From Clostridiales bacterium Firm_04 (lineage in GTDB: Bacteria > Bacillota > Clostridia > Oscillospirales > Ruminococcaceae), in assembly GCA_001603005.1 (NCBI GenBank), contig LVAJ01000014.1:1-64000 (forward strand): a stretch of 64,000 bases of DNA. The letters are read 5' to 3'. Position 1 is the first letter of the stretch, and each line of letters opens with the position of its first letter. This document shows positions 1-64,000 of the stretch, one piece after another. A model generated the notes under the pieces. The model made no database searches. It was not told where the DNA came from and saw only the letters and a program-made list of their open reading frames with translations. A program made the translations under genes and the position numbers.

Positions 1-57
1 GAAAAAACTTTCAATCGCAGCCTGAATCTGAAACGCAAGAAGTGCCTCCTTTCTCAC
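1..57 (-). CDS. possible 5' end of a divergent gene (partial)
   Basis: An open frame runs off the left edge on the minus strand. A GTG codon at 55-57 is preceded by AGGAGA at a suitable distance, and the 19 codons that follow have no stop (MRKEALLAFQIQ and onward). The product cannot be recognised from so little sequence. It would be divergent from uppP. The call rests only on the ribosome site and the open frame. Confidence 0.3.
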   Translation of the reverse strand, partial: MRKEALLAFQIQAAIESFF

Positions 58-107
58 GACTATCTCCTGAAAGTCTTTTTGGGGACTGCTTCGTAAGCGA
101 TTGCCGT

Positions 108-156
108 GCGGGCACTGCCCGCCCGTCTTGACAGGCGGGGGAAAATGTGGTATGAT
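108..156 (+). promoter_or_regulatory. uppP promoter with overlapping palindromes
   Basis: TTGACA at 128-133 and TATGAT at 151-156 are separated by 17 bases. A palindrome (GCGGGCA-C-TGCCCGC, 108-122) abuts the -35 box, and CCCGCC (118-123) can pair with GGCGGG (134-139) across it, so this may also be an operator. Confidence 0.7.
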
Positions 157-200
157 ATAAAAGTATATCTATGCAAATAATTCTTTTTCAGGAGGCTTCT

Positions 201-1031
201 ATGAGCATTTTCGACGCAATCATTCAGGCAATTATTCAGGGACTGACCGAGTTCCTGCCCGTTTCCAGTTCCGGTCACCTCAAACTCTATCAGGCGATCA
301 CCGGTCAGTCCGTCGAGGAAGGCACGTTCCTGCTCGTCATTCTCCACCTCGGTACGCTCGTTGCCGTGTGCATCGCGTTCTGGGATACGATCTGGGCGCT
401 CATCAAGGAATTTTTCGTCCTCGTCAAGGATATCTTCACCGGCAAATTCAAATGGAAATCCATGAACCCCGACCGCCGCATGATCTTCATGCTGCTGATC
501 TCGCTGGTGCTGCTCGTCCCGTTCTACCTCATTAAAGATGTGTTCGAGAATGTCTCGCTGCCCGTGCTGGCGCTCTGCTTCCTGTTTACATCCGTGGAGC
601 TGTTCTTCGCCAGCCGTATCCGCAATACCAAGAAAACTGCCGGCGATATGACCGTCAAGGACGCTGTCGTCATCGGTCTGTTCCAGTGCGCGGCGCTGTT
701 CCCCGGCGTGTCCCGCTCCGGCTCCACCATCTCCGGCGGTCTGTTCTCCGGTCTCGAAAAGGAAACCGCTGTGCGCTATTCCTTCGTGCTCGGCATCCCT
801 GCGATCCTCGGCGGATGTCTCGTGGAGCTGAAGGATCTGCTCGAAGGCACGATCGAGGTCAATCTCGGCGCGGCTGCGATCGGCTTTGTCGTTGCTGCGA
901 TCGTCGGCGTCCTCGCGATCAAGCTCGTGCAGTGGCTCATCCGCTCGGATAATTTCATTGTCTTCTCGATCTACACATTCCTTGTCGCCTGCGGCACATT
1001 CATCTACTGGCTCGTCGCGGGCAGAGCATAA
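201..1031 (+). CDS. uppP: undecaprenyl-diphosphatase UppP (BacA family)
   Basis: Integral membrane phosphatase that recycles undecaprenyl pyrophosphate to the monophosphate for peptidoglycan and wall-polymer synthesis; loss or excess affects bacitracin sensitivity in known members. The 276-residue protein opens with the family signature (GLTEFLPVSSSGHL near residue 14) and has the second motif PGVSRSGSTISGG near residue 170, which together hold the catalytic Glu, His and Arg. Multiple hydrophobic helices fill the rest. The start at 201 is chosen over an upstream ATG at 171 because AGGAGG lies at 190-195 and the family motif then sits at its usual distance. It has its own sigma-A-like promoter and is followed by ftsK. 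Confidence 0.95.
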   Translation: MSIFDAIIQAIIQGLTEFLPVSSSGHLKLYQAITGQSVEEGTFLLVILHLGTLVAVCIAFWDTIWALIKEFFVLVKDIFTGKFKWKSMNPDRRMIFMLLISLVLLVPFYLIKDVFENVSLPVLALCFLFTSVELFFASRIRNTKKTAGDMTVKDAVVIGLFQCAALFPGVSRSGSTISGGLFSGLEKETAVRYSFVLGIPAILGGCLVELKDLLEGTIEVNLGAAAIGFVVAAIVGVLAIKLVQWLIRSDNFIVFSIYTFLVACGTFIYWLVAGRA

Positions 1032-1126
1032 TTGCGATCGGTATATCAGATAACAAGAGAAAAGAGACATTTCCGGCGGGATGACCGCCGCAGCAAGATC
1101 CTCATAGACTGAAGAAAGGGCACATC

Positions 1127-3850
1127 ATGGCAGAGAAAAAGAACGCCGGAAAGACCGGCGCAAAGAAAAAGTCCGCACCGGCTCCTGCAAGAGCCAAGGC
1201 GCCTGCCAAGCGCGTCAACAGCGGTGCGGCAAGTCCTGCCCCGAAAAAAGCAGATGCCAAGCCCCCGCGCCTGCCCAATAATCAGGTGCGGTCGGTGCTG
1301 CTGATCGCGGCGGGCTTCATGGTGCTGATGTTCGCATTCGTTCCCGGAAAACGCGGCTGGCTCCTGATCCAGAACGCTCTGCGCGGACTGTTCGGCATCG
1401 GCGTGGTGTTTGTTGCGGCGTTTCTCATCGCGGCAGGCTGGCTGATCGGCAGGGAACGCCGTGCGCAGGCTTCCGCGACCGGCTTCTTCGGTATGGTCTG
1501 CGCGCTGTGCGTCAGTGCGCTCGTGCAGGTGTTTTTCGGCGATCCGCTGATCGGCGTCAATCCCGAAACCGGTGAGATGAACCATATCGGGGACGCGATC
1601 CGGCTGCTCTGGGAAAACGGCAAATCGCTGCACGGCGGCGGACTGATCTCCGGCGTGATCGTCGGGCCGCTCGTCGCTGCATTCGACGTCATCGGCGCGA
1701 AGATCGTCATTACGCTGCTGGTCGTCGTGTTCATCATGCTGCTGACAAACCGCGGCATCATGGAGATTTTACAGATCCTCGCAAGACCGTTTGTCTGGAC
1801 ATGGCAGGGGATCGTCCGGCTGGCAACGACCGGCATGGACTTCATTGACGGGTATGATCCCGAATTTGACGACGATGACGAGGAACCCGAACCGCTCCCT
1901 GAAATGCCGCCGGAATCCGGCGAGGCGCCTCGGAAATATATGCGCGGGAGCAAGCGTGCCCTGCTGCCGCCCGATGAACTGCAGGCGGAGATCCCGAAAA
2001 CCGAGCGCCGCCGCAGACGTCAGGAGATGCAGGAGCTCGCGTTTATCTTTGACCGCAGTGAGACCGGCGATCCCGACGAAGTGCGCGGGGCGCTGCGCAA
2101 TCTCGATATGGATGTGCCGATCTACGACCACAAGGACGAGCCGGTGCCTGATACCGAGATGAACAGGCTCACATCCGAAAAGCAGAGCGGTACGGACGGC
2201 TTCAAAATGTCCGCAGAGGAAGAATTGCAGCTCGAAGCGCTCGCGGAGCAGGCTTCTATGGAAGCGGACGAGCAGGCAAACCGTCTGCCGTGGCTGACCG
2301 ATGACGAGACGCAGGAAGATGCGCCGCAGGACGAGAGCATCTACGAGGAAGAACCTGAGATCCCCTATACGGCGCCGCGGCTCGACCTGCTGCACCGCGC
2401 GGACAACTCGGCGAACGATGCGGACAAATCCGCGGAGCTGCGTGAAAAAGGCAAGCTGCTCGTTGATACGCTGGCAAGCTTCGGCGTCAATGTGCGCATC
2501 ACCGGCATCCGCCGCGGCCCGACCGTCACGCGCTATGAGATCCAGCCTGCTGCCGGCGTCAAGATCGCGAAGATCACCTCGCTCGCAGACGATATCGGTC
2601 TGAATCTCGGCGGCAAATCCGTGCGTATCGAAGCGCCGATCCCCGGCAAGCCTGCCGTCGGCGTTGAGGTGCCGAATAACACGAAGGACACGGTCTCACT
2701 CCGCGAAATCCTCGAATCTCCGGAGTTTCAGGAGTCGCAGAGCAAGCTGACATTTGCAGTCGGCAAGGATATCGACGGGCATGTGATCCTCGGCGATATC
2801 GCAAAAATGCCGCACATGATCATTGCCGGAACGACCGGCTCGGGTAAATCCGTCTGCACCAATTCCATTATCATGAGCATCCTGTTCCACGCCTCGCCGG
2901 ACGAGGTGCGGCTGATCCTCGTGGATCCGAAGGTGGTCGAGTTCCAGCCGTATGACGGCATCCCGCACCTGCTGATCCCGGTCGTGACGCAGCCGCAGAA
3001 GGCTGCCGGTGCGCTGAACTGGGCAGTGCTCGAAATGGAACGCAGATACATGCTTTGCGCGACCTACGGCGTGCGTGATCTGAAAGGCTACAACGCGATC
3101 GCGGAGAAGAATCCCGACCTGAAAAAGCTCCCGCAGATCGTCATTATCATTGACGAGTTCGCGGATCTGATGATGAGCAGCGGCAAGGAAGTCGAGGCGG
3201 CGGTCATCCGCATTGCGCAGAAGGCGCGTGCTGCCGGCATTCACCTCATCATTGCGACGCAGCGCCCGACCGTGGACGTCATCACCGGTCTGATCAAATC
3301 GAACGTCCCGAGCAGAATCGGCATGAGCGTGAAATCGGCTGTCGATTCGCGCACGATCCTCGATGCGACCGGCGCGGAAACGCTGCTCGGAAACGGCGAC
3401 CTGCTGTTCTATCCGAACGGCTGGCGCGAGCCGAAGCGCGTGCAGGGCTGCTTTGTCTCCGATCAGGAGGTCGAGGCAGTCGCGACCTTCCTCAAGAGCA
3501 ACGGCACGATGGAATACGACGCCGAGATCATTGAGGCGGTCGAGCAGGCAAGCCCCGCGCAGAAGGGCGAAAAGACGTCCGATGACGATTACGGCGAACT
3601 GAGCAGCGAGGAAGCACTCGTGCTGAAAGCGGCAGAGCTCGCGGTCGATGCCGGACAGCTCTCCACGACGGCGCTGCAGCGGCGATTGAAGCTCGGCTAC
3701 GCAAAGGCTGCGCGCATCGTCGATACGCTCGAAGAACGCGGCATTGTCGGGCCTTCTGAGGGCGCGAAGCCGCGAAAGGTCATCATGACGCCGCAGGAAT
3801 TGACGGAATGGAAATTACAGGTTGCCTCTCGCGGCAGCAAGGTTGAATAA
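1127..3850 (+). CDS. ftsK: DNA translocase FtsK/SpoIIIE
   Basis: ATP-driven double-stranded DNA pump that clears chromosome arms from the division or sporulation septum. The 907-residue protein has a Lys/Ala/Pro-rich cytoplasmic tail (1-45), about four membrane helices (50-215), an acidic linker (240-430), and a C-terminal motor. The motor shows the FtsK alpha/beta domain near 430, Walker A GTTGSGKS near residue 567, Walker B IIIIDEFADLMM near 685, and a C-terminal winged-helix gamma domain (about 840-900, EEALVLKAAELAV) that reads polar KOPS/SRS sequences in known members. The start follows GAAAGGG. In a sporulating Firmicute it could serve as SpoIIIE, FtsK or both; the sequence alone does not decide. 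Confidence 0.96.
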   Translation: MAEKKNAGKTGAKKKSAPAPARAKAPAKRVNSGAASPAPKKADAKPPRLPNNQVRSVLLIAAGFMVLMFAFVPGKRGWLLIQNALRGLFGIGVVFVAAFLIAAGWLIGRERRAQASATGFFGMVCALCVSALVQVFFGDPLIGVNPETGEMNHIGDAIRLLWENGKSLHGGGLISGVIVGPLVAAFDVIGAKIVITLLVVVFIMLLTNRGIMEILQILARPFVWTWQGIVRLATTGMDFIDGYDPEFDDDDEEPEPLPEMPPESGEAPRKYMRGSKRALLPPDELQAEIPKTERRRRRQEMQELAFIFDRSETGDPDEVRGALRNLDMDVPIYDHKDEPVPDTEMNRLTSEKQSGTDGFKMSAEEELQLEALAEQASMEADEQANRLPWLTDDETQEDAPQDESIYEEEPEIPYTAPRLDLLHRADNSANDADKSAELREKGKLLVDTLASFGVNVRITGIRRGPTVTRYEIQPAAGVKIAKITSLADDIGLNLGGKSVRIEAPIPGKPAVGVEVPNNTKDTVSLREILESPEFQESQSKLTFAVGKDIDGHVILGDIAKMPHMIIAGTTGSGKSVCTNSIIMSILFHASPDEVRLILVDPKVVEFQPYDGIPHLLIPVVTQPQKAAGALNWAVLEMERRYMLCATYGVRDLKGYNAIAEKNPDLKKLPQIVIIIDEFADLMMSSGKEVEAAVIRIAQKARAAGIHLIIATQRPTVDVITGLIKSNVPSRIGMSVKSAVDSRTILDATGAETLLGNGDLLFYPNGWREPKRVQGCFVSDQEVEAVATFLKSNGTMEYDAEIIEAVEQASPAQKGEKTSDDDYGELSSEEALVLKAAELAVDAGQLSTTALQRRLKLGYAKAARIVDTLEERGIVGPSEGAKPRKVIMTPQELTEWKLQVASRGSKVE

Positions 3851-3869
3851 CGAAAAAGGAGTAAATACG

Positions 3870-4091
3870 ATGAAAACGAAGAAGAAGAATGATCTGCTGG
3901 CAGGCATCATCCTGCTGCTGCTCGGCATGACATGCATCATGCTGACGCGGAGCGCGATCTCGCAGGCGAAAAGCGTGGATCTTTTGCTGATCGCAGCGGG
4001 CTCGCCGCTGTTTCTGGTCGGCGCTTACCGGCTGCTGCGCGGCATGGTGAAGCAGGACGACGAACCGGCGCTGCATGCAAAGAAGAAATAA
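3870..4091 (+). CDS. small two-helix membrane protein
   Basis: A 73-residue protein that starts after AAAAAGGAG, 19 bases downstream of ftsK, so it is probably cotranscribed. It has a basic N terminus (MKTKKKN), two hydrophobic helices (about 8-26 and 36-56) joined by a short polar loop, and a charged C-terminal tail ending in Lys. I do not recognise a family. The good ribosome site and membrane topology argue that it is a real gene. Confidence 0.65.
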   Translation: MKTKKKNDLLAGIILLLLGMTCIMLTRSAISQAKSVDLLLIAAGSPLFLVGAYRLLRGMVKQDDEPALHAKKK

Positions 4092-4109
4092 TTGTGCAGG
4101 ATGCATAAA
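4092..4109 (+). repeat. 18-bp dispersed repeat, copy 1
   Basis: The 18-mer TTGTGCAGGATGCATAAA occurs here, just after a stop codon, and again at 26060-26077. Both copies are intergenic. TGCA-GGA-TGCA within it can form a small hairpin. Confidence 0.55.
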
Positions 4110-4133
4110 ATTCTGCCGGAAATGAAAGCGACT

Positions 4134-4188
4134 TTTCAAAGGTTTCATTTTCACAATATGAAAAAGTGAGAAACTGAAACCTTTCAAA
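4134..4188. repeat. palindromic repeat, left copy
   Basis: A long imperfect inverted repeat. Arms 4134-4147 and 4175-4188 match at 13 of 14 positions, and an inner arm TTTTCAC (4148-4154) pairs with GTGAGAA (4166-4172) around an 11-base loop. Its reverse complement closely matches 5771-5820: TCACTTTTTCAT is identical and the following TGAAA-TGAAACCTTTG block differs by one base. It lies just upstream of a TATAAT at 4201-4206. Confidence 0.6.
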
Positions 4189-4253
4189 ATATTGCTTTTG
4201 TATAATTATATTGCTGAGATGAGCGGCGCACTGCGTCAGAAAGGGTGGTACAC

Positions 4254-4772
4254 ATGTCTTTGCTTGGAAGAATCAGATGGACATTTGCGACATGGTGGGA
4301 GTGCAGAGAGTTCCTGTCGCTGGGGTTTATGATCTTGTATCCGGTTTTTAGCATGCGTAATAAGCTGAGCGGTCTGCACGATGAGAAAAAGCAGGAGCAG
4401 GTCTGTCAGAAGCTTGGATTTTCGTCGATTGACGAGGTGAAGGCGCATGCTGAGGATCTGACGCCGCTCCTTGACAGCGGCAAGCTCTGGCTGTGCCAGT
4501 CGCATATTATGGACGACTGCGGCATGGAATGCTGTCATCTCACGCAGATCGAGGGCATCCGGCTCGGAAATGACAGGGAATGGCGCACAAAGCTGATCCC
4601 GAATGACCGCGTGTTCATCAAGGTGAGCGGCATGCGCCGTCCGCTCTGCATTTATGATCCGTACGATGCTGAGGCGCTTGCAGACAAACTGCTGAAAGCG
4701 TGCGCGGACTGCGGAAATGTCCTCGACCGCTCCTATGCGCCGTTCCGGAAGTCTGCCGCGCAGCCTGCCTGA
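4254..4772 (+). CDS. hypothetical protein, unrecognised
   Basis: A 172-residue protein that starts at ATG 4254 after AAAGGG; an in-frame GTG at 4245 overlaps that site and is less likely. A hydrophobic stretch near residues 14-32 (TWWECREFLSLGFMILYPVF) could be one membrane helix. The C-terminal half (about 75-150) is mixed alpha/beta in character, with Cys at several places. No catalytic motif is visible and I do not recognise a family. It is 21 bases upstream of kptA on the same strand, so the two are probably cotranscribed. A TATAAT at 4201-4206 lacks a clear -35 box. Confidence 0.6.
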   Translation: MSLLGRIRWTFATWWECREFLSLGFMILYPVFSMRNKLSGLHDEKKQEQVCQKLGFSSIDEVKAHAEDLTPLLDSGKLWLCQSHIMDDCGMECCHLTQIEGIRLGNDREWRTKLIPNDRVFIKVSGMRRPLCIYDPYDAEALADKLLKACADCGNVLDRSYAPFRKSAAQPA

Positions 4773-4793
4773 CCGCAGCGAAAGAGGTGCAGC

Positions 4794-5336
4794 ATGGACA
4801 GGCTGACACAATACAGCAAATTTCTGAGCCTTGTGCTGCGGCATCAGCCCGAAGCGGCAGGCATTACGCTTGACCGTCACGGCTGGGCGGATGTGCCTGC
4901 GCTGCTCGAAGGCTTGCAGAAAACCGGCAGACCGGTGCGCATGGAGATGCTGGAGGAGATCGTGCGCACCGACGAAAAGCAGCGCTATGCGTTCAATGCA
5001 GAACACACGAAAATACGTGCAAATCAGGGACATTCGATTCCTGTGGAGCTTGATCTTGTGCCCCTCACGCCGCCGGAGGTTCTCTGGCACGGCACCGCGG
5101 AGCGCTTCCTCGGCATGATCTTTGCGGACGGTCTGCGCCCGATGTCGCGGCAGTATGTGCATCTGTCGGCGGATCCGGAGACCGCGCAGAAGGTCGGGCA
5201 GCGCCACGGCAAGCCGGTCATCCTGCGCGTTGCGGCAGGGGAGATGTTCCGCGCCGGGATGCAGTTCTATCAGGCGGAGAACGGCGTCTGGCTGACCGAG
5301 GCAGTCCCGCCTGCCTATCTCGAACGCAACGATTGA
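4794..5336 (+). CDS. kptA: RNA 2'-phosphotransferase, Tpt1/KptA family
   Basis: Family members move an RNA internal 2'-phosphate to NAD+, giving ADP-ribose 1'',2''-cyclic phosphate. In eukaryotes this finishes tRNA splicing; the role in bacteria, which lack that splicing route, is unsettled, and some homologues ADP-ribosylate nucleic-acid ends. The 180-residue length is normal. The N-terminal winged-helix part has SKFLSLVLRHQPE and LDRHGWADVPALL; the C-terminal part has GHS near residue 82, LWHGTAERF near 100, RQYVHLS near 118, and RHGKPVIL followed by NGVWLTEAVPP. It sits with the preceding unknown gene between inverted copies of a palindromic repeat. Confidence 0.93.
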   Translation: MDRLTQYSKFLSLVLRHQPEAAGITLDRHGWADVPALLEGLQKTGRPVRMEMLEEIVRTDEKQRYAFNAEHTKIRANQGHSIPVELDLVPLTPPEVLWHGTAERFLGMIFADGLRPMSRQYVHLSADPETAQKVGQRHGKPVILRVAAGEMFRAGMQFYQAENGVWLTEAVPPAYLERND

Positions 5337-5882
5337 GAATCGCAGGATATGCTTCGCAATTTTTGCGGAAATTCTGCGGTTTCTGCTGATCATCCGGACA
5401 ATCTTGCAAAAGTCTGTCCGGTGTTTCAGTTTATACAGATAACATGGAGAATCTGACGGCAATCCCTGCACAGTCTGTGTTATGATTCGCAATATCCGAG
5501 AAAATGCGCTGCTTTTGATACGGATACCGGAGAAAGTGCAGATTTGCCGGATATTTGTTCAAATATCTGTTTACAAAAACAAACAGGCGTTTTGTCGGAA
5601 AAAAGTGGACGATCTGAAACCGAGATCTGCACAGTCCGGCTGTTCTGATGCTGCGGCATGCGGTGCGCCGGATCATGACAGAATTTGTTCAGTATCAGCA
5701 TGGATTTGATGCGATTTGTGCAGAACAGCGAAAACGCGCGATGCTTTCAGGGTATCTATGTGCAGAATCACGTTTCAACATTTCACTTTTTCATTGCCTG
5801 AAAGTGAAACCTTTGCAAAACATGCTGTGGAATCTACTTGAATTTGTACAGAATCGACAAAAACACAGGAAAGGAGCATCGC
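5337..5882 (+). other. 546-bp intergenic region with right palindromic repeat
   Basis: Visibly more A+T-rich than the flanking genes. I see no convincing gene; the short open frames lack ribosome sites or family resemblance. It contains the right repeat copy near its 3' end and the ribosome site AGGAAAGGAG of the next gene. No consensus promoter is clear. Confidence 0.55.
5771..5822. repeat. palindromic repeat, right copy (inverted)
   Basis: TTTCACTTT (5781-5789) and AAAGTGAAA (5801-5809) form a perfect 9-bp stem with an 11-base loop, flanked by GTTT/AAAC. It resembles the reverse complement of 4134-4188, so the two copies face each other around the unknown gene and kptA. Confidence 0.6.
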
Positions 5883-7832
5883 ATGACAAAGACTGGATTT
5901 CTTCCGGTGACAATGGATGAACTGCGCGAAACCGGCGTTGAACAGCCGGATTTTGTCTATGTGAACGGCGATGCCTATGTCGATCACCCGAGCTTCGGCG
6001 CGGCGATCATCACGCGCATCCTCGAACACGCGGGCTATTCCGTCGCGATGCTCGCCCAGCCGGACTGGAAAACCGACCGCGATTTCATGCGCTTCGGCAG
6101 ACCGAAACTCGCGTTTCTGGTCAGCGCCGGCAATATCGACAGCATGGTCGCGCATTACACATCCGCGAAGAAAAAGCGCTCCGATGACGCCTATTCCGCC
6201 GGCAACAAAGCGGGCAAGCGCCCCGACCGCGCAGTGATCGTATACTGCCAAAAAATACGTAAGATCTACGGAAACGATGTGCCGATCCTGATCGGCGGAC
6301 TGGAAGCATCGCTCCGCCGCTTCGCCCATTACGACTACTGGGACGACAGCGTGCACCCCTCGGTGCTGCTCGAAAGCGGCGCGGATATCCTGAGCTTCGG
6401 CATGGGCGAGCACAGCATGCTCGAACTTGCGGCGCTGCTCCGCGACGGCGTGCCGGTCAGCGAGATCCGCGACGTCCGCGGCACCTGCTACCTCTGCGAT
6501 CCCGCGGAGACACCGTTCGGCGCGGCGGAATGCCCGTCCTTCGAGCAGGTGCGCGACAGCAAGCCCGCCTACGCGAAAGCCTGCCGCATCCAGTACGACC
6601 AGCAGGACGAGGTCTACGGCAAGCGCATCATCCAGCGCCACGGCAGCCGCATGCTCGTGCAGAATCCGCCCGCGACCTCGCTGACGCAGCAGGAGTTCGA
6701 CGACCTCTACAAGCTGCCGTTCCAGCGCATGTACCACCCGATGTACGAGGCGGAAGGCGGCGTGCCGGCGATCAAAGAGGTGCGTTTTTCGATCACGCAT
6801 AACCGCGGCTGCTTCGGCTTCTGCAACTTCTGCTCGATTGCGCTGCATCAGGGCAGACGCATGACGATGCGCTCCGAGCAGTCGGTGATTGATGAGGCAA
6901 AATATTTAACAACACTGCCCGATTTCAAGGGCTATCTGCATGACGTCGGCGGCCCGACCGCGAACTTCCGGCATCCGTCCTGCGAGAAGCAGCTCAAGTT
7001 CGGGCTCTGCAAAGGCAAAAAATGTCTCGCGCCGGAGCCCTGCAAAAATATGACAGTCGATCACAAGGACTATCTGCATCTGCTGCGAAAACTGCGTAAT
7101 ATCCCGAAAATCAAGCGCGTGTTTATTCGTTCGGGCATTCGTTACGACTATCTGCTCGCAGACAAAGACGATGAATTTTTCCGCGAACTCGTGCGCTATC
7201 ATGTTTCCGGTCAGCTGAAAGTCGCGCCGGAGCATTGCTCGAACCGCGTGCTCGACAAGATGGGCAAGCCGCATATTGAGTACTACAAAGCGTTTCAAAA
7301 GCGGTTTTATGAATTAACAAAGTCAATGAACATGGAGCAGTATCTCGTGCCGTATCTGATGAGCAGCCACCCCGGCAGCACGATGCAGGACGCGATCGCG
7401 CTCGCCGTGTTCCTCAAGGAAGAAGGCATCCGGCCGGAGCAGGTGCAGGATTTCTACCCGACGCCCGGCACGATCTCGACCTGCATGTTCCACACGGGAC
7501 TCGATCCCTACACGATGGAGCCGGTCTACGTCCCGCGCACGCCGAAGGAAAAGGCGGAGCAGCGCGCGATGCTGCAATATTTCAAGCCGGAGAACCACGC
7601 GCTCATCCGGCAGGCGCTCATCAAGGCGGGGCGCCGCGACCTCATCGGCAGCGGGCCGCACTGCCTTGTCCCCGCGGATCCGCATGCCGCGCAGGGTACG
7701 CATGCGCAGAAGGGCGGCAGACCGCAGAAGCCCGGGAACCGTCCCGCGCACGGCAAGCCGAACGGACGCACGCAGAACGGTCAGCGCCCGCAGAAGCACG
7801 GCGGCGCACAGCAGCGACAGCGCAGGAAATGA
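5883..7832 (+). CDS. YgiQ-family radical SAM protein
   Basis: A 649-residue radical S-adenosylmethionine protein of the YgiQ type (N-terminal UPF0313 domain). The N terminus is the family opening (FLPVTMDELRETG). The radical SAM cluster motif is CFGFCNFC, near residues 310-317, in the CxxxCxxC spacing, and GGxEASLRR-like sequence precedes it. A further Cys-rich stretch (CEKQLKFGLCKGKKCLAPEPC, near 360-380) is typical of the family. The last 50 residues are a low-complexity Gly/Pro/Gln/Lys/Arg tail that may bind nucleic acid. The substrate is unknown. Start is set by AGGAAAGGAG. Confidence 0.9.
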   Translation: MTKTGFLPVTMDELRETGVEQPDFVYVNGDAYVDHPSFGAAIITRILEHAGYSVAMLAQPDWKTDRDFMRFGRPKLAFLVSAGNIDSMVAHYTSAKKKRSDDAYSAGNKAGKRPDRAVIVYCQKIRKIYGNDVPILIGGLEASLRRFAHYDYWDDSVHPSVLLESGADILSFGMGEHSMLELAALLRDGVPVSEIRDVRGTCYLCDPAETPFGAAECPSFEQVRDSKPAYAKACRIQYDQQDEVYGKRIIQRHGSRMLVQNPPATSLTQQEFDDLYKLPFQRMYHPMYEAEGGVPAIKEVRFSITHNRGCFGFCNFCSIALHQGRRMTMRSEQSVIDEAKYLTTLPDFKGYLHDVGGPTANFRHPSCEKQLKFGLCKGKKCLAPEPCKNMTVDHKDYLHLLRKLRNIPKIKRVFIRSGIRYDYLLADKDDEFFRELVRYHVSGQLKVAPEHCSNRVLDKMGKPHIEYYKAFQKRFYELTKSMNMEQYLVPYLMSSHPGSTMQDAIALAVFLKEEGIRPEQVQDFYPTPGTISTCMFHTGLDPYTMEPVYVPRTPKEKAEQRAMLQYFKPENHALIRQALIKAGRRDLIGSGPHCLVPADPHAAQGTHAQKGGRPQKPGNRPAHGKPNGRTQNGQRPQKHGGAQQRQRRK

Positions 7833-7904
7833 CCTGATTTTAGTATGATCTTGCTGACGGACGGGATCCCGCTCCGCAGCCTGACCGCAGAAAGGAGTCT
7901 GCAT

Positions 7905-8138
7905 ATGACGATGATACTGGATCGCTTCGAGGACGACTTCGCCGTTGCGGAGCTTTATGATGATGCGACCGGCGAGGTGTTCTATAAGAATATCCCGCTG
8001 AGCTGGCTGCCGGAAGACGCAGCCGAGGGCGATGTGATCGTGAAAACAGACGGTAAATATGCAATAGATACGAAAGAAACAGAGAAGCGCAGAGCAAAGG
8101 CAGCTGCCCGATTGCAGGATGCGCTTTCGGGGGAATGA
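7905..8138 (+). CDS. DUF3006-type small protein
   Basis: A 77-residue cytoplasmic protein that starts after AAAGGAG. MILDRFEDDFAVAEL and IPLSWLPEDAAEGDVI match the DUF3006 pattern of a small beta-rich domain; a charged helix closes it. No biochemical role is known for the family. Its stop codon is one base from the next start, so it is likely cotranslated with the flavoprotein downstream. Confidence 0.75.
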   Translation: MTMILDRFEDDFAVAELYDDATGEVFYKNIPLSWLPEDAAEGDVIVKTDGKYAIDTKETEKRRAKAAARLQDALSGE

Positions 8139-8139
8139 T

Positions 8140-9408
8140 ATGCCGCATGTACTGATCGCCGGGTGCGGTGCAGCAGGAATGTATGCGGCTGTGCATGCCG
8201 CGCGCATGGGCTGCAAGGTGACGGTTTTCGACGCCAATGACCGCGCCGGACACAAGCTTTCGATCACGGGAAAGGGCAGGTGCAATGTCACGAATGCCTG
8301 CGATCGCGACACATTTTTGCAGTATGTTGCGCGGAATCCGCGGTTCCTGTATTCGGCATTGTCGCGCTGCGCACCGGCAGATGTCTGCGCCTTTTTCGAG
8401 GGCGAGGGCGTCCCGCTGAAAACCGAGCGCGGCAGACGGGTGTTCCCGCAGAGCGACCGCGCGCAGGATATCGTGCAGGCGCTTTGGCAGGCGATGCAGC
8501 GCGCAGGCGTGACCGTGCATCTCGATACGCGTGTGAAAAAGCTCGTATTATCTGATGAAACATGCACCGGCGTTCTGCTTGCGGACGGCACACAGATGCA
8601 GGCGGACGCGGTGCTTCTGGCGACCGGCGGCATGAGCTATCCGCGCACCGGTTCGCGCGGCGACGGCTACCGGCTTGCGGAGCAGGCTGGACATACAGTC
8701 ATCGCTCCGCAGCCCTCGCTGATCCCTCTGGAGACTGCCGAGCACGATCCGCAGGAGATGCAGGGGCTCTCGCTGAAGAATGTGACGCTGACGGTCACGC
8801 GCGGCAAAAAAGTCATATTTTCGGAGCTCGGCGAGATGCTGTTCACGCATTTCGGGATCTCCGGCCCGCTGGTGCTCTCCGCGAGCTGCCGCATGGAGCC
8901 GGAGAAGCTATCCGACTATCTGCTGACGATCGACATGAAACCGGCGCTCACTGCCGAGCAGCTTGACCTGCGCATCCAGCGCGATTTTGCCGCACAAAAA
9001 AACAAGGATCTTGCGAATGCGATGCGCGGACTGCTGCCGTCTTCGATGATCCCTGTGATGCTGAAACGCGCCGGCATTGCACAAACACAAAAGGTGCATG
9101 ATATAACAAAAGAACAGCGCAGAGCCCTCGGCACGGCGATCAAGGGCTTCACGCTGCATGCATCCGCGATGCGCCCGATTGCAGAAGCGATCGTCACGCG
9201 CGGCGGCGTTTCGGTGAAAGAAGTCAACCCGAATACGATGGAATCCAAGAAGATACGCGGATTATACTTTGCGGGTGAATTGCTTGACGTAGACGCATAC
9301 ACCGGCGGCTATAACCTGCAAATTGCATTCGCGACCGGTTTTGCTGCGGCGGCAGCGATTGCAGAGCGCCTGCATGAATCCGCAGATCAGCCTGACGGAA
9401 AGGAGTGA
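8140..9408 (+). CDS. BaiN/HI0933-family FAD-dependent oxidoreductase
   Basis: A 422-residue flavoprotein of the HI0933/YhiN/BaiN family. The N terminus carries the dinucleotide-binding motif GCGAAGMYAA (residues 8-17), then the family signature GHKLSITGKGRCNVTN (near 40-55). ATGGMSYPRTGSRGDGY lies near 165 and a C-terminal FAD-contact region is GLYFAGELLDVDAYTGGYNLQ near 378-398. BaiN of Clostridium scindens has been linked to bile-acid dehydroxylation, but most family members have no proven substrate and no other bai genes are here, so that role should not be inferred. The start at 8140 follows GGGGGAA and gives a one-base gap after the DUF3006 gene. Confidence 0.9.
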   Translation: MPHVLIAGCGAAGMYAAVHAARMGCKVTVFDANDRAGHKLSITGKGRCNVTNACDRDTFLQYVARNPRFLYSALSRCAPADVCAFFEGEGVPLKTERGRRVFPQSDRAQDIVQALWQAMQRAGVTVHLDTRVKKLVLSDETCTGVLLADGTQMQADAVLLATGGMSYPRTGSRGDGYRLAEQAGHTVIAPQPSLIPLETAEHDPQEMQGLSLKNVTLTVTRGKKVIFSELGEMLFTHFGISGPLVLSASCRMEPEKLSDYLLTIDMKPALTAEQLDLRIQRDFAAQKNKDLANAMRGLLPSSMIPVMLKRAGIAQTQKVHDITKEQRRALGTAIKGFTLHASAMRPIAEAIVTRGGVSVKEVNPNTMESKKIRGLYFAGELLDVDAYTGGYNLQIAFATGFAAAAAIAERLHESADQPDGKE

Positions 9409-9412
9409 CATC

Positions 9413-10069
9413 ATGGAACAGCTTGGTGCCGGCATCTTATCGCTGCTGCTCAGTTTCATTGTGCTCTATCTGGCACTTGTTGTGATCTTGCGATTTGTCA
9501 CCACAGTCGCCGGGGCTGTCATTGCGCATCTTTCCGAACGGAAACAGCGGCGGCTGCTGCAAATCAAAACAATGGACAGCATTTGCGTGAACGGCAGAAT
9601 CGCGGACGCAGAGATCGTCACGCTGCATCTGCCGGAAGGAACGCAATATCATCATAAATACGCGTTTTTGTATGAAGACGACAACCATGTGACACGCCGC
9701 GCATTCCTCGGCATTTCGGCGACGACCACGCTGCCGTATCAGATCGGCGAAACGGTGCCGCTGCGGGTATTCCGTCAGCCGGTGGTGCGTCCGGAGGCGG
9801 ATGCATTCGATCCCGCGCGCGGCGCAGACGGCAGACTGCCCGGACTGATCGCGTTCCGGCGCTGGCTCGGCAGACCGGTCGATGAGACCGGCACGGTCAT
9901 GCGTGAGGAGGATTTTGTCCCGCTGAGCCGCGAGCTGGACGAGCTGCGCGAGCTCGACAGGAAGCGCGTCTGGTTCTGGGGCATCGCCGGCGCCGTGATT
10001 CTGATGATCCTGATTCTGTTTTTCAGGAACACATTCACAGCGATCTGGGAAAATGTCGCATCTTCGTAA
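9413..10069 (+). CDS. membrane protein with DUF3592-like extracytoplasmic part
   Basis: A 218-residue protein starting after AAAGGAG, four bases after the flavoprotein gene. It has one N-terminal membrane helix (about 6-38) and one near the C terminus (about 188-208), with a beta-rich middle (VNGRIADAEIVTLHL, YAFLYEDDNHVTRRAFLG, IGETVPLRVFRQP) that resembles DUF3592 proteins. A charged coiled stretch (SRELDELRELDRKR) precedes the last helix. The function is unknown. Confidence 0.7.
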   Translation: MEQLGAGILSLLLSFIVLYLALVVILRFVTTVAGAVIAHLSERKQRRLLQIKTMDSICVNGRIADAEIVTLHLPEGTQYHHKYAFLYEDDNHVTRRAFLGISATTTLPYQIGETVPLRVFRQPVVRPEADAFDPARGADGRLPGLIAFRRWLGRPVDETGTVMREEDFVPLSRELDELRELDRKRVWFWGIAGAVILMILILFFRNTFTAIWENVASS

Positions 10070-10084
10070 ATATCACGATGCAGA

Positions 10085-10113
10085 CTGACGGCTCTGATTT
10101 GACATACTATACT
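10085..10113 (+). promoter_or_regulatory. probable uvrA promoter
   Basis: CTGACG (10085-10090) and TATACT (10108-10113) are separated by 17 bases. The leader then carries a 10-bp hairpin (10127-10136 with 10144-10153, one G-U pair) ahead of the ribosome site. I see no LexA-type box. Confidence 0.5.
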
Positions 10114-10186
10114 ATAAAACCTTTGTAAACGCGGCTTCACATGAGCTGCGTTTCATGCTCTGATCTGGAAAGGAAGGATCCTGTTT

Positions 10187-13003
10187 ATGCTCGATAAAAT
10201 CATCATCCGCGGCGCGCGGGAGCATAATTTGAAGAATATTGACCTTGAAATTCCGCGGGACAAGCTGGTCGTTTTCACCGGATTATCCGGCTCCGGCAAG
10301 TCCTCGCTCGCATTCGATACGATCTATGCAGACGGACAGCGGCGCTATATGGAGTCGCTGTCCTCTTATGCGCGGATGTTTCTGGGGCAGATGGAAAAGC
10401 CGGATGTGGACAGCATCGACGGGCTTTCTCCGGCAATCTCGATCGACCAGAAAACGACCTCGAAGAACCCGCGCTCGACGGTCGGTACGGTGACCGAAAT
10501 CTACGATTATCTGCGCCTTTTGTATGCGCGCATCGGCATTCCGCACTGTCCGGTCTGCGGCAGAGAGATCCTGCAGCAGACGGTCGATCAGATCGCGGAC
10601 AGCATCCTTTCGCTCCCCGAGGGCACGAAGCTGCAATTGCTTGCGCCGATCGTCCGCGGCAGAAAGGGCGAATATACGAAGGAACTGGAGCAGGCGAAGA
10701 AGTCCGGCTATGTCCGCGTGCGCGTGGACGGCATCATTTACGATCTTTCCGAAAAGATCAAAATGAACAAGAATCAAAAGCATAATATCGAGATCATCGT
10801 GGACAGACTCGTGGTCAAGGACGGCATCCGCTCGCGCCTTTCCGACAGCATCGAGACCACGACCGCGCTGACGGACGGGCTTGTGCTGGTCGATGTGATC
10901 GGCGGCGAGGAACAGCTCTTTTCGCTGTCCTATGCGTGTCCGGAGCACGGCATTTCGGTCGAGGAGCTGACGCCGCGCATGTTCTCGTTCAACAATCCGT
11001 TCGGCGCGTGCGAGACCTGTACGGGACTCGGCATCTTCACGGAATTTGATCCGGAGCTGCTCATGCCGAACAAGGATCTTTCGGTGCATGAGGGTGGCTT
11101 CAAGGTCGTCGGCTGGAACTGGAAGGATCCGAAATCCGTTGCGAATATGTACGCAAATGCGCTGCATGAGACCTACGGTGTGCCGCTCGATATCCCGATC
11201 GGAAAGATGACGCAGGAGCAGCGCGACCTGTTCCTTTACGGCACCGGCGAGGAAGATCTCGTGCTGCATCAGGCGCCGGAATACGGCGGCGCAACCTATG
11301 TGCATCCGTTCGAGGGACTGATCCCGAACCTCAAGCGCCGCTATCAGACGGCAGGGCAGTGGGCAAAGGACGAGCTGGAACAGTATATGAGCGAAGCGCC
11401 GTGCCCAGCCTGCAAGGGCAGACGCCTGAAACCGGTGTCGCTCTCCGTGACGGTCGGCGGCTTGGACATTGACACGCTCTGCCACAAGAGCGTGCGCGAG
11501 CTGGTCGAGCTGTTCAACACGATCCGGCTGACCGAGCGCGAAATGATGATCGCGCGTCTGATTATCAAGGAGATCCGCGCAAGACTGGGCTTTCTGGAAA
11601 GCGTCGGTCTTGGCTATCTGACGCTTGCGCGCGCGGCGAGTTCGCTCTCCGGCGGTGAAAGTCAGCGCATCCGGCTTGCGACGCAGATCGGCTCGTCCCT
11701 CATGGGCGTGCTGTATATCCTCGATGAGCCGAGCATCGGTCTGCATCAGCGGGACAATGAAAAGCTGATCGCAACATTGAAGCGTCTGCGCGACTGCGGC
11801 AATACGCTGATCGTCGTGGAGCATGACGATGACACGATGCGCGCTGCGGATTATATCGTGGATATCGGGCCGGGCGCGGGCGTACACGGCGGCGAGATCG
11901 TCTGTGCGGGTACGCTGGAAGAAGTGCTGCGCTGCCCGAAATCCGAGACCGGCGCCTATCTCAGCGGCAGAAAGAAGATCCCTGTTCCGGCAGAGCGGCG
12001 GCAGGGCAGCGGCGGGGAGCTGGTCATTTACGGCGCTGCGGTCAACAATCTGAAAAAGATCGACGTGCATTTTCCGCTCGGCAAATTCATCTGCGTGACG
12101 GGCGTATCCGGTTCGGGAAAATCCTCGCTCGTCAATGAGATCCTTTATAAATATCTTGCATCGCATCTGAACCGTGCGAAGGTGCGTTCGTCCGGCTATG
12201 ACAAGATCACCGGCGCGGAACTGCTTGACAAGGTGATCTGCATTGACCAGTCGCCGATCGGCAGGACACCGCGCTCGAATCCCGCGACCTATACAGGCGT
12301 GTTCGGGGATATCCGCGAGCTGTTCGCGCAGACGCAGGATGCGAAAACCCGCGGCTATACTGCCGGACGCTTCTCGTTCAATGTCAAGGGCGGACGCTGC
12401 GAGGCATGCGAGGGCGACGGCATTGTGAAGATCGAAATGCACTTCCTGCCGGATGTCTATGTGCCCTGCGAGGTCTGCAAGGGCGCGCGGTATAACCACG
12501 AAACGCTGGAAGTCAAATACAAAGGCAAGTCGATCTACGATGTGCTGGAAATGACGGTCGAGGAAGGCTGCGAGTTCTTCTCCGCGATCCCGAAGATCGC
12601 GCGCAAGCTGAATACGCTGCGGGATGTGGGGCTTGGCTATATCAAGATCGGACAGCCCGCGACAACGCTCTCCGGCGGCGAGGCGCAGCGCGTCAAGCTT
12701 TCGACCGAGCTGCAAAGACGCGCGACCGGAAAGACGATCTACATTCTCGATGAGCCGACGACCGGTCTGCACAATGCGGATGTCCACCGCCTGATCGAAG
12801 TGCTGCAGCAGCTCGCGGACACGGGCAATACGCTTGTCGTGATCGAGCATAACATGGACGTCATCAAGGTTGCCGACCACATCATCGACCTCGGACCGGA
12901 GGGCGGCGACGGCGGCGGCATGATCGTTGCAGAGGGCACACCGGAGCAGATCGCTGCCTGCGATGCATCGTATACGGGACAATTCCTGCGCGATTATCTG
13001 TAA
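10187..13003 (+). CDS. uvrA: excinuclease ABC subunit A (UvrA)
   Basis: Damage-sensing ATPase of nucleotide excision repair. The 938-residue length is normal. First ABC module: Walker [13 protein letters not shown] near residue 31, a zinc site from CPVCGRE (about 120) and CETC (about 280), signature [12 protein letters not shown] near 487 and Walker [11 protein letters not shown]. Second module: [13 protein letters not shown] near 640, zinc-finger Cys pairs CEACEGDG and CEVCKGARY (about 740-770), signature [12 protein letters not shown] near 826 and [10 protein letters not shown]. The start follows AAGGAAGGA. uvrB is not in the window. Confidence 0.98.
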
Positions 13004-13038
13004 TCATGCGCAATGAACGATGGAGCGCATTTGACAAG

Positions 13039-13692
13039 ATGATCGGAAAGAGATTCGCGATCCTGCTGCTTGCGGCTTTGCTGCTGACCGGATGCGGCAC
13101 CGATGCGCAGCCGGCTGTACAGGCAGATACGACCGCGCCCGCTGAAACGACTGCATTGACCGAAACGACTGCATTGACCGAAACGACCGCAGCGGCAGAA
13201 ACGACCGCGCCGGCAGCGGATACCGCGATGCCGCAGGAAGCAGAGGATGCGCTTTATGCCTATCTGCGCTGCGAATCCTATGAGACACTTGCGGACTGCA
13301 CGCTGCCTGACATTGCCGCAGAGGAGCTGAAAACCGGCAAACTCATGCTGACGAACACGTTTTTTGCCGGGTTTCCCTGTCCGGACTGTTCGGATGTGCA
13401 GATGCTTTCCTGCGCGCAATTGTCCGCGGAAACTGCGCAGAACGCAGCGGATTTTCTGGCGGCCGGCATTGCCTTGCAGGGTTCATCGGCAGGGGAATTG
13501 TCAGCAGATGACGGCTTTGATGCCAATGTCGCTGCGGTATGCCGGCTGGATGAAGACAATATTATGCGCGTATCACGGCATCTGACGCTGCTGCATCTGA
13601 CCGCAGAAAAATGGATCGTCATGCCGCAGACAGGTTCGGATGACGATATCTGGGAATTTGTTGACGATCCGGCAGAACCGGATCCGCAATGA
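13039..13692 (+). CDS. secreted lipoprotein with Thr-rich linker
   Basis: A 217-residue lipoprotein: basic start, hydrophobic helix and lipobox LLTGC (Cys near residue 19). A Glu-Thr-Thr-Ala linker follows (about 31-62), encoded in part by a tandem 18-base repeat, and then a globular domain of unknown type with four Cys residues. The start is uncertain: ATG 13006 has no ribosome site, while 13039 has GGAG 13 bases upstream and gives a cleaner signal peptide. It begins 36 bases after uvrA. No family is recognised. Confidence 0.7.
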   Translation: MIGKRFAILLLAALLLTGCGTDAQPAVQADTTAPAETTALTETTALTETTAAAETTAPAADTAMPQEAEDALYAYLRCESYETLADCTLPDIAAEELKTGKLMLTNTFFAGFPCPDCSDVQMLSCAQLSAETAQNAADFLAAGIALQGSSAGELSADDGFDANVAAVCRLDEDNIMRVSRHLTLLHLTAEKWIVMPQTGSDDDIWEFVDDPAEPDPQ

Positions 13693-13747
13693 GAACAGGG
13701 ATGCATGTTTTTGCTCCGTGCATCATAGTATGAGGCAGGTGAACACC

Positions 13748-14176
13748 ATGATCGAACTGCACGGCTGGCTGACGGTGCAGGAGACCGCAGGCGACGAGGA
13801 TCTGCTCACGCCGCAGGAGCGGGACAGCATCAACCGGCAGATCGAAGATGTGCTCCGGCAGGCGGACTGCGGGCTCGGACTGCTCTGCCGGAACGGGCAG
13901 CGCTTTCTCAGCACGCTCTATTGCGGCAATCACCGCACGCCGCAGGTCGAGGCGATCATTGCTGTGTACCGCCGTATCGCGGAGATCGCGGCGGGCAGCT
14001 ACGGCATGCTCTGCATCCGCGATGATGAGGACAGCTTGTCCGGCAATGCGTTTCAGGTCATGATTCTCAGGCGCGGGCAGGCTTACTGGCGGCAGGATAC
14101 CGATTTTTCGCCGTGTATTCCGGTGATCGAGGATGACCTGCAAGCGGCAGAGGAAGGCGCGGCACATGCAGTATAA
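13748..14176 (+). CDS. Imm7-like immunity protein (orphan)
   Basis: A 142-residue protein that I recognise as Imm7-like from its opening IELHGWLTVQET, the central GSYGMLCIRDDEDS, and the closing FSPCIPVIEDDL, which match my memory of the Imm7 family of polymorphic-toxin immunity proteins. Such proteins normally sit beside a contact-dependent or secreted toxin. No toxin, secretion signal or YD/RHS repeat lies nearby: the neighbours are a lipoprotein and a hydrolase. Its last 11 bases overlap the hydrolase start, so the two are translationally linked. It may neutralise a toxin from a competitor or be a relic. Confidence 0.7.
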   Translation: MIELHGWLTVQETAGDEDLLTPQERDSINRQIEDVLRQADCGLGLLCRNGQRFLSTLYCGNHRTPQVEAIIAVYRRIAEIAAGSYGMLCIRDDEDSLSGNAFQVMILRRGQAYWRQDTDFSPCIPVIEDDLQAAEEGAAHAV

Positions 14177-14909
14177 AGAGTACGGCGCAGGCAATCGCAG
14201 AACCGTTGTCCTGCTGCACGGCGGGGGACTGTCGTGGTGGAATTTCCGCGCGGAAGCGGAGCTGCTTCAGGATACGTTCCGCGTGATCCTGCCGGTTCTG
14301 GACGGTCATGCGGGCAGCGACCGGCATTTCACGACGATCGAGGACAATGCTGCGGCGCTCGTTTCGTTTATCCATGAGCATCTGGGCGGGCATGCCGATC
14401 TGATCGGCGGGGTATCGCTCGGCGCGCAGGTGCTGCTGGAGATGCTCGCGCAGCAGGGCGATATCTGTTCGCATGCGTTTGCGGAAAGCGCAATGGTCAT
14501 ACCGTCCCGCCTGACTGCGGCGATGATCCTGCCGGCATTCGGCGCGTGTTATCCGCTGATCCGGCAGAAATGGTTTGCGCGGCTGCAATTCCGTTCGCTG
14601 CACATGCAGGAAGCGCTCTTTGCGGATTACTACCGCGACACCTGCCGGATCGAAAAGGCGGATATGATCGCATTTCTCCGCGCAAATGCGTCCTATTCCA
14701 TGAAAAATACCCTGCGGGACTGCGGGGCGGATGTACATATTTATTACGGTGAAAAGGAAATCAGGGGGATCCGCAGATCGGCAGCGCTGATCCGGCAGCA
14801 GGTCCCTGCGGGCACGGTGCATGTCCTTTCCGGCATGCATCACGGCTCGTTTTCGGTCAATCATGCCGCGGAATATGTACAGGCAGTCCGTTCGGTGCTC
14901 GATGCCTGA
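14166..14909 (+). CDS. alpha/beta hydrolase
   Basis: A 247-residue cytoplasmic hydrolase. The oxyanion loop is VVLLHGGGLSWW (near residue 14), the nucleophile elbow is GGVSLGAQ (Ser near 87), and the likely catalytic His is in GMHHGSFS (near 225). The acid is probably in YGEKEIRG, where Glu or a nearby residue replaces the common Asp. The substrate is unknown. The start overlaps the Imm7-like gene and is preceded by GAGGAAGG. It is followed after 38 bases by yabP. Confidence 0.85.
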   Translation: MQYKEYGAGNRRTVVLLHGGGLSWWNFRAEAELLQDTFRVILPVLDGHAGSDRHFTTIEDNAAALVSFIHEHLGGHADLIGGVSLGAQVLLEMLAQQGDICSHAFAESAMVIPSRLTAAMILPAFGACYPLIRQKWFARLQFRSLHMQEALFADYYRDTCRIEKADMIAFLRANASYSMKNTLRDCGADVHIYYGEKEIRGIRRSAALIRQQVPAGTVHVLSGMHHGSFSVNHAAEYVQAVRSVLDA

Positions 14910-14947
14910 ACGGCTGGACCGGTCTTCCGCACAGCGAGGGGAGAAGC

Positions 14948-15211
14948 ATGGGCACAATGCATACGGCAATACTCGAAAACCGCGAAAAACTGCAATTATC
15001 CGGCGTCACAGCGATCGACAGCTTTGATGAGCGCGCTGTGATCCTGTATACAAGCTGCGGACAGCTGACGATCATCGGCAGACATCTGCACATGGAACAG
15101 CTCAGCACGGAGACCGGCGACGTCACCGTTGAGGGCGAGGTGCAGGCAATGCGTTACAGCGACCGCGACCGCACGGCGCCTGCCGGCATCATGGGACGGC
15201 TGCTGCGATGA
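14948..15211 (+). CDS. yabP: sporulation protein YabP
   Basis: An 87-residue protein with the YabP pattern: ENREKLQLSGVTAIDSFDERAVIL, then a short beta-rich region ending GEVQAMRYSDR. In Bacillus subtilis yabP is transcribed in the forespore or mother-cell programme and is needed for normal spore formation. Its stop overlaps the yabQ start by four bases (ATGA). Unlike the usual order, no S4-domain yabO or HU gene precedes it. Confidence 0.88.
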   Translation: MGTMHTAILENREKLQLSGVTAIDSFDERAVILYTSCGQLTIIGRHLHMEQLSTETGDVTVEGEVQAMRYSDRDRTAPAGIMGRLLR

Positions 15212-15594
15212 TCGCGCCGCATACGACAGTGCCGGAGGAACTGCGCCGCTTTTTCGGGAGCATGCTGCTCGGCATTCCGGCAGGGCTGCTGTTTGATCTG
15301 CTGCGGACGCTGCGGGCGTTTCTGCCGCATCCGTCGCCCGTTGTGTTTCTGGAAGATGCGTTATACGCGTTTCTGCTGTGCTTTCTGCTGCAATGCTATG
15401 CGTGGGTTTGGGCGGACGGCGTTCTGCGTTTGCAGTATGCCTGCGGCGGTCTGATCGGGCTTGCGGTCTACCTGCTGACATTCGGCACACTCTGGGCACG
15501 GCTTCTGGCGGCGGTGCGGCATGTTCTGTATCTGATCCGGCAAAAAACGGCACGCGCTTTTGTCAAAAATACTGAAAAAGTGCAAAACGATTGA
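15208..15594 (+). CDS. yabQ: spore cortex biosynthesis protein YabQ
   Basis: A 128-residue membrane protein with three or four hydrophobic helices. FFGSMLLGIPAGLLFDLLRTLR at the start and FLEDALYAFLLCFLLQCY in the middle fit YabQ, a membrane protein required for spore cortex in B. subtilis. Its start overlaps the yabP stop, and the divIC promoter lies immediately downstream. Confidence 0.87.
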   Translation: MIAPHTTVPEELRRFFGSMLLGIPAGLLFDLLRTLRAFLPHPSPVVFLEDALYAFLLCFLLQCYAWVWADGVLRLQYACGGLIGLAVYLLTFGTLWARLLAAVRHVLYLIRQKTARAFVKNTEKVQND

Positions 15595-15611
15595 AAAATC
15601 GCAGAAAGCAC

Positions 15612-15640
15612 TTGACGGATTTCCGACTTTGCGGTATAAT
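15612..15640 (+). promoter_or_regulatory. divIC promoter
   Basis: TTGACG (15612-15617) and TATAAT (15635-15640) with a 17-base spacer. It would let divIC-yabR be expressed in vegetative cells apart from the sporulation genes upstream. Confidence 0.8.
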
Positions 15641-15718
15641 AAATACTGTATCCGATCGGATACATGAGAGAGAGAACGGATCCGCGGGGAGCCGTGTGTC
15701 AGAACGGAGAAACAGATC

Positions 15719-16045
15719 ATGGAACGCAATAAGGGCATACGCCGGCAGAATGCGCGGACGAAACGGCGCGCAGTGCTGAGCTGGCTCGTCACAAGGCTCG
15801 TTGCCGTCATTCTGCTGATCGCCTGTATCATTTCCTTTGTATCCACGCAGGCGACGCTCAATGAAAAGCGGCAGGAGCAGGCGGAGCTGGAAGCAGCGAT
15901 CGAGCAGGCGAGAGATGAATATATTGAGCTGGAAAAGTTTGTCGATGCGGACGACCTTGAGGGGTATATGGAGAAGGCAGCGATCGAGAATCTGAATTAT
16001 GCCTATCCGAATGAGCGCCGCTTCTATGACACGTCCAGAAATTGA
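15719..16045 (+). CDS. divIC: septum formation initiator DivIC/FtsB-like
   Basis: A 108-residue bitopic division protein. A basic cytoplasmic tail (about 1-20) precedes one membrane helix (about 23-43) and then an extracytoplasmic coiled coil rich in Glu, Gln and Leu (about 48-85), the usual DivIC/FtsB plan for pairing with FtsL and DivIB. The position after yabQ and before yabR matches the B. subtilis order. The start follows GGAG. Confidence 0.85.
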   Translation: MERNKGIRRQNARTKRRAVLSWLVTRLVAVILLIACIISFVSTQATLNEKRQEQAELEAAIEQARDEYIELEKFVDADDLEGYMEKAAIENLNYAYPNERRFYDTSRN

Positions 16046-16067
16046 GAAAGGCACAGAAAGGATCTAT

Positions 16068-16514
16068 ATGCAGCTGGAAATCGGGCAAATCTATGAGGGA
16101 CATGTGCGGAGCATCACGCAGTACGGGGCATTTGTTGAAGTCGCAGGCGCAGAGCCGTCGGAGAGTGTCACCGGAATGGTACATATCTCCGAGGTCGCGA
16201 ATACCTTTGTGAAGGATATTCACGATTTTCTGCACGAGAATGACGCCGTGCAGGTCAAGGTCATCGGCGTGAATCCGCAGGGCAAGATCAGCATGTCCGT
16301 GAAGCAGGCAGTACCGCAGCAGGAAGCACCGCGTCCGCCGAAGAAGCCGCGCGAGCCGAAGCCGCGGATCTATGAGCCGAAGCGCTCCGTGCCGCAGTCA
16401 GAGATGAGCTTTGAGGATAAGCTGCTGCATTTCAAGCAGACCAGCGAGGAGAAGATCTGTGACTTAAAGCGCGGCAGCGAGCGGAGAGGCGGCTCCCGCA
16501 GCAGAAGAAGCTGA
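16068..16514 (+). CDS. yabR: S1 RNA-binding protein YabR
   Basis: A 148-residue protein with one N-terminal S1 domain (about 1-75: GQIYEGHVRSITQYGAFVEV, GMVHISEVAN, VKVIGVNPQGKISMSVKQA) and a basic, Pro/Lys-rich tail (about 80-148). It is the usual last member of the divIC block. The gene is followed by an intrinsic terminator. The precise RNA target is not known. Confidence 0.88.
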   Translation: MQLEIGQIYEGHVRSITQYGAFVEVAGAEPSESVTGMVHISEVANTFVKDIHDFLHENDAVQVKVIGVNPQGKISMSVKQAVPQQEAPRPPKKPREPKPRIYEPKRSVPQSEMSFEDKLLHFKQTSEEKICDLKRGSERRGGSRSRRS

Positions 16515-16526
16515 AACGATTTGCAG

Positions 16527-16555
16527 AGAGGTATCCGGCGCGGATGCCTCTTTTG
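16527..16555 (+). terminator. terminator after yabR
   Basis: An 11-bp stem (16527-16537 with 16541-16551; one G-U pair) followed by TTTT. It ends the divIC-yabR transcript. Confidence 0.8.
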
Positions 16556-16579
16556 TTTTACGGGAAAGGATCATAGAAC

Positions 16580-17332
16580 ATGAAGGACGATTTTTTGCGG
16601 AAGCGTCTGCTGGATCTCGCGAATCAGGCGGATCGGAACGGATGCTATACGTTCACGGATTTTCTGAATGAAGCGGAGTATGCGGAATACTGTGCGGTGC
16701 AGCGGGAGCTGCCGAACTGCGGCTGTACCGTCTGGGGCGGGCATGAAGACGCCGACCGCGTGATGCTTCGCTTCGGGAGCGAGGAGCAGCTCGGGTATGC
16801 CGAGGATTTTCCGATCGTCTGCGTCGCGGTCGAACCGGCGCAGGAGAAATTTGCCGAGGCGCTCTCGCACCGCGATATTCTGGGTGCGGTGATGCATCTG
16901 GGCATTGAGCGGACAGAGACCGGCGATATCCTGACGGACGGCAAGCAGGGCTGGCTGTTCTGTACGCCTGCGATCGGGGATTACATCTGCCGCGAGCTGA
17001 CGCGCATCCGGCATACGACGGTGCATTGCAGGATCACGGAGCAGCTGCCGGAAGCCGCGGAGCCGCATTTCGAGCGCGTGACCGTTCAGGCGGCATCCGA
17101 GCGCCTTGACGGCATCATCGCAAAGCTGTACCGCATTTCCCGCGGGGACTGCCTTGCGCTGTTCCGTGCAGGAAAGATCGCGCTCGGAGGCGCAGTGACG
17201 GAGAACAGCAGCTATCAGCTGAAAGCAGGGGAGCGCGTTTCTGTGCGCGGATACGGCAAGTTCCGCTATGTCGGGATCGTCGGCAGCACGCGCAAGGGCA
17301 ACAGCATCATTGCGCTGGATCGGTATGTGTGA
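16580..17332 (+). CDS. ylmH: YlmH-type S4 RNA-binding protein
   Basis: A 250-residue protein with the YlmH plan: an N-terminal domain with FTDFLNEAEY (residues 25-34) and GGHEDADRVMLRFG, a middle domain with HRDILGAVMHLGIER, and a C-terminal S4 domain (about 180-245: ASERLDGIIAKLYRISR, FRAGKIALGGAV). YlmH proteins bind ribosomal or rRNA substrates and have been tied to translation quality control and cell division in Firmicutes. It starts after GGAAAGGA and is probably expressed by read-through or a weak promoter between the yabR terminator and this gene. Confidence 0.9.
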   Translation: MKDDFLRKRLLDLANQADRNGCYTFTDFLNEAEYAEYCAVQRELPNCGCTVWGGHEDADRVMLRFGSEEQLGYAEDFPIVCVAVEPAQEKFAEALSHRDILGAVMHLGIERTETGDILTDGKQGWLFCTPAIGDYICRELTRIRHTTVHCRITEQLPEAAEPHFERVTVQAASERLDGIIAKLYRISRGDCLALFRAGKIALGGAVTENSSYQLKAGERVSVRGYGKFRYVGIVGSTRKGNSIIALDRYV

Positions 17333-17386
17333 GCGGTGCGGAGAAATGAATCATGGGGAGAAATAGATTCTGCTTGTTGATAACGC

Positions 17387-17445
17387 AAAAAGGATGATCG
17401 GATATAAGAAACAATGATTGTTCTGTATATGCAGGATCCTTTTTT
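17387..17445 (+). terminator. terminator after ylmH
   Basis: AAAAAGGAT (17387-17395) pairs with ATCCTTTTT (17436-17444), and the inner segment 17400-17430 folds as a second stem, giving one long hairpin ending in a T run. A further hairpin (about 17447-17472, GATGCTGC/GGCAGCATC) follows without a T run. Confidence 0.65.
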
Positions 17446-17491
17446 GATGCTGCTGTCATGCGCGGCAGCATCATTTCTATAAAAAACAAAA

Positions 17492-17520
17492 CCCGACAGA
17501 AGAATCTGTCGGGCTTTTCT
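17492..17520 (-). terminator. bidirectional terminator below tRNA-Gln
   Basis: CCCGACAGA (17492-17500) and TCTGTCGGG (17505-17513) form a perfect 9-bp stem. On the minus strand it is followed by a T-rich run, as expected for the 3' end of the tRNA transcript. Confidence 0.8.
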
Positions 17521-17596
17521 TGGTTGGGGTGGAAGGATTTGAACCCTCGAAATAACGGAGTCAGAGTCCGCTGCCTTACCGCTTGGCGACACCCCA
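17521..17596 (-). tRNA. tRNA-Gln (CTG)
   Basis: Minus-strand cloverleaf. Acceptor TGGGGTG pairs with CACCCCA and CCA is encoded. The D arm contains AAGCGG, the anticodon loop CTCTGAC places CTG at 34-36, and the T arm has GGTTCAAATCC. It reads codon CAG. Confidence 0.93.
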
Positions 17597-17637
17597 GTGT
17601 TTTGATTTGTTGTCGTCCTCTCGCTGACGACTTGTAT

Positions 17638-17666
17638 ATTATAGCACAAAAGAAGCGATTTGTAAA
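17638..17666 (-). promoter_or_regulatory. tRNA-Gln promoter
   Basis: On the minus strand, TTTACA (17661-17666) and TATAAT (17638-17643) with a 17-base spacer. Confidence 0.8.
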
Positions 17667-17714
17667 GCCCTTTTTTCGATTTTTCTGAAATTTTTTGCTT
17701 TTCACAAAAAACGC

Positions 17715-17743
17715 TTGCTTTTTTCGTATAAATTTGCTATAAT
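17715..17743 (+). promoter_or_regulatory. promoter of the lipid-kinase gene
   Basis: TTGCTT (17715-17720) and TATAAT (17738-17743) with a 17-base spacer; divergent from the tRNA-Gln promoter. The leader of about 130 bases shows no clear structure. Confidence 0.7.
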
Positions 17744-17877
17744 GTCATTATGGAAGCGAATGCGAATCGCTTCCGGATGCAAGGATGTCTCTGAAGGCAG
17801 ATGTTCCGGCTCAGCGTGGAGCCGCCGCACCTGCCCCCAGCATCCAGAAGATCGGCATAAAGGAAATGAGAGAGACA

Positions 17878-18840
17878 ATGAAGAAACTTTATTTTATTAC
17901 AAATCTTCGTTCCGGAAAAAATGCCATGCGCGGGAAGCTTGCTTCTGTCATTGATATCTTCACGGCAGCAGGCTATGAGGTGACGGTTCGCACGACGCAG
18001 CAGCGGCGTGATGCAACCGCAGCGGCGGAATATGCCTGTCTGGTCGGCGGATACGATCTGATCGTTTGCTCCGGCGGCGACGGCACACTGAACGAGGTCG
18101 TGCAGGGACTGATGCACAGCCAGAAACCGCTCCCGCTTGGCTATATCCCATGCGGCTCGACCAATGATTTCGGCAGATCCCTCAAAATCTCAACGGATAT
18201 TGAGGAGGCTGCACGGCAGATCGTGAACGGGCACCCGTTCCGCTGCGACATCGGAAAATTCAATTCGAGCAACTTCCTTTATGTTGCCGCCTTCGGCGCA
18301 TTCACGGAGTCGGTCTATGAGACGCCGCAGAATGTCAAGAATGTTATCGGGCATATGGCATATCTGCTGCACGGACTGACGCTGATCCCGTCCATTCATC
18401 CGCTTCACATGAAGGTCGAATATGACGGAAAGGTCGCGGAGGACGATTACCTGTTCGGCATGGTCAGCAATACCGCATCTGTCGGCGGTATGCTCAAGCT
18501 CAACAATTTCCGTCTGGATGACGGCATGTTTGAGGTCATGCTGATCCGCAAACCGCCGAATGTCATTCAGCTGAACAAGATCATCACGCAGCTGATGGAC
18601 ATTAACATGGACATTGACGAGGAATACGTTTCCTATTTCCGCGCGAGCCGGCTGCGGTTCATCTCCAATGAGGAGATCCCGTGGACGCTCGACGGCGAAT
18701 ACGGCGGCGCTTCCTGTGATACGGAGATCGGGATCTGCAACCGCGCCGTCACATTCTGGGTGAGTGACGACGCACCGTATAACGATGATGAGATCAGAAG
18801 GCTCTTTACACTGGAGCAGGAGGAGGCACCTCACTTTTGA
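17878..18840 (+). CDS. diacylglycerol/lipid kinase, DgkB-YegS family
   Basis: A 320-residue soluble lipid kinase of the DAGK catalytic family. The nucleotide site is CSGGDGTLNEVVQGL (near residues 64-78), followed by YIPCGSTNDFGRSL (near 93-106). Downstream GAFTESVYETP and LDGEY-type C-terminal motifs (WTLDGEYGGA, near 280) fit DgkB/YtlR relatives. The likely role is phosphorylation of diacylglycerol or another membrane lipid during phospholipid or teichoic-acid turnover. The start is the ATG at 17878; another ATG at 17866 lies too close to the ribosome site. It is immediately upstream of the NYN-domain gene. Confidence 0.9.
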   Translation: MKKLYFITNLRSGKNAMRGKLASVIDIFTAAGYEVTVRTTQQRRDATAAAEYACLVGGYDLIVCSGGDGTLNEVVQGLMHSQKPLPLGYIPCGSTNDFGRSLKISTDIEEAARQIVNGHPFRCDIGKFNSSNFLYVAAFGAFTESVYETPQNVKNVIGHMAYLLHGLTLIPSIHPLHMKVEYDGKVAEDDYLFGMVSNTASVGGMLKLNNFRLDDGMFEVMLIRKPPNVIQLNKIITQLMDINMDIDEEYVSYFRASRLRFISNEEIPWTLDGEYGGASCDTEIGICNRAVTFWVSDDAPYNDDEIRRLFTLEQEEAPHF

Positions 18841-18883
18841 AAAGGAGGAATGTGCACTGCGCCGCAGTGTGCATAACACTATG
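18841..18883 (+). promoter_or_regulatory. ribosome site and start codon separated by a hairpin
   Basis: AAAGGAGG (18841-18848) is 32 bases before the NYN start at 18881. Between them, 18850-18860 pairs with 18864-18874 (11 bp, two G-U pairs, loop GCC). Folding would leave one base and six bases, about seven in all, between the ribosome site and ATG. An in-frame CTG at 18857 is the alternative start. Confidence 0.6.
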
Positions 18884-19672
18884 CGACTCTTTCTAATTGA
18901 TTACGAAAATGTCAACTCGGCAGGTCTGCACGGGATCGGGCAGGCGGAGCAGGATGACCGGTTCATCCTGTTTTACAGCCGGGAGGCGAACACGCTCTCC
19001 TTCGAGATCATGGATGAGATGCTCGCGGCAAACATCATGCCGGAGCGTGTGTGTCTGGAGCACAGCGGAAAAAATGCGCTGGACTTTCAGCTTGTGACAT
19101 TTCTCGGCTATCTGATCGCAAAGGAAAAGGCGGACAGCTATTATATCATCAGCCGCGATACCGGCTTCCAGTCCGCCGTCCTGTTCTGTCAGTCTTATCT
19201 CGGCATCAAGGTACATCTCAAGCCGTCGATCAAGACTGCGATCGGATATAAGCCGAAAAAGGACAAGAAAAAAGATGTGCCGCAGGAACCTGCGGTCACC
19301 GTGAAGAAGCCGGCAAAGGCGCAGCCTGTGCTGAAAAAGGCAAAGAAGGCGGAAGTCAAGCCGGAGAAGAAAAAGGGCAAAGCTGCATCGGTCAGCCTGC
19401 GGAAAAAGGCGACGGTCATTCAGGTGCAGCCTGTCAGCGGTCCGGTTTATGCGGAACCGCATGAGGAATCGGTGCCGATTGATCTGGAGACTGTTCTCAC
19501 GCTTGTGCAGCCTGCGGTCAATGTCGATACCGCAACCGAGATCCTGCACTGCCTGCAGGCAAGCCACAGCAAGACAGAGTTTCATAATGCACTTCAGCAG
19601 CATTTTGACAATGACAATGTCAAGCAGTATTATCACTGCATGAAGCCCTGCTTCATCACCTTTGTGGAATAA
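18881..19672 (+). CDS. NYN/PIN-like nuclease-domain protein
   Basis: A 263-residue protein. The N-terminal 125 residues form a NYN-type PIN-like domain: MRLFLIDYENVN carries the first acidic residue, NALDFQLVTFLGYLI supplies the next acidic site, and YYIISRDTGF the third, a pattern expected for metal-dependent RNA cleavage. A Lys/Ala/Pro-rich linker (about 125-190) joins a C-terminal alpha-helical domain (about 200-263) that I do not recognise. Start at 18881 is supported by the domain beginning immediately, though the ribosome site is far upstream (see separate entry). It is 40 bases after the lipid kinase and followed by a terminator. Confidence 0.82.
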   Translation: MRLFLIDYENVNSAGLHGIGQAEQDDRFILFYSREANTLSFEIMDEMLAANIMPERVCLEHSGKNALDFQLVTFLGYLIAKEKADSYYIISRDTGFQSAVLFCQSYLGIKVHLKPSIKTAIGYKPKKDKKKDVPQEPAVTVKKPAKAQPVLKKAKKAEVKPEKKKGKAASVSLRKKATVIQVQPVSGPVYAEPHEESVPIDLETVLTLVQPAVNVDTATEILHCLQASHSKTEFHNALQQHFDNDNVKQYYHCMKPCFITFVE

Positions 19673-19680
19673 ACAGAAAA

Positions 19681-19715
19681 CGGAGCCGTGTCAGTCCGCA
19701 CGGCTCTGTTTTTTT
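19681..19715 (+). terminator. terminator after the NYN gene
   Basis: GAGCCGTG (19683-19690) pairs with CACGGCTC (19699-19706) and a run of T follows. Confidence 0.85.
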
Positions 19716-19749
19716 CATGATTTCTTAATGAATGGGCAGCCGAAAACGA

Positions 19750-19778
19750 TTGAATCTGCGGAAAAATTATGCTATAAT
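19750..19778 (+). promoter_or_regulatory. promoter of the CotH-like gene
   Basis: TTGAAT (19750-19755) and TATAAT (19773-19778) with a 17-base spacer. The predicted start of transcription near 19785 lies just before the structured leader. Confidence 0.75.
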
Positions 19779-19788
19779 GGAATTGGTT

Positions 19789-19902
19789 CCGGACAGCGCG
19801 GATCCACGATTGTCGGCTGCTTTTGACACCCTCTCAAAGCAGAATGCTCCAAAACGGGTACGGAGTACCGGCAGCAGCACACATGGATCTGCGGTGTTCC
19901 GG
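19789..19902 (+). ncRNA. structured leader RNA, possible riboswitch
   Basis: The 5' leader folds by eye as a three-way junction. P1 pairs 19789-19806 with 19884-19902 (about 16-17 bp, one G-G mismatch and one bulged T). P2 pairs CTGC-TTT-G (19817-19825) with CAAAGCAG (19835-19842). P3 pairs GGTAC (19857-19861) with GTACC (19865-19869) around GGA. It ends just before the ribosome site AAAAAAGGAGGGTG. I do not recognise a known riboswitch core, and there is no terminator, so any control would act on translation or RNA stability. Confidence 0.5.
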
Positions 19903-19928
19903 CTGATTGTAAAAAAGGAGGGTGATTT

Positions 19929-22235
19929 ATGACACATATAAAACTTCGATCCGGCATCATATTATGCAGCGCATTGCTTGCAGGCACGATGCTGTCAGGC
20001 ACAGCAGTTGCGGCGGAGACACCGGATGCGGCATCCGTGCGCGCATTGCAAAGCTATCTGCTGAAAGAGACCGCGCCGCCGGACAGTGCGGATGCAGACG
20101 GGAACGGGATCCTGAATGCATCTGACCTGACGCTGCTCAAACGGCAGATCCTTTCGGGGAGCCGTCCGCATTCCGGCGATGCTTCCGCCCTGCGGATCAA
20201 TGAGATCTGCGCGTCCAACAAGCAGTCGTTCCGCGCACCGGACGGCAGCTCGCCGGACTGGATCGAGCTGTATAACAGCAGCAGCGAACCGGTCTCACTG
20301 GGCGGCATCGGGCTTTCGGACAGCAAAAAGAACCGTTACAGCTTTGTATTTCCGGCGGGGACTGTCCTTGCGGGAAAGGCGTATCTGCTCATTCCGTGCG
20401 GCGGTGAGCTGCATGATTCAGAGCCGTACTGTGCGCCGTTCAAGCTCAGCGCATCGGGCGAAACGATCTATCTGACAGCGCCGGCTGCGGCGGACGGCTC
20501 CGACGGCGAAACGCTCGATCAGGTCAAATATCCGGTGCTGGAGACCGACGAGACCTACGGCAGAGAAACGGACGGCGGGGCAGTCTGGCGGCTGCTCGCA
20601 CCGACTGCCGGAACGCCGAATACCGATACCGCGCAGGTGCGGCTCTCTGCGCCGGAATTTTCGCAGAAAGCCGGCTTTTACGAGGATGCATTTCAGCTGA
20701 CGCTGACTGCGGATGACGGCTGCACGATCCTGTACACGACTGACGGCTCGGATCCGCAGACATCCGAAACAGCACAGGTGTATTCCGGCAGCATCCGGAT
20801 TCAGGACAGAACCGGCGAAAGAGCATCGCTCAGCCGTGCTGCTTTATCAGAAGATATCATGCATTATTACGATGATTATGATGCGTCAGACAGCATGGAT
20901 CAGGCAACGGTCGTGCGCGCCGTCTGCAAAGGTGCGGACGGTACATTCAGCCGGACAGTCACGAACAGCTATTTTATCAGCAGAACGGCGACCTTCTATC
21001 AGGATATGAAGGTCATTTCGATCTCGACGGACCGGGACAATCTGCTGGATCCGGAGCATGGAATCTTCATGCAGGCGAACTGTATGGAGAAAGGCAGGGA
21101 GTGGGAGAGACCGGTCAATATGCAGGTGTTTTCCGGTCAGAAGCCGGTGTATTCCGCAGATCTCGGCATGCGGGTTTCCGGCAATTACTCGCGGATCTAT
21201 CCGCAGAAAAGCATGACCTTCTATGCGCGGAGCGAATACGGCCCGACGAAAATGCATTACGACTTTTTCGACGGTGCAGCAAAGGACTGCGGCGGCGGGG
21301 AGATCGGGGAATTTGATGCGGTCACGCTGCGCAACGGCGGCAGCGGCTTTGACGAGCTCCGGTTCCGCGACGACATCAATGCAGAGCTTGCGACCGGACT
21401 GGACATCGGCACACAGGCGAAAAATTACTGCGTTGCCTTCATCAACGGCGAGTTCTGGGGCTTGTACACGATTCAGGAGCGGCTGAATGAAGATTACATC
21501 GAATCGCATTATCATGTGGATGATGACAATGTGACGATTCTGAAAAACAATGAGGGCAGCGGCTCTGACGCGGCACTGGACGAGTTCTACGAGCTCTATA
21601 AATGGGCGCTCACTGCCGATCTGAAGGATCCGGAAAATTATGCGCGGATCTGCGAAGCGATGGATGTGCAGAGCTTCATTGACTATGTTGCGGTGCAGTC
21701 TTATATCTGCAACTGGGATTCTCTGCAGGCAAATAACAATATTATGCTCTGGCGCGCATCTGAAACGGACAGCGCGAACCCTTATGCAGACGGCAAATGG
21801 CGCTTCATGCTGTTTGATACAGAATGGTCTGCGGGCTTTCTGGACAGCAGCTTTCCGGAAAACGATTATCTCGGCGATCTGATCCGCAACGGCATCGGCT
21901 TCTACGGCATGAGTGAGGAGGACTATGAGGAAGCGGGCTTGTACTACATCATCTATGCTGATCTGTTCCGCAGCCTGATGCGGAACCGCGATTTTGCGGA
22001 GCAGTTCCGCGCATCGCATGAAAAGGTTGCGAACGAGTATTTTGCGTGGGAGCGCGTCAAACCGCTGATTGATGCGTATAATGCGCGGATCAGCGATGCT
22101 TTCATCCTGACTGCGAAGCGATTTGTCTTTGATGACATGCGTGAGAGAGCTTTGCCGAGTTACCGCGCGTTTTTTGAACAGCGCGGGGAATATGCGCTGC
22201 GCTACTGCGATGAAGTGATCGATTTGTACTTTTGA
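19929..22235 (+). CDS. secreted CotH-kinase-like protein with dockerin-like and lamin-tail domains
   Basis: A 768-residue extracellular protein. Signal peptide 1-32 (cleavage after AVAA). Then a half-dockerin (about 35-78) with one calcium loop, DADGNGILNASD; a lamin-tail-like domain (about 88-200) with INEICASN and DWIELYN; a chitobiase C-terminal-like domain (about 240-340) with ILYTTDGSDPQ; and a CotH-type protein kinase fold (about 355-750) with LRNGGSGFDELRFRD, NGEFWGLYTIQERL and FMLFDTEWS. CotH in Bacillus phosphorylates spore-coat proteins; homologues in ruminococci are common on cell-surface or cellulosome proteins and their targets are not known. A structured leader and its own promoter precede it. 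Confidence 0.88.
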   Translation: MTHIKLRSGIILCSALLAGTMLSGTAVAAETPDAASVRALQSYLLKETAPPDSADADGNGILNASDLTLLKRQILSGSRPHSGDASALRINEICASNKQSFRAPDGSSPDWIELYNSSSEPVSLGGIGLSDSKKNRYSFVFPAGTVLAGKAYLLIPCGGELHDSEPYCAPFKLSASGETIYLTAPAAADGSDGETLDQVKYPVLETDETYGRETDGGAVWRLLAPTAGTPNTDTAQVRLSAPEFSQKAGFYEDAFQLTLTADDGCTILYTTDGSDPQTSETAQVYSGSIRIQDRTGERASLSRAALSEDIMHYYDDYDASDSMDQATVVRAVCKGADGTFSRTVTNSYFISRTATFYQDMKVISISTDRDNLLDPEHGIFMQANCMEKGREWERPVNMQVFSGQKPVYSADLGMRVSGNYSRIYPQKSMTFYARSEYGPTKMHYDFFDGAAKDCGGGEIGEFDAVTLRNGGSGFDELRFRDDINAELATGLDIGTQAKNYCVAFINGEFWGLYTIQERLNEDYIESHYHVDDDNVTILKNNEGSGSDAALDEFYELYKWALTADLKDPENYARICEAMDVQSFIDYVAVQSYICNWDSLQANNNIMLWRASETDSANPYADGKWRFMLFDTEWSAGFLDSSFPENDYLGDLIRNGIGFYGMSEEDYEEAGLYYIIYADLFRSLMRNRDFAEQFRASHEKVANEYFAWERVKPLIDAYNARISDAFILTAKRFVFDDMRERALPSYRAFFEQRGEYALRYCDEVIDLYF

Positions 22236-22246
22236 ATCCAGAATGA

Positions 22247-22286
22247 CCTGTCCGGCTGCGGAAACAGTCGGGCAGGTTTTCTTTTT
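22247..22286 (+). terminator. terminator after the CotH-like gene
   Basis: A 12-bp stem with G-U pairs (22247-22258 with 22265-22276) followed by TTTTCTTTTT. Confidence 0.8.
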
Positions 22287-22295
22287 GCATAGGAA

Positions 22296-22324
22296 TTGAC
22301 AATTGTCCGCCGGTATGCTATAAT
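22296..22324 (+). promoter_or_regulatory. promoter of the COG2509-like gene
   Basis: TTGACA (22296-22301) and TATAAT (22319-22324) with a 17-base spacer. Confidence 0.85.
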
Positions 22325-22381
22325 GAAATCAGTTCGTTTGCGGAACGAGCATATCGTGAACGAATCCAAAGGAAATGAGGC

Positions 22382-23800
22382 ATGAAAATGAGTCAGATGA
22401 AACAAAATCAGGCTGAGGATTACGATGTGCTGATCGTCGGCGCAGGACCGGGCGGCATCTTTACGGCATATGAATTGTGTCAGGCGAACCGCGGGCTGAA
22501 AATCGCTGTGTTTGAATGCGGCAATCCGCTCAGCGCGCGCAAATGTCCGATCGACGGCAAAAAGGTCAAGAGCTGCATCGGCTGCAAGACCTGCGCGATC
22601 ATGAACGGATTCGGCGGCGCAGGCGCGTTTTCCGACGGCAAATACAATATCACGAATCAGTTCGGCGGCACGCTGTATGAGTACATCGGCAAGCAGGAAG
22701 CGCTCTCGCTGATGCGCTATGTCGATGAGATCAATCTCTCGCACGGCGGCGCGGGGACAAAGCTCTATTCAACCGCGAATACCGCGATCAAGAAAAAATG
22801 CTTTGAGAATGATCTGCATCTGCTGGACGCGCAGGTGCGGCATCTCGGAACGGATAAAAACTACATTGTGCTCCAGAATCTCTATGAGGAATTGCAGGAC
22901 AAAGTGGACTTTTTCTTCCGCATGGAGATCGACGCCGTGGAGCGGACAGACGACGGCGGCTATGCCGTCACGGCAGGGGAGCAGCGCTTTACCGGAAGAC
23001 GCTGCGTGATCTCCGTCGGCAGAAGCGGTAGCAAGTGGATGGAAGGCATTTGTGCGGCGCTGGATATCCCGACGCGCTCGAACCGTGTGGATATCGGCGT
23101 GCGTGTGGAACTGCCGGCAGCGGTATTCTCGCATCTGACCGATGAGCTCTACGAGAGCAAGATCGTCTACCGCACAAAGCAGTTCGAGGATCTGGTGCGG
23201 ACATTCTGCATGAATCCGCGCGGCGTGGTCGTCAACGAGAACACGAACGGCATTGTGACGGTCAACGGTCACAGCTACGAGGATCCCGCGCTGCATACGG
23301 AGAACACGAATTTCGCGCTGCTGGTCAGCAAGCATTTTTCCGAGCCGTTCCGCGACAGCAACGGCTACGGCGAGAGCATCGCGCGGCTGTCGAATATGCT
23401 CGGGGGCGGCGTCATGGTGCAGCGCTTCGGCGACCTGATCCGCGGACGGCGCAGCAATGCACAGCGCATCGCGGAAAGCTTTGTCGTGCCGACTTTGGCG
23501 GCGCAGCCCGGCGACCTCAGCCTCGTGATCCCGAAGCGGATCCTCGACGGCATCATTGAAATGATCTATGCGCTGGACAAGATCGCGCCCGGAACGGCAA
23601 ATGACGATACGCTGCTCTACGGCGTCGAGGTCAAGTTCTACAACATGGAGGTCGAGATCGACCATGATCTCCAGACAAAATACAAAGGGCTGTATGTGAT
23701 CGGAGACTGCTCCGGTGTCACACATTCGCTGTCCCATGCATCCGCATCCGGCGTGTATGTCGCAAGGCACATGCTCGGACTGACGGAGCAGAACGGTTGA
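22382..23800 (+). CDS. FAD-dependent dehydrogenase, COG2509-like
   Basis: A 472-residue flavoprotein. The FAD-binding motif is VLIVGAGPGGIFTAYEL near residues 17-33. A Cys-rich segment follows, KCPIDGKKVKSCIGCKTC (about 57-74), typical of this family, then NGFGGAGAFSDGKYN. The C-terminal FAD contact is GLYVIGDCSGVTHSLSHASASG near 440-461. No reaction has been settled for the family; a redox role on an unknown substrate is likely. The start at 22382 follows AAAGGA with an 8-base gap; 22388 is a possible alternative. Confidence 0.87.
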   Translation: MKMSQMKQNQAEDYDVLIVGAGPGGIFTAYELCQANRGLKIAVFECGNPLSARKCPIDGKKVKSCIGCKTCAIMNGFGGAGAFSDGKYNITNQFGGTLYEYIGKQEALSLMRYVDEINLSHGGAGTKLYSTANTAIKKKCFENDLHLLDAQVRHLGTDKNYIVLQNLYEELQDKVDFFFRMEIDAVERTDDGGYAVTAGEQRFTGRRCVISVGRSGSKWMEGICAALDIPTRSNRVDIGVRVELPAAVFSHLTDELYESKIVYRTKQFEDLVRTFCMNPRGVVVNENTNGIVTVNGHSYEDPALHTENTNFALLVSKHFSEPFRDSNGYGESIARLSNMLGGGVMVQRFGDLIRGRRSNAQRIAESFVVPTLAAQPGDLSLVIPKRILDGIIEMIYALDKIAPGTANDDTLLYGVEVKFYNMEVEIDHDLQTKYKGLYVIGDCSGVTHSLSHASASGVYVARHMLGLTEQNG

Positions 23801-23828
23801 CGCAGAAGTACAAAGGGAGGTATACAAT

Positions 23829-24299
23829 ATGAAAAAGATCGGTATGCAAATGGGGATCCTGATGGGCGTATCTTTGAGCCTGTGCCTGTCCCTGTTCGGG
23901 ACGCTGCATTCCGGACACTTCACGCTGCCGGGATTTCTGGTGAGCTTTCTCATTAGCACGGTCATCAGTTTGGTGATCGGCTTTCTGGTGCCGATGCCGA
24001 AGCTGGAGGCTGCGGTCTGCGGAAAATGCGGTGTGGAGCAGCGCTCGCTTGGGGGCAATCTGCTGACGGCACTGCTCTCCGATCTGATCTACACGCCGCT
24101 GATCTCGCTTGCAATGAGCGTGCTGGCATACCGTCAGACGGTGCAGCACGGCGGTTCGATCTCGTTCGGCGGGGTATTTCTGGTCACACTGCTGACCTCG
24201 CTGCTGATCGGCTATGTGCTGATCTTCCTGCTGAAGCCGCTGTTCCTGAAAATGCTGCTGAAGAAAAACGGGATTGATCCCGGACAGAAACCGGAATAA
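23829..24299 (+). CDS. four-helix membrane protein, unrecognised
   Basis: A 156-residue protein with about four hydrophobic helices (5-25, 33-55, 80-103, 115-138). A CGKCG pair lies in the loop after helix two. I do not recognise a family. The start follows GGGAGG, 28 bases after the flavoprotein gene, so the two are probably one operon, ended by the terminator at 24305. Confidence 0.65.
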   Translation: MKKIGMQMGILMGVSLSLCLSLFGTLHSGHFTLPGFLVSFLISTVISLVIGFLVPMPKLEAAVCGKCGVEQRSLGGNLLTALLSDLIYTPLISLAMSVLAYRQTVQHGGSISFGGVFLVTLLTSLLIGYVLIFLLKPLFLKMLLKKNGIDPGQKPE

Positions 24300-24304
24300 C
24301 AGAA

Positions 24305-24340
24305 AGCCGCTCCGAATACGCGATTCGGGGCGGCTGTTTT
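24305..24340. terminator. bidirectional terminator between convergent genes
   Basis: A 13-bp stem with one G-U pair (24305-24317 with 24323-24335), followed by TTTT on the plus strand and by CTTTCT on the minus strand. It separates the membrane-protein gene from the AGCS symporter. Confidence 0.85.
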
Positions 24341-24343
24341 GCT

Positions 24344-25864
24344 TTATTGCATTTCCAGATTGCTTGTGCGGATATCCTGCTTGAACTCCTCGTTCATATC
24401 GGGATAGGCGGAGAGCATCGGTTCGATGTCCGCGCCCTTTTTGCGGTCAAAATAGTTTTTCGTGATCTTTGCGACCAGTCCGCTCAGCGCGACGAGACAG
24501 ATCAGGTTCGGGACTGCCATGAGTCCGTTGAACGTGTCGTCGATCGCCCAGATCAGCTCGCTGTGAATGACGGCGGATGCCGCGATCAGAATGACGTAAA
24601 CGACCTTGAAGATGCGGACGGGGAGCACGCGCTTTTCTTCCGGCAGCTTCCGGAAGCAGAACTCGACTGCCTTTTCGCCGTAGTACGACCATGCGATGAT
24701 CGTAGTGAACGCGAACAGCGGCAGGATGACAGAGAAGACAGCCGTGCCGAATCCGCCGAAATTGGTCGAGAACAGGGACATAGACATTGCGGTATCTTCC
24801 ATATCCGCGGAGAGCTTGTCGGCGTCAAATGTGGTCAGGAATGTCAGTGAGGTCAGCGTGCAGATGATGAACGTATCGAAGAAAACCTCGAACACGCCCC
24901 AGAGCCCCTGCTTGACCGGCTCGCGTGTTTCGGAAGCCGAGTGCGCAATGACGGACGAGCCGAGACCGGCTTCATTCGAGAAGACGCCGCGTGCCATACC
25001 CTTTTTGATGACCGTTGCGAAGGAATAGCCGAGGACGCCGCCGCCCGCTGCCCTGAAATTGAATGCCTTGCTGAAAATCAGCGCGAATGCATGCGGGATC
25101 GCGGTGAAATGCTTGCCGAGCGTGATGAGCGACATGATGATGAACAGCAGCGACATGAACGGCACGAGCATGGACGCGACCTTGCCGATGCGCTGGATTC
25201 CGCCGATGATGATGAGTGCGGTGATCGCCGCGACGATGATGCCGATGACAAGGCGCATAGACGAGGTATCGCTGACCGATGTGAATTTCGCGATTGCCTC
25301 GCTCAGTGTGCCGGAGATCTTATTGGTCTGCACGCCGCTCATGCCGATCGCCGCGAATATGCAGAACACCGCCGCGCACATACCGAGCCATTTCTGCTTC
25401 ATGCCGTTTGCGATGTAGTAGAATGAGCCGCCGGAGAGATTGCCGTGCGCATCCTTTTTCCGGAAGTAGAGACCGAGCACGTTTTCGGAATAGTTTGTTA
25501 CCATGCCGAAGAATGCGGAGATCCACATCCAGAATACCGCGCCCGGCCCGCCGGTCAGGATCGCCGAGACAACGCCGATGATGTTGCCCGTGCCGACCGT
25601 GCCGGAGATCGCCGTCGAGAATGCCTCGAACTGCGAGACAGAGCGGACGCGGGAATCGGTTTTCTTCGATTTTCCGAGGCTTTTCAGCGCGGGGATGATC
25701 GTGCTGTTCAGCGATTCGCGGAAGTGCGTGACCTGTAAAAATCCGGTGCGCACCGAGAGCAGGATGCCCGTGCCGAGGATCAGGATGATAACCGGCCAGC
25801 CCCAGACGATCCCGTTCAGGAAATCGTTGATGCGTTCGATCTGATCGAGTATTGGTTGCAGCAT
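24344..25864 (-). CDS. sodium:alanine symporter, AGCS family
   Basis: A 506-residue transporter that probably brings in alanine or glycine with Na+ or H+. Around eleven hydrophobic helices are visible. Family motifs include FSTAISGTVGTGNIIGVVSA (near residue 83), the GGPGAVFWMW motif, NYSENVLGLYFR, and GVFSNEAGLGSSVIAHS (near 305). The upstream in-frame extension is not translated in my view: ATG 25864 has GAGGAG upstream and starts the family homology (MLQPILDQIERINDFLNG). The promoter is at 25952-25980. A short leader frame, starting MKPDIRC, overlaps a weak hairpin plus T run. Confidence 0.93.
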   Translation of the reverse strand: MLQPILDQIERINDFLNGIVWGWPVIILILGTGILLSVRTGFLQVTHFRESLNSTIIPALKSLGKSKKTDSRVRSVSQFEAFSTAISGTVGTGNIIGVVSAILTGGPGAVFWMWISAFFGMVTNYSENVLGLYFRKKDAHGNLSGGSFYYIANGMKQKWLGMCAAVFCIFAAIGMSGVQTNKISGTLSEAIAKFTSVSDTSSMRLVIGIIVAAITALIIIGGIQRIGKVASMLVPFMSLLFIIMSLITLGKHFTAIPHAFALIFSKAFNFRAAGGGVLGYSFATVIKKGMARGVFSNEAGLGSSVIAHSASETREPVKQGLWGVFEVFFDTFIICTLTSLTFLTTFDADKLSADMEDTAMSMSLFSTNFGGFGTAVFSVILPLFAFTTIIAWSYYGEKAVEFCFRKLPEEKRVLPVRIFKVVYVILIAASAVIHSELIWAIDDTFNGLMAVPNLICLVALSGLVAKITKNYFDRKKGADIEPMLSAYPDMNEEFKQDIRTSNLEMQ

Positions 25865-25951
25865 AATGCAGCAGCTCCTCTTTCTGGAAGATTTCCGCGC
25901 AGGCATAAAAAAAGCCGGCAGCGGATGTCGGGTTTCATTGTTTCGCATACT

Positions 25952-25980
25952 ATTATAACAGATATTGCGCGAAATTGCAA
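25952..25980 (-). promoter_or_regulatory. AGCS symporter promoter
   Basis: Minus-strand TTGCAA (25975-25980) and TATAAT (25952-25957) with a 17-base spacer. Between this promoter and the gene, a weak hairpin near 25909-25930 is followed by seven T on the minus strand, which could act as an attenuator. Confidence 0.75.
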
Positions 25981-26059
25981 GCGGTTCCGCAAAAAAGTCC
26001 TTTGATCTGCCGGTTCCGCGGCAAAGCTGACGCTTCGGGGCAGCTGCTCTTTTGTGATT

Positions 26060-26077
26060 TTGTGCAGGATGCATAAA
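26060..26077 (+). repeat. 18-bp dispersed repeat, copy 2
   Basis: Exact match to 4092-4109 (TTGTGCAGGATGCATAAA), here in the divergent region between the AGCS symporter and xpt. Confidence 0.55.
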
Positions 26078-26117
26078 TCTGAACGGGAATCCCAGATTAT
26101 TTCGCTGAAATGCCGTC

Positions 26118-26146
26118 TTGCATTTTCGGTCGAATTGGAATATAAT
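26118..26146 (+). promoter_or_regulatory. xpt promoter
   Basis: TTGCAT (26118-26123) and TATAAT (26141-26146) with a 17-base spacer; it faces the AGCS promoter. Confidence 0.8.
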
Positions 26147-26163
26147 AAAATTGTAGCATTAGC

Positions 26164-26220
26164 GCCGGATTCAGACCTTTGAGCATTTGTTTTCAATTGT
26201 CTGATTTTTTATTTTCCGGC
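26164..26220 (+). promoter_or_regulatory. xpt leader with terminator-like hairpin
   Basis: TCAGAC (26171-26176) pairs with GTCTGA (26199-26204), followed by TTTTTT, forming an intrinsic terminator ahead of the ribosome site. GCCGGA (26164-26169) can pair with TCCGGC (26215-26220) around it. I see no purine-riboswitch core, although xpt in Bacillus uses one. Confidence 0.5.
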
Positions 26221-26241
26221 GGATAAAGGAGTGTGATCCCC

Positions 26242-26814
26242 GTGAAGGCGTTGGAAGACAAGATCCGTGCAGAGGGTAAGATCCTGCCCGGTCCCGTTCT
26301 CAAGGTATCGTCCTTTCTGAATCATCAGATGGATGCAGATTTCATCATGGAGCTCGGAAAGGAGATCGCGGAACGCTTCCGGAATGACGGTGTGACGAAG
26401 ATCCTCACGATCGAGTCATCCGGCATTGCGATCGCAGTCGCCGCGGGTGCAGCGCTGCATGTGCCGGTGCTGTTCGCCAAAAAGCACCGGACGAGCAATG
26501 TTTCGGGCGTGCTGTATCAGACGCTTGTGCATTCCTATACGCACGGCACGGATTATACCGTGGTCGTGGAGCGGGAATATCTGAAAGCAGAGGACCGCGT
26601 GCTGATCGTGGACGATTTCCTTGCAAACGGCAAGGCGGTCGAAGGACTGCTTGATCTGATCGGACAGGCAGGCGCACAGGCAGTCGGCGCGGGCATCGCG
26701 ATCGAAAAGGGCTTTCAGGAGGGCGGAGAGAAGCTCCGTGCATCCGGACTGCGCGTGGAATCGCTTGCGATCGTCGAGCAGATGGACGACAGCGGCATTG
26801 TATTCCGCAGCTGA
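26242..26814 (+). CDS. xpt: xanthine phosphoribosyltransferase
   Basis: Purine-salvage enzyme making XMP from xanthine and PRPP. The 190-residue protein matches B. subtilis Xpt in plan: LEDKIRAEGKILPG at the N terminus, FLNHQMDADFIMELGKEIA, ILTIESSGIAIAVAAG, and the PRPP-binding loop VLIVDDFLANGKAV near residue 127. The start is the GTG at 26242, with AAAGGAG 10 bases upstream; the GTG at 26233 is too close to that site. Its place just ahead of a nucleoside ABC transporter suggests one purine-salvage block. Confidence 0.94.
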   Translation: MKALEDKIRAEGKILPGPVLKVSSFLNHQMDADFIMELGKEIAERFRNDGVTKILTIESSGIAIAVAAGAALHVPVLFAKKHRTSNVSGVLYQTLVHSYTHGTDYTVVVEREYLKAEDRVLIVDDFLANGKAVEGLLDLIGQAGAQAVGAGIAIEKGFQEGGEKLRASGLRVESLAIVEQMDDSGIVFRS

Positions 26815-26820
26815 TCCGTG

Positions 26821-27258
26821 ATGAAGAAACGGTTTTATGCCTGCATTGCCGGAGCAGCCGCAATGATCCTGTTCTGGATCGTGCTGCTGATCTTGATGAT
26901 GCGGCAGGACGGCGGATTTGATGCAAGGGAACCGCTTTATTATGCTGGATTCGGCTGCATTGCGGGCTGCATCGCCGCGGTTGTCATTTTTTGCAGACGG
27001 CTCCGGATGCTCAACGATGCAGCGGACGTTTCGGAACCGGACTTCTGGTTTCTGCGGGATCGCCAAGAACACCCGCTGCGGTACCGCGGTTGGATCGCGG
27101 CTGTGCTGCTGCTGACCGCGCTCTGCATCGTGCTGACCGTCAGCATTCTGCGGAACCGTTCGTGCTGCGGCGCGGATGAACCGCTGTATTATGCGCTGTT
27201 TAGCTGCATAGCAATGTGTGCGCTGACAGTGGTCATCGGGCTGAACAAGCGCCGGTGA
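26821..27258 (+). CDS. membrane protein with duplicated two-helix unit
   Basis: A 145-residue protein with four hydrophobic helices. The two halves resemble each other: EPLYYAGFGCIAGCIAAVVI (about 38-57) and EPLYYALFSCIAMCALTVVI (about 121-140), each after a first helix and a polar loop ending in an acidic residue. The start ATG 26821 lies seven bases after xpt and has no strong ribosome site, so expression may rely on coupling. I do not recognise a family. Confidence 0.65.
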   Translation: MKKRFYACIAGAAAMILFWIVLLILMMRQDGGFDAREPLYYAGFGCIAGCIAAVVIFCRRLRMLNDAADVSEPDFWFLRDRQEHPLRYRGWIAAVLLLTALCIVLTVSILRNRSCCGADEPLYYALFSCIAMCALTVVIGLNKRR

Positions 27259-27333
27259 TGCGCATGGAAACGATCATTTTGTATGGCGCAGCTTTGCTGT
27301 GAATATCTTTTGAAAATGCAAAGGAGTAGGAAC

Positions 27334-28554
27334 ATGAAAAAGAATCTGATTCGTTTGACATCTCTGGTTCTGGCAGGGGCAATGTGCATCGGGCTCTCTG
27401 CCTGCGGCGAGGAAGGCACCGGCGGCACTGCCGGCAAGGACGATCTCAAGGTCGGACTGATCTGTCTGCATGACGAGAACTCGACCTATGACCTCAATTT
27501 CCTCAATGCAATGGATGAGGCAAAAAAGGAGCTCGGACTCCGCGACGATCAGATCATTATTAAGAAGAATATTCCGGAGACAAATGAGTGCAAGGAAGCG
27601 GCTTCTGACCTTGCCGACCGCGGATGCAATATCATCTTTGCGGATTCCTTCGGACATGAGCCGTATCTGCTGGAGGCTGCGGATGCGTTTCCGGAGGTGC
27701 AGTTCTGCCACGCGACCGGTACGATGGCGCATACCGAGAAAAAGGAGAACTTCCACGATGCATTCGCGTCGATCTATCAGGGCAGATATCTTGCCGGTAT
27801 CGCAGCCGGTCTGAAGCTGAACGAAATGATCGACAAGGGCGATATCAAGCCGGAAGAAGCCATCATGGGCTATGTCGGCGCATACACCTACGCAGAGGTG
27901 ATCTCGGGTTATACCTCGTTCTATCTCGGTGCAAAATCGGTCTGCCCGAGCACGACCATGAAGGTGCAGTTCACCGGTTCGTGGTATGACGAGACAGCGG
28001 AAAAAGAAGCCGCGACCAAGCTGCTCAGCCAGAACTGTGTGCTGATCTCGCAGCATGCGGACTCTATGGGCGCACCGACTGCCTGCGAAAACGCCGGTGT
28101 TCCGAATGTTTCCTATAACGGCTCGACGAAGGATGCCTGCCCGAATACGTTCATCGTATCGTCGCGCATCGACTGGAAGCCGTACTATGTATATGCGATC
28201 AACTGCGTGCTGAACGGCGAGCAGATCAAGACCGACTGGACAGGCGATCTTTCCACCGGTTCTGTCGTGCTGACCGAAGTGAACGAGCAGGCAGCGGCAG
28301 CCGGTACGCAGGCTGCGATCGACGAGGCAGCCGCGAAGCTCAAGAGCGGCGAGCTCCATGTGTTTGATACGGCAAACTTCACGGTGGAGGGCAAGCAGCT
28401 GGAATCCTATCTCGCGGATGTTGACACCGATCCCGAATACACGCCCGATACCGAGGCGATCAAGGACGGTTACTTCCACGAATCCGAATACCGTTCCGCG
28501 CCGTATTTCGATTTGAAGATCGACGGCATCGAGGAGCTGAACACCATGTTCTGA
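27334..28554 (+). CDS. BMP-family substrate-binding lipoprotein
   Basis: A 406-residue extracytoplasmic binding protein of the BMP/PnrA type that captures nucleosides for the ABC transporter downstream. Signal with lipobox GLSAC (Cys near residue 24), then LKVGLICLHDENSTYDLNF, FADSFGHEP, FHDAFASIYQGRYLAGIAAG, and GYVGAYTYAEVISGYTSFYLGAKS, all family features. The ligand cannot be read directly; xpt upstream and the permeases downstream point to purine nucleosides. The start follows AAAGGAG. A stable hairpin without a T run follows the stop. Confidence 0.92.
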   Translation: MKKNLIRLTSLVLAGAMCIGLSACGEEGTGGTAGKDDLKVGLICLHDENSTYDLNFLNAMDEAKKELGLRDDQIIIKKNIPETNECKEAASDLADRGCNIIFADSFGHEPYLLEAADAFPEVQFCHATGTMAHTEKKENFHDAFASIYQGRYLAGIAAGLKLNEMIDKGDIKPEEAIMGYVGAYTYAEVISGYTSFYLGAKSVCPSTTMKVQFTGSWYDETAEKEAATKLLSQNCVLISQHADSMGAPTACENAGVPNVSYNGSTKDACPNTFIVSSRIDWKPYYVYAINCVLNGEQIKTDWTGDLSTGSVVLTEVNEQAAAAGTQAAIDEAAAKLKSGELHVFDTANFTVEGKQLESYLADVDTDPEYTPDTEAIKDGYFHESEYRSAPYFDLKIDGIEELNTMF

Positions 28555-28567
28555 TGAGAAACCATTC

Positions 28568-28596
28568 CAGGCGGGGCATCCGAAACGTCCCGCCTG
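28568..28596 (+). other. mRNA hairpin between lipoprotein and ATPase genes
   Basis: CAGGCGGG (28568-28575) pairs with CCCGCCTG (28589-28596); no T run follows. Such hairpins after binding-protein genes often stabilise the upstream mRNA and give more lipoprotein than ATPase. Confidence 0.6.
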
Positions 28597-28662
28597 CGGT
28601 GTTTTCAATGGTATCAAAATCCAACCGGTCCGGCAGATCCTGCCGCCCTGAAAGGAACGCAT

Positions 28663-30255
28663 ATGAGCAAAGCAGTCAAACAGAAAGACGCGGTTCCGGC
28701 GATCCGGCTGCAAAATATCACGAAGCGGTTCGGCAGCGTTGTCGCGAATGACAATGTCAGCCTGAGCGTGCAGCACGGACAGATCCTTTCGATCCTCGGC
28801 GAGAACGGCAGCGGCAAAACGACGCTGATGAACATGATCGCCGGCATCTATTATCCCGATCACGGACAGATTTTTGTGGACGGCAAAGAGGTCGTCATCC
28901 GTTCGCCGAAGGATGCGTTTCAGTACGGCATCGGCATGATTCACCAGCATTTCAAGCTGGTGGATGTGTTCTCCGCAACGGAAAATATCGTGCTCGGACT
29001 GGACGAGAAGGAGGGCTTCAGTCTGAAACGCTCCGCCAAGCGCATCATGCAGATCAGCCTGCAATACGGCTTTGACCTCGATCCGGATAAGAAGATCTAT
29101 GAGATGTCGGTCTCGGAAAAGCAGACCGTTGAGATCCTCAAAGTGCTCTACCGCGGCGCCGATATCCTGATTCTGGATGAGCCGACCGCCGTCCTGACGC
29201 CGCAGGAAACGGAAAAGCTCTTTGCCGTTCTGCGCCGGATGCGGGACAGCGGCAAAGCGATCATCATTATCACGCACAAGCTGCATGAGGTGCTGTCGCT
29301 GTCCGATCAGGTCGCCGTGCTCTGCAAGGGCAGATACATCGGCACGGTGAATACCGCGGAAACCAATGAGAGCGAGCTCACCGAGATGATGGTCGGCAAG
29401 AAGGTTTCGCTGAACATTGCGCGTTCCGAGCCGAAGGATCCGGTTGACCGCCTTGTGGTCGAGGGCATCACATGCAGAAACCGCGAGGGCGCGGAAATGC
29501 TGCATGATGTCAGCTTTACCGCGCGTTCCGGCGAGATCCTCGGCATCGCGGGCATTGCCGGCAGCGGACAGCGCGAGCTGCTCGAAGCGATCGCCGGCTT
29601 GCAGCATGTGGACGGCAGGATCCTCTATCACAATCCGAAAACCGGTCAGACGGACGATCTCCGCGACAAAACGCCGCTGCAGATCCGTGAGCTGGGCGTG
29701 CGGCTGTCCTTTGTGCCGGAAGACCGTCTCGGCATGGGACTGGTCGGCAATATGGACATTGTGGACAATATCATGCTCCGCAGCTACCGAAAGGGCAAGG
29801 GCATGTTTCTGGAGCGGAAAAATCCGAAATCGCTTGCCGAGAAGATCATTCACGATCTCGAAGTCGTGACGCCGAGCGCGAATACGCCGGTGCGCCGGCT
29901 CTCCGGCGGCAATGTGCAGAAGGTTCTGGTCGGACGCGAGATCGCAGCATCGCCGACCGTGCTCATGGCGGCATATCCGGTGCGCGGACTCGATATCAAC
30001 GCATCGTTCACGATCTACAATCTGCTGAATCAGCAGAAGGAAAACGGCGTCGCTGTGATCTTTGTCGGCGAGGATCTGGACGTTCTGCTGGAGCTCTGTG
30101 ACCGCATCATGGTCATCAGCTCCGGAAAGATTGCCGGTACCGTCGATGCGCGAACCGCAACAAAAGAGGAGATCGGTCTGATGATGACGAAAAATTCCGC
30201 AGACCATGACCGTGCGCAGGAGGGAGGTGCGGAGCATGCCGCAGAAACCGCATAA
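28663..30255 (+). CDS. nucleoside ABC transporter ATPase (two-domain)
   Basis: A 530-residue tandem ATPase of the sugar/nucleoside CUT2-like type. The first domain is complete: Walker A GENGSGKTTLMNMI near residue 46, Q-loop GMIHQHFKLV, and Walker B LILDEPTAVLTP near 166. The second domain is degenerate as is usual in this family: GIAGIAGSGQRELLEAI in place of a Walker A, LSGGNVQKVLVGREI near 415, and AAYPVRGLDI in place of a full Walker B. It is preceded by AAAGGA and overlaps the permease gene by 20 bases. Confidence 0.93.
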   Translation: MSKAVKQKDAVPAIRLQNITKRFGSVVANDNVSLSVQHGQILSILGENGSGKTTLMNMIAGIYYPDHGQIFVDGKEVVIRSPKDAFQYGIGMIHQHFKLVDVFSATENIVLGLDEKEGFSLKRSAKRIMQISLQYGFDLDPDKKIYEMSVSEKQTVEILKVLYRGADILILDEPTAVLTPQETEKLFAVLRRMRDSGKAIIIITHKLHEVLSLSDQVAVLCKGRYIGTVNTAETNESELTEMMVGKKVSLNIARSEPKDPVDRLVVEGITCRNREGAEMLHDVSFTARSGEILGIAGIAGSGQRELLEAIAGLQHVDGRILYHNPKTGQTDDLRDKTPLQIRELGVRLSFVPEDRLGMGLVGNMDIVDNIMLRSYRKGKGMFLERKNPKSLAEKIIHDLEVVTPSANTPVRRLSGGNVQKVLVGREIAASPTVLMAAYPVRGLDINASFTIYNLLNQQKENGVAVIFVGEDLDVLLELCDRIMVISSGKIAGTVDARTATKEEIGLMMTKNSADHDRAQEGGAEHAAETA

Positions 30256-31342
30256 AGCAAAGGAACCGCTGTTTCACATTGCCAAGCGCGATGCGATCGT
30301 CTGGTGGAAGGCATGGGGCATCCGTATCGCTGCTATTCTGATCGCGCTGGTATTCAGCGGAGTTGTGTCCTATCTGCTGACCGGCGAAAATCCGCTGCGC
30401 ATCTACGCGAAGATGCTGGAGGGCGCATTCGGCACGCAGCGGCGTGTCTGGGGCTTGCTGCAAAATCTGGCGATGCTGCTCTGCGTATCGGTCGCCGTGA
30501 CGCCGGCATTCAAAATGCGCTTCTGGAATATCGGCGCAGAGGGACAGGTTCTGGTCGGCGGACTCGCTTCCGCTGCCTGCATGATCCTGCTGGGCGACAA
30601 GCTGCCGAATGCGGTGCTGCTGATCGTGATTCTCGCAGCGAGTATTCTGGCAGGCGCGGTCTGGGCGGTGATCCCTGCCGTATTCCGCGCAAAATGGATG
30701 ACAAATGAAACGCTGTTCACGCTGATGATGAACTATATTGCGATTCAGTTGGTTTCCTTTTTCGTGTATAAATGGTCGGTGCCGAAGGGTTCCGGACAGG
30801 TCGGCGTCATCAACCGCGCGACGCATGCGGGCTGGCTGCCGGTCATCGGCAGATACGACTATCTGCTGAATATTCTCATCGTTGCGGCGATCACGTTCAT
30901 CATGTACGTCTATCTGAAATACAGCAAGCAGGGCTATGAGATCGCGGTCGTCGGCGAGAGCGAAAACACCGCGCGCTACATCGGCATTCCGGTGCAGAAG
31001 GTCATCATCCGCACCATGCTGATCTCCGGCGCGATCTGCGGCATTGCCGGTATGCTGCTGGTTTCCGGCACAGACCATACCATTTCCCGCGATACTGCCG
31101 CGGGCAGAGGCTTCACGGCGATCATGGTCTCGTGGCTGGCAAAGTTCAATCCGATCTTCATGGTGCTGACCTCGTTCCTGATCGCGTTCCTCGAAAAGGG
31201 CGCGACCGAGATCTCGACCGCATTCGGGCTGAACGAGTCCTTTTCGGATATCATCACGGGCATCATCATTTTCTTCATTATCGGCTGTGAATTTTTCATT
31301 CAGTATACAGTCAAATTTCGGGAAAAGGAGGCGGCGAAATGA
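30236..31342 (+). CDS. nucleoside ABC transporter permease (first)
   Basis: A 368-residue permease with about nine or ten membrane helices. AVTPAFKMRFWNIGAEGQVLVGGLA, GAVWAVIPAVFRAKWMTNETLFTLMMNYIA and VVGESENTARYIGIPVQKVIIRTMLISG are features of the BMP-type ABC permease pair. The start at 30236 is preceded by a GGAGG-rich stretch (about 30218-30226) and lies inside the ATPase reading frame. Its stop overlaps the next permease start by four bases (ATGA). Confidence 0.92.
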   Translation: MPQKPHKAKEPLFHIAKRDAIVWWKAWGIRIAAILIALVFSGVVSYLLTGENPLRIYAKMLEGAFGTQRRVWGLLQNLAMLLCVSVAVTPAFKMRFWNIGAEGQVLVGGLASAACMILLGDKLPNAVLLIVILAASILAGAVWAVIPAVFRAKWMTNETLFTLMMNYIAIQLVSFFVYKWSVPKGSGQVGVINRATHAGWLPVIGRYDYLLNILIVAAITFIMYVYLKYSKQGYEIAVVGESENTARYIGIPVQKVIIRTMLISGAICGIAGMLLVSGTDHTISRDTAAGRGFTAIMVSWLAKFNPIFMVLTSFLIAFLEKGATEISTAFGLNESFSDIITGIIIFFIIGCEFFIQYTVKFREKEAAK

Positions 31343-32319
31343 TTTGGGCTGGATTTTTGCAGCGCGCGATCATGCAGGGCATTCCGCTGCTGTATGGCTC
31401 GACCGGTGAGATCATCACCGAAAAATCGGGCAATCTGAATCTCGGCATTCCGGGCATCATGTATGTCGGCGGCATCAGCGGTGTCATCGGCGCATTCCTC
31501 TACGAGCAGAATACGGCATCGGTGAATCCGGTTCTTGCGGTGCTGATCCCGCTGGTCTGTTCGATGCTCGGTTCGCTGCTCATGGGACTGATCTACAGCT
31601 TCCTGACTGTTTCGCTGCGCGCGAATCAGAACGTGACCGGTCTTGCGCTGACGACCTTCGGCGTCGGCTTCGGCAATTTCTTCGGCGGCTCGCTCTCCAA
31701 GCTGACCGGCAGCGATATCCCGTCGATCAGCCTGACCGCGACGAGCAACTGTTTCCGCACCTCGCTGCCATTTGCAGAGAAATGCGGATGGTTCGGGCAG
31801 GTGTTTCTTTCGCACAGCTTTCTTGCCTATGCGGCGGTCATCATCGCCGTTGTGACCTCGCTGATCCTGTCCCGCACCCGCGTCGGACTGCATCTGCGTG
31901 CGGTCGGCGAGAACCCCGCAACAGCGGATGCAGCGGGCATCAATGTCGGCAGATACAAATATTTTGCGACCTGTATCGGCAGCGTGATCGCCGGACTCGG
32001 CGGACTCTATTACGTCATGGATTACGCGAACGGTGTCTGGTCAAATGACGGCTTCGGCGACCGCGGCTGGCTTGCGATCGCGCTGGTCATTTTTGCAGTC
32101 TGGCGCCCGAATATCAGCATTTTCGGCTCGATCCTGTTCGGCGGACTGTATATCGTGCACAATTATATCCCCGGACTGGACGTCAGCGGACAGGAGCTGT
32201 TCAAGATGCTGCCGTATGTTGTGACGATCCTGTTCCTCGTGTTCATCAGCATGCGCCGCAAGCGCGAGGCACAGCCGCCTGCGCATCTCGGACTGCCGTA
32301 TTTCCGCGAGGAGCGCTGA
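31339..32319 (+). CDS. nucleoside ABC transporter permease (second)
   Basis: A 326-residue permease, partner to the gene before it. GIPLLYGSTGEIITEKSGNLNLG near residue 13, RANQNVTGLALTTFGVG, and LHLRAVGENPATADAAGINVGRYKYFATCIGSVIAGLGG fit the second BMP-type permease. About eight or nine hydrophobic helices are present. The start overlaps the previous stop. Together with the lipoprotein, ATPase and first permease it completes one importer. Confidence 0.92.
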   Translation: MIWAGFLQRAIMQGIPLLYGSTGEIITEKSGNLNLGIPGIMYVGGISGVIGAFLYEQNTASVNPVLAVLIPLVCSMLGSLLMGLIYSFLTVSLRANQNVTGLALTTFGVGFGNFFGGSLSKLTGSDIPSISLTATSNCFRTSLPFAEKCGWFGQVFLSHSFLAYAAVIIAVVTSLILSRTRVGLHLRAVGENPATADAAGINVGRYKYFATCIGSVIAGLGGLYYVMDYANGVWSNDGFGDRGWLAIALVIFAVWRPNISIFGSILFGGLYIVHNYIPGLDVSGQELFKMLPYVVTILFLVFISMRRKREAQPPAHLGLPYFREER

Positions 32320-32335
32320 TGCCGGAGGTGCAGCC

Positions 32336-32671
32336 ATGAGAAAACTGTTCTGGGGACTGACCGGCGCATTCGGCGGCTATGTCGCCGCGGGGCTGGCGAT
32401 TCAGGCGCTGCGCAGATTTACGCCTGCGGAGATCACCGACAGTGCCGCACTGATCGCACAGATCGTCTGTGCAGCGATCGGTCTGCTGGCCGCGCTGGTC
32501 GCAGCGGGCAATCATGATCTGGAGCGGCAGCGTTTGCAGGGCTATGCAAAGCAGGCATGCGCGCCGGAATCGGATCGCACCCGCCTGAAAAAGCAGCTTG
32601 CAGTTGAAATCGTCTGGATCATCCTACTGAATCTGCTGTTCGGATTCCTGTTTATCCGGTTTATTCGATAA
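32336..32671 (+). CDS. small membrane protein at the end of the nucleoside operon
   Basis: A 111-residue protein with three hydrophobic helices (about 5-22, 37-57, 91-109) and a charged loop (60-85). It starts 16 bases after the second permease behind GGAGGTG and is followed by a terminator, so it is probably the last gene of the importer operon. I do not recognise a family. Confidence 0.65.
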   Translation: MRKLFWGLTGAFGGYVAAGLAIQALRRFTPAEITDSAALIAQIVCAAIGLLAALVAAGNHDLERQRLQGYAKQACAPESDRTRLKKQLAVEIVWIILLNLLFGFLFIRFIR

Positions 32672-32679
32672 ACTGAAAA

Positions 32680-32716
32680 CCCGCCGTTCTCCTGCACGGG
32701 AGCACGGCGGTTTTTG
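32680..32716. terminator. terminator ending the nucleoside operon
   Basis: CCGCCGT (32681-32687) pairs with ACGGCGG (32704-32710), with CTCC/GGGAG inside, and TTTTT follows. It lies between convergent genes and may also serve the aquaporin transcript. Confidence 0.8.
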
Positions 32717-32770
32717 TTTGATATAGAGGGATAGGGCATTGTCCATTCCCAATCATCGCGAAGCGATACA

Positions 32771-33475
32771 TTATTTCTTCGCAGGATCTGCGGATTCGAG
32801 GTACTTGTAGCAGACCGCTGCGAGCGCTGCGCCTGCGAGCGGACCGACGATGAATACCCACAGCGCAGCGATCGGCGCGGTGTTGCCGGAGAATGCAGCG
32901 ATCAGTGCCGGACCGATGCTTCTTGCCGGATTGACCGAGGTGCCGGTCAGACCGATGCCGAGGATGTGCACCAGCACGAGCGTAAAGCCGATGACGATGC
33001 CGCCGAAGGAGCCGTGATTTGCCTTTTTCGAGGTGACGCCGAGAATGGTCAGCACGAAAATGAACGTCAGCAGGATCTCAACCAGCAGACCGGCAATGCC
33101 GCTGCTGTTGACGCCTGCAAGACCGTTTGCGCCGTAGCCGCCGGTCATATCCTTGACGCCGCCGAGTCCCCAGATCAGTGCGAGCACGCCGGAGCCTGCG
33201 AATGCGCCGAGACATTGTGCGAGCACATAGCCGACGAAATCAGAAACGGTCATGCCGCCGGTCATCAGGACGCCGAGCGAGACAGCCGGATTGATATGGC
33301 AGCCGGAGATGTTGCCGACGCAGTATGCCATACCGACAATGGTGAGTCCGAATGCGAATGCGGTGAGGAGATAGCCGCAGCCGCTCGCAGCATCACAGCC
33401 GACGAGCATTGCCGTGCCGCATCCGATGAGGACGAGTGTGAAGGTGCCGATGAACTCGGCGATGTACTTTTTCAT
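32771..33475 (-). CDS. aquaporin, AqpZ-like
   Basis: A 234-residue MIP-family channel with six helices and two pore loops. The loops carry GCHINPAVSLG (near residue 60) and GTSVNPARSIG (near 183), both with intact NPA. A His in helix five (VLVHILGIG) and the Thr-Ser before the second NPA are what is expected of a narrow water channel of the AqpZ type; GlpF-type proteins have NLARD there. The start follows AAGGAAG. It has its own promoter upstream. Confidence 0.92.
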   Translation of the reverse strand: MKKYIAEFIGTFTLVLIGCGTAMLVGCDAASGCGYLLTAFAFGLTIVGMAYCVGNISGCHINPAVSLGVLMTGGMTVSDFVGYVLAQCLGAFAGSGVLALIWGLGGVKDMTGGYGANGLAGVNSSGIAGLLVEILLTFIFVLTILGVTSKKANHGSFGGIVIGFTLVLVHILGIGLTGTSVNPARSIGPALIAAFSGNTAPIAALWVFIVGPLAGAALAAVCYKYLESADPAKK

Positions 33476-33580
33476 GGTAATGCTTCCTTTCTGTTTGTCT
33501 TGGCAGATTGTCTGACACACAGCCGCATCTGCCCTGCGGCTGCATGTGTGCGGGCGGGGCGCGCCGCATCTGATAAAACT

Positions 33581-33609
33581 ATTATAGCATATCTATTTTC
33601 ACAGAGCAA
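33581..33609 (-). promoter_or_regulatory. aquaporin promoter
   Basis: Minus-strand TTGCTC (33604-33609) and TATAAT (33581-33586) with a 17-base spacer. Confidence 0.7.
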
Positions 33610-33708
33610 GTCTTTTTTTGCTTTTTAATCCTTTTAAGCAATATTATGGCAACAGAGGAAAGTGCCGGAACGGGCTCCGCACGATACGGGATTTTGTATA
33701 GTTAGCAT

Positions 33709-33729
33709 AATGCAATCCGAGTTTGCATT
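33709..33729. promoter_or_regulatory. inverted repeat upstream of DUF6110
   Basis: AATGCAA (33709-33715) and TTGCATT (33723-33729) form a perfect 7-bp inverted repeat with a 7-base spacer, upstream of a likely -10 box (TATAAC near 33787). It could be an operator for a metal-responsive regulator; none is encoded in the window. Confidence 0.4.
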
Positions 33730-33855
33730 GTCTAATCTTACGATTCTTTGTCCGTTCGGAGCGGAAAAAGCTGCCGGAATCTGGTATAACAGTATCAGAA
33801 GCAGACAGCAATTTGTTTACGGTCTGCCGTAAATATTATAAGGAGGAGATTGACC

Positions 33856-34179
33856 ATGTTCAAACTGAATTGGGGAAAGCTCGGACTGTTTGCCGGCGGT
33901 GTGCTGTTCGGTACAGCCGGCGTGAAGATTCTGAGCAGCTCGGATGCAAAGAAGGTCTATACGCAGACGACCGCTGCGGCGCTGCGCGCAAAGGATCAGG
34001 TCATGACGACCGTCACGAATGTCCGTGAAAATGCGGGTGATATTCTTGCAGATGCAAAGGCGATCAATGAGCAGCGCGCTGCGGATGCCGAGGCAAAGGA
34101 AATTGCCGATGCAGCGGAAGCAGCCGCAGAGATCATTGAGGATGCGGCGGAAAACGCTGCGGAAGCTGTCACGGAATAA
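33856..34179 (+). CDS. DUF6110 family protein
   Basis: A 107-residue protein. KLGLFAGGVLFGTAGVKILSSSDAKKVYTQTTAAALRAKDQVM is what I remember of DUF6110, with a short hydrophobic N-terminal segment (about 8-25) that could insert in the membrane. The rest is a long acidic, Ala-rich helix (about 50-105) likely to form a coiled coil. Family members are often encoded next to heavy-metal P-type ATPases, as here, but no function is established. The start follows AGGAGGAG. An attenuator-like terminator separates it from the ATPase gene. Confidence 0.8.
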   Translation: MFKLNWGKLGLFAGGVLFGTAGVKILSSSDAKKVYTQTTAAALRAKDQVMTTVTNVRENAGDILADAKAINEQRAADAEAKEIADAAEAAAEIIEDAAENAAEAVTE

Positions 34180-34186
34180 TTGCGAG

Positions 34187-34212
34187 AGACCGCACGCGGA
34201 TGCGGTCTTTTT
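34187..34212 (+). terminator. terminator between DUF6110 and the P-type ATPase
   Basis: AGACCGCA (34187-34194) pairs with TGCGGTCT (34201-34208) and TTTTT follows. It probably makes DUF6110 more abundant than the ATPase. Confidence 0.8.
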
Positions 34213-34232
34213 CGCGTTTTGAGGGTGATTGA

Positions 34233-36311
34233 ATGAAATGTCAGATTTTACATGAATCCGCCGGCAGAATGCGCGTGCATATCGTACGGCAGCGCATGAC
34301 GCTGAAACAGGCGGATCAGCTGGAATATTACCTTGCGAATCTGCCGTATGTATCGGGCGTCAAGGTGTTTGACCGGACGGGCGACGCCGTGATCCGTTAT
34401 ACCGGCGGACAGGCGCGCGGACGGCTGATCCGTGCGCTGGCGGTTTTTGCGTATGATACGCCGCAGGTGCAGGCGCTTGTGCCGGAGCAGACCGGCAGGG
34501 CGCTTTCGCGTACCTATGAAAACAGGCTTGCCGGCGTCGTTATCCGCAGATATCTGCGCAGACTGCTTCTGCCGGCGCCGGTACGGCATGTCCTTGCCGT
34601 TTTCCGCGCGCTGAAATATGTGAAGGAAGGGCTGAAATGCCTGCTGAAAGGCAAGATCGAGGTGCCGGTGCTGGACGCGACTGCGATCACGTTCTCGATC
34701 CTGCGCGGCGATTTTGAAACGGCATCCTCGGTCATGTTTCTGCTGCGGATCGGCGAGATCCTCGAAGAATGGACGCATAAGAAATCGGTGGACGATCTTG
34801 CGCGGACGATGTCGCTCGGCGTCGATCAGGTCTGGAAGCAGATCGGCGGGCAGGAGATCCTTGTCCCGCTGCATGATGTGCAGGTCGGCGACTGCCTTAT
34901 CGTGCGGACGGGCAGCATGATCCCGCTGGACGGCAGAGTGACGGACGGCGAGGCAATGGTCAATCAGGCATCCATGACCGGCGAATCCGAGCCGGTGCGC
35001 AAAACTGCGGGCAGTCTGGTCTATGCCGGAACCGTTGTCGAGGAAGGCACCTGCACGGTGGTTGTCGAGAAGGCGGCGGGCAGCGGCAGATATGACCGCA
35101 TCGTGAAGATGATCGAGGAGTCGGAAAAGCTGAAATCCGCCGCAGAGGATCAGGCGTCGCACCTTGCCGACCGCCTTGTTCCGTACAGTCTCGGCGCGAC
35201 GGTGCTGACGTATCTGCTGACCGGCAATGCTACAAAGGCGATCGCGATTCTCATGGTGGATTTCTCCTGCGCGCTCAAACTCGCGATGCCGGTGACTGTG
35301 CTCTCCGCGATGCGCGAATGCAGCAATTACGGCATTTCCGTCAAGGGCGGCAGGTTCATGGAAGCGGTCTCCGAGGCGTCCGCAATCGTCTTTGACAAGA
35401 CCGGTACGCTGACGCATGCTTCGCCGCATGTTGTGCGGGTGATCCCGTTCGGCGGCAAGGATGCAGACGAGATGCTCCGGCTTGCGGCATGCCTTGAGGA
35501 GCACTATCCGCATTCCATGGCGAACGCGGTCGTGGCGGGCGCTGCCGAACGCGGTCTGCTGCACGAGGAGCGGCATTCCGAGGTGGAATATGTTGTTGCG
35601 CACGGCATTTCCAGCAGCGTAGACGGCGAAAAGGTCGTGATCGGCAGCTATCACTTTGTATTTGAGGATGAGCAGTGCGTGATCCCGGAAGGGGAGCAGG
35701 CAGCATTTGATGCACTGCCGCGGGAATATTCGCTGCTGTTTCTGGCGATCTCCGGAACGCTCGCGGCGGTGATCTGCATTGAGGATCCGCTGCGCGACGA
35801 GGCGCCGGATGTGATCCGTCAGCTGCATGACTGCGGCTTTTCGCGCATTGTCATGATGACCGGCGACAACAAGCGCACGGCAAAGACCGTTGCAGCAAAG
35901 GTCGGCGTTGATGAGTGCTATTATGAGGTACTCCCAGAGGATAAGGCTGCGTTCATCCGCGCAGAGCATGAAGCGGGCAGAACGGTCATCATGATCGGGG
36001 ACGGCGTGAACGATTCGCCGGCGCTTTCCGAAGCGGATGCCGGCATCGCGATCAGCACGGGCGCCGCAATTGCCCGCGAGATCGCAGATATCACGATCTC
36101 TGCCGATGATCTCTATGCGCTTGTGACGCTCCGGCAGATCAGCTGCGCGATGATGCAGCGGATCCATAGGAATTACCGCACGATCATCGGGTTCAATTTC
36201 GGGCTGATCGTGCTCGGTGTTGCGGGGATTCTCCCGCCGGCGACATCAGCGTTCCTGCACAATACCTCGACGCTTGCGATCACGATGCGCAGCATGAAAA
36301 ATCTGCTGTAA
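34233..36311 (+). CDS. P1B-type heavy-metal ATPase with SCALKL membrane motif
   Basis: A 692-residue metal pump. The N terminus (1-75) resembles a diverged metal-binding-like domain without CxxC. Membrane helices follow, then the actuator TGES (near residue 249), the phosphorylation site DKTGTLT (Asp near 388), an HP-type motif as EEHYPHSMANAV (near 425), and the hinge GDGVNDSPAL (near 589). In the metal-binding helix the usual CPC is replaced by DFSCALKLAMP (Ser-Cys near 346-347), so the usual Pro is absent at that point. The transported ion cannot be assigned from known subgroups. The start follows GAGGGTG. Confidence 0.92.
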   Translation: MKCQILHESAGRMRVHIVRQRMTLKQADQLEYYLANLPYVSGVKVFDRTGDAVIRYTGGQARGRLIRALAVFAYDTPQVQALVPEQTGRALSRTYENRLAGVVIRRYLRRLLLPAPVRHVLAVFRALKYVKEGLKCLLKGKIEVPVLDATAITFSILRGDFETASSVMFLLRIGEILEEWTHKKSVDDLARTMSLGVDQVWKQIGGQEILVPLHDVQVGDCLIVRTGSMIPLDGRVTDGEAMVNQASMTGESEPVRKTAGSLVYAGTVVEEGTCTVVVEKAAGSGRYDRIVKMIEESEKLKSAAEDQASHLADRLVPYSLGATVLTYLLTGNATKAIAILMVDFSCALKLAMPVTVLSAMRECSNYGISVKGGRFMEAVSEASAIVFDKTGTLTHASPHVVRVIPFGGKDADEMLRLAACLEEHYPHSMANAVVAGAAERGLLHEERHSEVEYVVAHGISSSVDGEKVVIGSYHFVFEDEQCVIPEGEQAAFDALPREYSLLFLAISGTLAAVICIEDPLRDEAPDVIRQLHDCGFSRIVMMTGDNKRTAKTVAAKVGVDECYYEVLPEDKAAFIRAEHEAGRTVIMIGDGVNDSPALSEADAGIAISTGAAIAREIADITISADDLYALVTLRQISCAMMQRIHRNYRTIIGFNFGLIVLGVAGILPPATSAFLHNTSTLAITMRSMKNLL

Positions 36312-36333
36312 AAATCCGGCTGCAGAAACAAAA

Positions 36334-36366
36334 ATGCCCCGAAGTGAACGGCTCACTTCGGGGCAT
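36334..36366 (-). terminator. 14-bp hairpin between ATPase and tRNA genes
   Basis: A perfect 14-bp stem (36334-36347 with 36353-36366). The T-rich run (TTTTTGTTT) lies on the minus-strand side, so it terminates minus-strand transcription; on the plus strand no T run follows. Confidence 0.7.
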
Positions 36367-36391
36367 CATCATGTGCAGCAGAATGAACAAA

Positions 36392-36417
36392 ACCCCCGAT
36401 GAAAAAGCATCGAGGGT
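36392..36417 (-). terminator. terminator below tRNA-Tyr
   Basis: Arms 36392-36400 and 36409-36417 pair at 8 of 9 positions; on the minus strand a T run (TTTTGTTC) follows. It is the first stop for the tRNA transcript. Confidence 0.65.
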
Positions 36418-36421
36418 GTTC

Positions 36422-36508
36422 TGGTGGGAGAGGGTGGATTCGAACCACCGAAGTTAAAGAACAACAGATTTACAGTCTGCCCCCTTTGGCCACTCGGGAA
36501 CTCTCCCA
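36422..36508 (-). tRNA. tRNA-Tyr (GTA)
   Basis: An 87-base minus-strand class II tRNA. Acceptor TGGGAGA pairs with TCTCCCA, the anticodon loop CTGTAAA carries GTA, a long variable arm follows, and the T arm has GGTTCGAATCC. CCA is encoded. Confidence 0.94.
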
Positions 36509-36533
36509 TATGAAATTTTTTTGGAAATGCTGA

Positions 36534-36606
36534 AGCTGGTGGACGGACTCGAACCCCCGACCTGCTGATTACAAATCAGCTGCTCTACCAACTGAGCTAC
36601 ACCAGC
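36534..36606 (-). tRNA. tRNA-Thr (TGT)
   Basis: A 73-base minus-strand cloverleaf: acceptor GCTGGTG with CACCAGC, D arm with GTAGCTCAG, anticodon loop TTTGTAA carrying TGT, T arm GGTTCGAGTCC. The three bases after the discriminator are TCA, so CCA is not encoded, unlike the other two tRNAs here. Confidence 0.93.
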
Positions 36607-36644
36607 ATTTGGTTTCGTTCGCGTTTCCCGCGGTCAGCTTGTTT

Positions 36645-36673
36645 ATTATAGCACAGAGACATGCGAAAGTCAA
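36645..36673 (-). promoter_or_regulatory. promoter of tRNA-Thr/tRNA-Tyr
   Basis: Minus-strand TTGACT (36668-36673) and TATAAT (36645-36650) with a 17-base spacer. Confidence 0.85.
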
Positions 36674-36791
36674 GCGTTTTTTGAAAAAAAGTCAAAAACT
36701 GTCGGAATGAACAAATATCCGCAACATTTTTGGACAATCACAATATAATCCGGAGCAAAATGCAAAAGAACGCATCTGCTCTGGATTCCGT

Positions 36792-37571
36792 TTATGCGGG
36801 ATCGCAGGCATGGAGCTCCAGTCCGGAGAAAGCGGAACTGCTGCGCGGCTGCTGATGCCGGAAGACACGTTCGCAGCGGATCTGTTCGGCAGCAAGCAGA
36901 GTCGGCAGGACATAGACCGCCGTGAACGGGCAGAGCAGGAACGGCGCTGCACAGAGCCGCATGCGAAGGATCCCGATGCTCTGCCCGCGCGTCAGCCGGA
37001 ATGCCCCGCGGAGCATGCTGCTGACGGCGGTATGCGGCGCTTTCAGGCAGCAGTAGGGCAGGGCAGAGGCGGCAGCGTAGATACGCAGCGGCAGACAGAC
37101 CGCCGCCGCAGAGAGCATGCCGAGATGCAGAACCGTCAGGATGAGCCGGATGCTTTCGGTATTCGCAGGCGCGGCGATCCAGATGCTTTTTGCTGCTGCA
37201 TAGAGCAGAAACGCGGGCAGCGCGGAAACGATCAGCAGCAGATCCGCTGCCAGCCGCAGAAGTGCTGCACGGCTCCAGAGCCAAAGACTGCTGCTGCATG
37301 CGAGAAATCCGAGATCGTTTTCATCGAGCGTACCGGTCAGCCTGCCGATCTGCCAACTGCACTGCATGCGAAGCGGGGCGCATGCAAGCAGCGCTGTCAG
37401 CAATGCACCCGCGAGATGCCAGCTTTGCAGCGCACGCGGCAGAATGTGCTGCGTGACGCTTCCGGCGAGCAGACAGAGCATCGAAACAACAGTCAGCGCC
37501 GCGCCGATGACCGCCGCACTTCTGCGGTGCGGTTTCAGCCTTCTGCCGGCTTCGTGCCAGAGCCGCTTCAT
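36792..37571 (-). CDS. multi-helix membrane protein, unrecognised
   Basis: A 259-residue membrane protein with about five or six hydrophobic helices. The C-terminal part has SSMLRGAFRLTRGQSIGILRMRL followed by a hydrophobic helix, reminiscent of DUF975-like proteins, but the match is too weak to name. Its start overlaps the stop of the BofC-like gene by four bases (ATGA), so the pair is translationally coupled. Confidence 0.65.
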   Translation of the reverse strand: MKRLWHEAGRRLKPHRRSAAVIGAALTVVSMLCLLAGSVTQHILPRALQSWHLAGALLTALLACAPLRMQCSWQIGRLTGTLDENDLGFLACSSSLWLWSRAALLRLAADLLLIVSALPAFLLYAAAKSIWIAAPANTESIRLILTVLHLGMLSAAAVCLPLRIYAAASALPYCCLKAPHTAVSSMLRGAFRLTRGQSIGILRMRLCAAPFLLCPFTAVYVLPTLLAAEQIRCERVFRHQQPRSSSAFSGLELHACDPA

Positions 37572-37957
37572 GAGAGATAGTCCTCGATCAGCCGCCGCAG
37601 CTCATCCTCGCTGCCGACGCGCATCCCGTATTCGAGCAGAATGCGGTCGTAGTCCGGCAGCCAGCCCGCCGGCAGTTCGTATTCCGCAGCAGGCGTGCGG
37701 CTGCCCTCTGCATAGACCTGCAAAATATCGCCGTCCAGTTTCAGCAGATAGCCGTTCTCCGGCAGCGCTTCTGCCGCAGAGAGCAGATCGTCCGGCGATT
37801 CCGCCGCCTGCACATGCATTGGCTCGCCTGCGGAAATCTCCGCATTCTGTTTCAGCGGGAGAATCGGCTCCGGCATGCACCGGATCCCCACTGCGACTGC
37901 CGTTGCAACAGCGATCACCGCCGCGATCCCGCTCCAGATCCATCTTGATCCTGTCAT
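37568..37957 (-). CDS. membrane-anchored protein with BofC-C-like domain
   Basis: A 129-residue protein with one N-terminal membrane helix (about 5-27) and an outside domain. The stretch NGYLLKLDGDILQVYAEGS through LPDYDRILLEYGMRVGSEDELRRLIEDYLS is close in pattern to the C-terminal domain of BofC, the forespore factor that restrains the SpoIVB protease in the sigma-K checkpoint. BofC itself is secreted; here the anchor differs. The start follows AAGGAAGG. Whether it acts in sporulation is an inference from this resemblance. Confidence 0.6.
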   Translation of the reverse strand: MTGSRWIWSGIAAVIAVATAVAVGIRCMPEPILPLKQNAEISAGEPMHVQAAESPDDLLSAAEALPENGYLLKLDGDILQVYAEGSRTPAAEYELPAGWLPDYDRILLEYGMRVGSEDELRRLIEDYLS

Positions 37958-38068
37958 AAATGTGTACCTTCCTTTCGTGGAATGCTCCGGAACTATCGTC
38001 ATTATGCTGTGTTTTTTCCGGATTTATTCCGAAAGGATAAAAAAAAGATGAAAAAATTATGAAAGTGC

Positions 38069-38097
38069 TTAACATGACGGAAATTTTGTGCTATAAT
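38069..38097 (+). promoter_or_regulatory. PBP operon promoter
   Basis: TTAACA (38069-38074) and TATAAT (38092-38097) with a 17-base spacer. Confidence 0.8.
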
Positions 38098-38200
38098 ATA
38101 CTTTGTATTGTTATGGTATATTCGCATTGCTGCAATTTTGCACAGTGCGCTGATGCACGGCGGCTTGTCCGTTCCGCCGTATCCGAAAGGAGTTCTGTTC

Positions 38201-40627
38201 ATGAGTGCAACCAACCGATCAAAGCATTCTTCTGCAAAAACGAACCAGAAGAAACGCAAGTCCGGCAGAAAACCGCTGATCCTGCGGTTTCTCAGCAGTG
38301 CCGGTACTGTGATTCTGACCACGATCCTGTCCTTCGTACTGCTGTTCGCAGTGACCGGAACGATCTGTGCCATTGCAGCCGCGATCTATATGACCGACTA
38401 CATGGAAAAGACACAGAAGGTCAGTATTCAGGAAATGATGACAAGCTTCGCGACAAATATCTACGAAAAGGATGAAAACGGCGAATGGATTGTGACATAC
38501 ACCGTTTCTCCGGAGATCAAGCGCATCCCGATCAAGCTTTCGGAGCTTAAACAGTACACCCGCGATGCGTTTGTCTGCGCGGAAGATGAGCGCTTCTATT
38601 CGCATGAGGGTATTGATTACAAGCGTACCGTCGCATCCTTTGCGAATATGATCCTCAACTTCTGGGACACCGATCAGGGCGGTTCGACGATCACCCAGCA
38701 GCTCGTCAAGAACCTGACCGGCGATAACGACGTGAGCCCGCAGCGTAAGATCCGCGAGATCAAGCGCGCGATGCAGATGGAAAAGGACTATTCCAAGGAC
38801 GAGATCCTCGAAGCCTATATGAACTATGTCGGCTTCGGCGGTGCTGCGAACGGCATTGAATATGCAGCAAACAAGTATTTCGGCAAGAAGGCATCGGAGC
38901 TGACGATCGCCGAAAGCGCATGTCTGGCGGCGATCCCGCAGAATCCGGAGAAGATCAATCCGTTTGCAGGTCATAACGAGCAGGCGCATAATGATGTTAC
39001 GGGCACCGATTACTACACCGATACCAAGATCAACACCGGACGCGAAGAAAACCGCAAGCGTATGGAGTATATTCTGATGCAGATGTACGACAACGGTGCG
39101 ATCACCTTCGACGAGTATCAGGAAGCGCTGAACGAGCATCTGGTCTTTACAGATACCGATGAGTACCTGCTCGCACATCCGGAGCGCAGCCAGGTCAACG
39201 AGGACGGTTCCATGTCGCTCAAGGACGAGGACGAGGATAAACCGAACTCGTGGGCAGTCGATGAGGCGCTCAATGAATTTGCAAACCAGCTCATGGAGGA
39301 GAACGGCATCTCCCATGAGCGTGCCATGACGATCATCAACACCGGCGGCTATCAGATCTACACGACGGTTGACCGCGAGATGCAGAACTATATCGAGGAG
39401 AAATTCTCGGATCTGGACAATCTGCTCGCAGGCATGACCAATACAAAGGCAACGACCTTCTACCGCGACCTGAACGGCGACGGTCAGTATACCGATGAAG
39501 AAAACATGACGCTGCAGTCCGGCTTCACCGCGATCGACTACCGCGGCAGAGTGCTCTGCACGGTCGGCGGCATCGGCCCGAAGATCGGCTCCCTCGGTAC
39601 GAGCTATGCGTCCAATGAGCCGCAGCAGCCGGGTTCCGCGATCAAGCCGGTCACTTCCTACGGTTTTGCGCTTGAGAACAACTATATCCAGTGGGGTACC
39701 CATGTGCTGGACTATCCGCCGCTCCAGGTCAAGGATGAAAAGCATCCCGGTCAGATGAAGCTCTGGCCGACGAACTATGCGGATACCAATGACGTCACGG
39801 TTTATACGAACCAGAAGATCGACATTTACTATGCACTGCAGGTTTCCAAGAACACCATTCCGGCTCTGATCTGCAAGACCTACGGTACGCAGAAGGTCTT
39901 TGACTTTGCAACCCAGACGCTCGGTCTGCAGCTCTATCCGAAGGACAACGACTACGCACCGCTCGCCGTCGGCGCTCTGACGCACGGCGTTACGGTCAAG
40001 AACCTTGCCAATGCTTATATGGTCTACGGCAGCGGCGGCAAGTATTCTCCGGCGCATATCATCGAGAAGATCACCGATGCAGAGGGCAGAGCACTTGTTC
40101 TGCCGGGCGATTCCTACAATCAGGTCATCGGTGAGGACACCGCTTATATCATGAACAAGCTGCTGCAGAACGTCGTCCAGAACGGTACCGGTACCGCAGC
40201 ACAGATGATGCGGAACGGCAGATTCCTGCCGATCGCCGGCAAAACCGGTACGACTTCTGACTGGTACGATCTGACGTTTGTCGGTCTGAACCCGCAGTTT
40301 GTCAGCGCGATCTGGATCGGCTACCCGAAGAACAAGCGCATTCAGAACCACTTTGCGATCAAGTCTCCGCAGGTCTGGAAGAACGCGATCGGCGAATGGA
40401 TCCAGCAGCATTATGACGATGAGGACTTCAACAAGGATTTTCCGGAGCCGCCGGAAGGTTCGGTCGTTTCCGGTCAGGTCTGTGCGTATACCGGAAAGCT
40501 CGCCGGCATGGGCTGCCCGAAAGAGAACGGCATCGGCTACTGGAAGACCTCTGTGAATCCGTACTGCGATAACCGCGAGCTCGGACTCGGCTACAACGCC
40601 TTTGAAGATTATTCCGATGACGAGTAA
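38201..40627 (+). CDS. class A penicillin-binding protein (PBP1A-type)
   Basis: An 808-residue bifunctional peptidoglycan synthase. A basic cytoplasmic tail precedes one membrane helix (about 30-62). The GT51 transglycosylase domain has AEDERFYSHEGIDY (Glu near residue 128) and GGSTITQQLVKNLTG. The transpeptidase has PGSAIKPVTSYG (Ser near 479), SKN in QVSKNTIPAL, and KTGTTSDWYDLTFVG near 680. The start at 38201 has AAAGGAG; an upstream ATG at 38108 is not supported. It overlaps the downstream spermidine-synthase-like gene by 11 bases. Confidence 0.96.
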   Translation: MSATNRSKHSSAKTNQKKRKSGRKPLILRFLSSAGTVILTTILSFVLLFAVTGTICAIAAAIYMTDYMEKTQKVSIQEMMTSFATNIYEKDENGEWIVTYTVSPEIKRIPIKLSELKQYTRDAFVCAEDERFYSHEGIDYKRTVASFANMILNFWDTDQGGSTITQQLVKNLTGDNDVSPQRKIREIKRAMQMEKDYSKDEILEAYMNYVGFGGAANGIEYAANKYFGKKASELTIAESACLAAIPQNPEKINPFAGHNEQAHNDVTGTDYYTDTKINTGREENRKRMEYILMQMYDNGAITFDEYQEALNEHLVFTDTDEYLLAHPERSQVNEDGSMSLKDEDEDKPNSWAVDEALNEFANQLMEENGISHERAMTIINTGGYQIYTTVDREMQNYIEEKFSDLDNLLAGMTNTKATTFYRDLNGDGQYTDEENMTLQSGFTAIDYRGRVLCTVGGIGPKIGSLGTSYASNEPQQPGSAIKPVTSYGFALENNYIQWGTHVLDYPPLQVKDEKHPGQMKLWPTNYADTNDVTVYTNQKIDIYYALQVSKNTIPALICKTYGTQKVFDFATQTLGLQLYPKDNDYAPLAVGALTHGVTVKNLANAYMVYGSGGKYSPAHIIEKITDAEGRALVLPGDSYNQVIGEDTAYIMNKLLQNVVQNGTGTAAQMMRNGRFLPIAGKTGTTSDWYDLTFVGLNPQFVSAIWIGYPKNKRIQNHFAIKSPQVWKNAIGEWIQQHYDDEDFNKDFPEPPEGSVVSGQVCAYTGKLAGMGCPKENGIGYWKTSVNPYCDNRELGLGYNAFEDYSDDE

Positions 40628-42224
40628 TACTGCCGGCAAAAGCCGGATCCTTTCCAAAAAATGGTATCTGTATCTCACCGAGTTCTTCTCCGGCATGGCA
40701 GTCATGGCGGTGGAGCTCGGTGCGAGCAGATTGCTGGCGCCCTATTTCAGTTCCTCGCAGATCGTCTGGACGATCATCATCGGCACGATCATGATCGCAA
40801 TGGCACTGGGTAATCTCTGGGGCGGGCGCTCCGCCGACAGGCATCCGGATCCGGATCGGCTGTACGGCAGACTGCTCCTTGCGGCGGTCTGGATCGCAGC
40901 GATCCCGTTTGTCGGAAAAATGGTGATCGTCGGCATTTCGGCATTGCTTGTCGTGACGATCAGCACGAATTTCCTGATCTGGGCAGCATTCCTGTCCTGC
41001 ATGATCGTGTTTGTGTATCCGCTGTTCCTGCTCGGCACCGTGACGCCCTCGCTGGTGAAGTACACGGTCAGCAGCCTCGATGACAGCGGCAGGACGGTCG
41101 GTGCGCTCGGTGCTGCGAATACGATCGGCAGCATTATCGGTACGTTTGTACCGACCTTCCTCTCGATTCCGGCAGTCGGAACCGCGGCGACATTTGTGAT
41201 TTTCTCCGCGATCCTGCTGCTGCTCGGCGTGATCTATTTCATTGCAGAGCGGCGCGGCGCGGTCAAAACAGTGATCGCTGTGATCCTGTTTGCGGCGGCA
41301 TCTGCTGCGGCACTTTCGCTGGGATTTGCGTTCTGGGAGAAGAACCTGACGCTTGAGGATGAATCTGTTTACAATTACCTGCAGGTCAGAGAGGATGACC
41401 GCCGGACGGTGCTTTCGACAAATGTGCTGTTCGGCGTGCAGTCCGTCTATATCCGTGACGGCTCCCTGACCGGCATGTATTATGATTATGCGCTTGCGGC
41501 ACCGATGATGACGGAACAGCCGGATGCCCCGAAGGATCTGCTGATCCTCGGCATGGGTACCGGAACCTACGCCACACAGTGCCGGCACTATTATCCGGCG
41601 GTTTCTGCCGAGGGCGTCGAGATCGACGAGAAGATCACTGATCTTGCGCACCGGTATTTCTCGCTGGATCCGGCAGTTCCCGTCACGACCTATGACGGCA
41701 GGGCGTATCTCGCCGGAACAGACCGGAAATATGATATCATCATGGTCGATGCCTATCAGGATATCACGATCCCGTTTCAGATGTCCTCGCAGGAGTTTTT
41801 CTCCGCGGTCAGGGCGCATCTGAAAGAGAACGGTGTGATGATCGTCAACATGAATATGACTTCGGCAGCGGAAGACAGCATCAATGTCTGGCTTCAGGAT
41901 ACGATCGCATCGGTCTTCGGGACGGTGTATACCGCGGATGTGCGCGGCTCCTCGAACCGCGAGCTGTTTGCATCGGAGAATCCCGAAATTGCGTCGCTGC
42001 TGACGGAAAACACTGCCGCCTGTGAAAATGCTGCGCTCCGTGAGATGCTGGAAAAGGTCTGCGAAGCGCTGAAGCTGTATCAGGGCGGCGAACGCATCCT
42101 GACGGATGACAAAGCACCGGTGGAACTGCTCGGCATGAAGACGATCGACGGCATGATCTCCGGTGAACTTGCCTATTATAAGCAGCGTTTTGAGGAAGAC
42201 GGCATTGCCGGACTGATCGGATGA
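40617..42224 (+). CDS. membrane-anchored spermidine synthase-like protein
   Basis: A 535-residue fused protein. The first half (about 15-240) has six or more hydrophobic helices starting FFSGMAVMAVELGASRLLAPYF; the second half is a class I methyltransferase-like spermidine synthase domain with LLILGMGTGTYA (near residue 306), VEIDEKITDLA and IIMVDAYQ. Members of this group have been reported with both activities uncertain; whether it makes polyamines is unproven. The start 40617 overlaps the PBP stop; 40602 is possible. The coupling to the PBP suggests envelope-linked work. Confidence 0.85.
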   Translation: MTSNTAGKSRILSKKWYLYLTEFFSGMAVMAVELGASRLLAPYFSSSQIVWTIIIGTIMIAMALGNLWGGRSADRHPDPDRLYGRLLLAAVWIAAIPFVGKMVIVGISALLVVTISTNFLIWAAFLSCMIVFVYPLFLLGTVTPSLVKYTVSSLDDSGRTVGALGAANTIGSIIGTFVPTFLSIPAVGTAATFVIFSAILLLLGVIYFIAERRGAVKTVIAVILFAAASAAALSLGFAFWEKNLTLEDESVYNYLQVREDDRRTVLSTNVLFGVQSVYIRDGSLTGMYYDYALAAPMMTEQPDAPKDLLILGMGTGTYATQCRHYYPAVSAEGVEIDEKITDLAHRYFSLDPAVPVTTYDGRAYLAGTDRKYDIIMVDAYQDITIPFQMSSQEFFSAVRAHLKENGVMIVNMNMTSAAEDSINVWLQDTIASVFGTVYTADVRGSSNRELFASENPEIASLLTENTAACENAALREMLEKVCEALKLYQGGERILTDDKAPVELLGMKTIDGMISGELAYYKQRFEEDGIAGLIG

Positions 42225-42251
42225 CGCTGCACGACCTGCAAAGGAATCAAC

Positions 42252-43391
42252 ATGTTTCGTATTTGCTGCCCGTGTCATTTCGGGCTTGAAAGTGTATTGA
42301 AATTTGAGCTGGTGCGGCTCGGTGTTCCGGACATCACCGCATCGGACGGCAGAGTGACGTTTTCCGGCGGCTGGGACGAGATCGCCGCGGCGAATGTCTG
42401 CCTGACAGTCGCGGAGCGCGTTCTGATCGAACTGGGCAGTTTTTCTGTCCGGTCGCAGCGCGGAAAAACCGCTTTCGATCCGCTGTTTGAGGGCGTGCTT
42501 GCGGCACCGCTCGAAGATTTCATCGGGCGCGACGACGCCGTGATCGTCAAGGGTAGCTCGCTCAATTCCGTGCTGTCGAGCGTACCGGCGTGTCAGAAAA
42601 TCGTCAAGAAAGCGGCAGTCACAAGGCTGCAGCGGGCATACCACACGCAGATCCTGCCGGAGACCGGCGAGCCGCACACGATCCAGTTCCAGATCCGCAA
42701 TGACAATTGCACGCTGTATCTGGACACATCGGGCATGCCGCTCTATAAACGCGGCTGGCGGCAGCAGTCGGTCATCGCGCCGATCCGTGAAACGCTGGCG
42801 GCGGGCATTCTGGATCTGTCGCATGTGCGGTCGGATACGCAGCTTTGCGATCCGTTCTGCGGCAGCGGCACATTTCTGATCGAGGGCGCCAGACGCGCCA
42901 TGCGGATCGCGCCGGGACTGCACCGGAAATATCTCTGCGAACGCTGGCAGCAGACGCCGCCGGAAGCATTCCGGAAAGCGCGGACTGCCGCGACCGAGCA
43001 GATCAATCATCAGGCGGCGTTCCATGCATTCGGCTTTGACAAGGATCCGGAAGCGGTTGCGCTGACGATGGAAAATGCGCGGAAAGCAGGCGTTGCCGAC
43101 CGTATTACAGTGATGCAGCGCGATATCCGCGATTTTGAGGCGGTTGCCGGACAGAACATCGTCTGCAACCCGCCCTACGGCGAACGCATGCTGGATGTGG
43201 AGCAGGCGCGGGAGATCTACCGCACGATGCGCAAGGTCATCCCGCAGGACATTCCGTGCAGCATCATCACGCCGGATACTGAATTTGAGAAATGTTTTGA
43301 CAGAAAAGCACGGAAACGCCGGAAGCTTTATAATGGTATGATGCAGTGTCAGTTGTATCAGTACTGGCAGGACGCGCCGCGCGACAAATGA
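42252..43391 (+). CDS. THUMP-domain RNA methyltransferase (RlmL/YpsC type)
   Basis: A 379-residue rRNA N2-guanine methyltransferase-like protein. The THUMP domain (about 50-155) contains AERVLIELGSF and DDAVIVKGSSL; the SAM-binding domain has LCDPFCGSGTFLIEGA near residue 197 and the catalytic NPPYGER near 303. It ends in the RRKLYNGMMQCQLYQY helix. Known relatives modify 23S rRNA; the position is not readable here. It is 27 bases downstream of the previous gene and probably in the same operon. Confidence 0.93.
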   Translation: MFRICCPCHFGLESVLKFELVRLGVPDITASDGRVTFSGGWDEIAAANVCLTVAERVLIELGSFSVRSQRGKTAFDPLFEGVLAAPLEDFIGRDDAVIVKGSSLNSVLSSVPACQKIVKKAAVTRLQRAYHTQILPETGEPHTIQFQIRNDNCTLYLDTSGMPLYKRGWRQQSVIAPIRETLAAGILDLSHVRSDTQLCDPFCGSGTFLIEGARRAMRIAPGLHRKYLCERWQQTPPEAFRKARTAATEQINHQAAFHAFGFDKDPEAVALTMENARKAGVADRITVMQRDIRDFEAVAGQNIVCNPPYGERMLDVEQAREIYRTMRKVIPQDIPCSIITPDTEFEKCFDRKARKRRKLYNGMMQCQLYQYWQDAPRDK

Positions 43392-43460
43392 CGCCGTGCA
43401 ATGGCACAACGATGAAAACAGAAGCTAATACATGATTATGAAAGCGAAAGGATGATTTAA

Positions 43461-44756
43461 ATGCTGACTCCCAATCTGACGGTCAACGAAGCCGGACATC
43501 TCTGCATCGGCGGCGCCGATACGGTGACGCTTGCGAAAACGCACGGTACGCCGCTCTATGTCATGGACGAAAATATGATCCGCGAAAACTGCCGCGGATT
43601 TGAAAAGGTCATCTCGGAAGAATATCAGGGCAGAGGACTGATCTGCTACGCGAGCAAGGCGCTCTCCTGCATGGAAATGTACCGGATCGTCGATTCCGAA
43701 GGGCTTGGCGCGGACGTGGTCTCCGGCGGCGAGCTCTATACCGCACTGAAAGCCGGTATGCCCGCGGAAAAGATCGTCATGCACGGCAACAGCAAGACCA
43801 ATTCCGAGCTGCAAATGGCTGTGACGCACGGTGTCGGCAGAATCGTCTGCGATAATCTGCCCGAACTGGAGCGCCTTGACAAGATCGCTGCGGCATCCGG
43901 AAAGACCGTCCGCATCATGCTCCGCATCAAGCCGGGCATCGACGCGCATACGCATGATTTCGTCAAGACCGGTCAGATCGACAGCAAGTTCGGCTTTGCG
44001 CTCGAAACCGGCGAGGCGCTTGCAGCGGTCAAGGCGGCAAGCCTTTATCCGAATCTGCTGCTGGTCGGTCTGCACTGCCACATCGGTTCGCAGATCCTCG
44101 ACACCGAGCCGTTCGCGGAAGCCGGCAGAGTCATGATCGACTTCATGAACCGGATCCGCTCGGAGTTCGGCATCACGCTGACCGAGCTGAATCTCGGCGG
44201 CGGTCCCGGCATCCGCTATACGGAGTCGGACGATCCGAAGCCGTTCAGCGAGATCGTTCGCGCGATTCTTTCGGCTGTCAAGGAAAGCTGCGCATCTGCT
44301 GCATTTCCGGAGCCGTTTGTACTGTTTGAGCCGGGACGTTCGATCGTCGGCGGTGCCGGTCTGACGCTCTATACCGTCATGGCAAAAAAGGAGATTCCGG
44401 ACATTCGTACCTATGTGCTGGTGGACGGCGGCATGTGCGACAACCCGCGCTATGCGCTTTATCAGTCGCGCTATGAGGCGCTGATCGCGAACAAGGCGGA
44501 TGCGCCGCGCAGCACAACTGTCACGATCGGCGGCAAATGCTGCGAGAGCGGCGATCTGATCGGCGAGGACATGCCGCTGCAGGATGCGGAAAATGATGAC
44601 ATTCTTGCGGTACTCGCGACCGGCGCGTATAACTACTCAATGGCATCGAACTACAACCGCAATCCGCGCGCCGAGATCGTCATGGTGCGCGACGGCGAAG
44701 CGCGGACGGTCGTGAAGCGTGAGACCTATGTGGACATCATCCGCAGCGACATCTGA
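43461..44756 (+). CDS. lysA: diaminopimelate decarboxylase
   Basis: PLP enzyme for the last step to lysine, converting meso-diaminopimelate. The 431-residue length is normal. The PLP lysine is in ICYASKALSC (Lys near residue 66), followed by HGNSKTNSELQMA, LHCHIGSQI (near 210), and the glycine-rich GGGPGIRY and FEPGRSIVG loops. The catalytic Cys is in CCESGDLIGED near 360. The start follows AAAGGATG. Confidence 0.96.
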   Translation: MLTPNLTVNEAGHLCIGGADTVTLAKTHGTPLYVMDENMIRENCRGFEKVISEEYQGRGLICYASKALSCMEMYRIVDSEGLGADVVSGGELYTALKAGMPAEKIVMHGNSKTNSELQMAVTHGVGRIVCDNLPELERLDKIAAASGKTVRIMLRIKPGIDAHTHDFVKTGQIDSKFGFALETGEALAAVKAASLYPNLLLVGLHCHIGSQILDTEPFAEAGRVMIDFMNRIRSEFGITLTELNLGGGPGIRYTESDDPKPFSEIVRAILSAVKESCASAAFPEPFVLFEPGRSIVGGAGLTLYTVMAKKEIPDIRTYVLVDGGMCDNPRYALYQSRYEALIANKADAPRSTTVTIGGKCCESGDLIGEDMPLQDAENDDILAVLATGAYNYSMASNYNRNPRAEIVMVRDGEARTVVKRETYVDIIRSDI

Positions 44757-44798
44757 TTTCTTGTCGGATATTGCTTCTGATCGTTCGGAGGGAGCAGC

Positions 44799-45293
44799 AT
44801 GAAAAAGTATGGTCAAATCGCTGTAATAGCGATTCTTGTGCTGATCGGTGCATTTTTTCTGATCGGCGTTTTGATCGCGCCGCGCTATGAAATGTACCGG
44901 AAGCTGCATCTGTCGCGTCCGGTTTCCGTGACCGGCGAGGTCGTCAAGCTGGAGCAGCATACAATGAAACGGAACGGCGAGCAGGTCATCACGGTCTATC
45001 CGATCGTGCAGTATACGACCGAGGACGGCGAGGAGCGAAAGTTCAAATCCGAGGTGACTGCGCGGCAGGATATGCAGATCGGCGATGCGGTCGATGTGCT
45101 GTTCAGCGGCAAAAAGGCTGTGCTGAAAGAGGAGTATCTTGCTGCGAGGAATGCATTGATCGTGCGGCTGATTTTTGCCGTTTTGCTGACCGCTGCCATT
45201 CTTGCCGGAACACTCTATGCATTTTTCCGGAAACCGAAAACGAAGAAGCCGGAACCGACATGGTATGACATTCCGGGCATTGACCGCGAATAA
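44799..45293 (+). CDS. DUF3592-like membrane protein
   Basis: A 164-residue protein with an N-terminal helix (about 6-28) and one near residues 122-143. The middle (SVTGEVVKLEQHTMKRNGE, VYPIVQYTTEDGEERKFKSEV, IGDAVDVLFSGKKAVL) fits the DUF3592 pattern. The start follows GGAGGGAG. The function is unknown. It lies between lysA and a pseudouridine synthase. Confidence 0.75.
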   Translation: MKKYGQIAVIAILVLIGAFFLIGVLIAPRYEMYRKLHLSRPVSVTGEVVKLEQHTMKRNGEQVITVYPIVQYTTEDGEERKFKSEVTARQDMQIGDAVDVLFSGKKAVLKEEYLAARNALIVRLIFAVLLTAAILAGTLYAFFRKPKTKKPEPTWYDIPGIDRE

Positions 45294-45361
45294 CATTGTA
45301 CGATATTGCACATTCTCCGGATGCCCGTCGGTATCCGGAGAAGCTGTATTTGGGGGTGCAC

Positions 45362-46315
45362 ATGCATACTTTTACGATCGGCGCGAATGATGCGGGACAG
45401 CGCGCGGACAAATTTCTGCTGAAAGCCTGCCCGAAGCTGCCGAAATCGCTGCTCTATAAAACATTCCGGAAAAAGGACGTCAAATGCAACGGCAAACGCA
45501 TTCCGGCGGAGCATTTTTTGCAGGCGGGGGACTGTCTGCAGGTTTATCTGCCGGAAGAATTGTTCGTATCTGCGCCGAAAAAGCAGGCAGCGGCGATTCG
45601 TCTGCCTGCGCCGGAGGTCGTGTATGAGGATGCGCAGATCGTGCTGCTGAAAAAGCCGGTGAATCTGCCGGTGCATGCGGATGACAAGGGCAGTACGGAC
45701 ACGCTGGTCGGCAGATTTTTGCAGTATCTTGCGGAATTCGGCGCGTATCACGCAGAGGCAGAACAGAGCTTTACACCGGCGCTATGCAACCGGCTCGACC
45801 GCAATACCGAAGGCTTTGTGATCGGTGCAAAGACCGCAGAAGCGCTGCGGGAAGTCAATGCGCTGATCCGCGAAAACCGCGTGATCAAGCAATATCTCTG
45901 CATTACGACAGGCACGCTCCCGAAGCAGCATGACACGGTGCATGCGTATCACAGACGCAAAGACGGGCAGAAAGCCGAGATCTCCGATGTGCCGCGTGAG
46001 GGTTTTCGGGAGATCGTGACAGAGTATGAACAGCTGCAAAAGCATGACGATCTTGCGCTGGTGCTCGTGACGCTGCATACCGGCAGAACGCATCAGATCC
46101 GTGCGCAAATGGCGGCGCTCGGCTGTCCGCTGCTCGGCGACACGCGCTACGGCAATCGTGCTGCAAACCGCAGATACGGCGAATCGCACCAGATGCTTGC
46201 GGCATGTATGCTGCGGTTCGATGTGCCGGACGAGGGGCATCCGCTCTCGGCGCTGCACGGGAAATCGTTTTCGTATCTGCCGGAATTTTGCCGCAGATAC
46301 GGTTTTTCCATATGA
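45362..46315 (+). CDS. RluA-family pseudouridine synthase
   Basis: A 317-residue rRNA/tRNA uridine isomerase. An S4-like N-terminal domain (AGQRADKFLLKACPKLP and the following basic region) precedes the catalytic domain, with LCNRLDRNTEGFVIGAKT (catalytic Asp near residue 146) and HTGRTHQIRAQMAALGCPLLGDTRYG (near 240-265). The exact RNA position is not decided by sequence. The start at 45362 follows GGGGGTG. A terminator lies just downstream. Confidence 0.93.
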   Translation: MHTFTIGANDAGQRADKFLLKACPKLPKSLLYKTFRKKDVKCNGKRIPAEHFLQAGDCLQVYLPEELFVSAPKKQAAAIRLPAPEVVYEDAQIVLLKKPVNLPVHADDKGSTDTLVGRFLQYLAEFGAYHAEAEQSFTPALCNRLDRNTEGFVIGAKTAEALREVNALIRENRVIKQYLCITTGTLPKQHDTVHAYHRRKDGQKAEISDVPREGFREIVTEYEQLQKHDDLALVLVTLHTGRTHQIRAQMAALGCPLLGDTRYGNRAANRRYGESHQMLAACMLRFDVPDEGHPLSALHGKSFSYLPEFCRRYGFSI

Positions 46316-46325
46316 CTCATTGCGA

Positions 46326-46356
46326 AGCCGGTGCAATTGCTGTGCCGGCTGTTTTT
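46326..46356 (+). terminator. terminator after the pseudouridine synthase gene
   Basis: AGCCGG (46326-46331) pairs with CCGGCT (46345-46350) and TTTTT follows. Confidence 0.65.
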
Positions 46357-46432
46357 CTGTTTGGATCTTCCGCCGGAAACATGAAATGCACGCGAATAAT
46401 ATGTGATACGTTTATGAAAACGCCGAAATCCA

Positions 46433-46461
46433 TTGCAAAATCTGCGATAATGTGTTATAAT
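46433..46461 (+). promoter_or_regulatory. TerB-ATPase operon promoter
   Basis: TTGCAA (46433-46438) and TATAAT (46456-46461) with a 17-base spacer, a little over 30 bases before the TerB start. Confidence 0.8.
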
Positions 46462-46496
46462 GAATGTAAATATGCCGAGAGGAGATGTTCTGCGCA

Positions 46497-48119
46497 ATGA
46501 GTATGCTGAGCATGCTGAAGCGGCTGTTCCGTGCAGCTGAGGAAATGTATCAGGATGAGCAGGTGCCGAAGCCGAAGAAACCGGCTGCCAAAAAGCCTGC
46601 CGCCAAAAAGCCCGCATCTGCTGCAAAGAAACCTGCCGCCGCCGCGAAGAAGCCGGCTGCTGCGAAGCGTAAAAAGCCTGCTTCCGTGTCGCATTCCGCG
46701 CAGATCTACGGCGAGCAGTCGATTTTTGCGAATCCGACTGCAATGTTCTATCCGGTGCCGGAGCAGATCCGGCAGATGCGGACGCTCTCCGGCTACAACA
46801 ATCTCAACGGTCAGCGCTCCATGGAGAGCCTGTTCTATCAGCAGGGCAAATACATGGAGCAGTACACGGACGATTTTCCGGACATGGTGCAGTGCGGGCG
46901 CTCCGTGCCGATGTACTATAACCTGAAAGACAATGAGCTGCGTGCCTATTTCACATGGCGCACGCGCTATCGCATGGGCGCGCTGCCGCCTGCGCAGAAC
47001 GCGTTTCTGCTGCTTTATGCATACGAGATCCTGAATCTGATCGGCTTTTCGTCGGCGGAGCTTGCGTATGATGCGCTCGGCAATCTGCTGCGTGATTACG
47101 GCGGGCAGTTCCCGTCCGTGAAAAAATCGCTGATGCGCTGGATTCCGGATTTTGCTGCGTATTATCAGGTGCCGTACCGCCTCGAAGATGAAAAAGAGGC
47201 CGCTGCGATCACTGTGCTGCGGCACAGCTCGCATTCGGCGAATGAACTGCTGCTGGCACTCGATACGCTTTCCAAGTATCACATCAAAAATTCCAAGCTG
47301 TATCTTGCCGAGCCGGAGCAGGTCTCCGAGATCGTCAAGGCGGTTTACAAGGCGCTGCTGACATATTACGCAGAACAGAAAAATCAGTCTTTTTCAGCGT
47401 ATCTGCTCGGCGGACAGCAGCGGGAAGAACGGATCATGTTCGAGGGCGCTGTGTTCTATCAGCATTCGCCTGTCGCGAATCGCGAATACCGGCTGTCGCC
47501 GCTCTGCGTGTACCACTGCTATCAGGGCAAATGGGCGCGCGAGACCTTCGGCGGCACGCCGAATGCCGAACGGATCGGCGCACTGCTGCGGACAGTCGAT
47601 TCGATGCTCCGCGAGCAGCTGAAATTCAAGAGTAAGCTGAAAGCAGGCGAGCTGCCGGACGGCGATGCGGATGTTATCCGGAAGGCGATCGCGGATTACT
47701 TTGAGGAGCAGAAGCGCAGGAATGCGCCGGTCATTACCCTGAATGAGGACGAGCTTGCACAGATCCGGCAGGCGGCAGAACATACCACAGATATGCTGAC
47801 GCTCCCGGAGGATCAGCAGGAACCGGAAGCGGCACCGGCTGCGGAGATGCCGGAAGCTGCGGTCGAGGACGAGGACGACGGCGAGCTGCCGGATCTGCCG
47901 CTGAGTGCGCCTGCAATGGCGCTGCTGATCTGTCTGGTGACGGGCGAATCCTATCAGCCGCTTGTTGATGCGGGGCAGATGCTCTCGGTGCTGGCGGATG
48001 AGATCAATGAAAATCTGTATGACACATTCGGCGACACCGTCATCGAAATGGAAGATGACGACACGCCGGTTCTGATTGAGGACTATCTCGACGATTTGAA
48101 AGGAATGCTGGAGACATGA
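46497..48119 (+). CDS. TerB-N/TerB-C protein with Lys/Ala/Pro tail
   Basis: A 540-residue protein. After a short start comes a run of Lys, Ala and Pro (about 24-62, with repeated KKPAAKKPA), similar to histone H1 tails and likely to bind DNA or RNA. Then a TerB-N domain (about 70-290) with PEQIRQMRTLSGYNN and LRAYFTWRTRYRMGALP, and a C-terminal TerB-C-like domain (about 475-540) with LSAPAMALLICLVTG, NLYDTFGDTVIE and LIEDYLDDLKGM. TerB-related proteins occur in predicted metal- or DNA-processing systems with ATPases and helicases. The start at 46497 has AGAGGAG 12 bases upstream. It overlaps the ATPase gene by four bases. Confidence 0.85.
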   Translation: MSMLSMLKRLFRAAEEMYQDEQVPKPKKPAAKKPAAKKPASAAKKPAAAAKKPAAAKRKKPASVSHSAQIYGEQSIFANPTAMFYPVPEQIRQMRTLSGYNNLNGQRSMESLFYQQGKYMEQYTDDFPDMVQCGRSVPMYYNLKDNELRAYFTWRTRYRMGALPPAQNAFLLLYAYEILNLIGFSSAELAYDALGNLLRDYGGQFPSVKKSLMRWIPDFAAYYQVPYRLEDEKEAAAITVLRHSSHSANELLLALDTLSKYHIKNSKLYLAEPEQVSEIVKAVYKALLTYYAEQKNQSFSAYLLGGQQREERIMFEGAVFYQHSPVANREYRLSPLCVYHCYQGKWARETFGGTPNAERIGALLRTVDSMLREQLKFKSKLKAGELPDGDADVIRKAIADYFEEQKRRNAPVITLNEDELAQIRQAAEHTTDMLTLPEDQQEPEAAPAAEMPEAAVEDEDDGELPDLPLSAPAMALLICLVTGESYQPLVDAGQMLSVLADEINENLYDTFGDTVIEMEDDDTPVLIEDYLDDLKGMLET

Positions 48120-49435
48120 ATATTCCGAAGCGAATGGCAGGCGCGGTGATCCACGCTTTGCAGGGCGGCGTCGTGCCGCGGATCGGTTTGCAGTATATTG
48201 CGGTCGGCAGAGAGCGGGAGATCGAAGCGCTGCTCCATGATATTGATGTCATGGCGGACGGCGGCGCATCGTTCCGGTTCATCAGCGGCAAATACGGCAG
48301 CGGCAAAAGCTTCCTGCTGCAAACTGTGCGGAATTATGCAATGGACAGAGGTTTTGCGGTCTGCGACGCGGATCTTTCTCCGGAGCGCAGATTGCAGGGC
48401 GCAAACGGGCAGGGACTTGCGACATATAAAGAACTGATGCAGAATCTTTCGACCAAGACCAAACCCGACGGCGGCGCGCTGACACTGATTCTTGACCGCT
48501 GGATCAACGGCATCCGCACGAATGTTGCGGCGGAAAGCGGTCTGGAGCTGACCGATCCGGCATTTCACAAGCTGGTCGAAAAGCAGATCTATACGGTCGT
48601 GGATTCGCTGAGCTCGCTGGTGCACGGCTTCGATTTTGCAAACTTATTGCGCATCTATTATCAGTCCTTTGTCAATGACGACATGGAGACAAAGGCGAAG
48701 GTCATCAAGTGGTTCCGCGGCGAGTATCAGACCAAAACCGAGGCGAAAAATGACCTCGGCGTAAGCATCTGTATTCGTGACGACGATTGGTACGAGTACA
48801 TCAAGCTGTTCGCGATGTTTTTGAAGCAGGCTGGCTATCAGGGCTTGATCGTGCTGGTGGATGAGCTCGTGAATCTCTATAAGATCCCGCAGAGCATCTC
48901 GCGCGAGAAAAACTACGAGAAGATCCTGACCATGTATAATGACACGATGCAGGGCAAGGCACAGTATCTCGGCATTGTCATGTGCGGTACGCCGCAGTGC
49001 ATGGAAGATCCGCGCCGCGGCATTTACAGCTATGAAGCGCTGAAATCGCGGCTTGTGGACGGCAAATACTGCGACGGACAGAACAATCTCCATGCGCCGA
49101 TCATCCGGCTGGAGCCGCTGAGCTATGCGGAAATGCGCATCCTCGTGGAAAAGCTCGCGGAGATCCATGCGGTGCTCTATGACTATCAGCAGATCGTCAC
49201 GGCAGCGGATATGGATGCCTTCATCAAGATCGAGTACGGGCGCATCGGCGCGGACAGCAATCTGACGCCGCGCGAGGTCATCCGCGATTTCATCGAGGTG
49301 CTCGACATTATGCAGCAGCATCCCGGCAGCACGGTCGCCGGACTGCTCGGCGGGGAAGCAGGCTTTACCTATGCGCCGACAACGCTTGAGGAGCAGGAGC
49401 CGGTCGGGGACGAGTACGCGGAATTTACCGTATAA
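48116..49435 (+). CDS. BrxC/BrxD-type (DUF2791) ATPase
   Basis: A 439-residue P-loop ATPase of the BREX-system ATP-binding family. It opens with VGREREIEALLHDI, has Walker A ISGKYGSGKSFLL near residues 56-68, and Walker B LIVLVDELVNLYKI near 241-254, followed by IVMCGTPQCMED and SREKNYEKILTMYND. A C-terminal helical region has LTPREVIRDFIEVLDIM. In BREX and related sets such ATPases work with helicases or methylases; none of the other BREX core genes is present. The ATGA overlap makes its translation depend on the TerB gene. Confidence 0.88.
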   Translation: MNIPKRMAGAVIHALQGGVVPRIGLQYIAVGREREIEALLHDIDVMADGGASFRFISGKYGSGKSFLLQTVRNYAMDRGFAVCDADLSPERRLQGANGQGLATYKELMQNLSTKTKPDGGALTLILDRWINGIRTNVAAESGLELTDPAFHKLVEKQIYTVVDSLSSLVHGFDFANLLRIYYQSFVNDDMETKAKVIKWFRGEYQTKTEAKNDLGVSICIRDDDWYEYIKLFAMFLKQAGYQGLIVLVDELVNLYKIPQSISREKNYEKILTMYNDTMQGKAQYLGIVMCGTPQCMEDPRRGIYSYEALKSRLVDGKYCDGQNNLHAPIIRLEPLSYAEMRILVEKLAEIHAVLYDYQQIVTAADMDAFIKIEYGRIGADSNLTPREVIRDFIEVLDIMQQHPGSTVAGLLGGEAGFTYAPTTLEEQEPVGDEYAEFTV

Positions 49436-49504
49436 CACAATCGGAAGGATCGCGGGAGACCGCGTATCTATAAATGCAAACAACCAAAAGGAGAGGTTTA
49501 AACC

Positions 49505-50194
49505 ATGAACATGAAAAAAACAGCGATCTGTGCAGCCGCAATGATGCTGCTGACATGTGTATCCGGCTGCGGTCAGAAAGCCGGCAGCGCAGGCACGACC
49601 GAGGACAGCGGCGCGAATGAATCGCAGGTCGCAGCAGAGCTGAACGATGCAGTTGTCGGAGAAAATGCGTTTATCATCACGCTGTATCCGGACGTTGCAC
49701 CGATCACCTGCGAAAACTTTGAAAAGCTGGTCAAGGACGGCTTCTATGACGGACTGACCTTCCACCGCGTCATCGACGACTTTATGGCGCAGGGCGGTGA
49801 TCCGCAGGGCACCGGCATGGGTGGCAGCGACCAGAACATCAAGGGCGAGTTCTCGTCCAACGGCGTTGAGAACAATCTGTCGCATCAGCGCGGCGTTGTT
49901 TCCATGGCGCGCAGTCAGGATCCGGACAGCGCATCGAGCCAGTTCTTCATCTGCTACGGCGATGAGTCCTTCCTCGACGGTCAGTATGCTGCATTCGGCG
50001 AGGTCAAAGAGGGCATGGAAGTCGTGGACAGCTTCCTGACGGTCGAGCGCGCAATGGGCAGCGACGGTTCTCCGTCTTCGCCGCTGACGCCGATCGTAAT
50101 GGATAAGGTCGTGATGATCGACAATGATTCGGAAGGTCATCCGCGCGTTGAGGTCAAGATGCAGCCGATCACGGCAGCTCCCGCTGAAAACTGA
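49505..50194 (+). CDS. cyclophilin-type peptidyl-prolyl isomerase lipoprotein
   Basis: A 229-residue lipoprotein with a lipobox CVSGC (Cys near residue 22), a Ser/Gly/Ala-rich linker, and a cyclophilin domain (about 50-220) with FYDGLTFHRVIDDFMAQGGDPQGTGMGG, the family signature, and SMARSQDPDSASSQFFICYG. It is a likely extracytoplasmic foldase acting after secretion. The start follows AAAAGGAGAGG. It lies after the ATPase gene but has no clear link to it, and a bidirectional terminator follows. Confidence 0.93.
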   Translation: MNMKKTAICAAAMMLLTCVSGCGQKAGSAGTTEDSGANESQVAAELNDAVVGENAFIITLYPDVAPITCENFEKLVKDGFYDGLTFHRVIDDFMAQGGDPQGTGMGGSDQNIKGEFSSNGVENNLSHQRGVVSMARSQDPDSASSQFFICYGDESFLDGQYAAFGEVKEGMEVVDSFLTVERAMGSDGSPSSPLTPIVMDKVVMIDNDSEGHPRVEVKMQPITAAPAEN

Positions 50195-50253
50195 TTTTAC
50201 ATTGCATTTTCATTGTCACAGGAATTTCCTGCGCTGAGAACGAGCAAAAAAGA

Positions 50254-50294
50254 CCGCGGCAGGAATCCGGTATCAGATTCTGCCGCGGTTTTTC
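50254..50294. terminator. bidirectional terminator between convergent genes
   Basis: A long stem (CCGCGGCAG with CTGCCGCGG, extended by AATC/GATT; 50254-50288) flanked by an A run and a T run. It separates the cyclophilin gene from the HTH gene. Confidence 0.88.
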
Positions 50295-50297
50295 ATA

Positions 50298-50516
50298 TCA
50301 GATGCCGCCGTCATCTTCTTCAAATTCCAGAATATCGCCGGGCTGACAGTGCAGCGCCGTGCAGATCGCATTGAGCGTGGAAAAACGGATCGCACTGACC
50401 TTTCCGGTTTTCAGCTTGGAGAGATTGACATTGCTGACGCCGACCTTTTCGCTTAATTCATTGAGGCTCATTTTCCGGTCTGCCATGACACGGTCAAGCC
50501 GCAGGATAATTGCCAT
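50298..50516 (-). CDS. small Cro/CI-type HTH regulator (YozG-like)
   Basis: A 72-residue XRE-family DNA-binding protein: MAIILRLDRVMADRKMSLNELSEKVG, VSNVNLSKLKTGKVSAIRFSTLNAICTALHCQPGDILEFEE. The recognition helix lies near residues 30-42. Small regulators of this kind (YozG-like) typically sit next to DUF2975 membrane proteins. The start at 50516 has GAGGTG upstream. It is the last gene of a minus-strand operon and may bind the repeated octamer at the other end of the operon. Confidence 0.85.
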   Translation of the reverse strand: MAIILRLDRVMADRKMSLNELSEKVGVSNVNLSKLKTGKVSAIRFSTLNAICTALHCQPGDILEFEEDDGGI

Positions 50517-50524
50517 ATCGCACC

Positions 50525-51347
50525 TCACAGTGTATCGTTTTCATTCAGAAATCTGCGGATTTCTGTGCTGACCGTTTCCGGCTCCTCAACATGCACATAG
50601 TGTCCGCACCGGAGCTGTACCAGCCTGCCTTCCGACAGCGCTGCCTGATAGTTTTCGTGGATCTGCTGCCATGTTTGCAGACCGTTTTCGCCGAACATCA
50701 CGGAGAACATGCTGTCGTCCGCGGAGAGGATCTGCAAGGTCGGCACATCCGGAACCGGATGCGCCCGCAGCGCAAGATAATCGCTGCGCTGTGATTCGGT
50801 CAGAATGCCCTCGCGGAACATTGCGGTCTGCGGAAAGATGCTGTACCAGCGATACGTGATCGCCTTGTACTCTGCGCGTTCCGCTTTCGTCAGATCGGGG
50901 CTTGCCGATGCCGGAAAGACGCTTTGTATCCGGTACAGGCGGTATCCGCCCATGCTGTACAGCCAGAAATCGAAAAATGCCGATTCGCGGAGACTCTGTT
51001 CACAGGTCTGCATTTTCGCTGTATCCGTAGCCGAATTTCTCGATCACCGCGATTCTGTATGTGTCGGAGAGCCGGCTGAACAGCGGCTTGAAATCGCAGA
51101 TGACCGCTGGCGTATTCGCACCAGCCATGAAGACGAGCGTTTTGTCGCCGCTGCCTTCGGTATAGATGTTCATGTTTCCGCCGTCGATCTGCACGAACTG
51201 CCCCTGATGCCGGATCAGCGCTGCCTCTTTTTGCAGCATGTGCCGATGATAGCCGTACAGCCCCGCGATGAATACACCCGCGAGCAGCAGAACGGTCAGC
51301 AGCAGCAAGCCGATGATTTTCAGCGGTTTATGCTTGCGTTTTGTCAT
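50525..51347 (-). pseudogene. decayed membrane-anchored alpha/beta hydrolase
   Basis: Two fragments in different frames form one ruined hydrolase. The first (51347 to about 51000) has a membrane anchor, GGNMNIYTEGSGDKTLVFMAG and YRIAVIEKFGYGYSENAD, then stops. The second (about 51013 to 50525) resumes inside a cap-like region and ends with IRRFLNENDTL. In intact family members the segment between them holds the nucleophile Ser in an HSMSG-like motif; that stretch is absent. The loss and frame change meet near 51000-51013. It lies between DUF2975 and HTH genes in one operon. Confidence 0.75.
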
Positions 51348-51363
51348 TGCAGTTCCTTCTGTG

Positions 51364-51846
51364 TCAGAGCGTTTCGTCGGATTCCTGCTGGAGCATTGCG
51401 CCGTAGCGGATGATATGCGCAATGAACAGAAACAGCAGTCCCTCGACCAGCGCGGACGGATTGACCATTCCGCCGACGCCCTTTGCCGTGCCGATGAAGC
51501 CGGCTGCGGTCACAGAGGGGATCACCGCATTCAGCAGAAACAGAATGCCGATGATGCGCACGCTGCGGACATTTTTCGCGGTGAACGGGATGCCGTCCTT
51601 CGAGATGCGGAAGAACATGACCGCCGCGATCACCATGATGACGACGCTGATGACAAAGGAGATGCAGCTCCGGTAGACCATGTACCGGTTGATTGTATCG
51701 GCAATGTCATGCGCGGCTGTGATCAGCCGTGCGACTGCGAAAGCCGCATTGCATCCTGCCGCGATCAGGCAGAGCACTGCGATTCCGAGGCTTCCGCTTT
51801 TCAGCTTTTCGATCGCCGTGTTTTTTGTCATGATTTGTTTGCTCAT
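51364..51846 (-). CDS. DUF2975 membrane protein (second copy)
   Basis: A 160-residue protein with four hydrophobic helices. It ends with LQQESDETL, the same nine residues as the next upstream gene product, and both have a FRISKDGIPF or FRNLRKDGQPF loop, so the two are paralogues. The start follows GAGGG. DUF2975 proteins have no known activity and are often paired with a small HTH regulator, as here. Confidence 0.8.
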   Translation of the reverse strand: MSKQIMTKNTAIEKLKSGSLGIAVLCLIAAGCNAAFAVARLITAAHDIADTINRYMVYRSCISFVISVVIMVIAAVMFFRISKDGIPFTAKNVRSVRIIGILFLLNAVIPSVTAAGFIGTAKGVGGMVNPSALVEGLLFLFIAHIIRYGAMLQQESDETL

Positions 51847-51867
51847 CTGGATTCCCTCGTTTCCCAT

Positions 51868-52416
51868 TCAAAGTGTTTCGTCGGATTCCTGCTGCAATAC
51901 GCTGCCATAGCGGAAGGTTCTTGCAAGAAAGAGCAGCAGGATGCAGAATCCGACTGCCGGATACGACAGCGTGCGGTGATCGAACACATCAAGAAAAATG
52001 TGCGGTTCTGAAACGCCATTGCAGCGGAACAGCGAGAAACAATAAATCAGCGCGGGAACCGCTGCGCGGAGTCCCTGCAAAATACCTGCCGCTTTCAGAA
52101 GCTTTGCGTTCCGCTCCGTGAAGGGCTGACCGTCCTTTCTGAGATTCCTGAACAGCATGATTAGCGGAATCAGTGTGGCTGACGAAAAAACAAATTTCGC
52201 AATCGTCTCCGGAAGTTCGGCGTAGGCAAGGGCTGCGAAAGCGCTGTCGAGCGTACCGTTAAAAGTATGCGGCTGACTGAGCGTGACGATCAGATTGTAT
52301 CCGCTGCGGATGCACTGCGCCGCGAGGAACAGCACCGTCAAAATCAGTGCAGGCTTTGCCAGCCTGCGGGTGCGTTCGATGTTATTCAGCTTGACAGTAT
52401 CAAAATTGTTTTCCAT
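51868..52416 (-). CDS. DUF2975 membrane protein (first copy)
   Basis: A 182-residue protein with four hydrophobic helices. Together with its paralogue it heads the minus-strand operon. FRNLRKDGQPFTERNAKLLKAAGI is the shared loop. The start at 52416 is set by AAGGAGG seven bases upstream. The promoter is at 52478-52506. Confidence 0.8.
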   Translation of the reverse strand: MENNFDTVKLNNIERTRRLAKPALILTVLFLAAQCIRSGYNLIVTLSQPHTFNGTLDSAFAALAYAELPETIAKFVFSSATLIPLIMLFRNLRKDGQPFTERNAKLLKAAGILQGLRAAVPALIYCFSLFRCNGVSEPHIFLDVFDHRTLSYPAVGFCILLLFLARTFRYGSVLQQESDETL

Positions 52417-52477
52417 AGGGAAACCTCCTTGTTTGCTGTGTTCCTGATGTCCGGAGCGCTGTTGCTCCGTTGTTTGC

Positions 52478-52506
52478 AGTATAGCACAAAGATATTCGTT
52501 TGTCAA
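52478..52506 (-). promoter_or_regulatory. DUF2975-HTH operon promoter
   Basis: Minus-strand TTGACA (52501-52506) and TATACT (52478-52483) with a 17-base spacer. A pair of overlapping ACGATAAA octamers lies just upstream of the -35 box. Confidence 0.85.
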
Positions 52507-52510
52507 CTAA

Positions 52511-52618
52511 AAATTAACGATAAACGATAAATATTATATGTCTGCACAATCCGGCATGACGGATTGACGGGCACCTTTATGCATTTTGACGATAAAAATT
52601 TATCGTTTATCATTAAAT
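52511..52618. promoter_or_regulatory. ACGATAAA operator cluster between divergent promoters
   Basis: Five octamers lie in about 100 bases. Left: two overlapping ACGATAAA copies (52517-52524 and 52524-52531). Right: ACGATAAA (52589-52596), its inverted partner TTTATCGT (52599-52606) with two bases between, and TTTATCAT (52606-52613). The left (52514-52532) and right (52598-52616) blocks match at 18 of 19 positions as inverted copies. Confidence 0.65.
52586..52613 (+). promoter_or_regulatory. probable helicase promoter
   Basis: TTGACG (52586-52591) and TATCAT (52608-52613) with a 16-base spacer. The palindrome ACGATAAA-AA-TTTATCGT (52589-52606) fills the spacer. Confidence 0.55.
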
Positions 52619-52636
52619 TGACAGAGGTGTATGCGT

Positions 52637-54928
52637 ATGGACGCATTTGAACGCTATGCCCCGTTCATACAGGAATATATTTTCCGCGCGGGCTGGGAGA
52701 AGCTGCGTGCGGTACAGGTTGCGGCTGCGGATGCGATCTTCAATTCCGAGGACAATGTGCTGATCTCTGCATCGACGGCATCGGGCAAGACGGAAGCCGC
52801 ATTTTTTCCCGTGCTGACGCTGCTGGAAGAAAATCCGCCCGCATCGGTCGGCGCGATCTACATTGCACCGCTGAAAGCGCTCATCAACGACCAGTTCACC
52901 CGCATGACCGATCTCTGCGAACCCGCAGGCATCAAGGTCTGGCGCTGGCACGGGGATGTCGGACAGTCGCAGAAGGCAAAGCTGCTGAAGCATCCGTCCG
53001 GCATTCTGCAAATCACGCCGGAATCGCTCGAAGCGCTGATGCTGCATAAGCATGCGATGATCCCTGCGCTGTTCCGCGATCTGCGATTTGTCATCATCGA
53101 CGAGGTGCATTCGCTGCTGCGCGGAGACCGCGGCGGGCAGACGCTCTGTCTGATCGAACGGCTGTCGGATCTTTCCGGTGCAAAACCGCGCAGGATCGGA
53201 CTTTCCGCGACGATCGGCGACATTGAGCAGACCGCTGCCTATCTCGGTACCGGTTCGGGACGCAATACGGTCATTCCGCAGATCGCGCCGCAGAAAAGTA
53301 CATGGCGGCTTTCCATGGAGCATTTTTATGCGATGGATACGCAGGCGGCGGAAGGCAAAGAGGTCGATGCGCCGGAGCCGCTGGAACGCGAAACGGATCC
53401 CGCACCGCCTGCATCGGATCCCGCATACGGCTATATTTTCTCGCATACGCGCGGAAAGAAATGTCTGGTTTTTGTCAATTCCCGCGAGGAATGCGAAGCC
53501 GTGACGACCTCGCTGCGGCAGTATTGCGAAAACAAGCATGAACCGGACAGATTCCTGATCCACCACGGCAATCTCTCCGCATCCTTCCGCGAAACGGCAG
53601 AGGCGGTCATGAAGGACGAGGAACAGGTCATGACGACGGTCACGACGGCGACGCTGGAGCTCGGCATCGACATCGGCAAGCTGGAGCGTGCATTTCAGCT
53701 TGATGCGCCGTTCACGGTATCCTCATTTTTGCAGCGCATGGGCAGAACCGGCAGGCGCGGACTGCCGCCGGAAATGTGGTTTGTCATACGCGAGGAGGAA
53801 CCGGAAGCGCGGGCAATGCTGCCGTCCACCGTGCCGTGGAAGCTTTTGCAGGGCATTGCGCTGGTGCAGCTCTATGCAGAGGAGCACTGGGTCGAACCGC
53901 CGAAGCTCGACCGCCTGCCGTTCAGTCTGCTCTATCATCAGACCATGAGCACGCTTGCGGCAAACGGCGAGATGACGCCCGCGCAGCTTGCGGGACGGGT
54001 GCTGAAACTGCAGCCGTTTCACCGTATCACGCAGGATGATTACCGCATTCTGCTTCGGCATCTGATCGACAAGGATCATATCCAGCGCACCGAACGCGGC
54101 GGACTGATCGCCGGACTGGCAGGGGAGCGCGTCATCAACAATTACAAGTTCTATGCGGTTTTTCAGGACAGCGAGGAATTTACCGTCCGGTCGGAATCGC
54201 AGGAGATCGGCACAATTGTCCAGCCGCCGCCTGCGGGCGAAAAAATCGCGATCGCGGGGCATGTCTGGGTAGTGGACGAGGTGGACTATGACCGCCATGT
54301 GGTCTACTGCACAATGGTCAAGGGCAAGGTGCCGGCATATTTCGGCGACTGCCCCGGCGATATTCAGACGAAGATTCTCGAACGCATGCGCGGGGTACTG
54401 CAAGAGGAGAAACAGTATCCGTATGTCATGAAAAACGGCGTGGCAAGACTTGCGCTTGCGCGGAATACGGCGGCGCATTCGGGGCTGCTGACCGAACCGC
54501 TGATCTGTCTGGGCGGCGATATGTATGCGCTGTTCCCGTGGCTCGGAAGCTACGCATTTCTTGCACTGGAACGCCTGCTCAAGATCAAATGCGCGCAGCA
54601 GCTGCATTTATCGGGGCTTGCGCCGTCCCGTCCGTATTTCATGACATTCAAAATGAAAGCGGATAAGGAGACTTTTTTCCGTGTGCTGCGTGAGCAGGCG
54701 GAAGCGGAGTTTGATCCGATGGAGCTGGTGTATCCGGACGAGATCCCGCTCTTTGAAAAGTACGATGAATATGTGCCGGCGGAGCTGGTGCGGAAAGGCT
54801 TTGCCTACGGCATCTTAGCGGCAGACGAAATGAAGGCGCGGATCCGGAACTGGAACGGCAGCATTGTGGAAACGGATTTTTCTGCGCCGATGCTGCCTGC
54901 GGAGACTTCGGACGCGCCGGACAGATAA
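52637..54928 (+). CDS. Lhr-like SF2 DEAD/DEAH helicase
   Basis: A 763-residue superfamily 2 helicase. Motif I is STASGKTEAA (near residue 50), motif Ia APLKALINDQ, motif II DEVH (near 155), motif III SAT (near 190), and motif VI QRMGRTGRRG (near 368). A large C-terminal region after about 440 is typical of Lhr-type helicases, though shorter than full Lhr. The start at 52637 has AGAGG nine bases upstream; 52631 is too close. Its own promoter and operator cluster lie directly upstream. It completes a TerB/ATPase/helicase set that is split in this genome. Confidence 0.92.
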   Translation: MDAFERYAPFIQEYIFRAGWEKLRAVQVAAADAIFNSEDNVLISASTASGKTEAAFFPVLTLLEENPPASVGAIYIAPLKALINDQFTRMTDLCEPAGIKVWRWHGDVGQSQKAKLLKHPSGILQITPESLEALMLHKHAMIPALFRDLRFVIIDEVHSLLRGDRGGQTLCLIERLSDLSGAKPRRIGLSATIGDIEQTAAYLGTGSGRNTVIPQIAPQKSTWRLSMEHFYAMDTQAAEGKEVDAPEPLERETDPAPPASDPAYGYIFSHTRGKKCLVFVNSREECEAVTTSLRQYCENKHEPDRFLIHHGNLSASFRETAEAVMKDEEQVMTTVTTATLELGIDIGKLERAFQLDAPFTVSSFLQRMGRTGRRGLPPEMWFVIREEEPEARAMLPSTVPWKLLQGIALVQLYAEEHWVEPPKLDRLPFSLLYHQTMSTLAANGEMTPAQLAGRVLKLQPFHRITQDDYRILLRHLIDKDHIQRTERGGLIAGLAGERVINNYKFYAVFQDSEEFTVRSESQEIGTIVQPPPAGEKIAIAGHVWVVDEVDYDRHVVYCTMVKGKVPAYFGDCPGDIQTKILERMRGVLQEEKQYPYVMKNGVARLALARNTAAHSGLLTEPLICLGGDMYALFPWLGSYAFLALERLLKIKCAQQLHLSGLAPSRPYFMTFKMKADKETFFRVLREQAEAEFDPMELVYPDEIPLFEKYDEYVPAELVRKGFAYGILAADEMKARIRNWNGSIVETDFSAPMLPAETSDAPDR

Positions 54929-55066
54929 CGGCTGCATGCGCGATTGCAAGGGGAAACGCAGCGGCAGTCAGATCTTGTGTATTGCGTTTTTTGCAAATTC
55001 TGCGGCGGTTCTGTACGGGAGAGCTGCCGCAATCGGGGAATACCATGAAAAAGAGGGCATTGGAAT
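54929..55066 (+). other. leader of the subtilase gene
   Basis: No gene seen. CGATTGC (54941-54947 region) can pair with GCAATCG near 55028-55034, and GCGGCAG with CTGCCGC beside it, so the leader may be structured. I found no convincing promoter. Confidence 0.35.
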
Positions 55067-58000
55067 ATGAAAATGAAAAAAATCGGCTGTGTAATGACGG
55101 CGGCTGTCATGGGGATGCAGCTGTCGGCTTACATGCCTGTCACGGCGGTTACGGCGCCGTCAGTCAGCGGGAAGGGCGTTTGTTCGCTGTCGGAATTTGC
55201 CGACGGGATCCGCGCGGTGACGGAGCGGGATGCGGACAGGCAGTTCTATGATACGGTGACCTACGGCACCGGCAGCGATGTTCTGACTGCAGACGGAAAC
55301 GCGGAGACCGGATACGGCGACCTGACCGTCCGGAACGGGGAACTCATGATCTGCGCTGCGGCGCCCGAACAGAATGTGCAGTCCGCCGGCACGATCCGCC
55401 GGTTTGCGGATGCTGCGTCCGAGTTCGGCTATGAGACCGAGCAGGACGGCGATACGCTGACGATCACGAATGAATTTCAGACTGCCCGCCTGATCGTCAA
55501 GGCGGCAGGCGAGATTGATGCGCACGGTGCGCAGAGTGTGACATCAGGCTACCGCGATCTGCACATTCTGCAATATGCAACAACCGCGCAGGCATATGCT
55601 GCATATCAGGCATATCAGGATGATCCTGCGGTGCAGTATGTGCAGCCGTCGCACATTGTCTCGCTGGATCCGGTCGAACCGGACACGGATGCGGCGGTCA
55701 GCGGGCTTGATTCGCAGAGCTACATGACATGGGGTGCGGATCTGATCGGCACCGAGGCATTCTATCAGAAATATCTTGCGGACAAAAACCTGCCGGAAGT
55801 CCGCATCGCCGTGATCGACACCGGCATCAACGATGCGCCGGAGCTGTTCAAAGGGCGCATTCTGCCGGGCGGCGTCAACTATTCGAGTTCCGGCGATGAC
55901 AGCGTTTCGGACGATCTCTATCACGGAACGCATGTGGCTGGCACGATCTGCGAGCTGACGCCGGACAATGTGAAGATCCTGCCGATCAAATCATTTGACA
56001 AAAGCGGACATGCGTCCGATGAGCAGATCTATGCAGGCATCATGTATGCGCTGGAAAACAATGCGGATGTGCTGAATATGAGCTTCGGCGGTCTGGGCGT
56101 CAATCCGCTGGAAGTCGAAGCCATGATGATCGCAGAAAAAAGCGGCATGATCTGCTGCGCGGCTGCGGGCAATAATGCAGACGATGCGCGGTTTTACTAT
56201 CCGAGCAGCATCAAGAGCTGCATTACGGTCGCGGCGGTCAGCAATGCGATGAAGCGCGCGGATTTTTCCAATTTCGGTGAAATGATCGACGTTTCGGCGC
56301 CGGGTGTCGGGATTGTCAGCTACGGCATTGAGGGCGCGGATCAGAAGATCTCGAAGGACGGCACCAGCATGGCGACGCCGCATGTGACGGCTTGCTGTGC
56401 GCTGCTGCGGAGCTATGACAAGGAGATGAGCGCGGATCGCGCAGAGCGGCTGCTCACCCTGAACGCGACCGATCTCGGCGAACCGGGATTTGACAAGGAT
56501 ACCGGCTGGGGACTGGTCTGCATGAAGGATTTCCGCTGGAGTGAGGGCATCTGCAAGGCGCCGGTCTTTTCCGAGGATCCGGGCAATTACGGCACGGCGC
56601 AGACCGTCGAGCTGACTGCCGAGGACGATTCCATGCAGATCTATTACACGACTGACGGCACGGTGCCTTCCGCGGAAAACGGTACGCTGTATACCGAGCC
56701 GCTGGAGATCGCGGCATCGGCGCGGATCCTTGCAGTTGCGGTGAAAAAGGGCTATCAGAACAGTGTGCCCGCCGAGGCAATCTATACGATCGGCGGAAAG
56801 GACATTGCCGGTGCATGGGAGTACGCTGACGGCTTTGTGACGAAATACCGCGGCGTGCGCAAAGAGGTGCGTGTGCCGGAAACGCTGGAAGACGGCATGC
56901 AGATCGTCGGCATCGGACCGGAAGCATTTGCAGGCAACCGCTCTGTCGAAAAGGTCGTTCTGCCGGAGACCGTTACGGAAATCGGCGAACGGGCTTTTGC
57001 GGGCTGCACCTCGCTGACGGAGATCTCAGCAGGGAATGTGGAAAGCATCGGTGCGGGTGCGTTTGCAGATGACAGTCTGCTGGAAAAGGCGGAATTTGGT
57101 ACGCATCTGACCGAGATCGGCAAGGGCGCATTCCGGCTCTGTACGACATTGCCGGAGATCTCGCTCGACACGGTTCGGCAGATTCCGGATGAGTGCTTTG
57201 ACGGCTGCTACAAACTGCAAAAGCTGTCGGTTCAGGCTGCGGAATCGTTCGGTGACCGGGCATGTCTGAACTGCGTCACATTGGAAACGATCCTGACGGA
57301 CTGGCGGCAGGTGACGGCGATCGGTGCGCGGGCATTTTCCGCATGCAATTCGCTGACAGCAGATGTCTATGCAGAAAAACTGGAAACACTCGGCGATCAT
57401 GCCTTTGAGGATGCGTGTTCCGTGGTGCGGATCGTGCTGCCGGAAGGCATCCGCGTGATTCCGGAGGGCGCTTTCTCCGGATGCAGCGGACTGCGGCTGC
57501 TGGAGCTGCGCGGTGCAGAGGTATTCCGGAATGAGGCAGCCGCGATCGGCAGCTCCCGCGAAGATTTCCGGGCGATCCTGCCGTATGACCGGATCACGGA
57601 GCTTGGCATGAATGCGCTGCAGGGCATGCGGCTCGGCAACGGATTTGACACAGTGACATTCTCCGCATTGGAGCAGCTCTCGATCCGCTCGTTTGCGGGC
57701 GTGACGGTCGGCGTACTGGATCTGCCGAACGTGAAAACGGTTCCGCACAGTGCATTTCAGTCCGCGAATGTTTACTGTCTGCGGCTGGATGCAGCGGAGA
57801 CGCTGGAAACCGGAGCCCTGCTGGGCGTGCGTTCGGTGCAGCTGACGGATTCTGTCAAGGAGATCGACGCGGGTGCGATCCCTGACGAAACATGGGTTGT
57901 GACGGCGAAAGACACCGTTCTTCCGGATACCGGAGCAGCGCTGCAGCTTTGTCAGGAGCCGCTTGTCATGCGCCTGAATCAGCGCTCCATGACGGTGCAT

Positions 58001-61000
58001 CTGCATGAACATGACGCATTCCGGATCACGGCGCTCGGCGTCGGTCTGAAATATCAGTGGTATCATGTGGACGGCGATTCCGCGGAACCCGTTCCGCAGG
58101 CAGATTCTGCGGAATTTGCGCCGCCGACCGATACTGCCGGCACAGAGATCTATCGCTGTATCCTGACGGATGCGGCAGGCAGAATGGAGCGCGTGGAAGT
58201 CGAAGCGGTCGTGACGGAGGAAGCGAAAAACACGGATCTTTCCGGTTCGGGATACGACGATCAGATTGATGTGAGCGGAACATACCGCTATCTCATACCG
58301 GTTCCGCAGACCGGCAGCTATGAAATTGAAGCAGCAGGCGCGGCGGCGGTTTCCGGTGTGCTGACCGACACGGCAGGCAATGTGCTCGGCAGTTTTCCGG
58401 CAGAGGCAGCGGATGCGCAGATGTTCCGCGTGATGCTCGAAGAAGGGCAGAACTGTCTGCTGACGGTGAACACGCTCTGGGACGGTCCGGTTCTGATTCA
58501 GGTCAGAAAGGATCCCGCCGAGCGGAAATCCCTCGCAGGCTGCAAGGTGCAGGTGCTTCCGGCACTGTTCGGTTTGTACGGCAACAACTGGCATCCGGAT
58601 CTGATCGTGACGGCACCGGACGGCCATACGCTGACGGAATCTGTAGACTACACAGTGCTTGTCAGCAAGCAGAACGGACATATGCAGCTTGTCATCGTCG
58701 GCATCGGCGGCTATGTGGGCAGCTGCACCGCGGAAGCGGACGTCATCGACCGCATCCCCGCAGATACGCCGGTTCCGGTCACGCTGAACGGAAAAAAGGA
58801 CAGCAGCACCTTCCTGTTTATCCCGTCGAAAACGGAGACCTACTACTACTACGCCGGAACGGATTCGCATTACCAGAGGGAGTGGGAGACAAAACAGACG
58901 ACCGGCAGCTACGGCGGCAGACAGATGTATACCGGCATTTCGGCAAGATGTGTCGTTTCCAGTCAGCCGGACGGAAAGGGCACGGTCTTTGCGGAAAGCA
59001 GCTATTCGACGTTCAATGACAATCAGTTCTGCGGTTCGGTCAAGCTGAATGCCGGACAGATGTACTATCTGACCTGCACGATCCGCGAGGAACGCACCGT
59101 GAAGTTTACGCTTGTGGTATCGGATCAGCTGCGGGATATCCGCAAGGCGGATCTGGAAGGCGATCTGTTCGCGGTCTACCGTGAGGGCGAATGCTATGAG
59201 CCGGAGATCCGTCTGAACTACGGCGGCGAGACACTGAAACAGCGCAGAGACTATTTTGTGCTGAATGCGCGGAATGATGCGCCGGGTACTGCGACCGTCA
59301 CGCTGGTCGGCACCGGACTGTTTATCGGCAAAATTTCGCGCGATTATGAGATCATTGCGCCGTACAAAAAGGCACCGGAGACACTGACGCCGCTCGGTGA
59401 GACAACGCTGCTGAACTGCGAGGACACGCATCTTGCAACGCTCTGGTTCCGTGCAGATCAGGCGAAGGAAGGCTCCGGCGAGGCGCGCTACCGCGTCCTG
59501 AACGAGCAGGTTTCCGGCGGTACGCTGATCTACCGCGTCTACCGTCTGGATGAGCAGCTGAAAGCGATGTCGCTGGTGCGCGCGATGCCGGACGATAAGA
59601 ATGATTATCTGCTGCGGAACGGCATTTATTGTGTCGCGGTTTCGCGCACATACGAAGAACGCGGCGGAAAGACGAATCTGACGGTCGTGACGCCCTATTC
59701 CCTGCAGGATGCAGAACTGACGACCGGCGAAACGGCGTATACCGGCAGTGAAGTGCAGGCGCCGGTCACGCTGACCATGCCGGACGGTACCGTTTTGCAG
59801 CAGGGACGCGATTTCGTCGTTGCCTATGCAGAGGATTATGCCAATGTGATGTTCGGCGAGGTGCCGTTCACGCTGCGTTCGACAAAATATTCCTACGGCT
59901 CCGGCGCGGGCAGCTACAAGATCGTTGTGAAGCTGCCGGAAACGGCGGAGCAGCTGACAGAAGGCGAATACGCGGCACCGCTGACGCTGACAGACCGGCT
60001 TGCATGGTACCGGCTGACGCCGGAGCAGGATACGGATTATCTGCTTGCGAGCGATGATGTGACGGATATCGTGCTGCGTGTGTTCTCGGATGAAGCAGAG
60101 ATGCTGGAGGAGACCGCCGGCACCGGCACCAAGGCGCTGACATTCTCTGTGCCTGCCGGTGAAACGCGCTATATCATGGTGAAGTACAACGGTCTGAACC
60201 GTGAGGGTACGCTGCATTTCCGACTGGAAACCGATCAGAAGGCGCTTGCGTCCTGCGCGGTCGAGGCAAAGCCGGTCTATTGGACGGGCGATCACGTCAC
60301 GCCGGACATTACGCTGACGGACGGCGATTATGAGCTGGTCGAAGGCGAGGACTATGTGCAGCGCTATATCATCAATGATGTGGATGTCGGCACGGCTTCC
60401 GTCAATTATATCGGCAGGGGAAGATATGTCGGCATGCTCGATGTGGATTTTCCGGTCGTGTTCAATCGCGATGATTTTCAGGAACAGATGGACGACATGA
60501 TGCTGACGCCGCTGATGCTGGATTACGAGTATACGATCCGCAACACTGAGGAGCAGCGCTACCGCCTGTTCAGCTATTATTCCCCGCTGGATGCGCAGAT
60601 CCGGATGTCGGTGTACAATGCGCGCTGCAAGCTGGCGATCCAGATGTATAACACGGTAGGTGATTATCTCAAAACGCTGGATGTCAGCCGTGCGGGAGAT
60701 CTCGATTTTGAGTATTACGGCGGCACACCGTTTCTGTATCTGTTCTCCGCAAGCGATATTTCGAGCTCCAATCAGTACTGGAACATGCAGCTCACAGACC
60801 TGACCAATACCGATCTGGAGATCTTTGAGGATCCGGATACGGGCATGTTCTACCGAATCTTTCCGGACGGAAGAACTGCCGAGCTTTACCGCGTGGATCC
60901 GACGCGTTCGGAGCTGATCTATCACGATTTGCCGGATTCAAGCAGAGACATCCGTGTCGAATCCGTTCAGCCGGGCATTTTCCCGGTGATCCCGAAATCG

Positions 61001-61327
61001 ACCGTGATCTACGGCTCATCGCCGGTCCATCTGATCCGGTATCTGGACTATTATCATCTGCTGTTTCTGCCGCTGCCGTACAGTGTGCGGTATTCGGATA
61101 TTCAGGGTGATCTGAACGGTGACGGATATTTGTCGCCGTCAGATGCGGTGCTGTTTTCCGCAATACTGAACGAAAACGCGATGATCGACAAGGAATGGAT
61201 CAACCTGAACACGGAAATTGCCGATCTCAATGGGGACGGCTATACGGATATGCTGGATCTGATGCAGCTGATGAATCTCGTTTATAAGGATTCCTATTTT
61301 ACGGATATGCCGGTTCCGCTCTATTGA
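55067..61327 (+). CDS. giant secreted subtilase with LRR, beta repeats and dockerin
   Basis: A 2086-residue extracellular protein. Signal peptide 1-30 and a pro-like domain (about 160-205). The S8 peptidase (about 240-490) is intact: Asp251 in VIDTGI, His286 in HGTHVAG and Ser434 in DGTSMATPH. Then a chitobiase-C-like domain (about 505-570), BspA-type leucine-rich repeats (about 595-940), an Ig-like module (about 970-1050), and four beta modules of about 70 residues near 1160, 1360, 1545 and 1725, with motifs such as LVEGEDYVQRY and GRGRYVGMLDV. The C terminus is a complete dockerin with two calcium loops (DLNGDGYLSPSD and DLNGDGYTDMLD). The start follows GAGGG. It is likely cell-surface or cellulosome attached; its protein target is unknown. 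Confidence 0.9.
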   Translation: MKMKKIGCVMTAAVMGMQLSAYMPVTAVTAPSVSGKGVCSLSEFADGIRAVTERDADRQFYDTVTYGTGSDVLTADGNAETGYGDLTVRNGELMICAAAPEQNVQSAGTIRRFADAASEFGYETEQDGDTLTITNEFQTARLIVKAAGEIDAHGAQSVTSGYRDLHILQYATTAQAYAAYQAYQDDPAVQYVQPSHIVSLDPVEPDTDAAVSGLDSQSYMTWGADLIGTEAFYQKYLADKNLPEVRIAVIDTGINDAPELFKGRILPGGVNYSSSGDDSVSDDLYHGTHVAGTICELTPDNVKILPIKSFDKSGHASDEQIYAGIMYALENNADVLNMSFGGLGVNPLEVEAMMIAEKSGMICCAAAGNNADDARFYYPSSIKSCITVAAVSNAMKRADFSNFGEMIDVSAPGVGIVSYGIEGADQKISKDGTSMATPHVTACCALLRSYDKEMSADRAERLLTLNATDLGEPGFDKDTGWGLVCMKDFRWSEGICKAPVFSEDPGNYGTAQTVELTAEDDSMQIYYTTDGTVPSAENGTLYTEPLEIAASARILAVAVKKGYQNSVPAEAIYTIGGKDIAGAWEYADGFVTKYRGVRKEVRVPETLEDGMQIVGIGPEAFAGNRSVEKVVLPETVTEIGERAFAGCTSLTEISAGNVESIGAGAFADDSLLEKAEFGTHLTEIGKGAFRLCTTLPEISLDTVRQIPDECFDGCYKLQKLSVQAAESFGDRACLNCVTLETILTDWRQVTAIGARAFSACNSLTADVYAEKLETLGDHAFEDACSVVRIVLPEGIRVIPEGAFSGCSGLRLLELRGAEVFRNEAAAIGSSREDFRAILPYDRITELGMNALQGMRLGNGFDTVTFSALEQLSIRSFAGVTVGVLDLPNVKTVPHSAFQSANVYCLRLDAAETLETGALLGVRSVQLTDSVKEIDAGAIPDETWVVTAKDTVLPDTGAALQLCQEPLVMRLNQRSMTVHLHEHDAFRITALGVGLKYQWYHVDGDSAEPVPQADSAEFAPPTDTAGTEIYRCILTDAAGRMERVEVEAVVTEEAKNTDLSGSGYDDQIDVSGTYRYLIPVPQTGSYEIEAAGAAAVSGVLTDTAGNVLGSFPAEAADAQMFRVMLEEGQNCLLTVNTLWDGPVLIQVRKDPAERKSLAGCKVQVLPALFGLYGNNWHPDLIVTAPDGHTLTESVDYTVLVSKQNGHMQLVIVGIGGYVGSCTAEADVIDRIPADTPVPVTLNGKKDSSTFLFIPSKTETYYYYAGTDSHYQREWETKQTTGSYGGRQMYTGISARCVVSSQPDGKGTVFAESSYSTFNDNQFCGSVKLNAGQMYYLTCTIREERTVKFTLVVSDQLRDIRKADLEGDLFAVYREGECYEPEIRLNYGGETLKQRRDYFVLNARNDAPGTATVTLVGTGLFIGKISRDYEIIAPYKKAPETLTPLGETTLLNCEDTHLATLWFRADQAKEGSGEARYRVLNEQVSGGTLIYRVYRLDEQLKAMSLVRAMPDDKNDYLLRNGIYCVAVSRTYEERGGKTNLTVVTPYSLQDAELTTGETAYTGSEVQAPVTLTMPDGTVLQQGRDFVVAYAEDYANVMFGEVPFTLRSTKYSYGSGAGSYKIVVKLPETAEQLTEGEYAAPLTLTDRLAWYRLTPEQDTDYLLASDDVTDIVLRVFSDEAEMLEETAGTGTKALTFSVPAGETRYIMVKYNGLNREGTLHFRLETDQKALASCAVEAKPVYWTGDHVTPDITLTDGDYELVEGEDYVQRYIINDVDVGTASVNYIGRGRYVGMLDVDFPVVFNRDDFQEQMDDMMLTPLMLDYEYTIRNTEEQRYRLFSYYSPLDAQIRMSVYNARCKLAIQMYNTVGDYLKTLDVSRAGDLDFEYYGGTPFLYLFSASDISSSNQYWNMQLTDLTNTDLEIFEDPDTGMFYRIFPDGRTAELYRVDPTRSELIYHDLPDSSRDIRVESVQPGIFPVIPKSTVIYGSSPVHLIRYLDYYHLLFLPLPYSVRYSDIQGDLNGDGYLSPSDAVLFSAILNENAMIDKEWINLNTEIADLNGDGYTDMLDLMQLMNLVYKDSYFTDMPVPLY

Positions 61328-61366
61328 TTTTCCGGAATTTTTCACGCAAATCCCACATTCCCCGCG

Positions 61367-61458
61367 TATAATATTCCCAGAAACACAGAGGGAAACGTCG
61401 GGAAACGGGTATACGAAAGGATCCGCTCTGTGCTGAATGTGCAGGGCGGATCTTTTTG
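61367..61458 (+). promoter_or_regulatory. possible attenuator leader of the carbohydrate-binding gene
   Basis: TATAAT (61367-61372) without a good -35 box is followed by a leader with two exclusive pairings. CACAGAG (61384-61390) can pair with CTCTGTG (61426-61432), enclosing two GGGAAACG repeats. Otherwise the terminator stem (61420-61430 with 61442-61452, then TTTTT) forms. The ribosome site GAGAAAGG follows directly. Confidence 0.5.
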
Positions 61459-61476
61459 AGAAAGGCTGGTTTTATC

Positions 61477-63645
61477 ATGCTGAAACTGAAACAAACACTG
61501 GCACTTCTGACTGCGGTCACATGTCTGCTGACGGCAGCCGGATGCGCAGGACAGCAGACCGGAAACAGCAGCGCAGCGGAGTCCTCTGCTGCGGAAACAA
61601 CAGTGCCGGAAGGAACGGATCCTGCCGCGGAGACAACGGCACAGGCGGCGGAAACAACTGCCCGTGCCGATGAAAAATCAAGTGTCAGCGCGAAATCCGG
61701 CGCGGAGCTCAAAAAAGCGGATCTGAATACGGAATGGGGCAGCGATGCGGTGACATTGCAGCTCAGCGGCGATACGGTGAAGGCATCCCCGTCTGACGGC
61801 GTGACCGTCAAGGGCGGGCTGATCACGATTACAAAGGGCGGCGACTATGTGCTCTCCGGTACGCTGAATGACGGCAGAATCGTCATCAATCTGACCGATA
61901 AAACCGAAAAGGTACATCTGATCCTGAACGGCGCATCGGTCACAAGCAGGACGAGCGCCGCAATTTCCGTGGTGCAGGCGGATAAAACCGTCATCACCGC
62001 TGCGGCGGGTACTGATAATGCCCTGACCGATGCGAAGACCTATACCGAATTTGATCTCGAAGAAGCGGACAGTCAGTTCCCGCAGGCATGCATTGCGTCT
62101 AAGGACGATCTGACGATCAACGGAACCGGTACGCTGACCGTCAGCGGCAATTACAACAACGGCATTCACTGCTCGGACGATCTGAAACTCGTCGGCGGCA
62201 CGATTCAGGTCACGGCAGCCAATCACGGTATTCGCGGCAATGATTCCGTGCTGCTGCATGACGGTACACTGACCGTCACAGCCGGCGGCGACGGCATCAA
62301 ATCCACGACCGCCGATCAGGACGGCAAGGGCGATATCCTGATCGAGGGCGGTACGGCGAAGATCACGGCGGAACAGGACGGCATCGACGCTGCTGCCTCT
62401 CTGACCGTGACGGACGGCACGCTCGATATCACATCAGGCGGCGGTTCTGCCAATGCGCCTGCGCATGCAAATGATGATTTCGGCGGCTTTGGCGGCGGCT
62501 TCGGCAGAGGCGGCAGGCAGGGCGGTTTCGGCAGAGAACAGGGCGATTTCAGCATGGATCCGCTTGCGAATTTCGCGCAGACCGCAGATCCTGCATCGGA
62601 TGACACCGCCGTCAGCACAAAGGGCATCAAGGCGGAACGCACGCTGACTCTTTCCGGCGGAACGCTGACGATCGACGCGGCGGACGATGCCGTGCATGCA
62701 AATGATTCGGTGACGATCTCCGGCGATACAGTTCTGAAAGCGTCTGCCGGCGATGACGGTATCCATGCGGAAACTGCTGTCACGATCGAGGGCGGCGAAA
62801 CGGAGATCGCCAAATCCTATGAGGGCATTGAATCAGCGGAAATCAGTATCAAGGGCGGCACGGTGCATGTGAAGGCGGACGATGACGGGCTGAACGCTTC
62901 TGACGGCAGCGGCGGCGGCATGGGCTTCAACCGGAACGGCTCCGGCGAGCTGAATATCAGCGGCGGCTATCTCTATGTCAATGCGGACGGTGACGGGCTC
63001 GATTCCAACGGCAATATCACGATGACAGGCGGGACGGTGATCGTCTGCGGCCCGACGAACAGCGGAAACGGTCCGCTCGATTCCGGCGATAACAATAACA
63101 AAATCACCGTAACAGGCGGCACGCTGATCGCAGTCGGCGCGACCGGCATGATGGAAACACCGGAAAGCAATTATCTTGCATCGGCATCGCTGAATGCGGC
63201 TGCCGGCACGCTCATTGCCGTGACAGACGATGACGGCAGGGTGCTCGCCGCGCTCAAAACGCCGAAGCAGGCGCAGGGCATTGTCGTCAGCGCGGACGGC
63301 ATGTCTGACGGCTATCATATCTACACCGGCGGAACCTATGACGGCACGCTCAATTCCGATGGCTTCGGCACCGGCGGCAGCTGGTCAGGCGGCACAGAGG
63401 TCGCAACCGGCAGCGGCGGCGGATTCGGCGGTATGGGCGGTCATGGCGGATTCGGCGGATTTGGCGGATTTGGCGGATTTGGCGGATTTGGCGGCATGAT
63501 GCCCCCTGACGGCATGGAACCGCCCGAAGGTATAACACCGCCCGAAGGATTTGAGAACATGACGCCCCCTGACGGTATGACGCCCCCTGACGGTTTCGGC
63601 AGAAAGGGCGGCAGAGACAGAACCGAAAGCAGCACAGATTCCTGA
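61477..63645 (+). CDS. Cthe_2159-like carbohydrate-binding lipoprotein
   Basis: A 722-residue lipoprotein (lipobox LTAAGC, Cys near residue 22) with a Thr/Ala/Glu-rich linker (about 27-60). Two beta-helix-like regions (about 70-330 and 380-620) have repeated turns such as GGDGIKSTTADQDGKGD, DGIDAAASLTVTDGTLDI and DGLDSNGNITMTGGTV, the pattern of the Cthe_2159/DUF4353 family, which in one member binds acidic polysaccharides. Gly/Phe-rich repeats interrupt the middle (about 335-355) and form a long run near the C terminus (about 645-680, GGFGG units from a 9-base DNA repeat), followed by Pro/Asp/Gly repeats. The start at 61477 follows GAGAAAGG. Confidence 0.85.
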   Translation: MLKLKQTLALLTAVTCLLTAAGCAGQQTGNSSAAESSAAETTVPEGTDPAAETTAQAAETTARADEKSSVSAKSGAELKKADLNTEWGSDAVTLQLSGDTVKASPSDGVTVKGGLITITKGGDYVLSGTLNDGRIVINLTDKTEKVHLILNGASVTSRTSAAISVVQADKTVITAAAGTDNALTDAKTYTEFDLEEADSQFPQACIASKDDLTINGTGTLTVSGNYNNGIHCSDDLKLVGGTIQVTAANHGIRGNDSVLLHDGTLTVTAGGDGIKSTTADQDGKGDILIEGGTAKITAEQDGIDAAASLTVTDGTLDITSGGGSANAPAHANDDFGGFGGGFGRGGRQGGFGREQGDFSMDPLANFAQTADPASDDTAVSTKGIKAERTLTLSGGTLTIDAADDAVHANDSVTISGDTVLKASAGDDGIHAETAVTIEGGETEIAKSYEGIESAEISIKGGTVHVKADDDGLNASDGSGGGMGFNRNGSGELNISGGYLYVNADGDGLDSNGNITMTGGTVIVCGPTNSGNGPLDSGDNNNKITVTGGTLIAVGATGMMETPESNYLASASLNAAAGTLIAVTDDDGRVLAALKTPKQAQGIVVSADGMSDGYHIYTGGTYDGTLNSDGFGTGGSWSGGTEVATGSGGGFGGMGGHGGFGGFGGFGGFGGFGGMMPPDGMEPPEGITPPEGFENMTPPDGMTPPDGFGRKGGRDRTESSTDS
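63440..63490 (+). repeat. 9-bp tandem repeats coding GGF
   Basis: The unit GGCGGATTT recurs at least five times with near identity, coding FGG repeats. Such a tract may gain or lose units by slippage without a frameshift. Confidence 0.7.
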
Positions 63646-63714
63646 AAATGCGATGCAGGCGGCATCACAAAACAGTCGCCGTCTGCATCTTCTGAAAAAA
63701 ATTTGCAAAAGGGC

Positions 63715-63743
63715 TTGACAAGCGAAAAAAACTGTGCTATAAT
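63715..63743 (+). promoter_or_regulatory. rplJ promoter
   Basis: TTGACA (63715-63720) and TATAAT (63738-63743) with a 17-base spacer, both exact consensus. Confidence 0.9.
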
Positions 63744-63749
63744 AAACAG

Positions 63750-63979
63750 GCTTGAATGAAACAGACGAATCCCGTATTCCACAGACAGCCGGCAGCGAGC
63801 GGAAACGATCGCGGAAGTCCAGCCGAGGAGTGCCGGTCGTTCCGATTCGCATTGCGATGATAATGGAACTCCGCCTCTCCGCTTTTCGGGAGAGGCTTTT
63901 TTATCGGCAGTCAATCTGCCGGAATGCCTCCGTTCGCTGCGTTCCTTTGAGTGATTACACATGCGGAGGTGAAAATTTT
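63750..63979 (+). ncRNA. ribosomal protein L10 leader
   Basis: The leader between the promoter and rplJ has the expected L10-leader look: an acagacagccgg stretch, GAGCGGAAACGATCG, and CCGAGGAGTGCCGG, then a strong terminator (63873-63880 with 63889-63896, T run to 63902). In Firmicutes the L10(L12)4 complex binds this leader and controls the operon. Confidence 0.75.
63873..63902 (+). terminator. L10-leader terminator
   Basis: GCCTCTCC pairs with GGAGAGGC, followed by TTTTTT. It is the attenuator part of the leader. Confidence 0.85.
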
Positions 63980-64000
63980 ATGCCAAGTGAAAAGGTTTTG
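63980..64000 (+). CDS. rplJ: ribosomal protein L10 (5' end, partial)
   Basis: The first seven codons (MPSEKVL) match the N terminus of Firmicutes L10, the stalk base protein. The ribosome site GGAGGT is nine bases upstream. The rest lies outside the window. Confidence 0.85.

Follow-up and report, generated by a model that had tools for sequence, protein, structure and literature searches.

Within the window (the whole 64,000-nucleotide stretch of Clostridiales bacterium Firm_04 contig LVAJ01000014.1 analyzed here), three genes found at the positions claimed for them earlier and making up an 8.4 kb locus (46497-54928) are, judging by their sequences, those of the Shango anti-phage system (SngA, SngB and SngC), which is already known from elsewhere; what is unusual is the variant (a split-off sngC, a basic tail on SngA and near-fixation), not the system. 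An initial annotation had seen them as a possible set without naming Shango; the set proved real, but it is no undescribed system, phage phenotypes having been published for Shango members from P. aeruginosa and E. coli (according to the consulted part of PMC10250203). We consider it reasonably probable that a Shango variant has settled stably in the chromosome of one lineage of gut Oscillospiraceae, where it would act in DNA-directed defence by the mechanism outlined below. The assignment is carried by PADLOC matches to the SngA (7.9e-60), SngB (3.2e-182) and SngC (1.7e-273) models, lying far above those to the next families, and by the presence at one locus of a SngA homologue with both TerB domains above the Pfam cut-offs, a SngB homologue with intact AAA+ motifs (Walker A GSGKS, Walker B DE) and a SngC homologue whose helicase motifs I, II, III and VI (ASGKT, DEVH, SATI and QRMGRTGR) are likewise undamaged. 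These motifs are nearly invariant where readable among 80 relative loci (79-80 loci for SngB, 71-74 for SngC), the Walker A lysine being intact in 79/79 readable SngB and 74/74 readable SngC sequences. The usual Shango arrangement, an uninterrupted A-B-C operon, is seen neither in the window nor in any of the 15 measurable main-clade loci, and the locus was filed as a Shango variant because sngC is split off, a contiguous operon not being counted as defining. Although the TerB protein, ATPase and DEAD/DEAH helicase families are common to it and the Shango of P. aeruginosa PA14 and E. coli (as given in the consulted part of PMC10250203), the window's system differs from the latter in having sngC 3.2 kb off, behind a cyclophilin gene and a divergent HTH/DUF2975 operon, in the basic N-terminal tail of its SngA, and in being near-fixed in its clade instead of residing in a variable hotspot.

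A terminator-like hairpin (46326..46350, + strand; 10 pairs and a T-rich tail, by consensus match only) sits between an upstream RluA-type gene and sngA, and is followed by a sigma-70-type promoter-like site for sngAB (46433..46461, + strand; TTGCAA-17-TATAAT with a TG ahead of the second hexamer), the TATAAT and upstream first hexamer of which are found in 15 of 16 sequences (the window and 15 main-clade loci), with a score of at least 10 in 12/16 vs. 2% of mononucleotide shuffles. SngA (46497..48119, + strand), rightly called a TerB-N/TerB-C protein at the outset (Pfam TerB_N, E 1e-15; TerB_C, 7e-20), is laid out as a helix (residues 3-21), a basic, predicted-disordered tail (about 21-81), TerB_N, a middle region with a beta part, and TerB_C; its start lies at 46485 or 46497, the latter being preferred because it corresponds to the first residue of the ORF in a relative (L061), and the start of sngC lies at 52631 or 52637. 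The sngA ORF shares four bases (ATGA at 48116-48119) with that of SngB (48116..49435, + strand), a BrxC/BrxD-type AAA+ ATPase (Pfam BrxC_BrxD, 5.7e-165, presumably the family formerly named DUF2791), both the overlap and the ATPase being as first annotated. The genes that follow are a cyclophilin-type, lipoprotein-like one (49505..50194, + strand; Pfam Pro_isomerase, 1.2e-45), an HTH_26 (Cro/C1-type) regulator of the divergent DUF2975 operon (50298..50528, - strand; Pfam HTH_26, 4.1e-24) and two DUF2975 genes (51364-51867 and 51868-52506, - strand; Pfam DUF2975, 5.4e-09 and 1.5e-06) oriented divergently from sngC. A palindrome, ACGATAAA-N2-TTTATCGT (52589..52606, no strand), lies between this operon and SngC (52637..54928, + strand), a BrxHI/Lhr-type protein (PADLOC BrxHI, 2e-122) whose DEAD and Helicase_C domains bear out the SF2 helicase annotated as ending at 54928. 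The neighbourhood is largely housekeeping (FtsK, UvrA, tRNAs, a penicillin-binding protein, an RlmL-type methyltransferase and a PLP decarboxylase), and a PADLOC scan of 33 chosen window ORFs (RluA, an S8 peptidase, DUF2975 and several small ORFs being left out) returned no other convincing defence gene and, as had been stated initially, no methylase, PglX or PglZ partner. A defence island was considered and rejected, as besides the Sng/Brx models and many cross-matches of the SngC helicase, these 33 ORFs gave only presumed housekeeping cross-matches (FtsK to SspH, UvrA and an ABC-transporter ATPase at 28663-30255 to mad3, and methyltransferase-type genes to mad2).

The parting of the helicase from the TerB-ATPase pair by a cyclophilin and a divergent regulator operon, pointed out from the start and borne out by the Pfam hits above, is clade-specific: sngC is separated from sngAB in 15/15 measurable main-clade loci (gap of 0.9-4.6 kb), and B and C lie within 200 bp of each other in 46 of 59 other loci. 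The cyclophilin gene is found between sngB and sngC in 14 of those 15 and looks like an unrelated, linked lipoprotein passenger outside the system, while the HTH_26 regulator is 88.6-98.5% identical in 12/20 main-clade loci. The regulator operon and the helicase side share the conserved palindrome, which overlaps the sngC promoter-like site (52586-52613) and matches exactly, with no second site in the window even when 3 mismatches are allowed (chance expectation 0.15; at least one in 12/100 shuffles). It is conserved at the divergent promoter region of sngC, where it occurs in 10/20 main-clade loci as well as in the window. It is present in nine of the ten main-clade loci holding both the HTH gene and the region (missing in one), and in one of five loci without a close HTH; 60 other loci (995 kb) yielded three matches, each with three mismatches. 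No recognisable conservation is seen for the sngC promoter, which scores at least 10 in 2/16 sequences. The Lys/Ala/Pro tail, described earlier as H1-like, is likewise real, its position being corrected to the N-terminus of SngA (about residues 21-66), and is specific to the clade, with a net charge of +4 to +17 in 17/17 main-clade proteins and a median of 0 for the 63 remaining ones (a set in which at least two genomes are counted twice, L114/L140 and L080/L145, and which contains the basal same-genus genome L147); it is predicted to be disordered, residues 21-81 falling below pLDDT 50 in an AlphaFold2 model averaging 81.6. This model gave no fold match in the PDB at E<=0.001 with Foldseek, and the SngA profile matched a single solved-structure sequence, at E 0.63. 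For SngB, modelling reached a moderate confidence (75.3, and 65.8 for the second-ranked model) and gave weak and generic Foldseek matches (BrxC and several ORC chains, also RdrA, HslU and ClpX, the top one being a mitoribosomal subunit at E 6e-3), and SngB had no match at E<=0.01 among solved-structure sequences.

The link between the three genes, surmised earlier, is supported by their strict co-occurrence: of 119 family genomes, 13 have all three and the other 106 have none (Fisher p 1e-17 for SngA vs. SngC, the latter counted above 300 bits). Nor does any SngC-type helicase above 300 bits occur without SngA in this sample, contrary to the pattern initially named as a refutation, a helicase found as often without the TerB-ATPase pair as with it. 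SngB is present in 25/30 genomes of the window's genus (13/13 high-quality ones) and in 23 of 25 main-clade genomes, where incompleteness alone would lead one to expect 3.1 misses; most genomes are MAGs, and the genomes holding the 20 main-clade loci are largely those of the genus sample, so that the two are not independent. The Sng genes are absent in 3/5 basal genomes of the genus, and SngB is present in 5/13 genomes of one other genus, the sole other one surveyed for presence. No clean empty site was found in Sng-less genomes, among which a cyclophilin orthologue is seen only in G122 (no Sng genes in the surrounding 20 kb), cyclophilin matches in the others being weaker or generic. A SngB homologue is carried by 691 of 72,556 plasmid records, with identity below 60% throughout (the two hits examined having contiguous TerB-ATPase-helicase genes), and by 0/50,697 phage records at E<=1e-20. 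Shango genes are also found in records of R. albus and R. flavefaciens. The Sng trees look mostly vertical (congruence judged by eye), and, with RpoB, RecA and LysA as references within the window's genus, SngB and SngC evolve little faster than essential proteins, their distances being 1.3x those of RpoB (RecA 1.2x, LysA 1.8x), equal on average and correlated at 0.93 (210 pairs); those of SngA are 3.7x. SngB dN/dS against the window is below that of LysA in 10/10 and of RecA in 8/10 usable pairs (11 genomes chosen), dS being a simple NG86 count that nears saturation in far pairs, and RpoB dS looking depressed, probably by codon bias; LysA, SpeE and RlmL are our labels for what are by Pfam a PLP decarboxylase, a spermine synthase domain and an RlmL-type methyltransferase. 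Recent transfer was rejected as the source of the high SngB identity, its synonymous divergence being, in almost all pairs, no lower than that of RecA and RpoB. Near-fixation, slow evolution and largely housekeeping neighbours are atypical of accessory defence and speak against a defence reading.

The locus is nonetheless most likely still a DNA-directed defence, pairing an ORC/Cdc6-like ATPase with a BrxHI-type helicase and using the TerB protein as an adaptor. BrxD is described in the consulted part of PMC12839542 as an ORC/Cdc6 AAA+ protein possibly loading or activating BrxHI. SngB would assemble on DNA and load or license SngC (a putative SF2 translocase) on DNA that is either foreign or being replicated, with SngA as a fast-evolving adaptor or sensor whose tail may add electrostatic nucleic-acid binding; since no nuclease or methylase domain was recognised in the three proteins, the block would be either mechanical (remodelling or stalling of the invading DNA) or exerted via host nucleases, and the HTH_26 regulator probably tunes sngC apart from sngAB. 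A somewhat unlikely alternative is that in the main clade Shango has been domesticated for chromosome maintenance (processing of forks or recombination intermediates), with phage defence secondary or lost, as might be suggested by main-clade misses not exceeding those expected from incompleteness, the low SngB dN/dS, the retention of the helicase despite its separation, and the housekeeping surroundings devoid of other convincing defence genes in the scanned ORFs. The system is, however, dispensable nearby, being patchy in the family and absent from most basal same-genus genomes; SngA diverges as an immune sensor might; and all defence genes analyzed in PMC10924106 (in its consulted part) are under strong purifying selection. 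Bolder, and unlikely, is the proposal that Shango has left the accessory immune pool to become a core housekeeping DNA-processing complex with defence as one output. Retained while most of the genus diversified, with SngB and SngC near RpoB and RecA in slowness, it would have outlasted the splitting of its operon, acquired a nucleic-acid-binding tail resembling histone H1 in composition and placed its helicase under a separate regulator.

The kinship with BREX proposed initially stands, as SngB and SngC match the BrxD and BrxHI models and are homologous to this dyad of BREX type 2, from which the locus differs in that PglX, PglZ and PglW were not found nearby among the ORFs scanned, a TerB protein being there instead. 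That it is a mere BREX remnant (BrxD plus BrxHI) is nevertheless highly improbable, given that SngB scores 183.5 bits with the BrxD equivalog (NF033438; cut-off 350), that the Shango models outscore the BREX ones (604 vs. 182 and 908 vs. 408 bits), and that none of the BREX core (BrxC, PglX, PglZ) is among the 33 ORFs. The helicase core of SngC also resembles in sequence Lhr-type and Ski2/Brr2-like SF2 helicases with solved structures (E ~1e-26 to 1e-25; e.g., PDB 5v9x and 7lhl, which we take to be Lhr). SngC is, however, grouped with BrxHI, DruE and DpdJ in one potentially distinct SF2 clade in the consulted part of PMC12278908, which sets BrxHI and SngC apart, whereas that of PMC12839542 calls BrxHI Ski2-like. 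Least probable of all is that the TerB-ATPase pair and the helicase are unlinked and close by chance, as the oppositely oriented operon between them and two family genomes with the parts internal to different contigs (G019 and G094) might suggest, which is at odds with their shared occurrence, the adjacency of B and C in most other loci and the correlated SngB and SngC distances.

The mechanism of Shango is not described in those parts of the Shango literature that were consulted, and a near-fixed, slowly evolving and naturally split lineage, in which SngB and SngC would be the constrained engine and SngA the variable part, may offer a comparative handle on it; the same lineage also poses a broader question: can a defence system become core machinery?

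The three genes that the initial annotation had read as a split TerB/BrxC-like ATPase/Lhr-helicase system were confirmed in the window by ORF positions and domain matches: sngA (46497-48119, +; TerB_N, TerB_C) overlaps sngB (48116-49435, +; BrxC_BrxD) by the four bases already noticed, and sngC (52637-54928, +) encodes an SF2 helicase. The reference behind that reading was presumably a 2012 work by Anantharaman, reportedly on Ter systems. PADLOC scores SngA at 202 bits, SngB at 604 and SngC at 908, its BREX models scoring lower (BrxD 182 bits vs. 604 for SngB; BrxHI 408 vs. 908 for SngC), and the NCBIfam BrxD model gives SngB 183.5 bits, below its cut-off of 350; judging by these profile matches, the set is Shango. 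The system itself is already known: PMC10250203 describes it as a set of three genes acting against phage in P. aeruginosa, reported before that in E. coli, and a rumen survey (PMC13356809) lists it among the systems detected by DefenseFinder.

What sets sngC apart from sngB is, as annotated, a cyclophilin gene and a minus-strand operon, found by window ORFs and Pfam to hold two DUF2975 genes, an alpha/beta-hydrolase-like gene (two ORFs) and an HTH_26 gene. The cyclophilin has a lipoprotein-like start and lower conservation (57-74%), from which we infer that it is unlikely to take part in DNA processing. The hydrolase-like gene lies in overlapping ORFs of different frames (50525-51013 and 51000-51422, -), a single 347-aa ORF stands at its place in the relative locus L058 (12416-13456), and the window's version may be either a pseudogene or an assembly error. 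Following sngC are a subtilase of 2086 aa that carries BspA-type LRRs and a type I dockerin (55067-61327, +) and a Cthe_2159-type carbohydrate-binding protein with a Gly/Pro-rich low-complexity end (61456-63645, +); an S8 relative follows sngC in 13/15 main-clade loci having both SngB and SngC.

The window's genus was divided, from a RecA tree and a three-gene tree (24 genomes, the six without RpoB being omitted), into a main clade of 25 genomes and five basal ones (G108, G122, G129, G130, G138). A scan of species genomes for SngB found 218 relatives; of the best 80, which were retained, 74 show SngC, five of the remaining six loci stopping at a contig end and L074 being a real separation. Among the 20 main-clade loci, the distance from sngB to sngC was 874-4638 bp in all 15 that were measurable, 14 of them with a cyclophilin in the gap, and in the other loci (n = 59) it was at most 200 bp in 46, 200-1000 bp in nine and larger in four; G135 carries sngC on a separate short contig, with 10 kb past sngB free of it.

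The co-occurrence check proposed for the three families bore out their linkage across 119 genomes from the window's family, with SngA, SngB and SngC occurring in the same 13. SngA was present in 13; SngB was matched 14 times (12 times at full length, once truncated by a contig end in G080, and once weakly in G002, E 5e-4, a match that was excluded); SngC was counted only above 300 bits, the best helicase match under that cut-off being 94 bits and weaker matches being common (88/119 genomes at E<=0.001). The three adjoin in nine of the 13 carriers (SngC of G093 is cut by a contig end), G080 was left unassigned, and the window is the carrier with sngC split off. SngA lies on a separate contig in G019 (C6, C32), and the three genes lie on three contigs in G094 (C18, C43, C5), none at a contig end, a dispersal that adds further operon splits.

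A promoter-like TATAAT lies upstream of SngA in 15/16 sequences. Between the DUF2975 operon and the helicase side, the palindrome ACGATAAA-N2-TTTATCGT (52589-52606) is the sole match in the window; at up to three mismatches it occurs in 10/20 main-clade loci, namely in 9/10 with both HTH and region and 1/5 without a close HTH (the other five stop too early or lack the gene), and sixty other loci (995 kb) gave three matches. The HTH_26 protein (50298-50528, -) may bind the palindrome; its identity among 12 main-clade loci is 88.6-98.5%, while its DUF2975 partners vary widely. L063 and L064 have no DUF2975 match, yet in L064 the palindrome persists (two mismatches) some 40 bp ahead of sngC and may be a relic or serve a different regulator. 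In L060 and L067, an extra plus-strand ORF lies between palindrome and sngC, that of L060 being hydrolase-like by BLAST and without a match in the Pfam search.

The H1-like tail claimed for the TerB protein stood as composition, not as homology. For the segments upstream of a conserved SngA motif, 17 main-clade sequences have a median net charge of +12 (+4 to +17), and 63 others one of 0 (-10 to +9); start codons were picked mechanically, and eight sequences whose segment was too short were omitted, among them the truncated main-clade SngA of L062. In the SngA model, residues 21-81 have pLDDT <50, after a helix at 3-21.

As to mechanism, a model is proposed, most of its steps conjectural, in which SngB would be a loader, SngC a translocase and SngA a TerB adaptor, because SngC is grouped with BrxHI, DruE and DpdJ (PMC12278908), BrxD, an ORC/Cdc6 AAA+ protein, is suggested as a possible loader or activator of BrxHI (PMC12839542, whose main text, by text search, mentions neither TerB nor Shango), and Foldseek of the SngB model gave weak hits to AAA+ and other proteins alike, headed by a mitoribosomal subunit (E 6e-3), with RdrA, BrxC, ORC chains and others after it. 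The variant, with its near-fixation, split, tail and palindrome, drew no mention in the open-access literature searched by system and gene names, which, with few subscription papers covered, is weak evidence of absence.

Mean protein distances relative to RpoB (136 pairs of 17 main-clade genomes; LysA, a PLP decarboxylase by Pfam, 120 pairs of 16) were 1.18 for RecA, 1.28 for SngC, 1.32 for SngB, 1.83 for LysA and 3.66 for SngA, the last still 3.3 with the tail removed. In the R. albus-type loci, the flanks as well are shared, and five pairs are 90-100% identical in SngB/SngC and 61-96% in SngA. SngB dN/dS against the window was 0.017-0.125 (11 chosen genomes), below LysA in 10/10 and RecA in 8/10 pairs with a value, G140 being saturated. 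Recent transfer as the source of the high SngB identity is set aside, since synonymous divergence of SngB equals or exceeds the values for RecA or RpoB in almost all pairs, and constraint is the reading retained.

The Shango tree (23 genomes) shows many species-tree groups (G137 + G134, G139 + G146, G127 + G128 with G145, G124 + G141); the species tree, however, groups G126 with the window (support 90), but the Shango tree sets it outside the window's group (100), and a root taken from G108/G138 falls on the branch of G125 (49), not on G135. Inheritance thus appears largely vertical, though genes may have been exchanged within the genus. As LysA is near SngA only in G000, G119, G123 and G126, and the remaining genomes with both genes carry them on separate contigs, the site of the cluster may not be constant in the genus, several contigs concerned being short.

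Among all 30 genomes of the genus, SngB was found in 25, SngC in 24 and SngA in 22 (13, 13 and 12 of the 13 high-quality ones), with RecA in 30, LysA in 29 and RpoB in 28 (24 over cut-off) as yardsticks; G142, G143 and G144 lack SngA (G142 also SngC), the contig stopping at SngB in each. Two basal genomes, G108 and G138, have a contiguous and divergent Shango (SngB 62-68%). Since SngB is present in 23/25 main-clade genomes (3.1 misses expected from incompleteness; G132 and G136, which lack it, are both 75-77% complete), Shango is missing from 3/5 basal ones (0.7 expected), and another genus surveyed has SngB in 5/13 (2/6 high-quality), Shango is near-fixed in the window's genus and patchy elsewhere.
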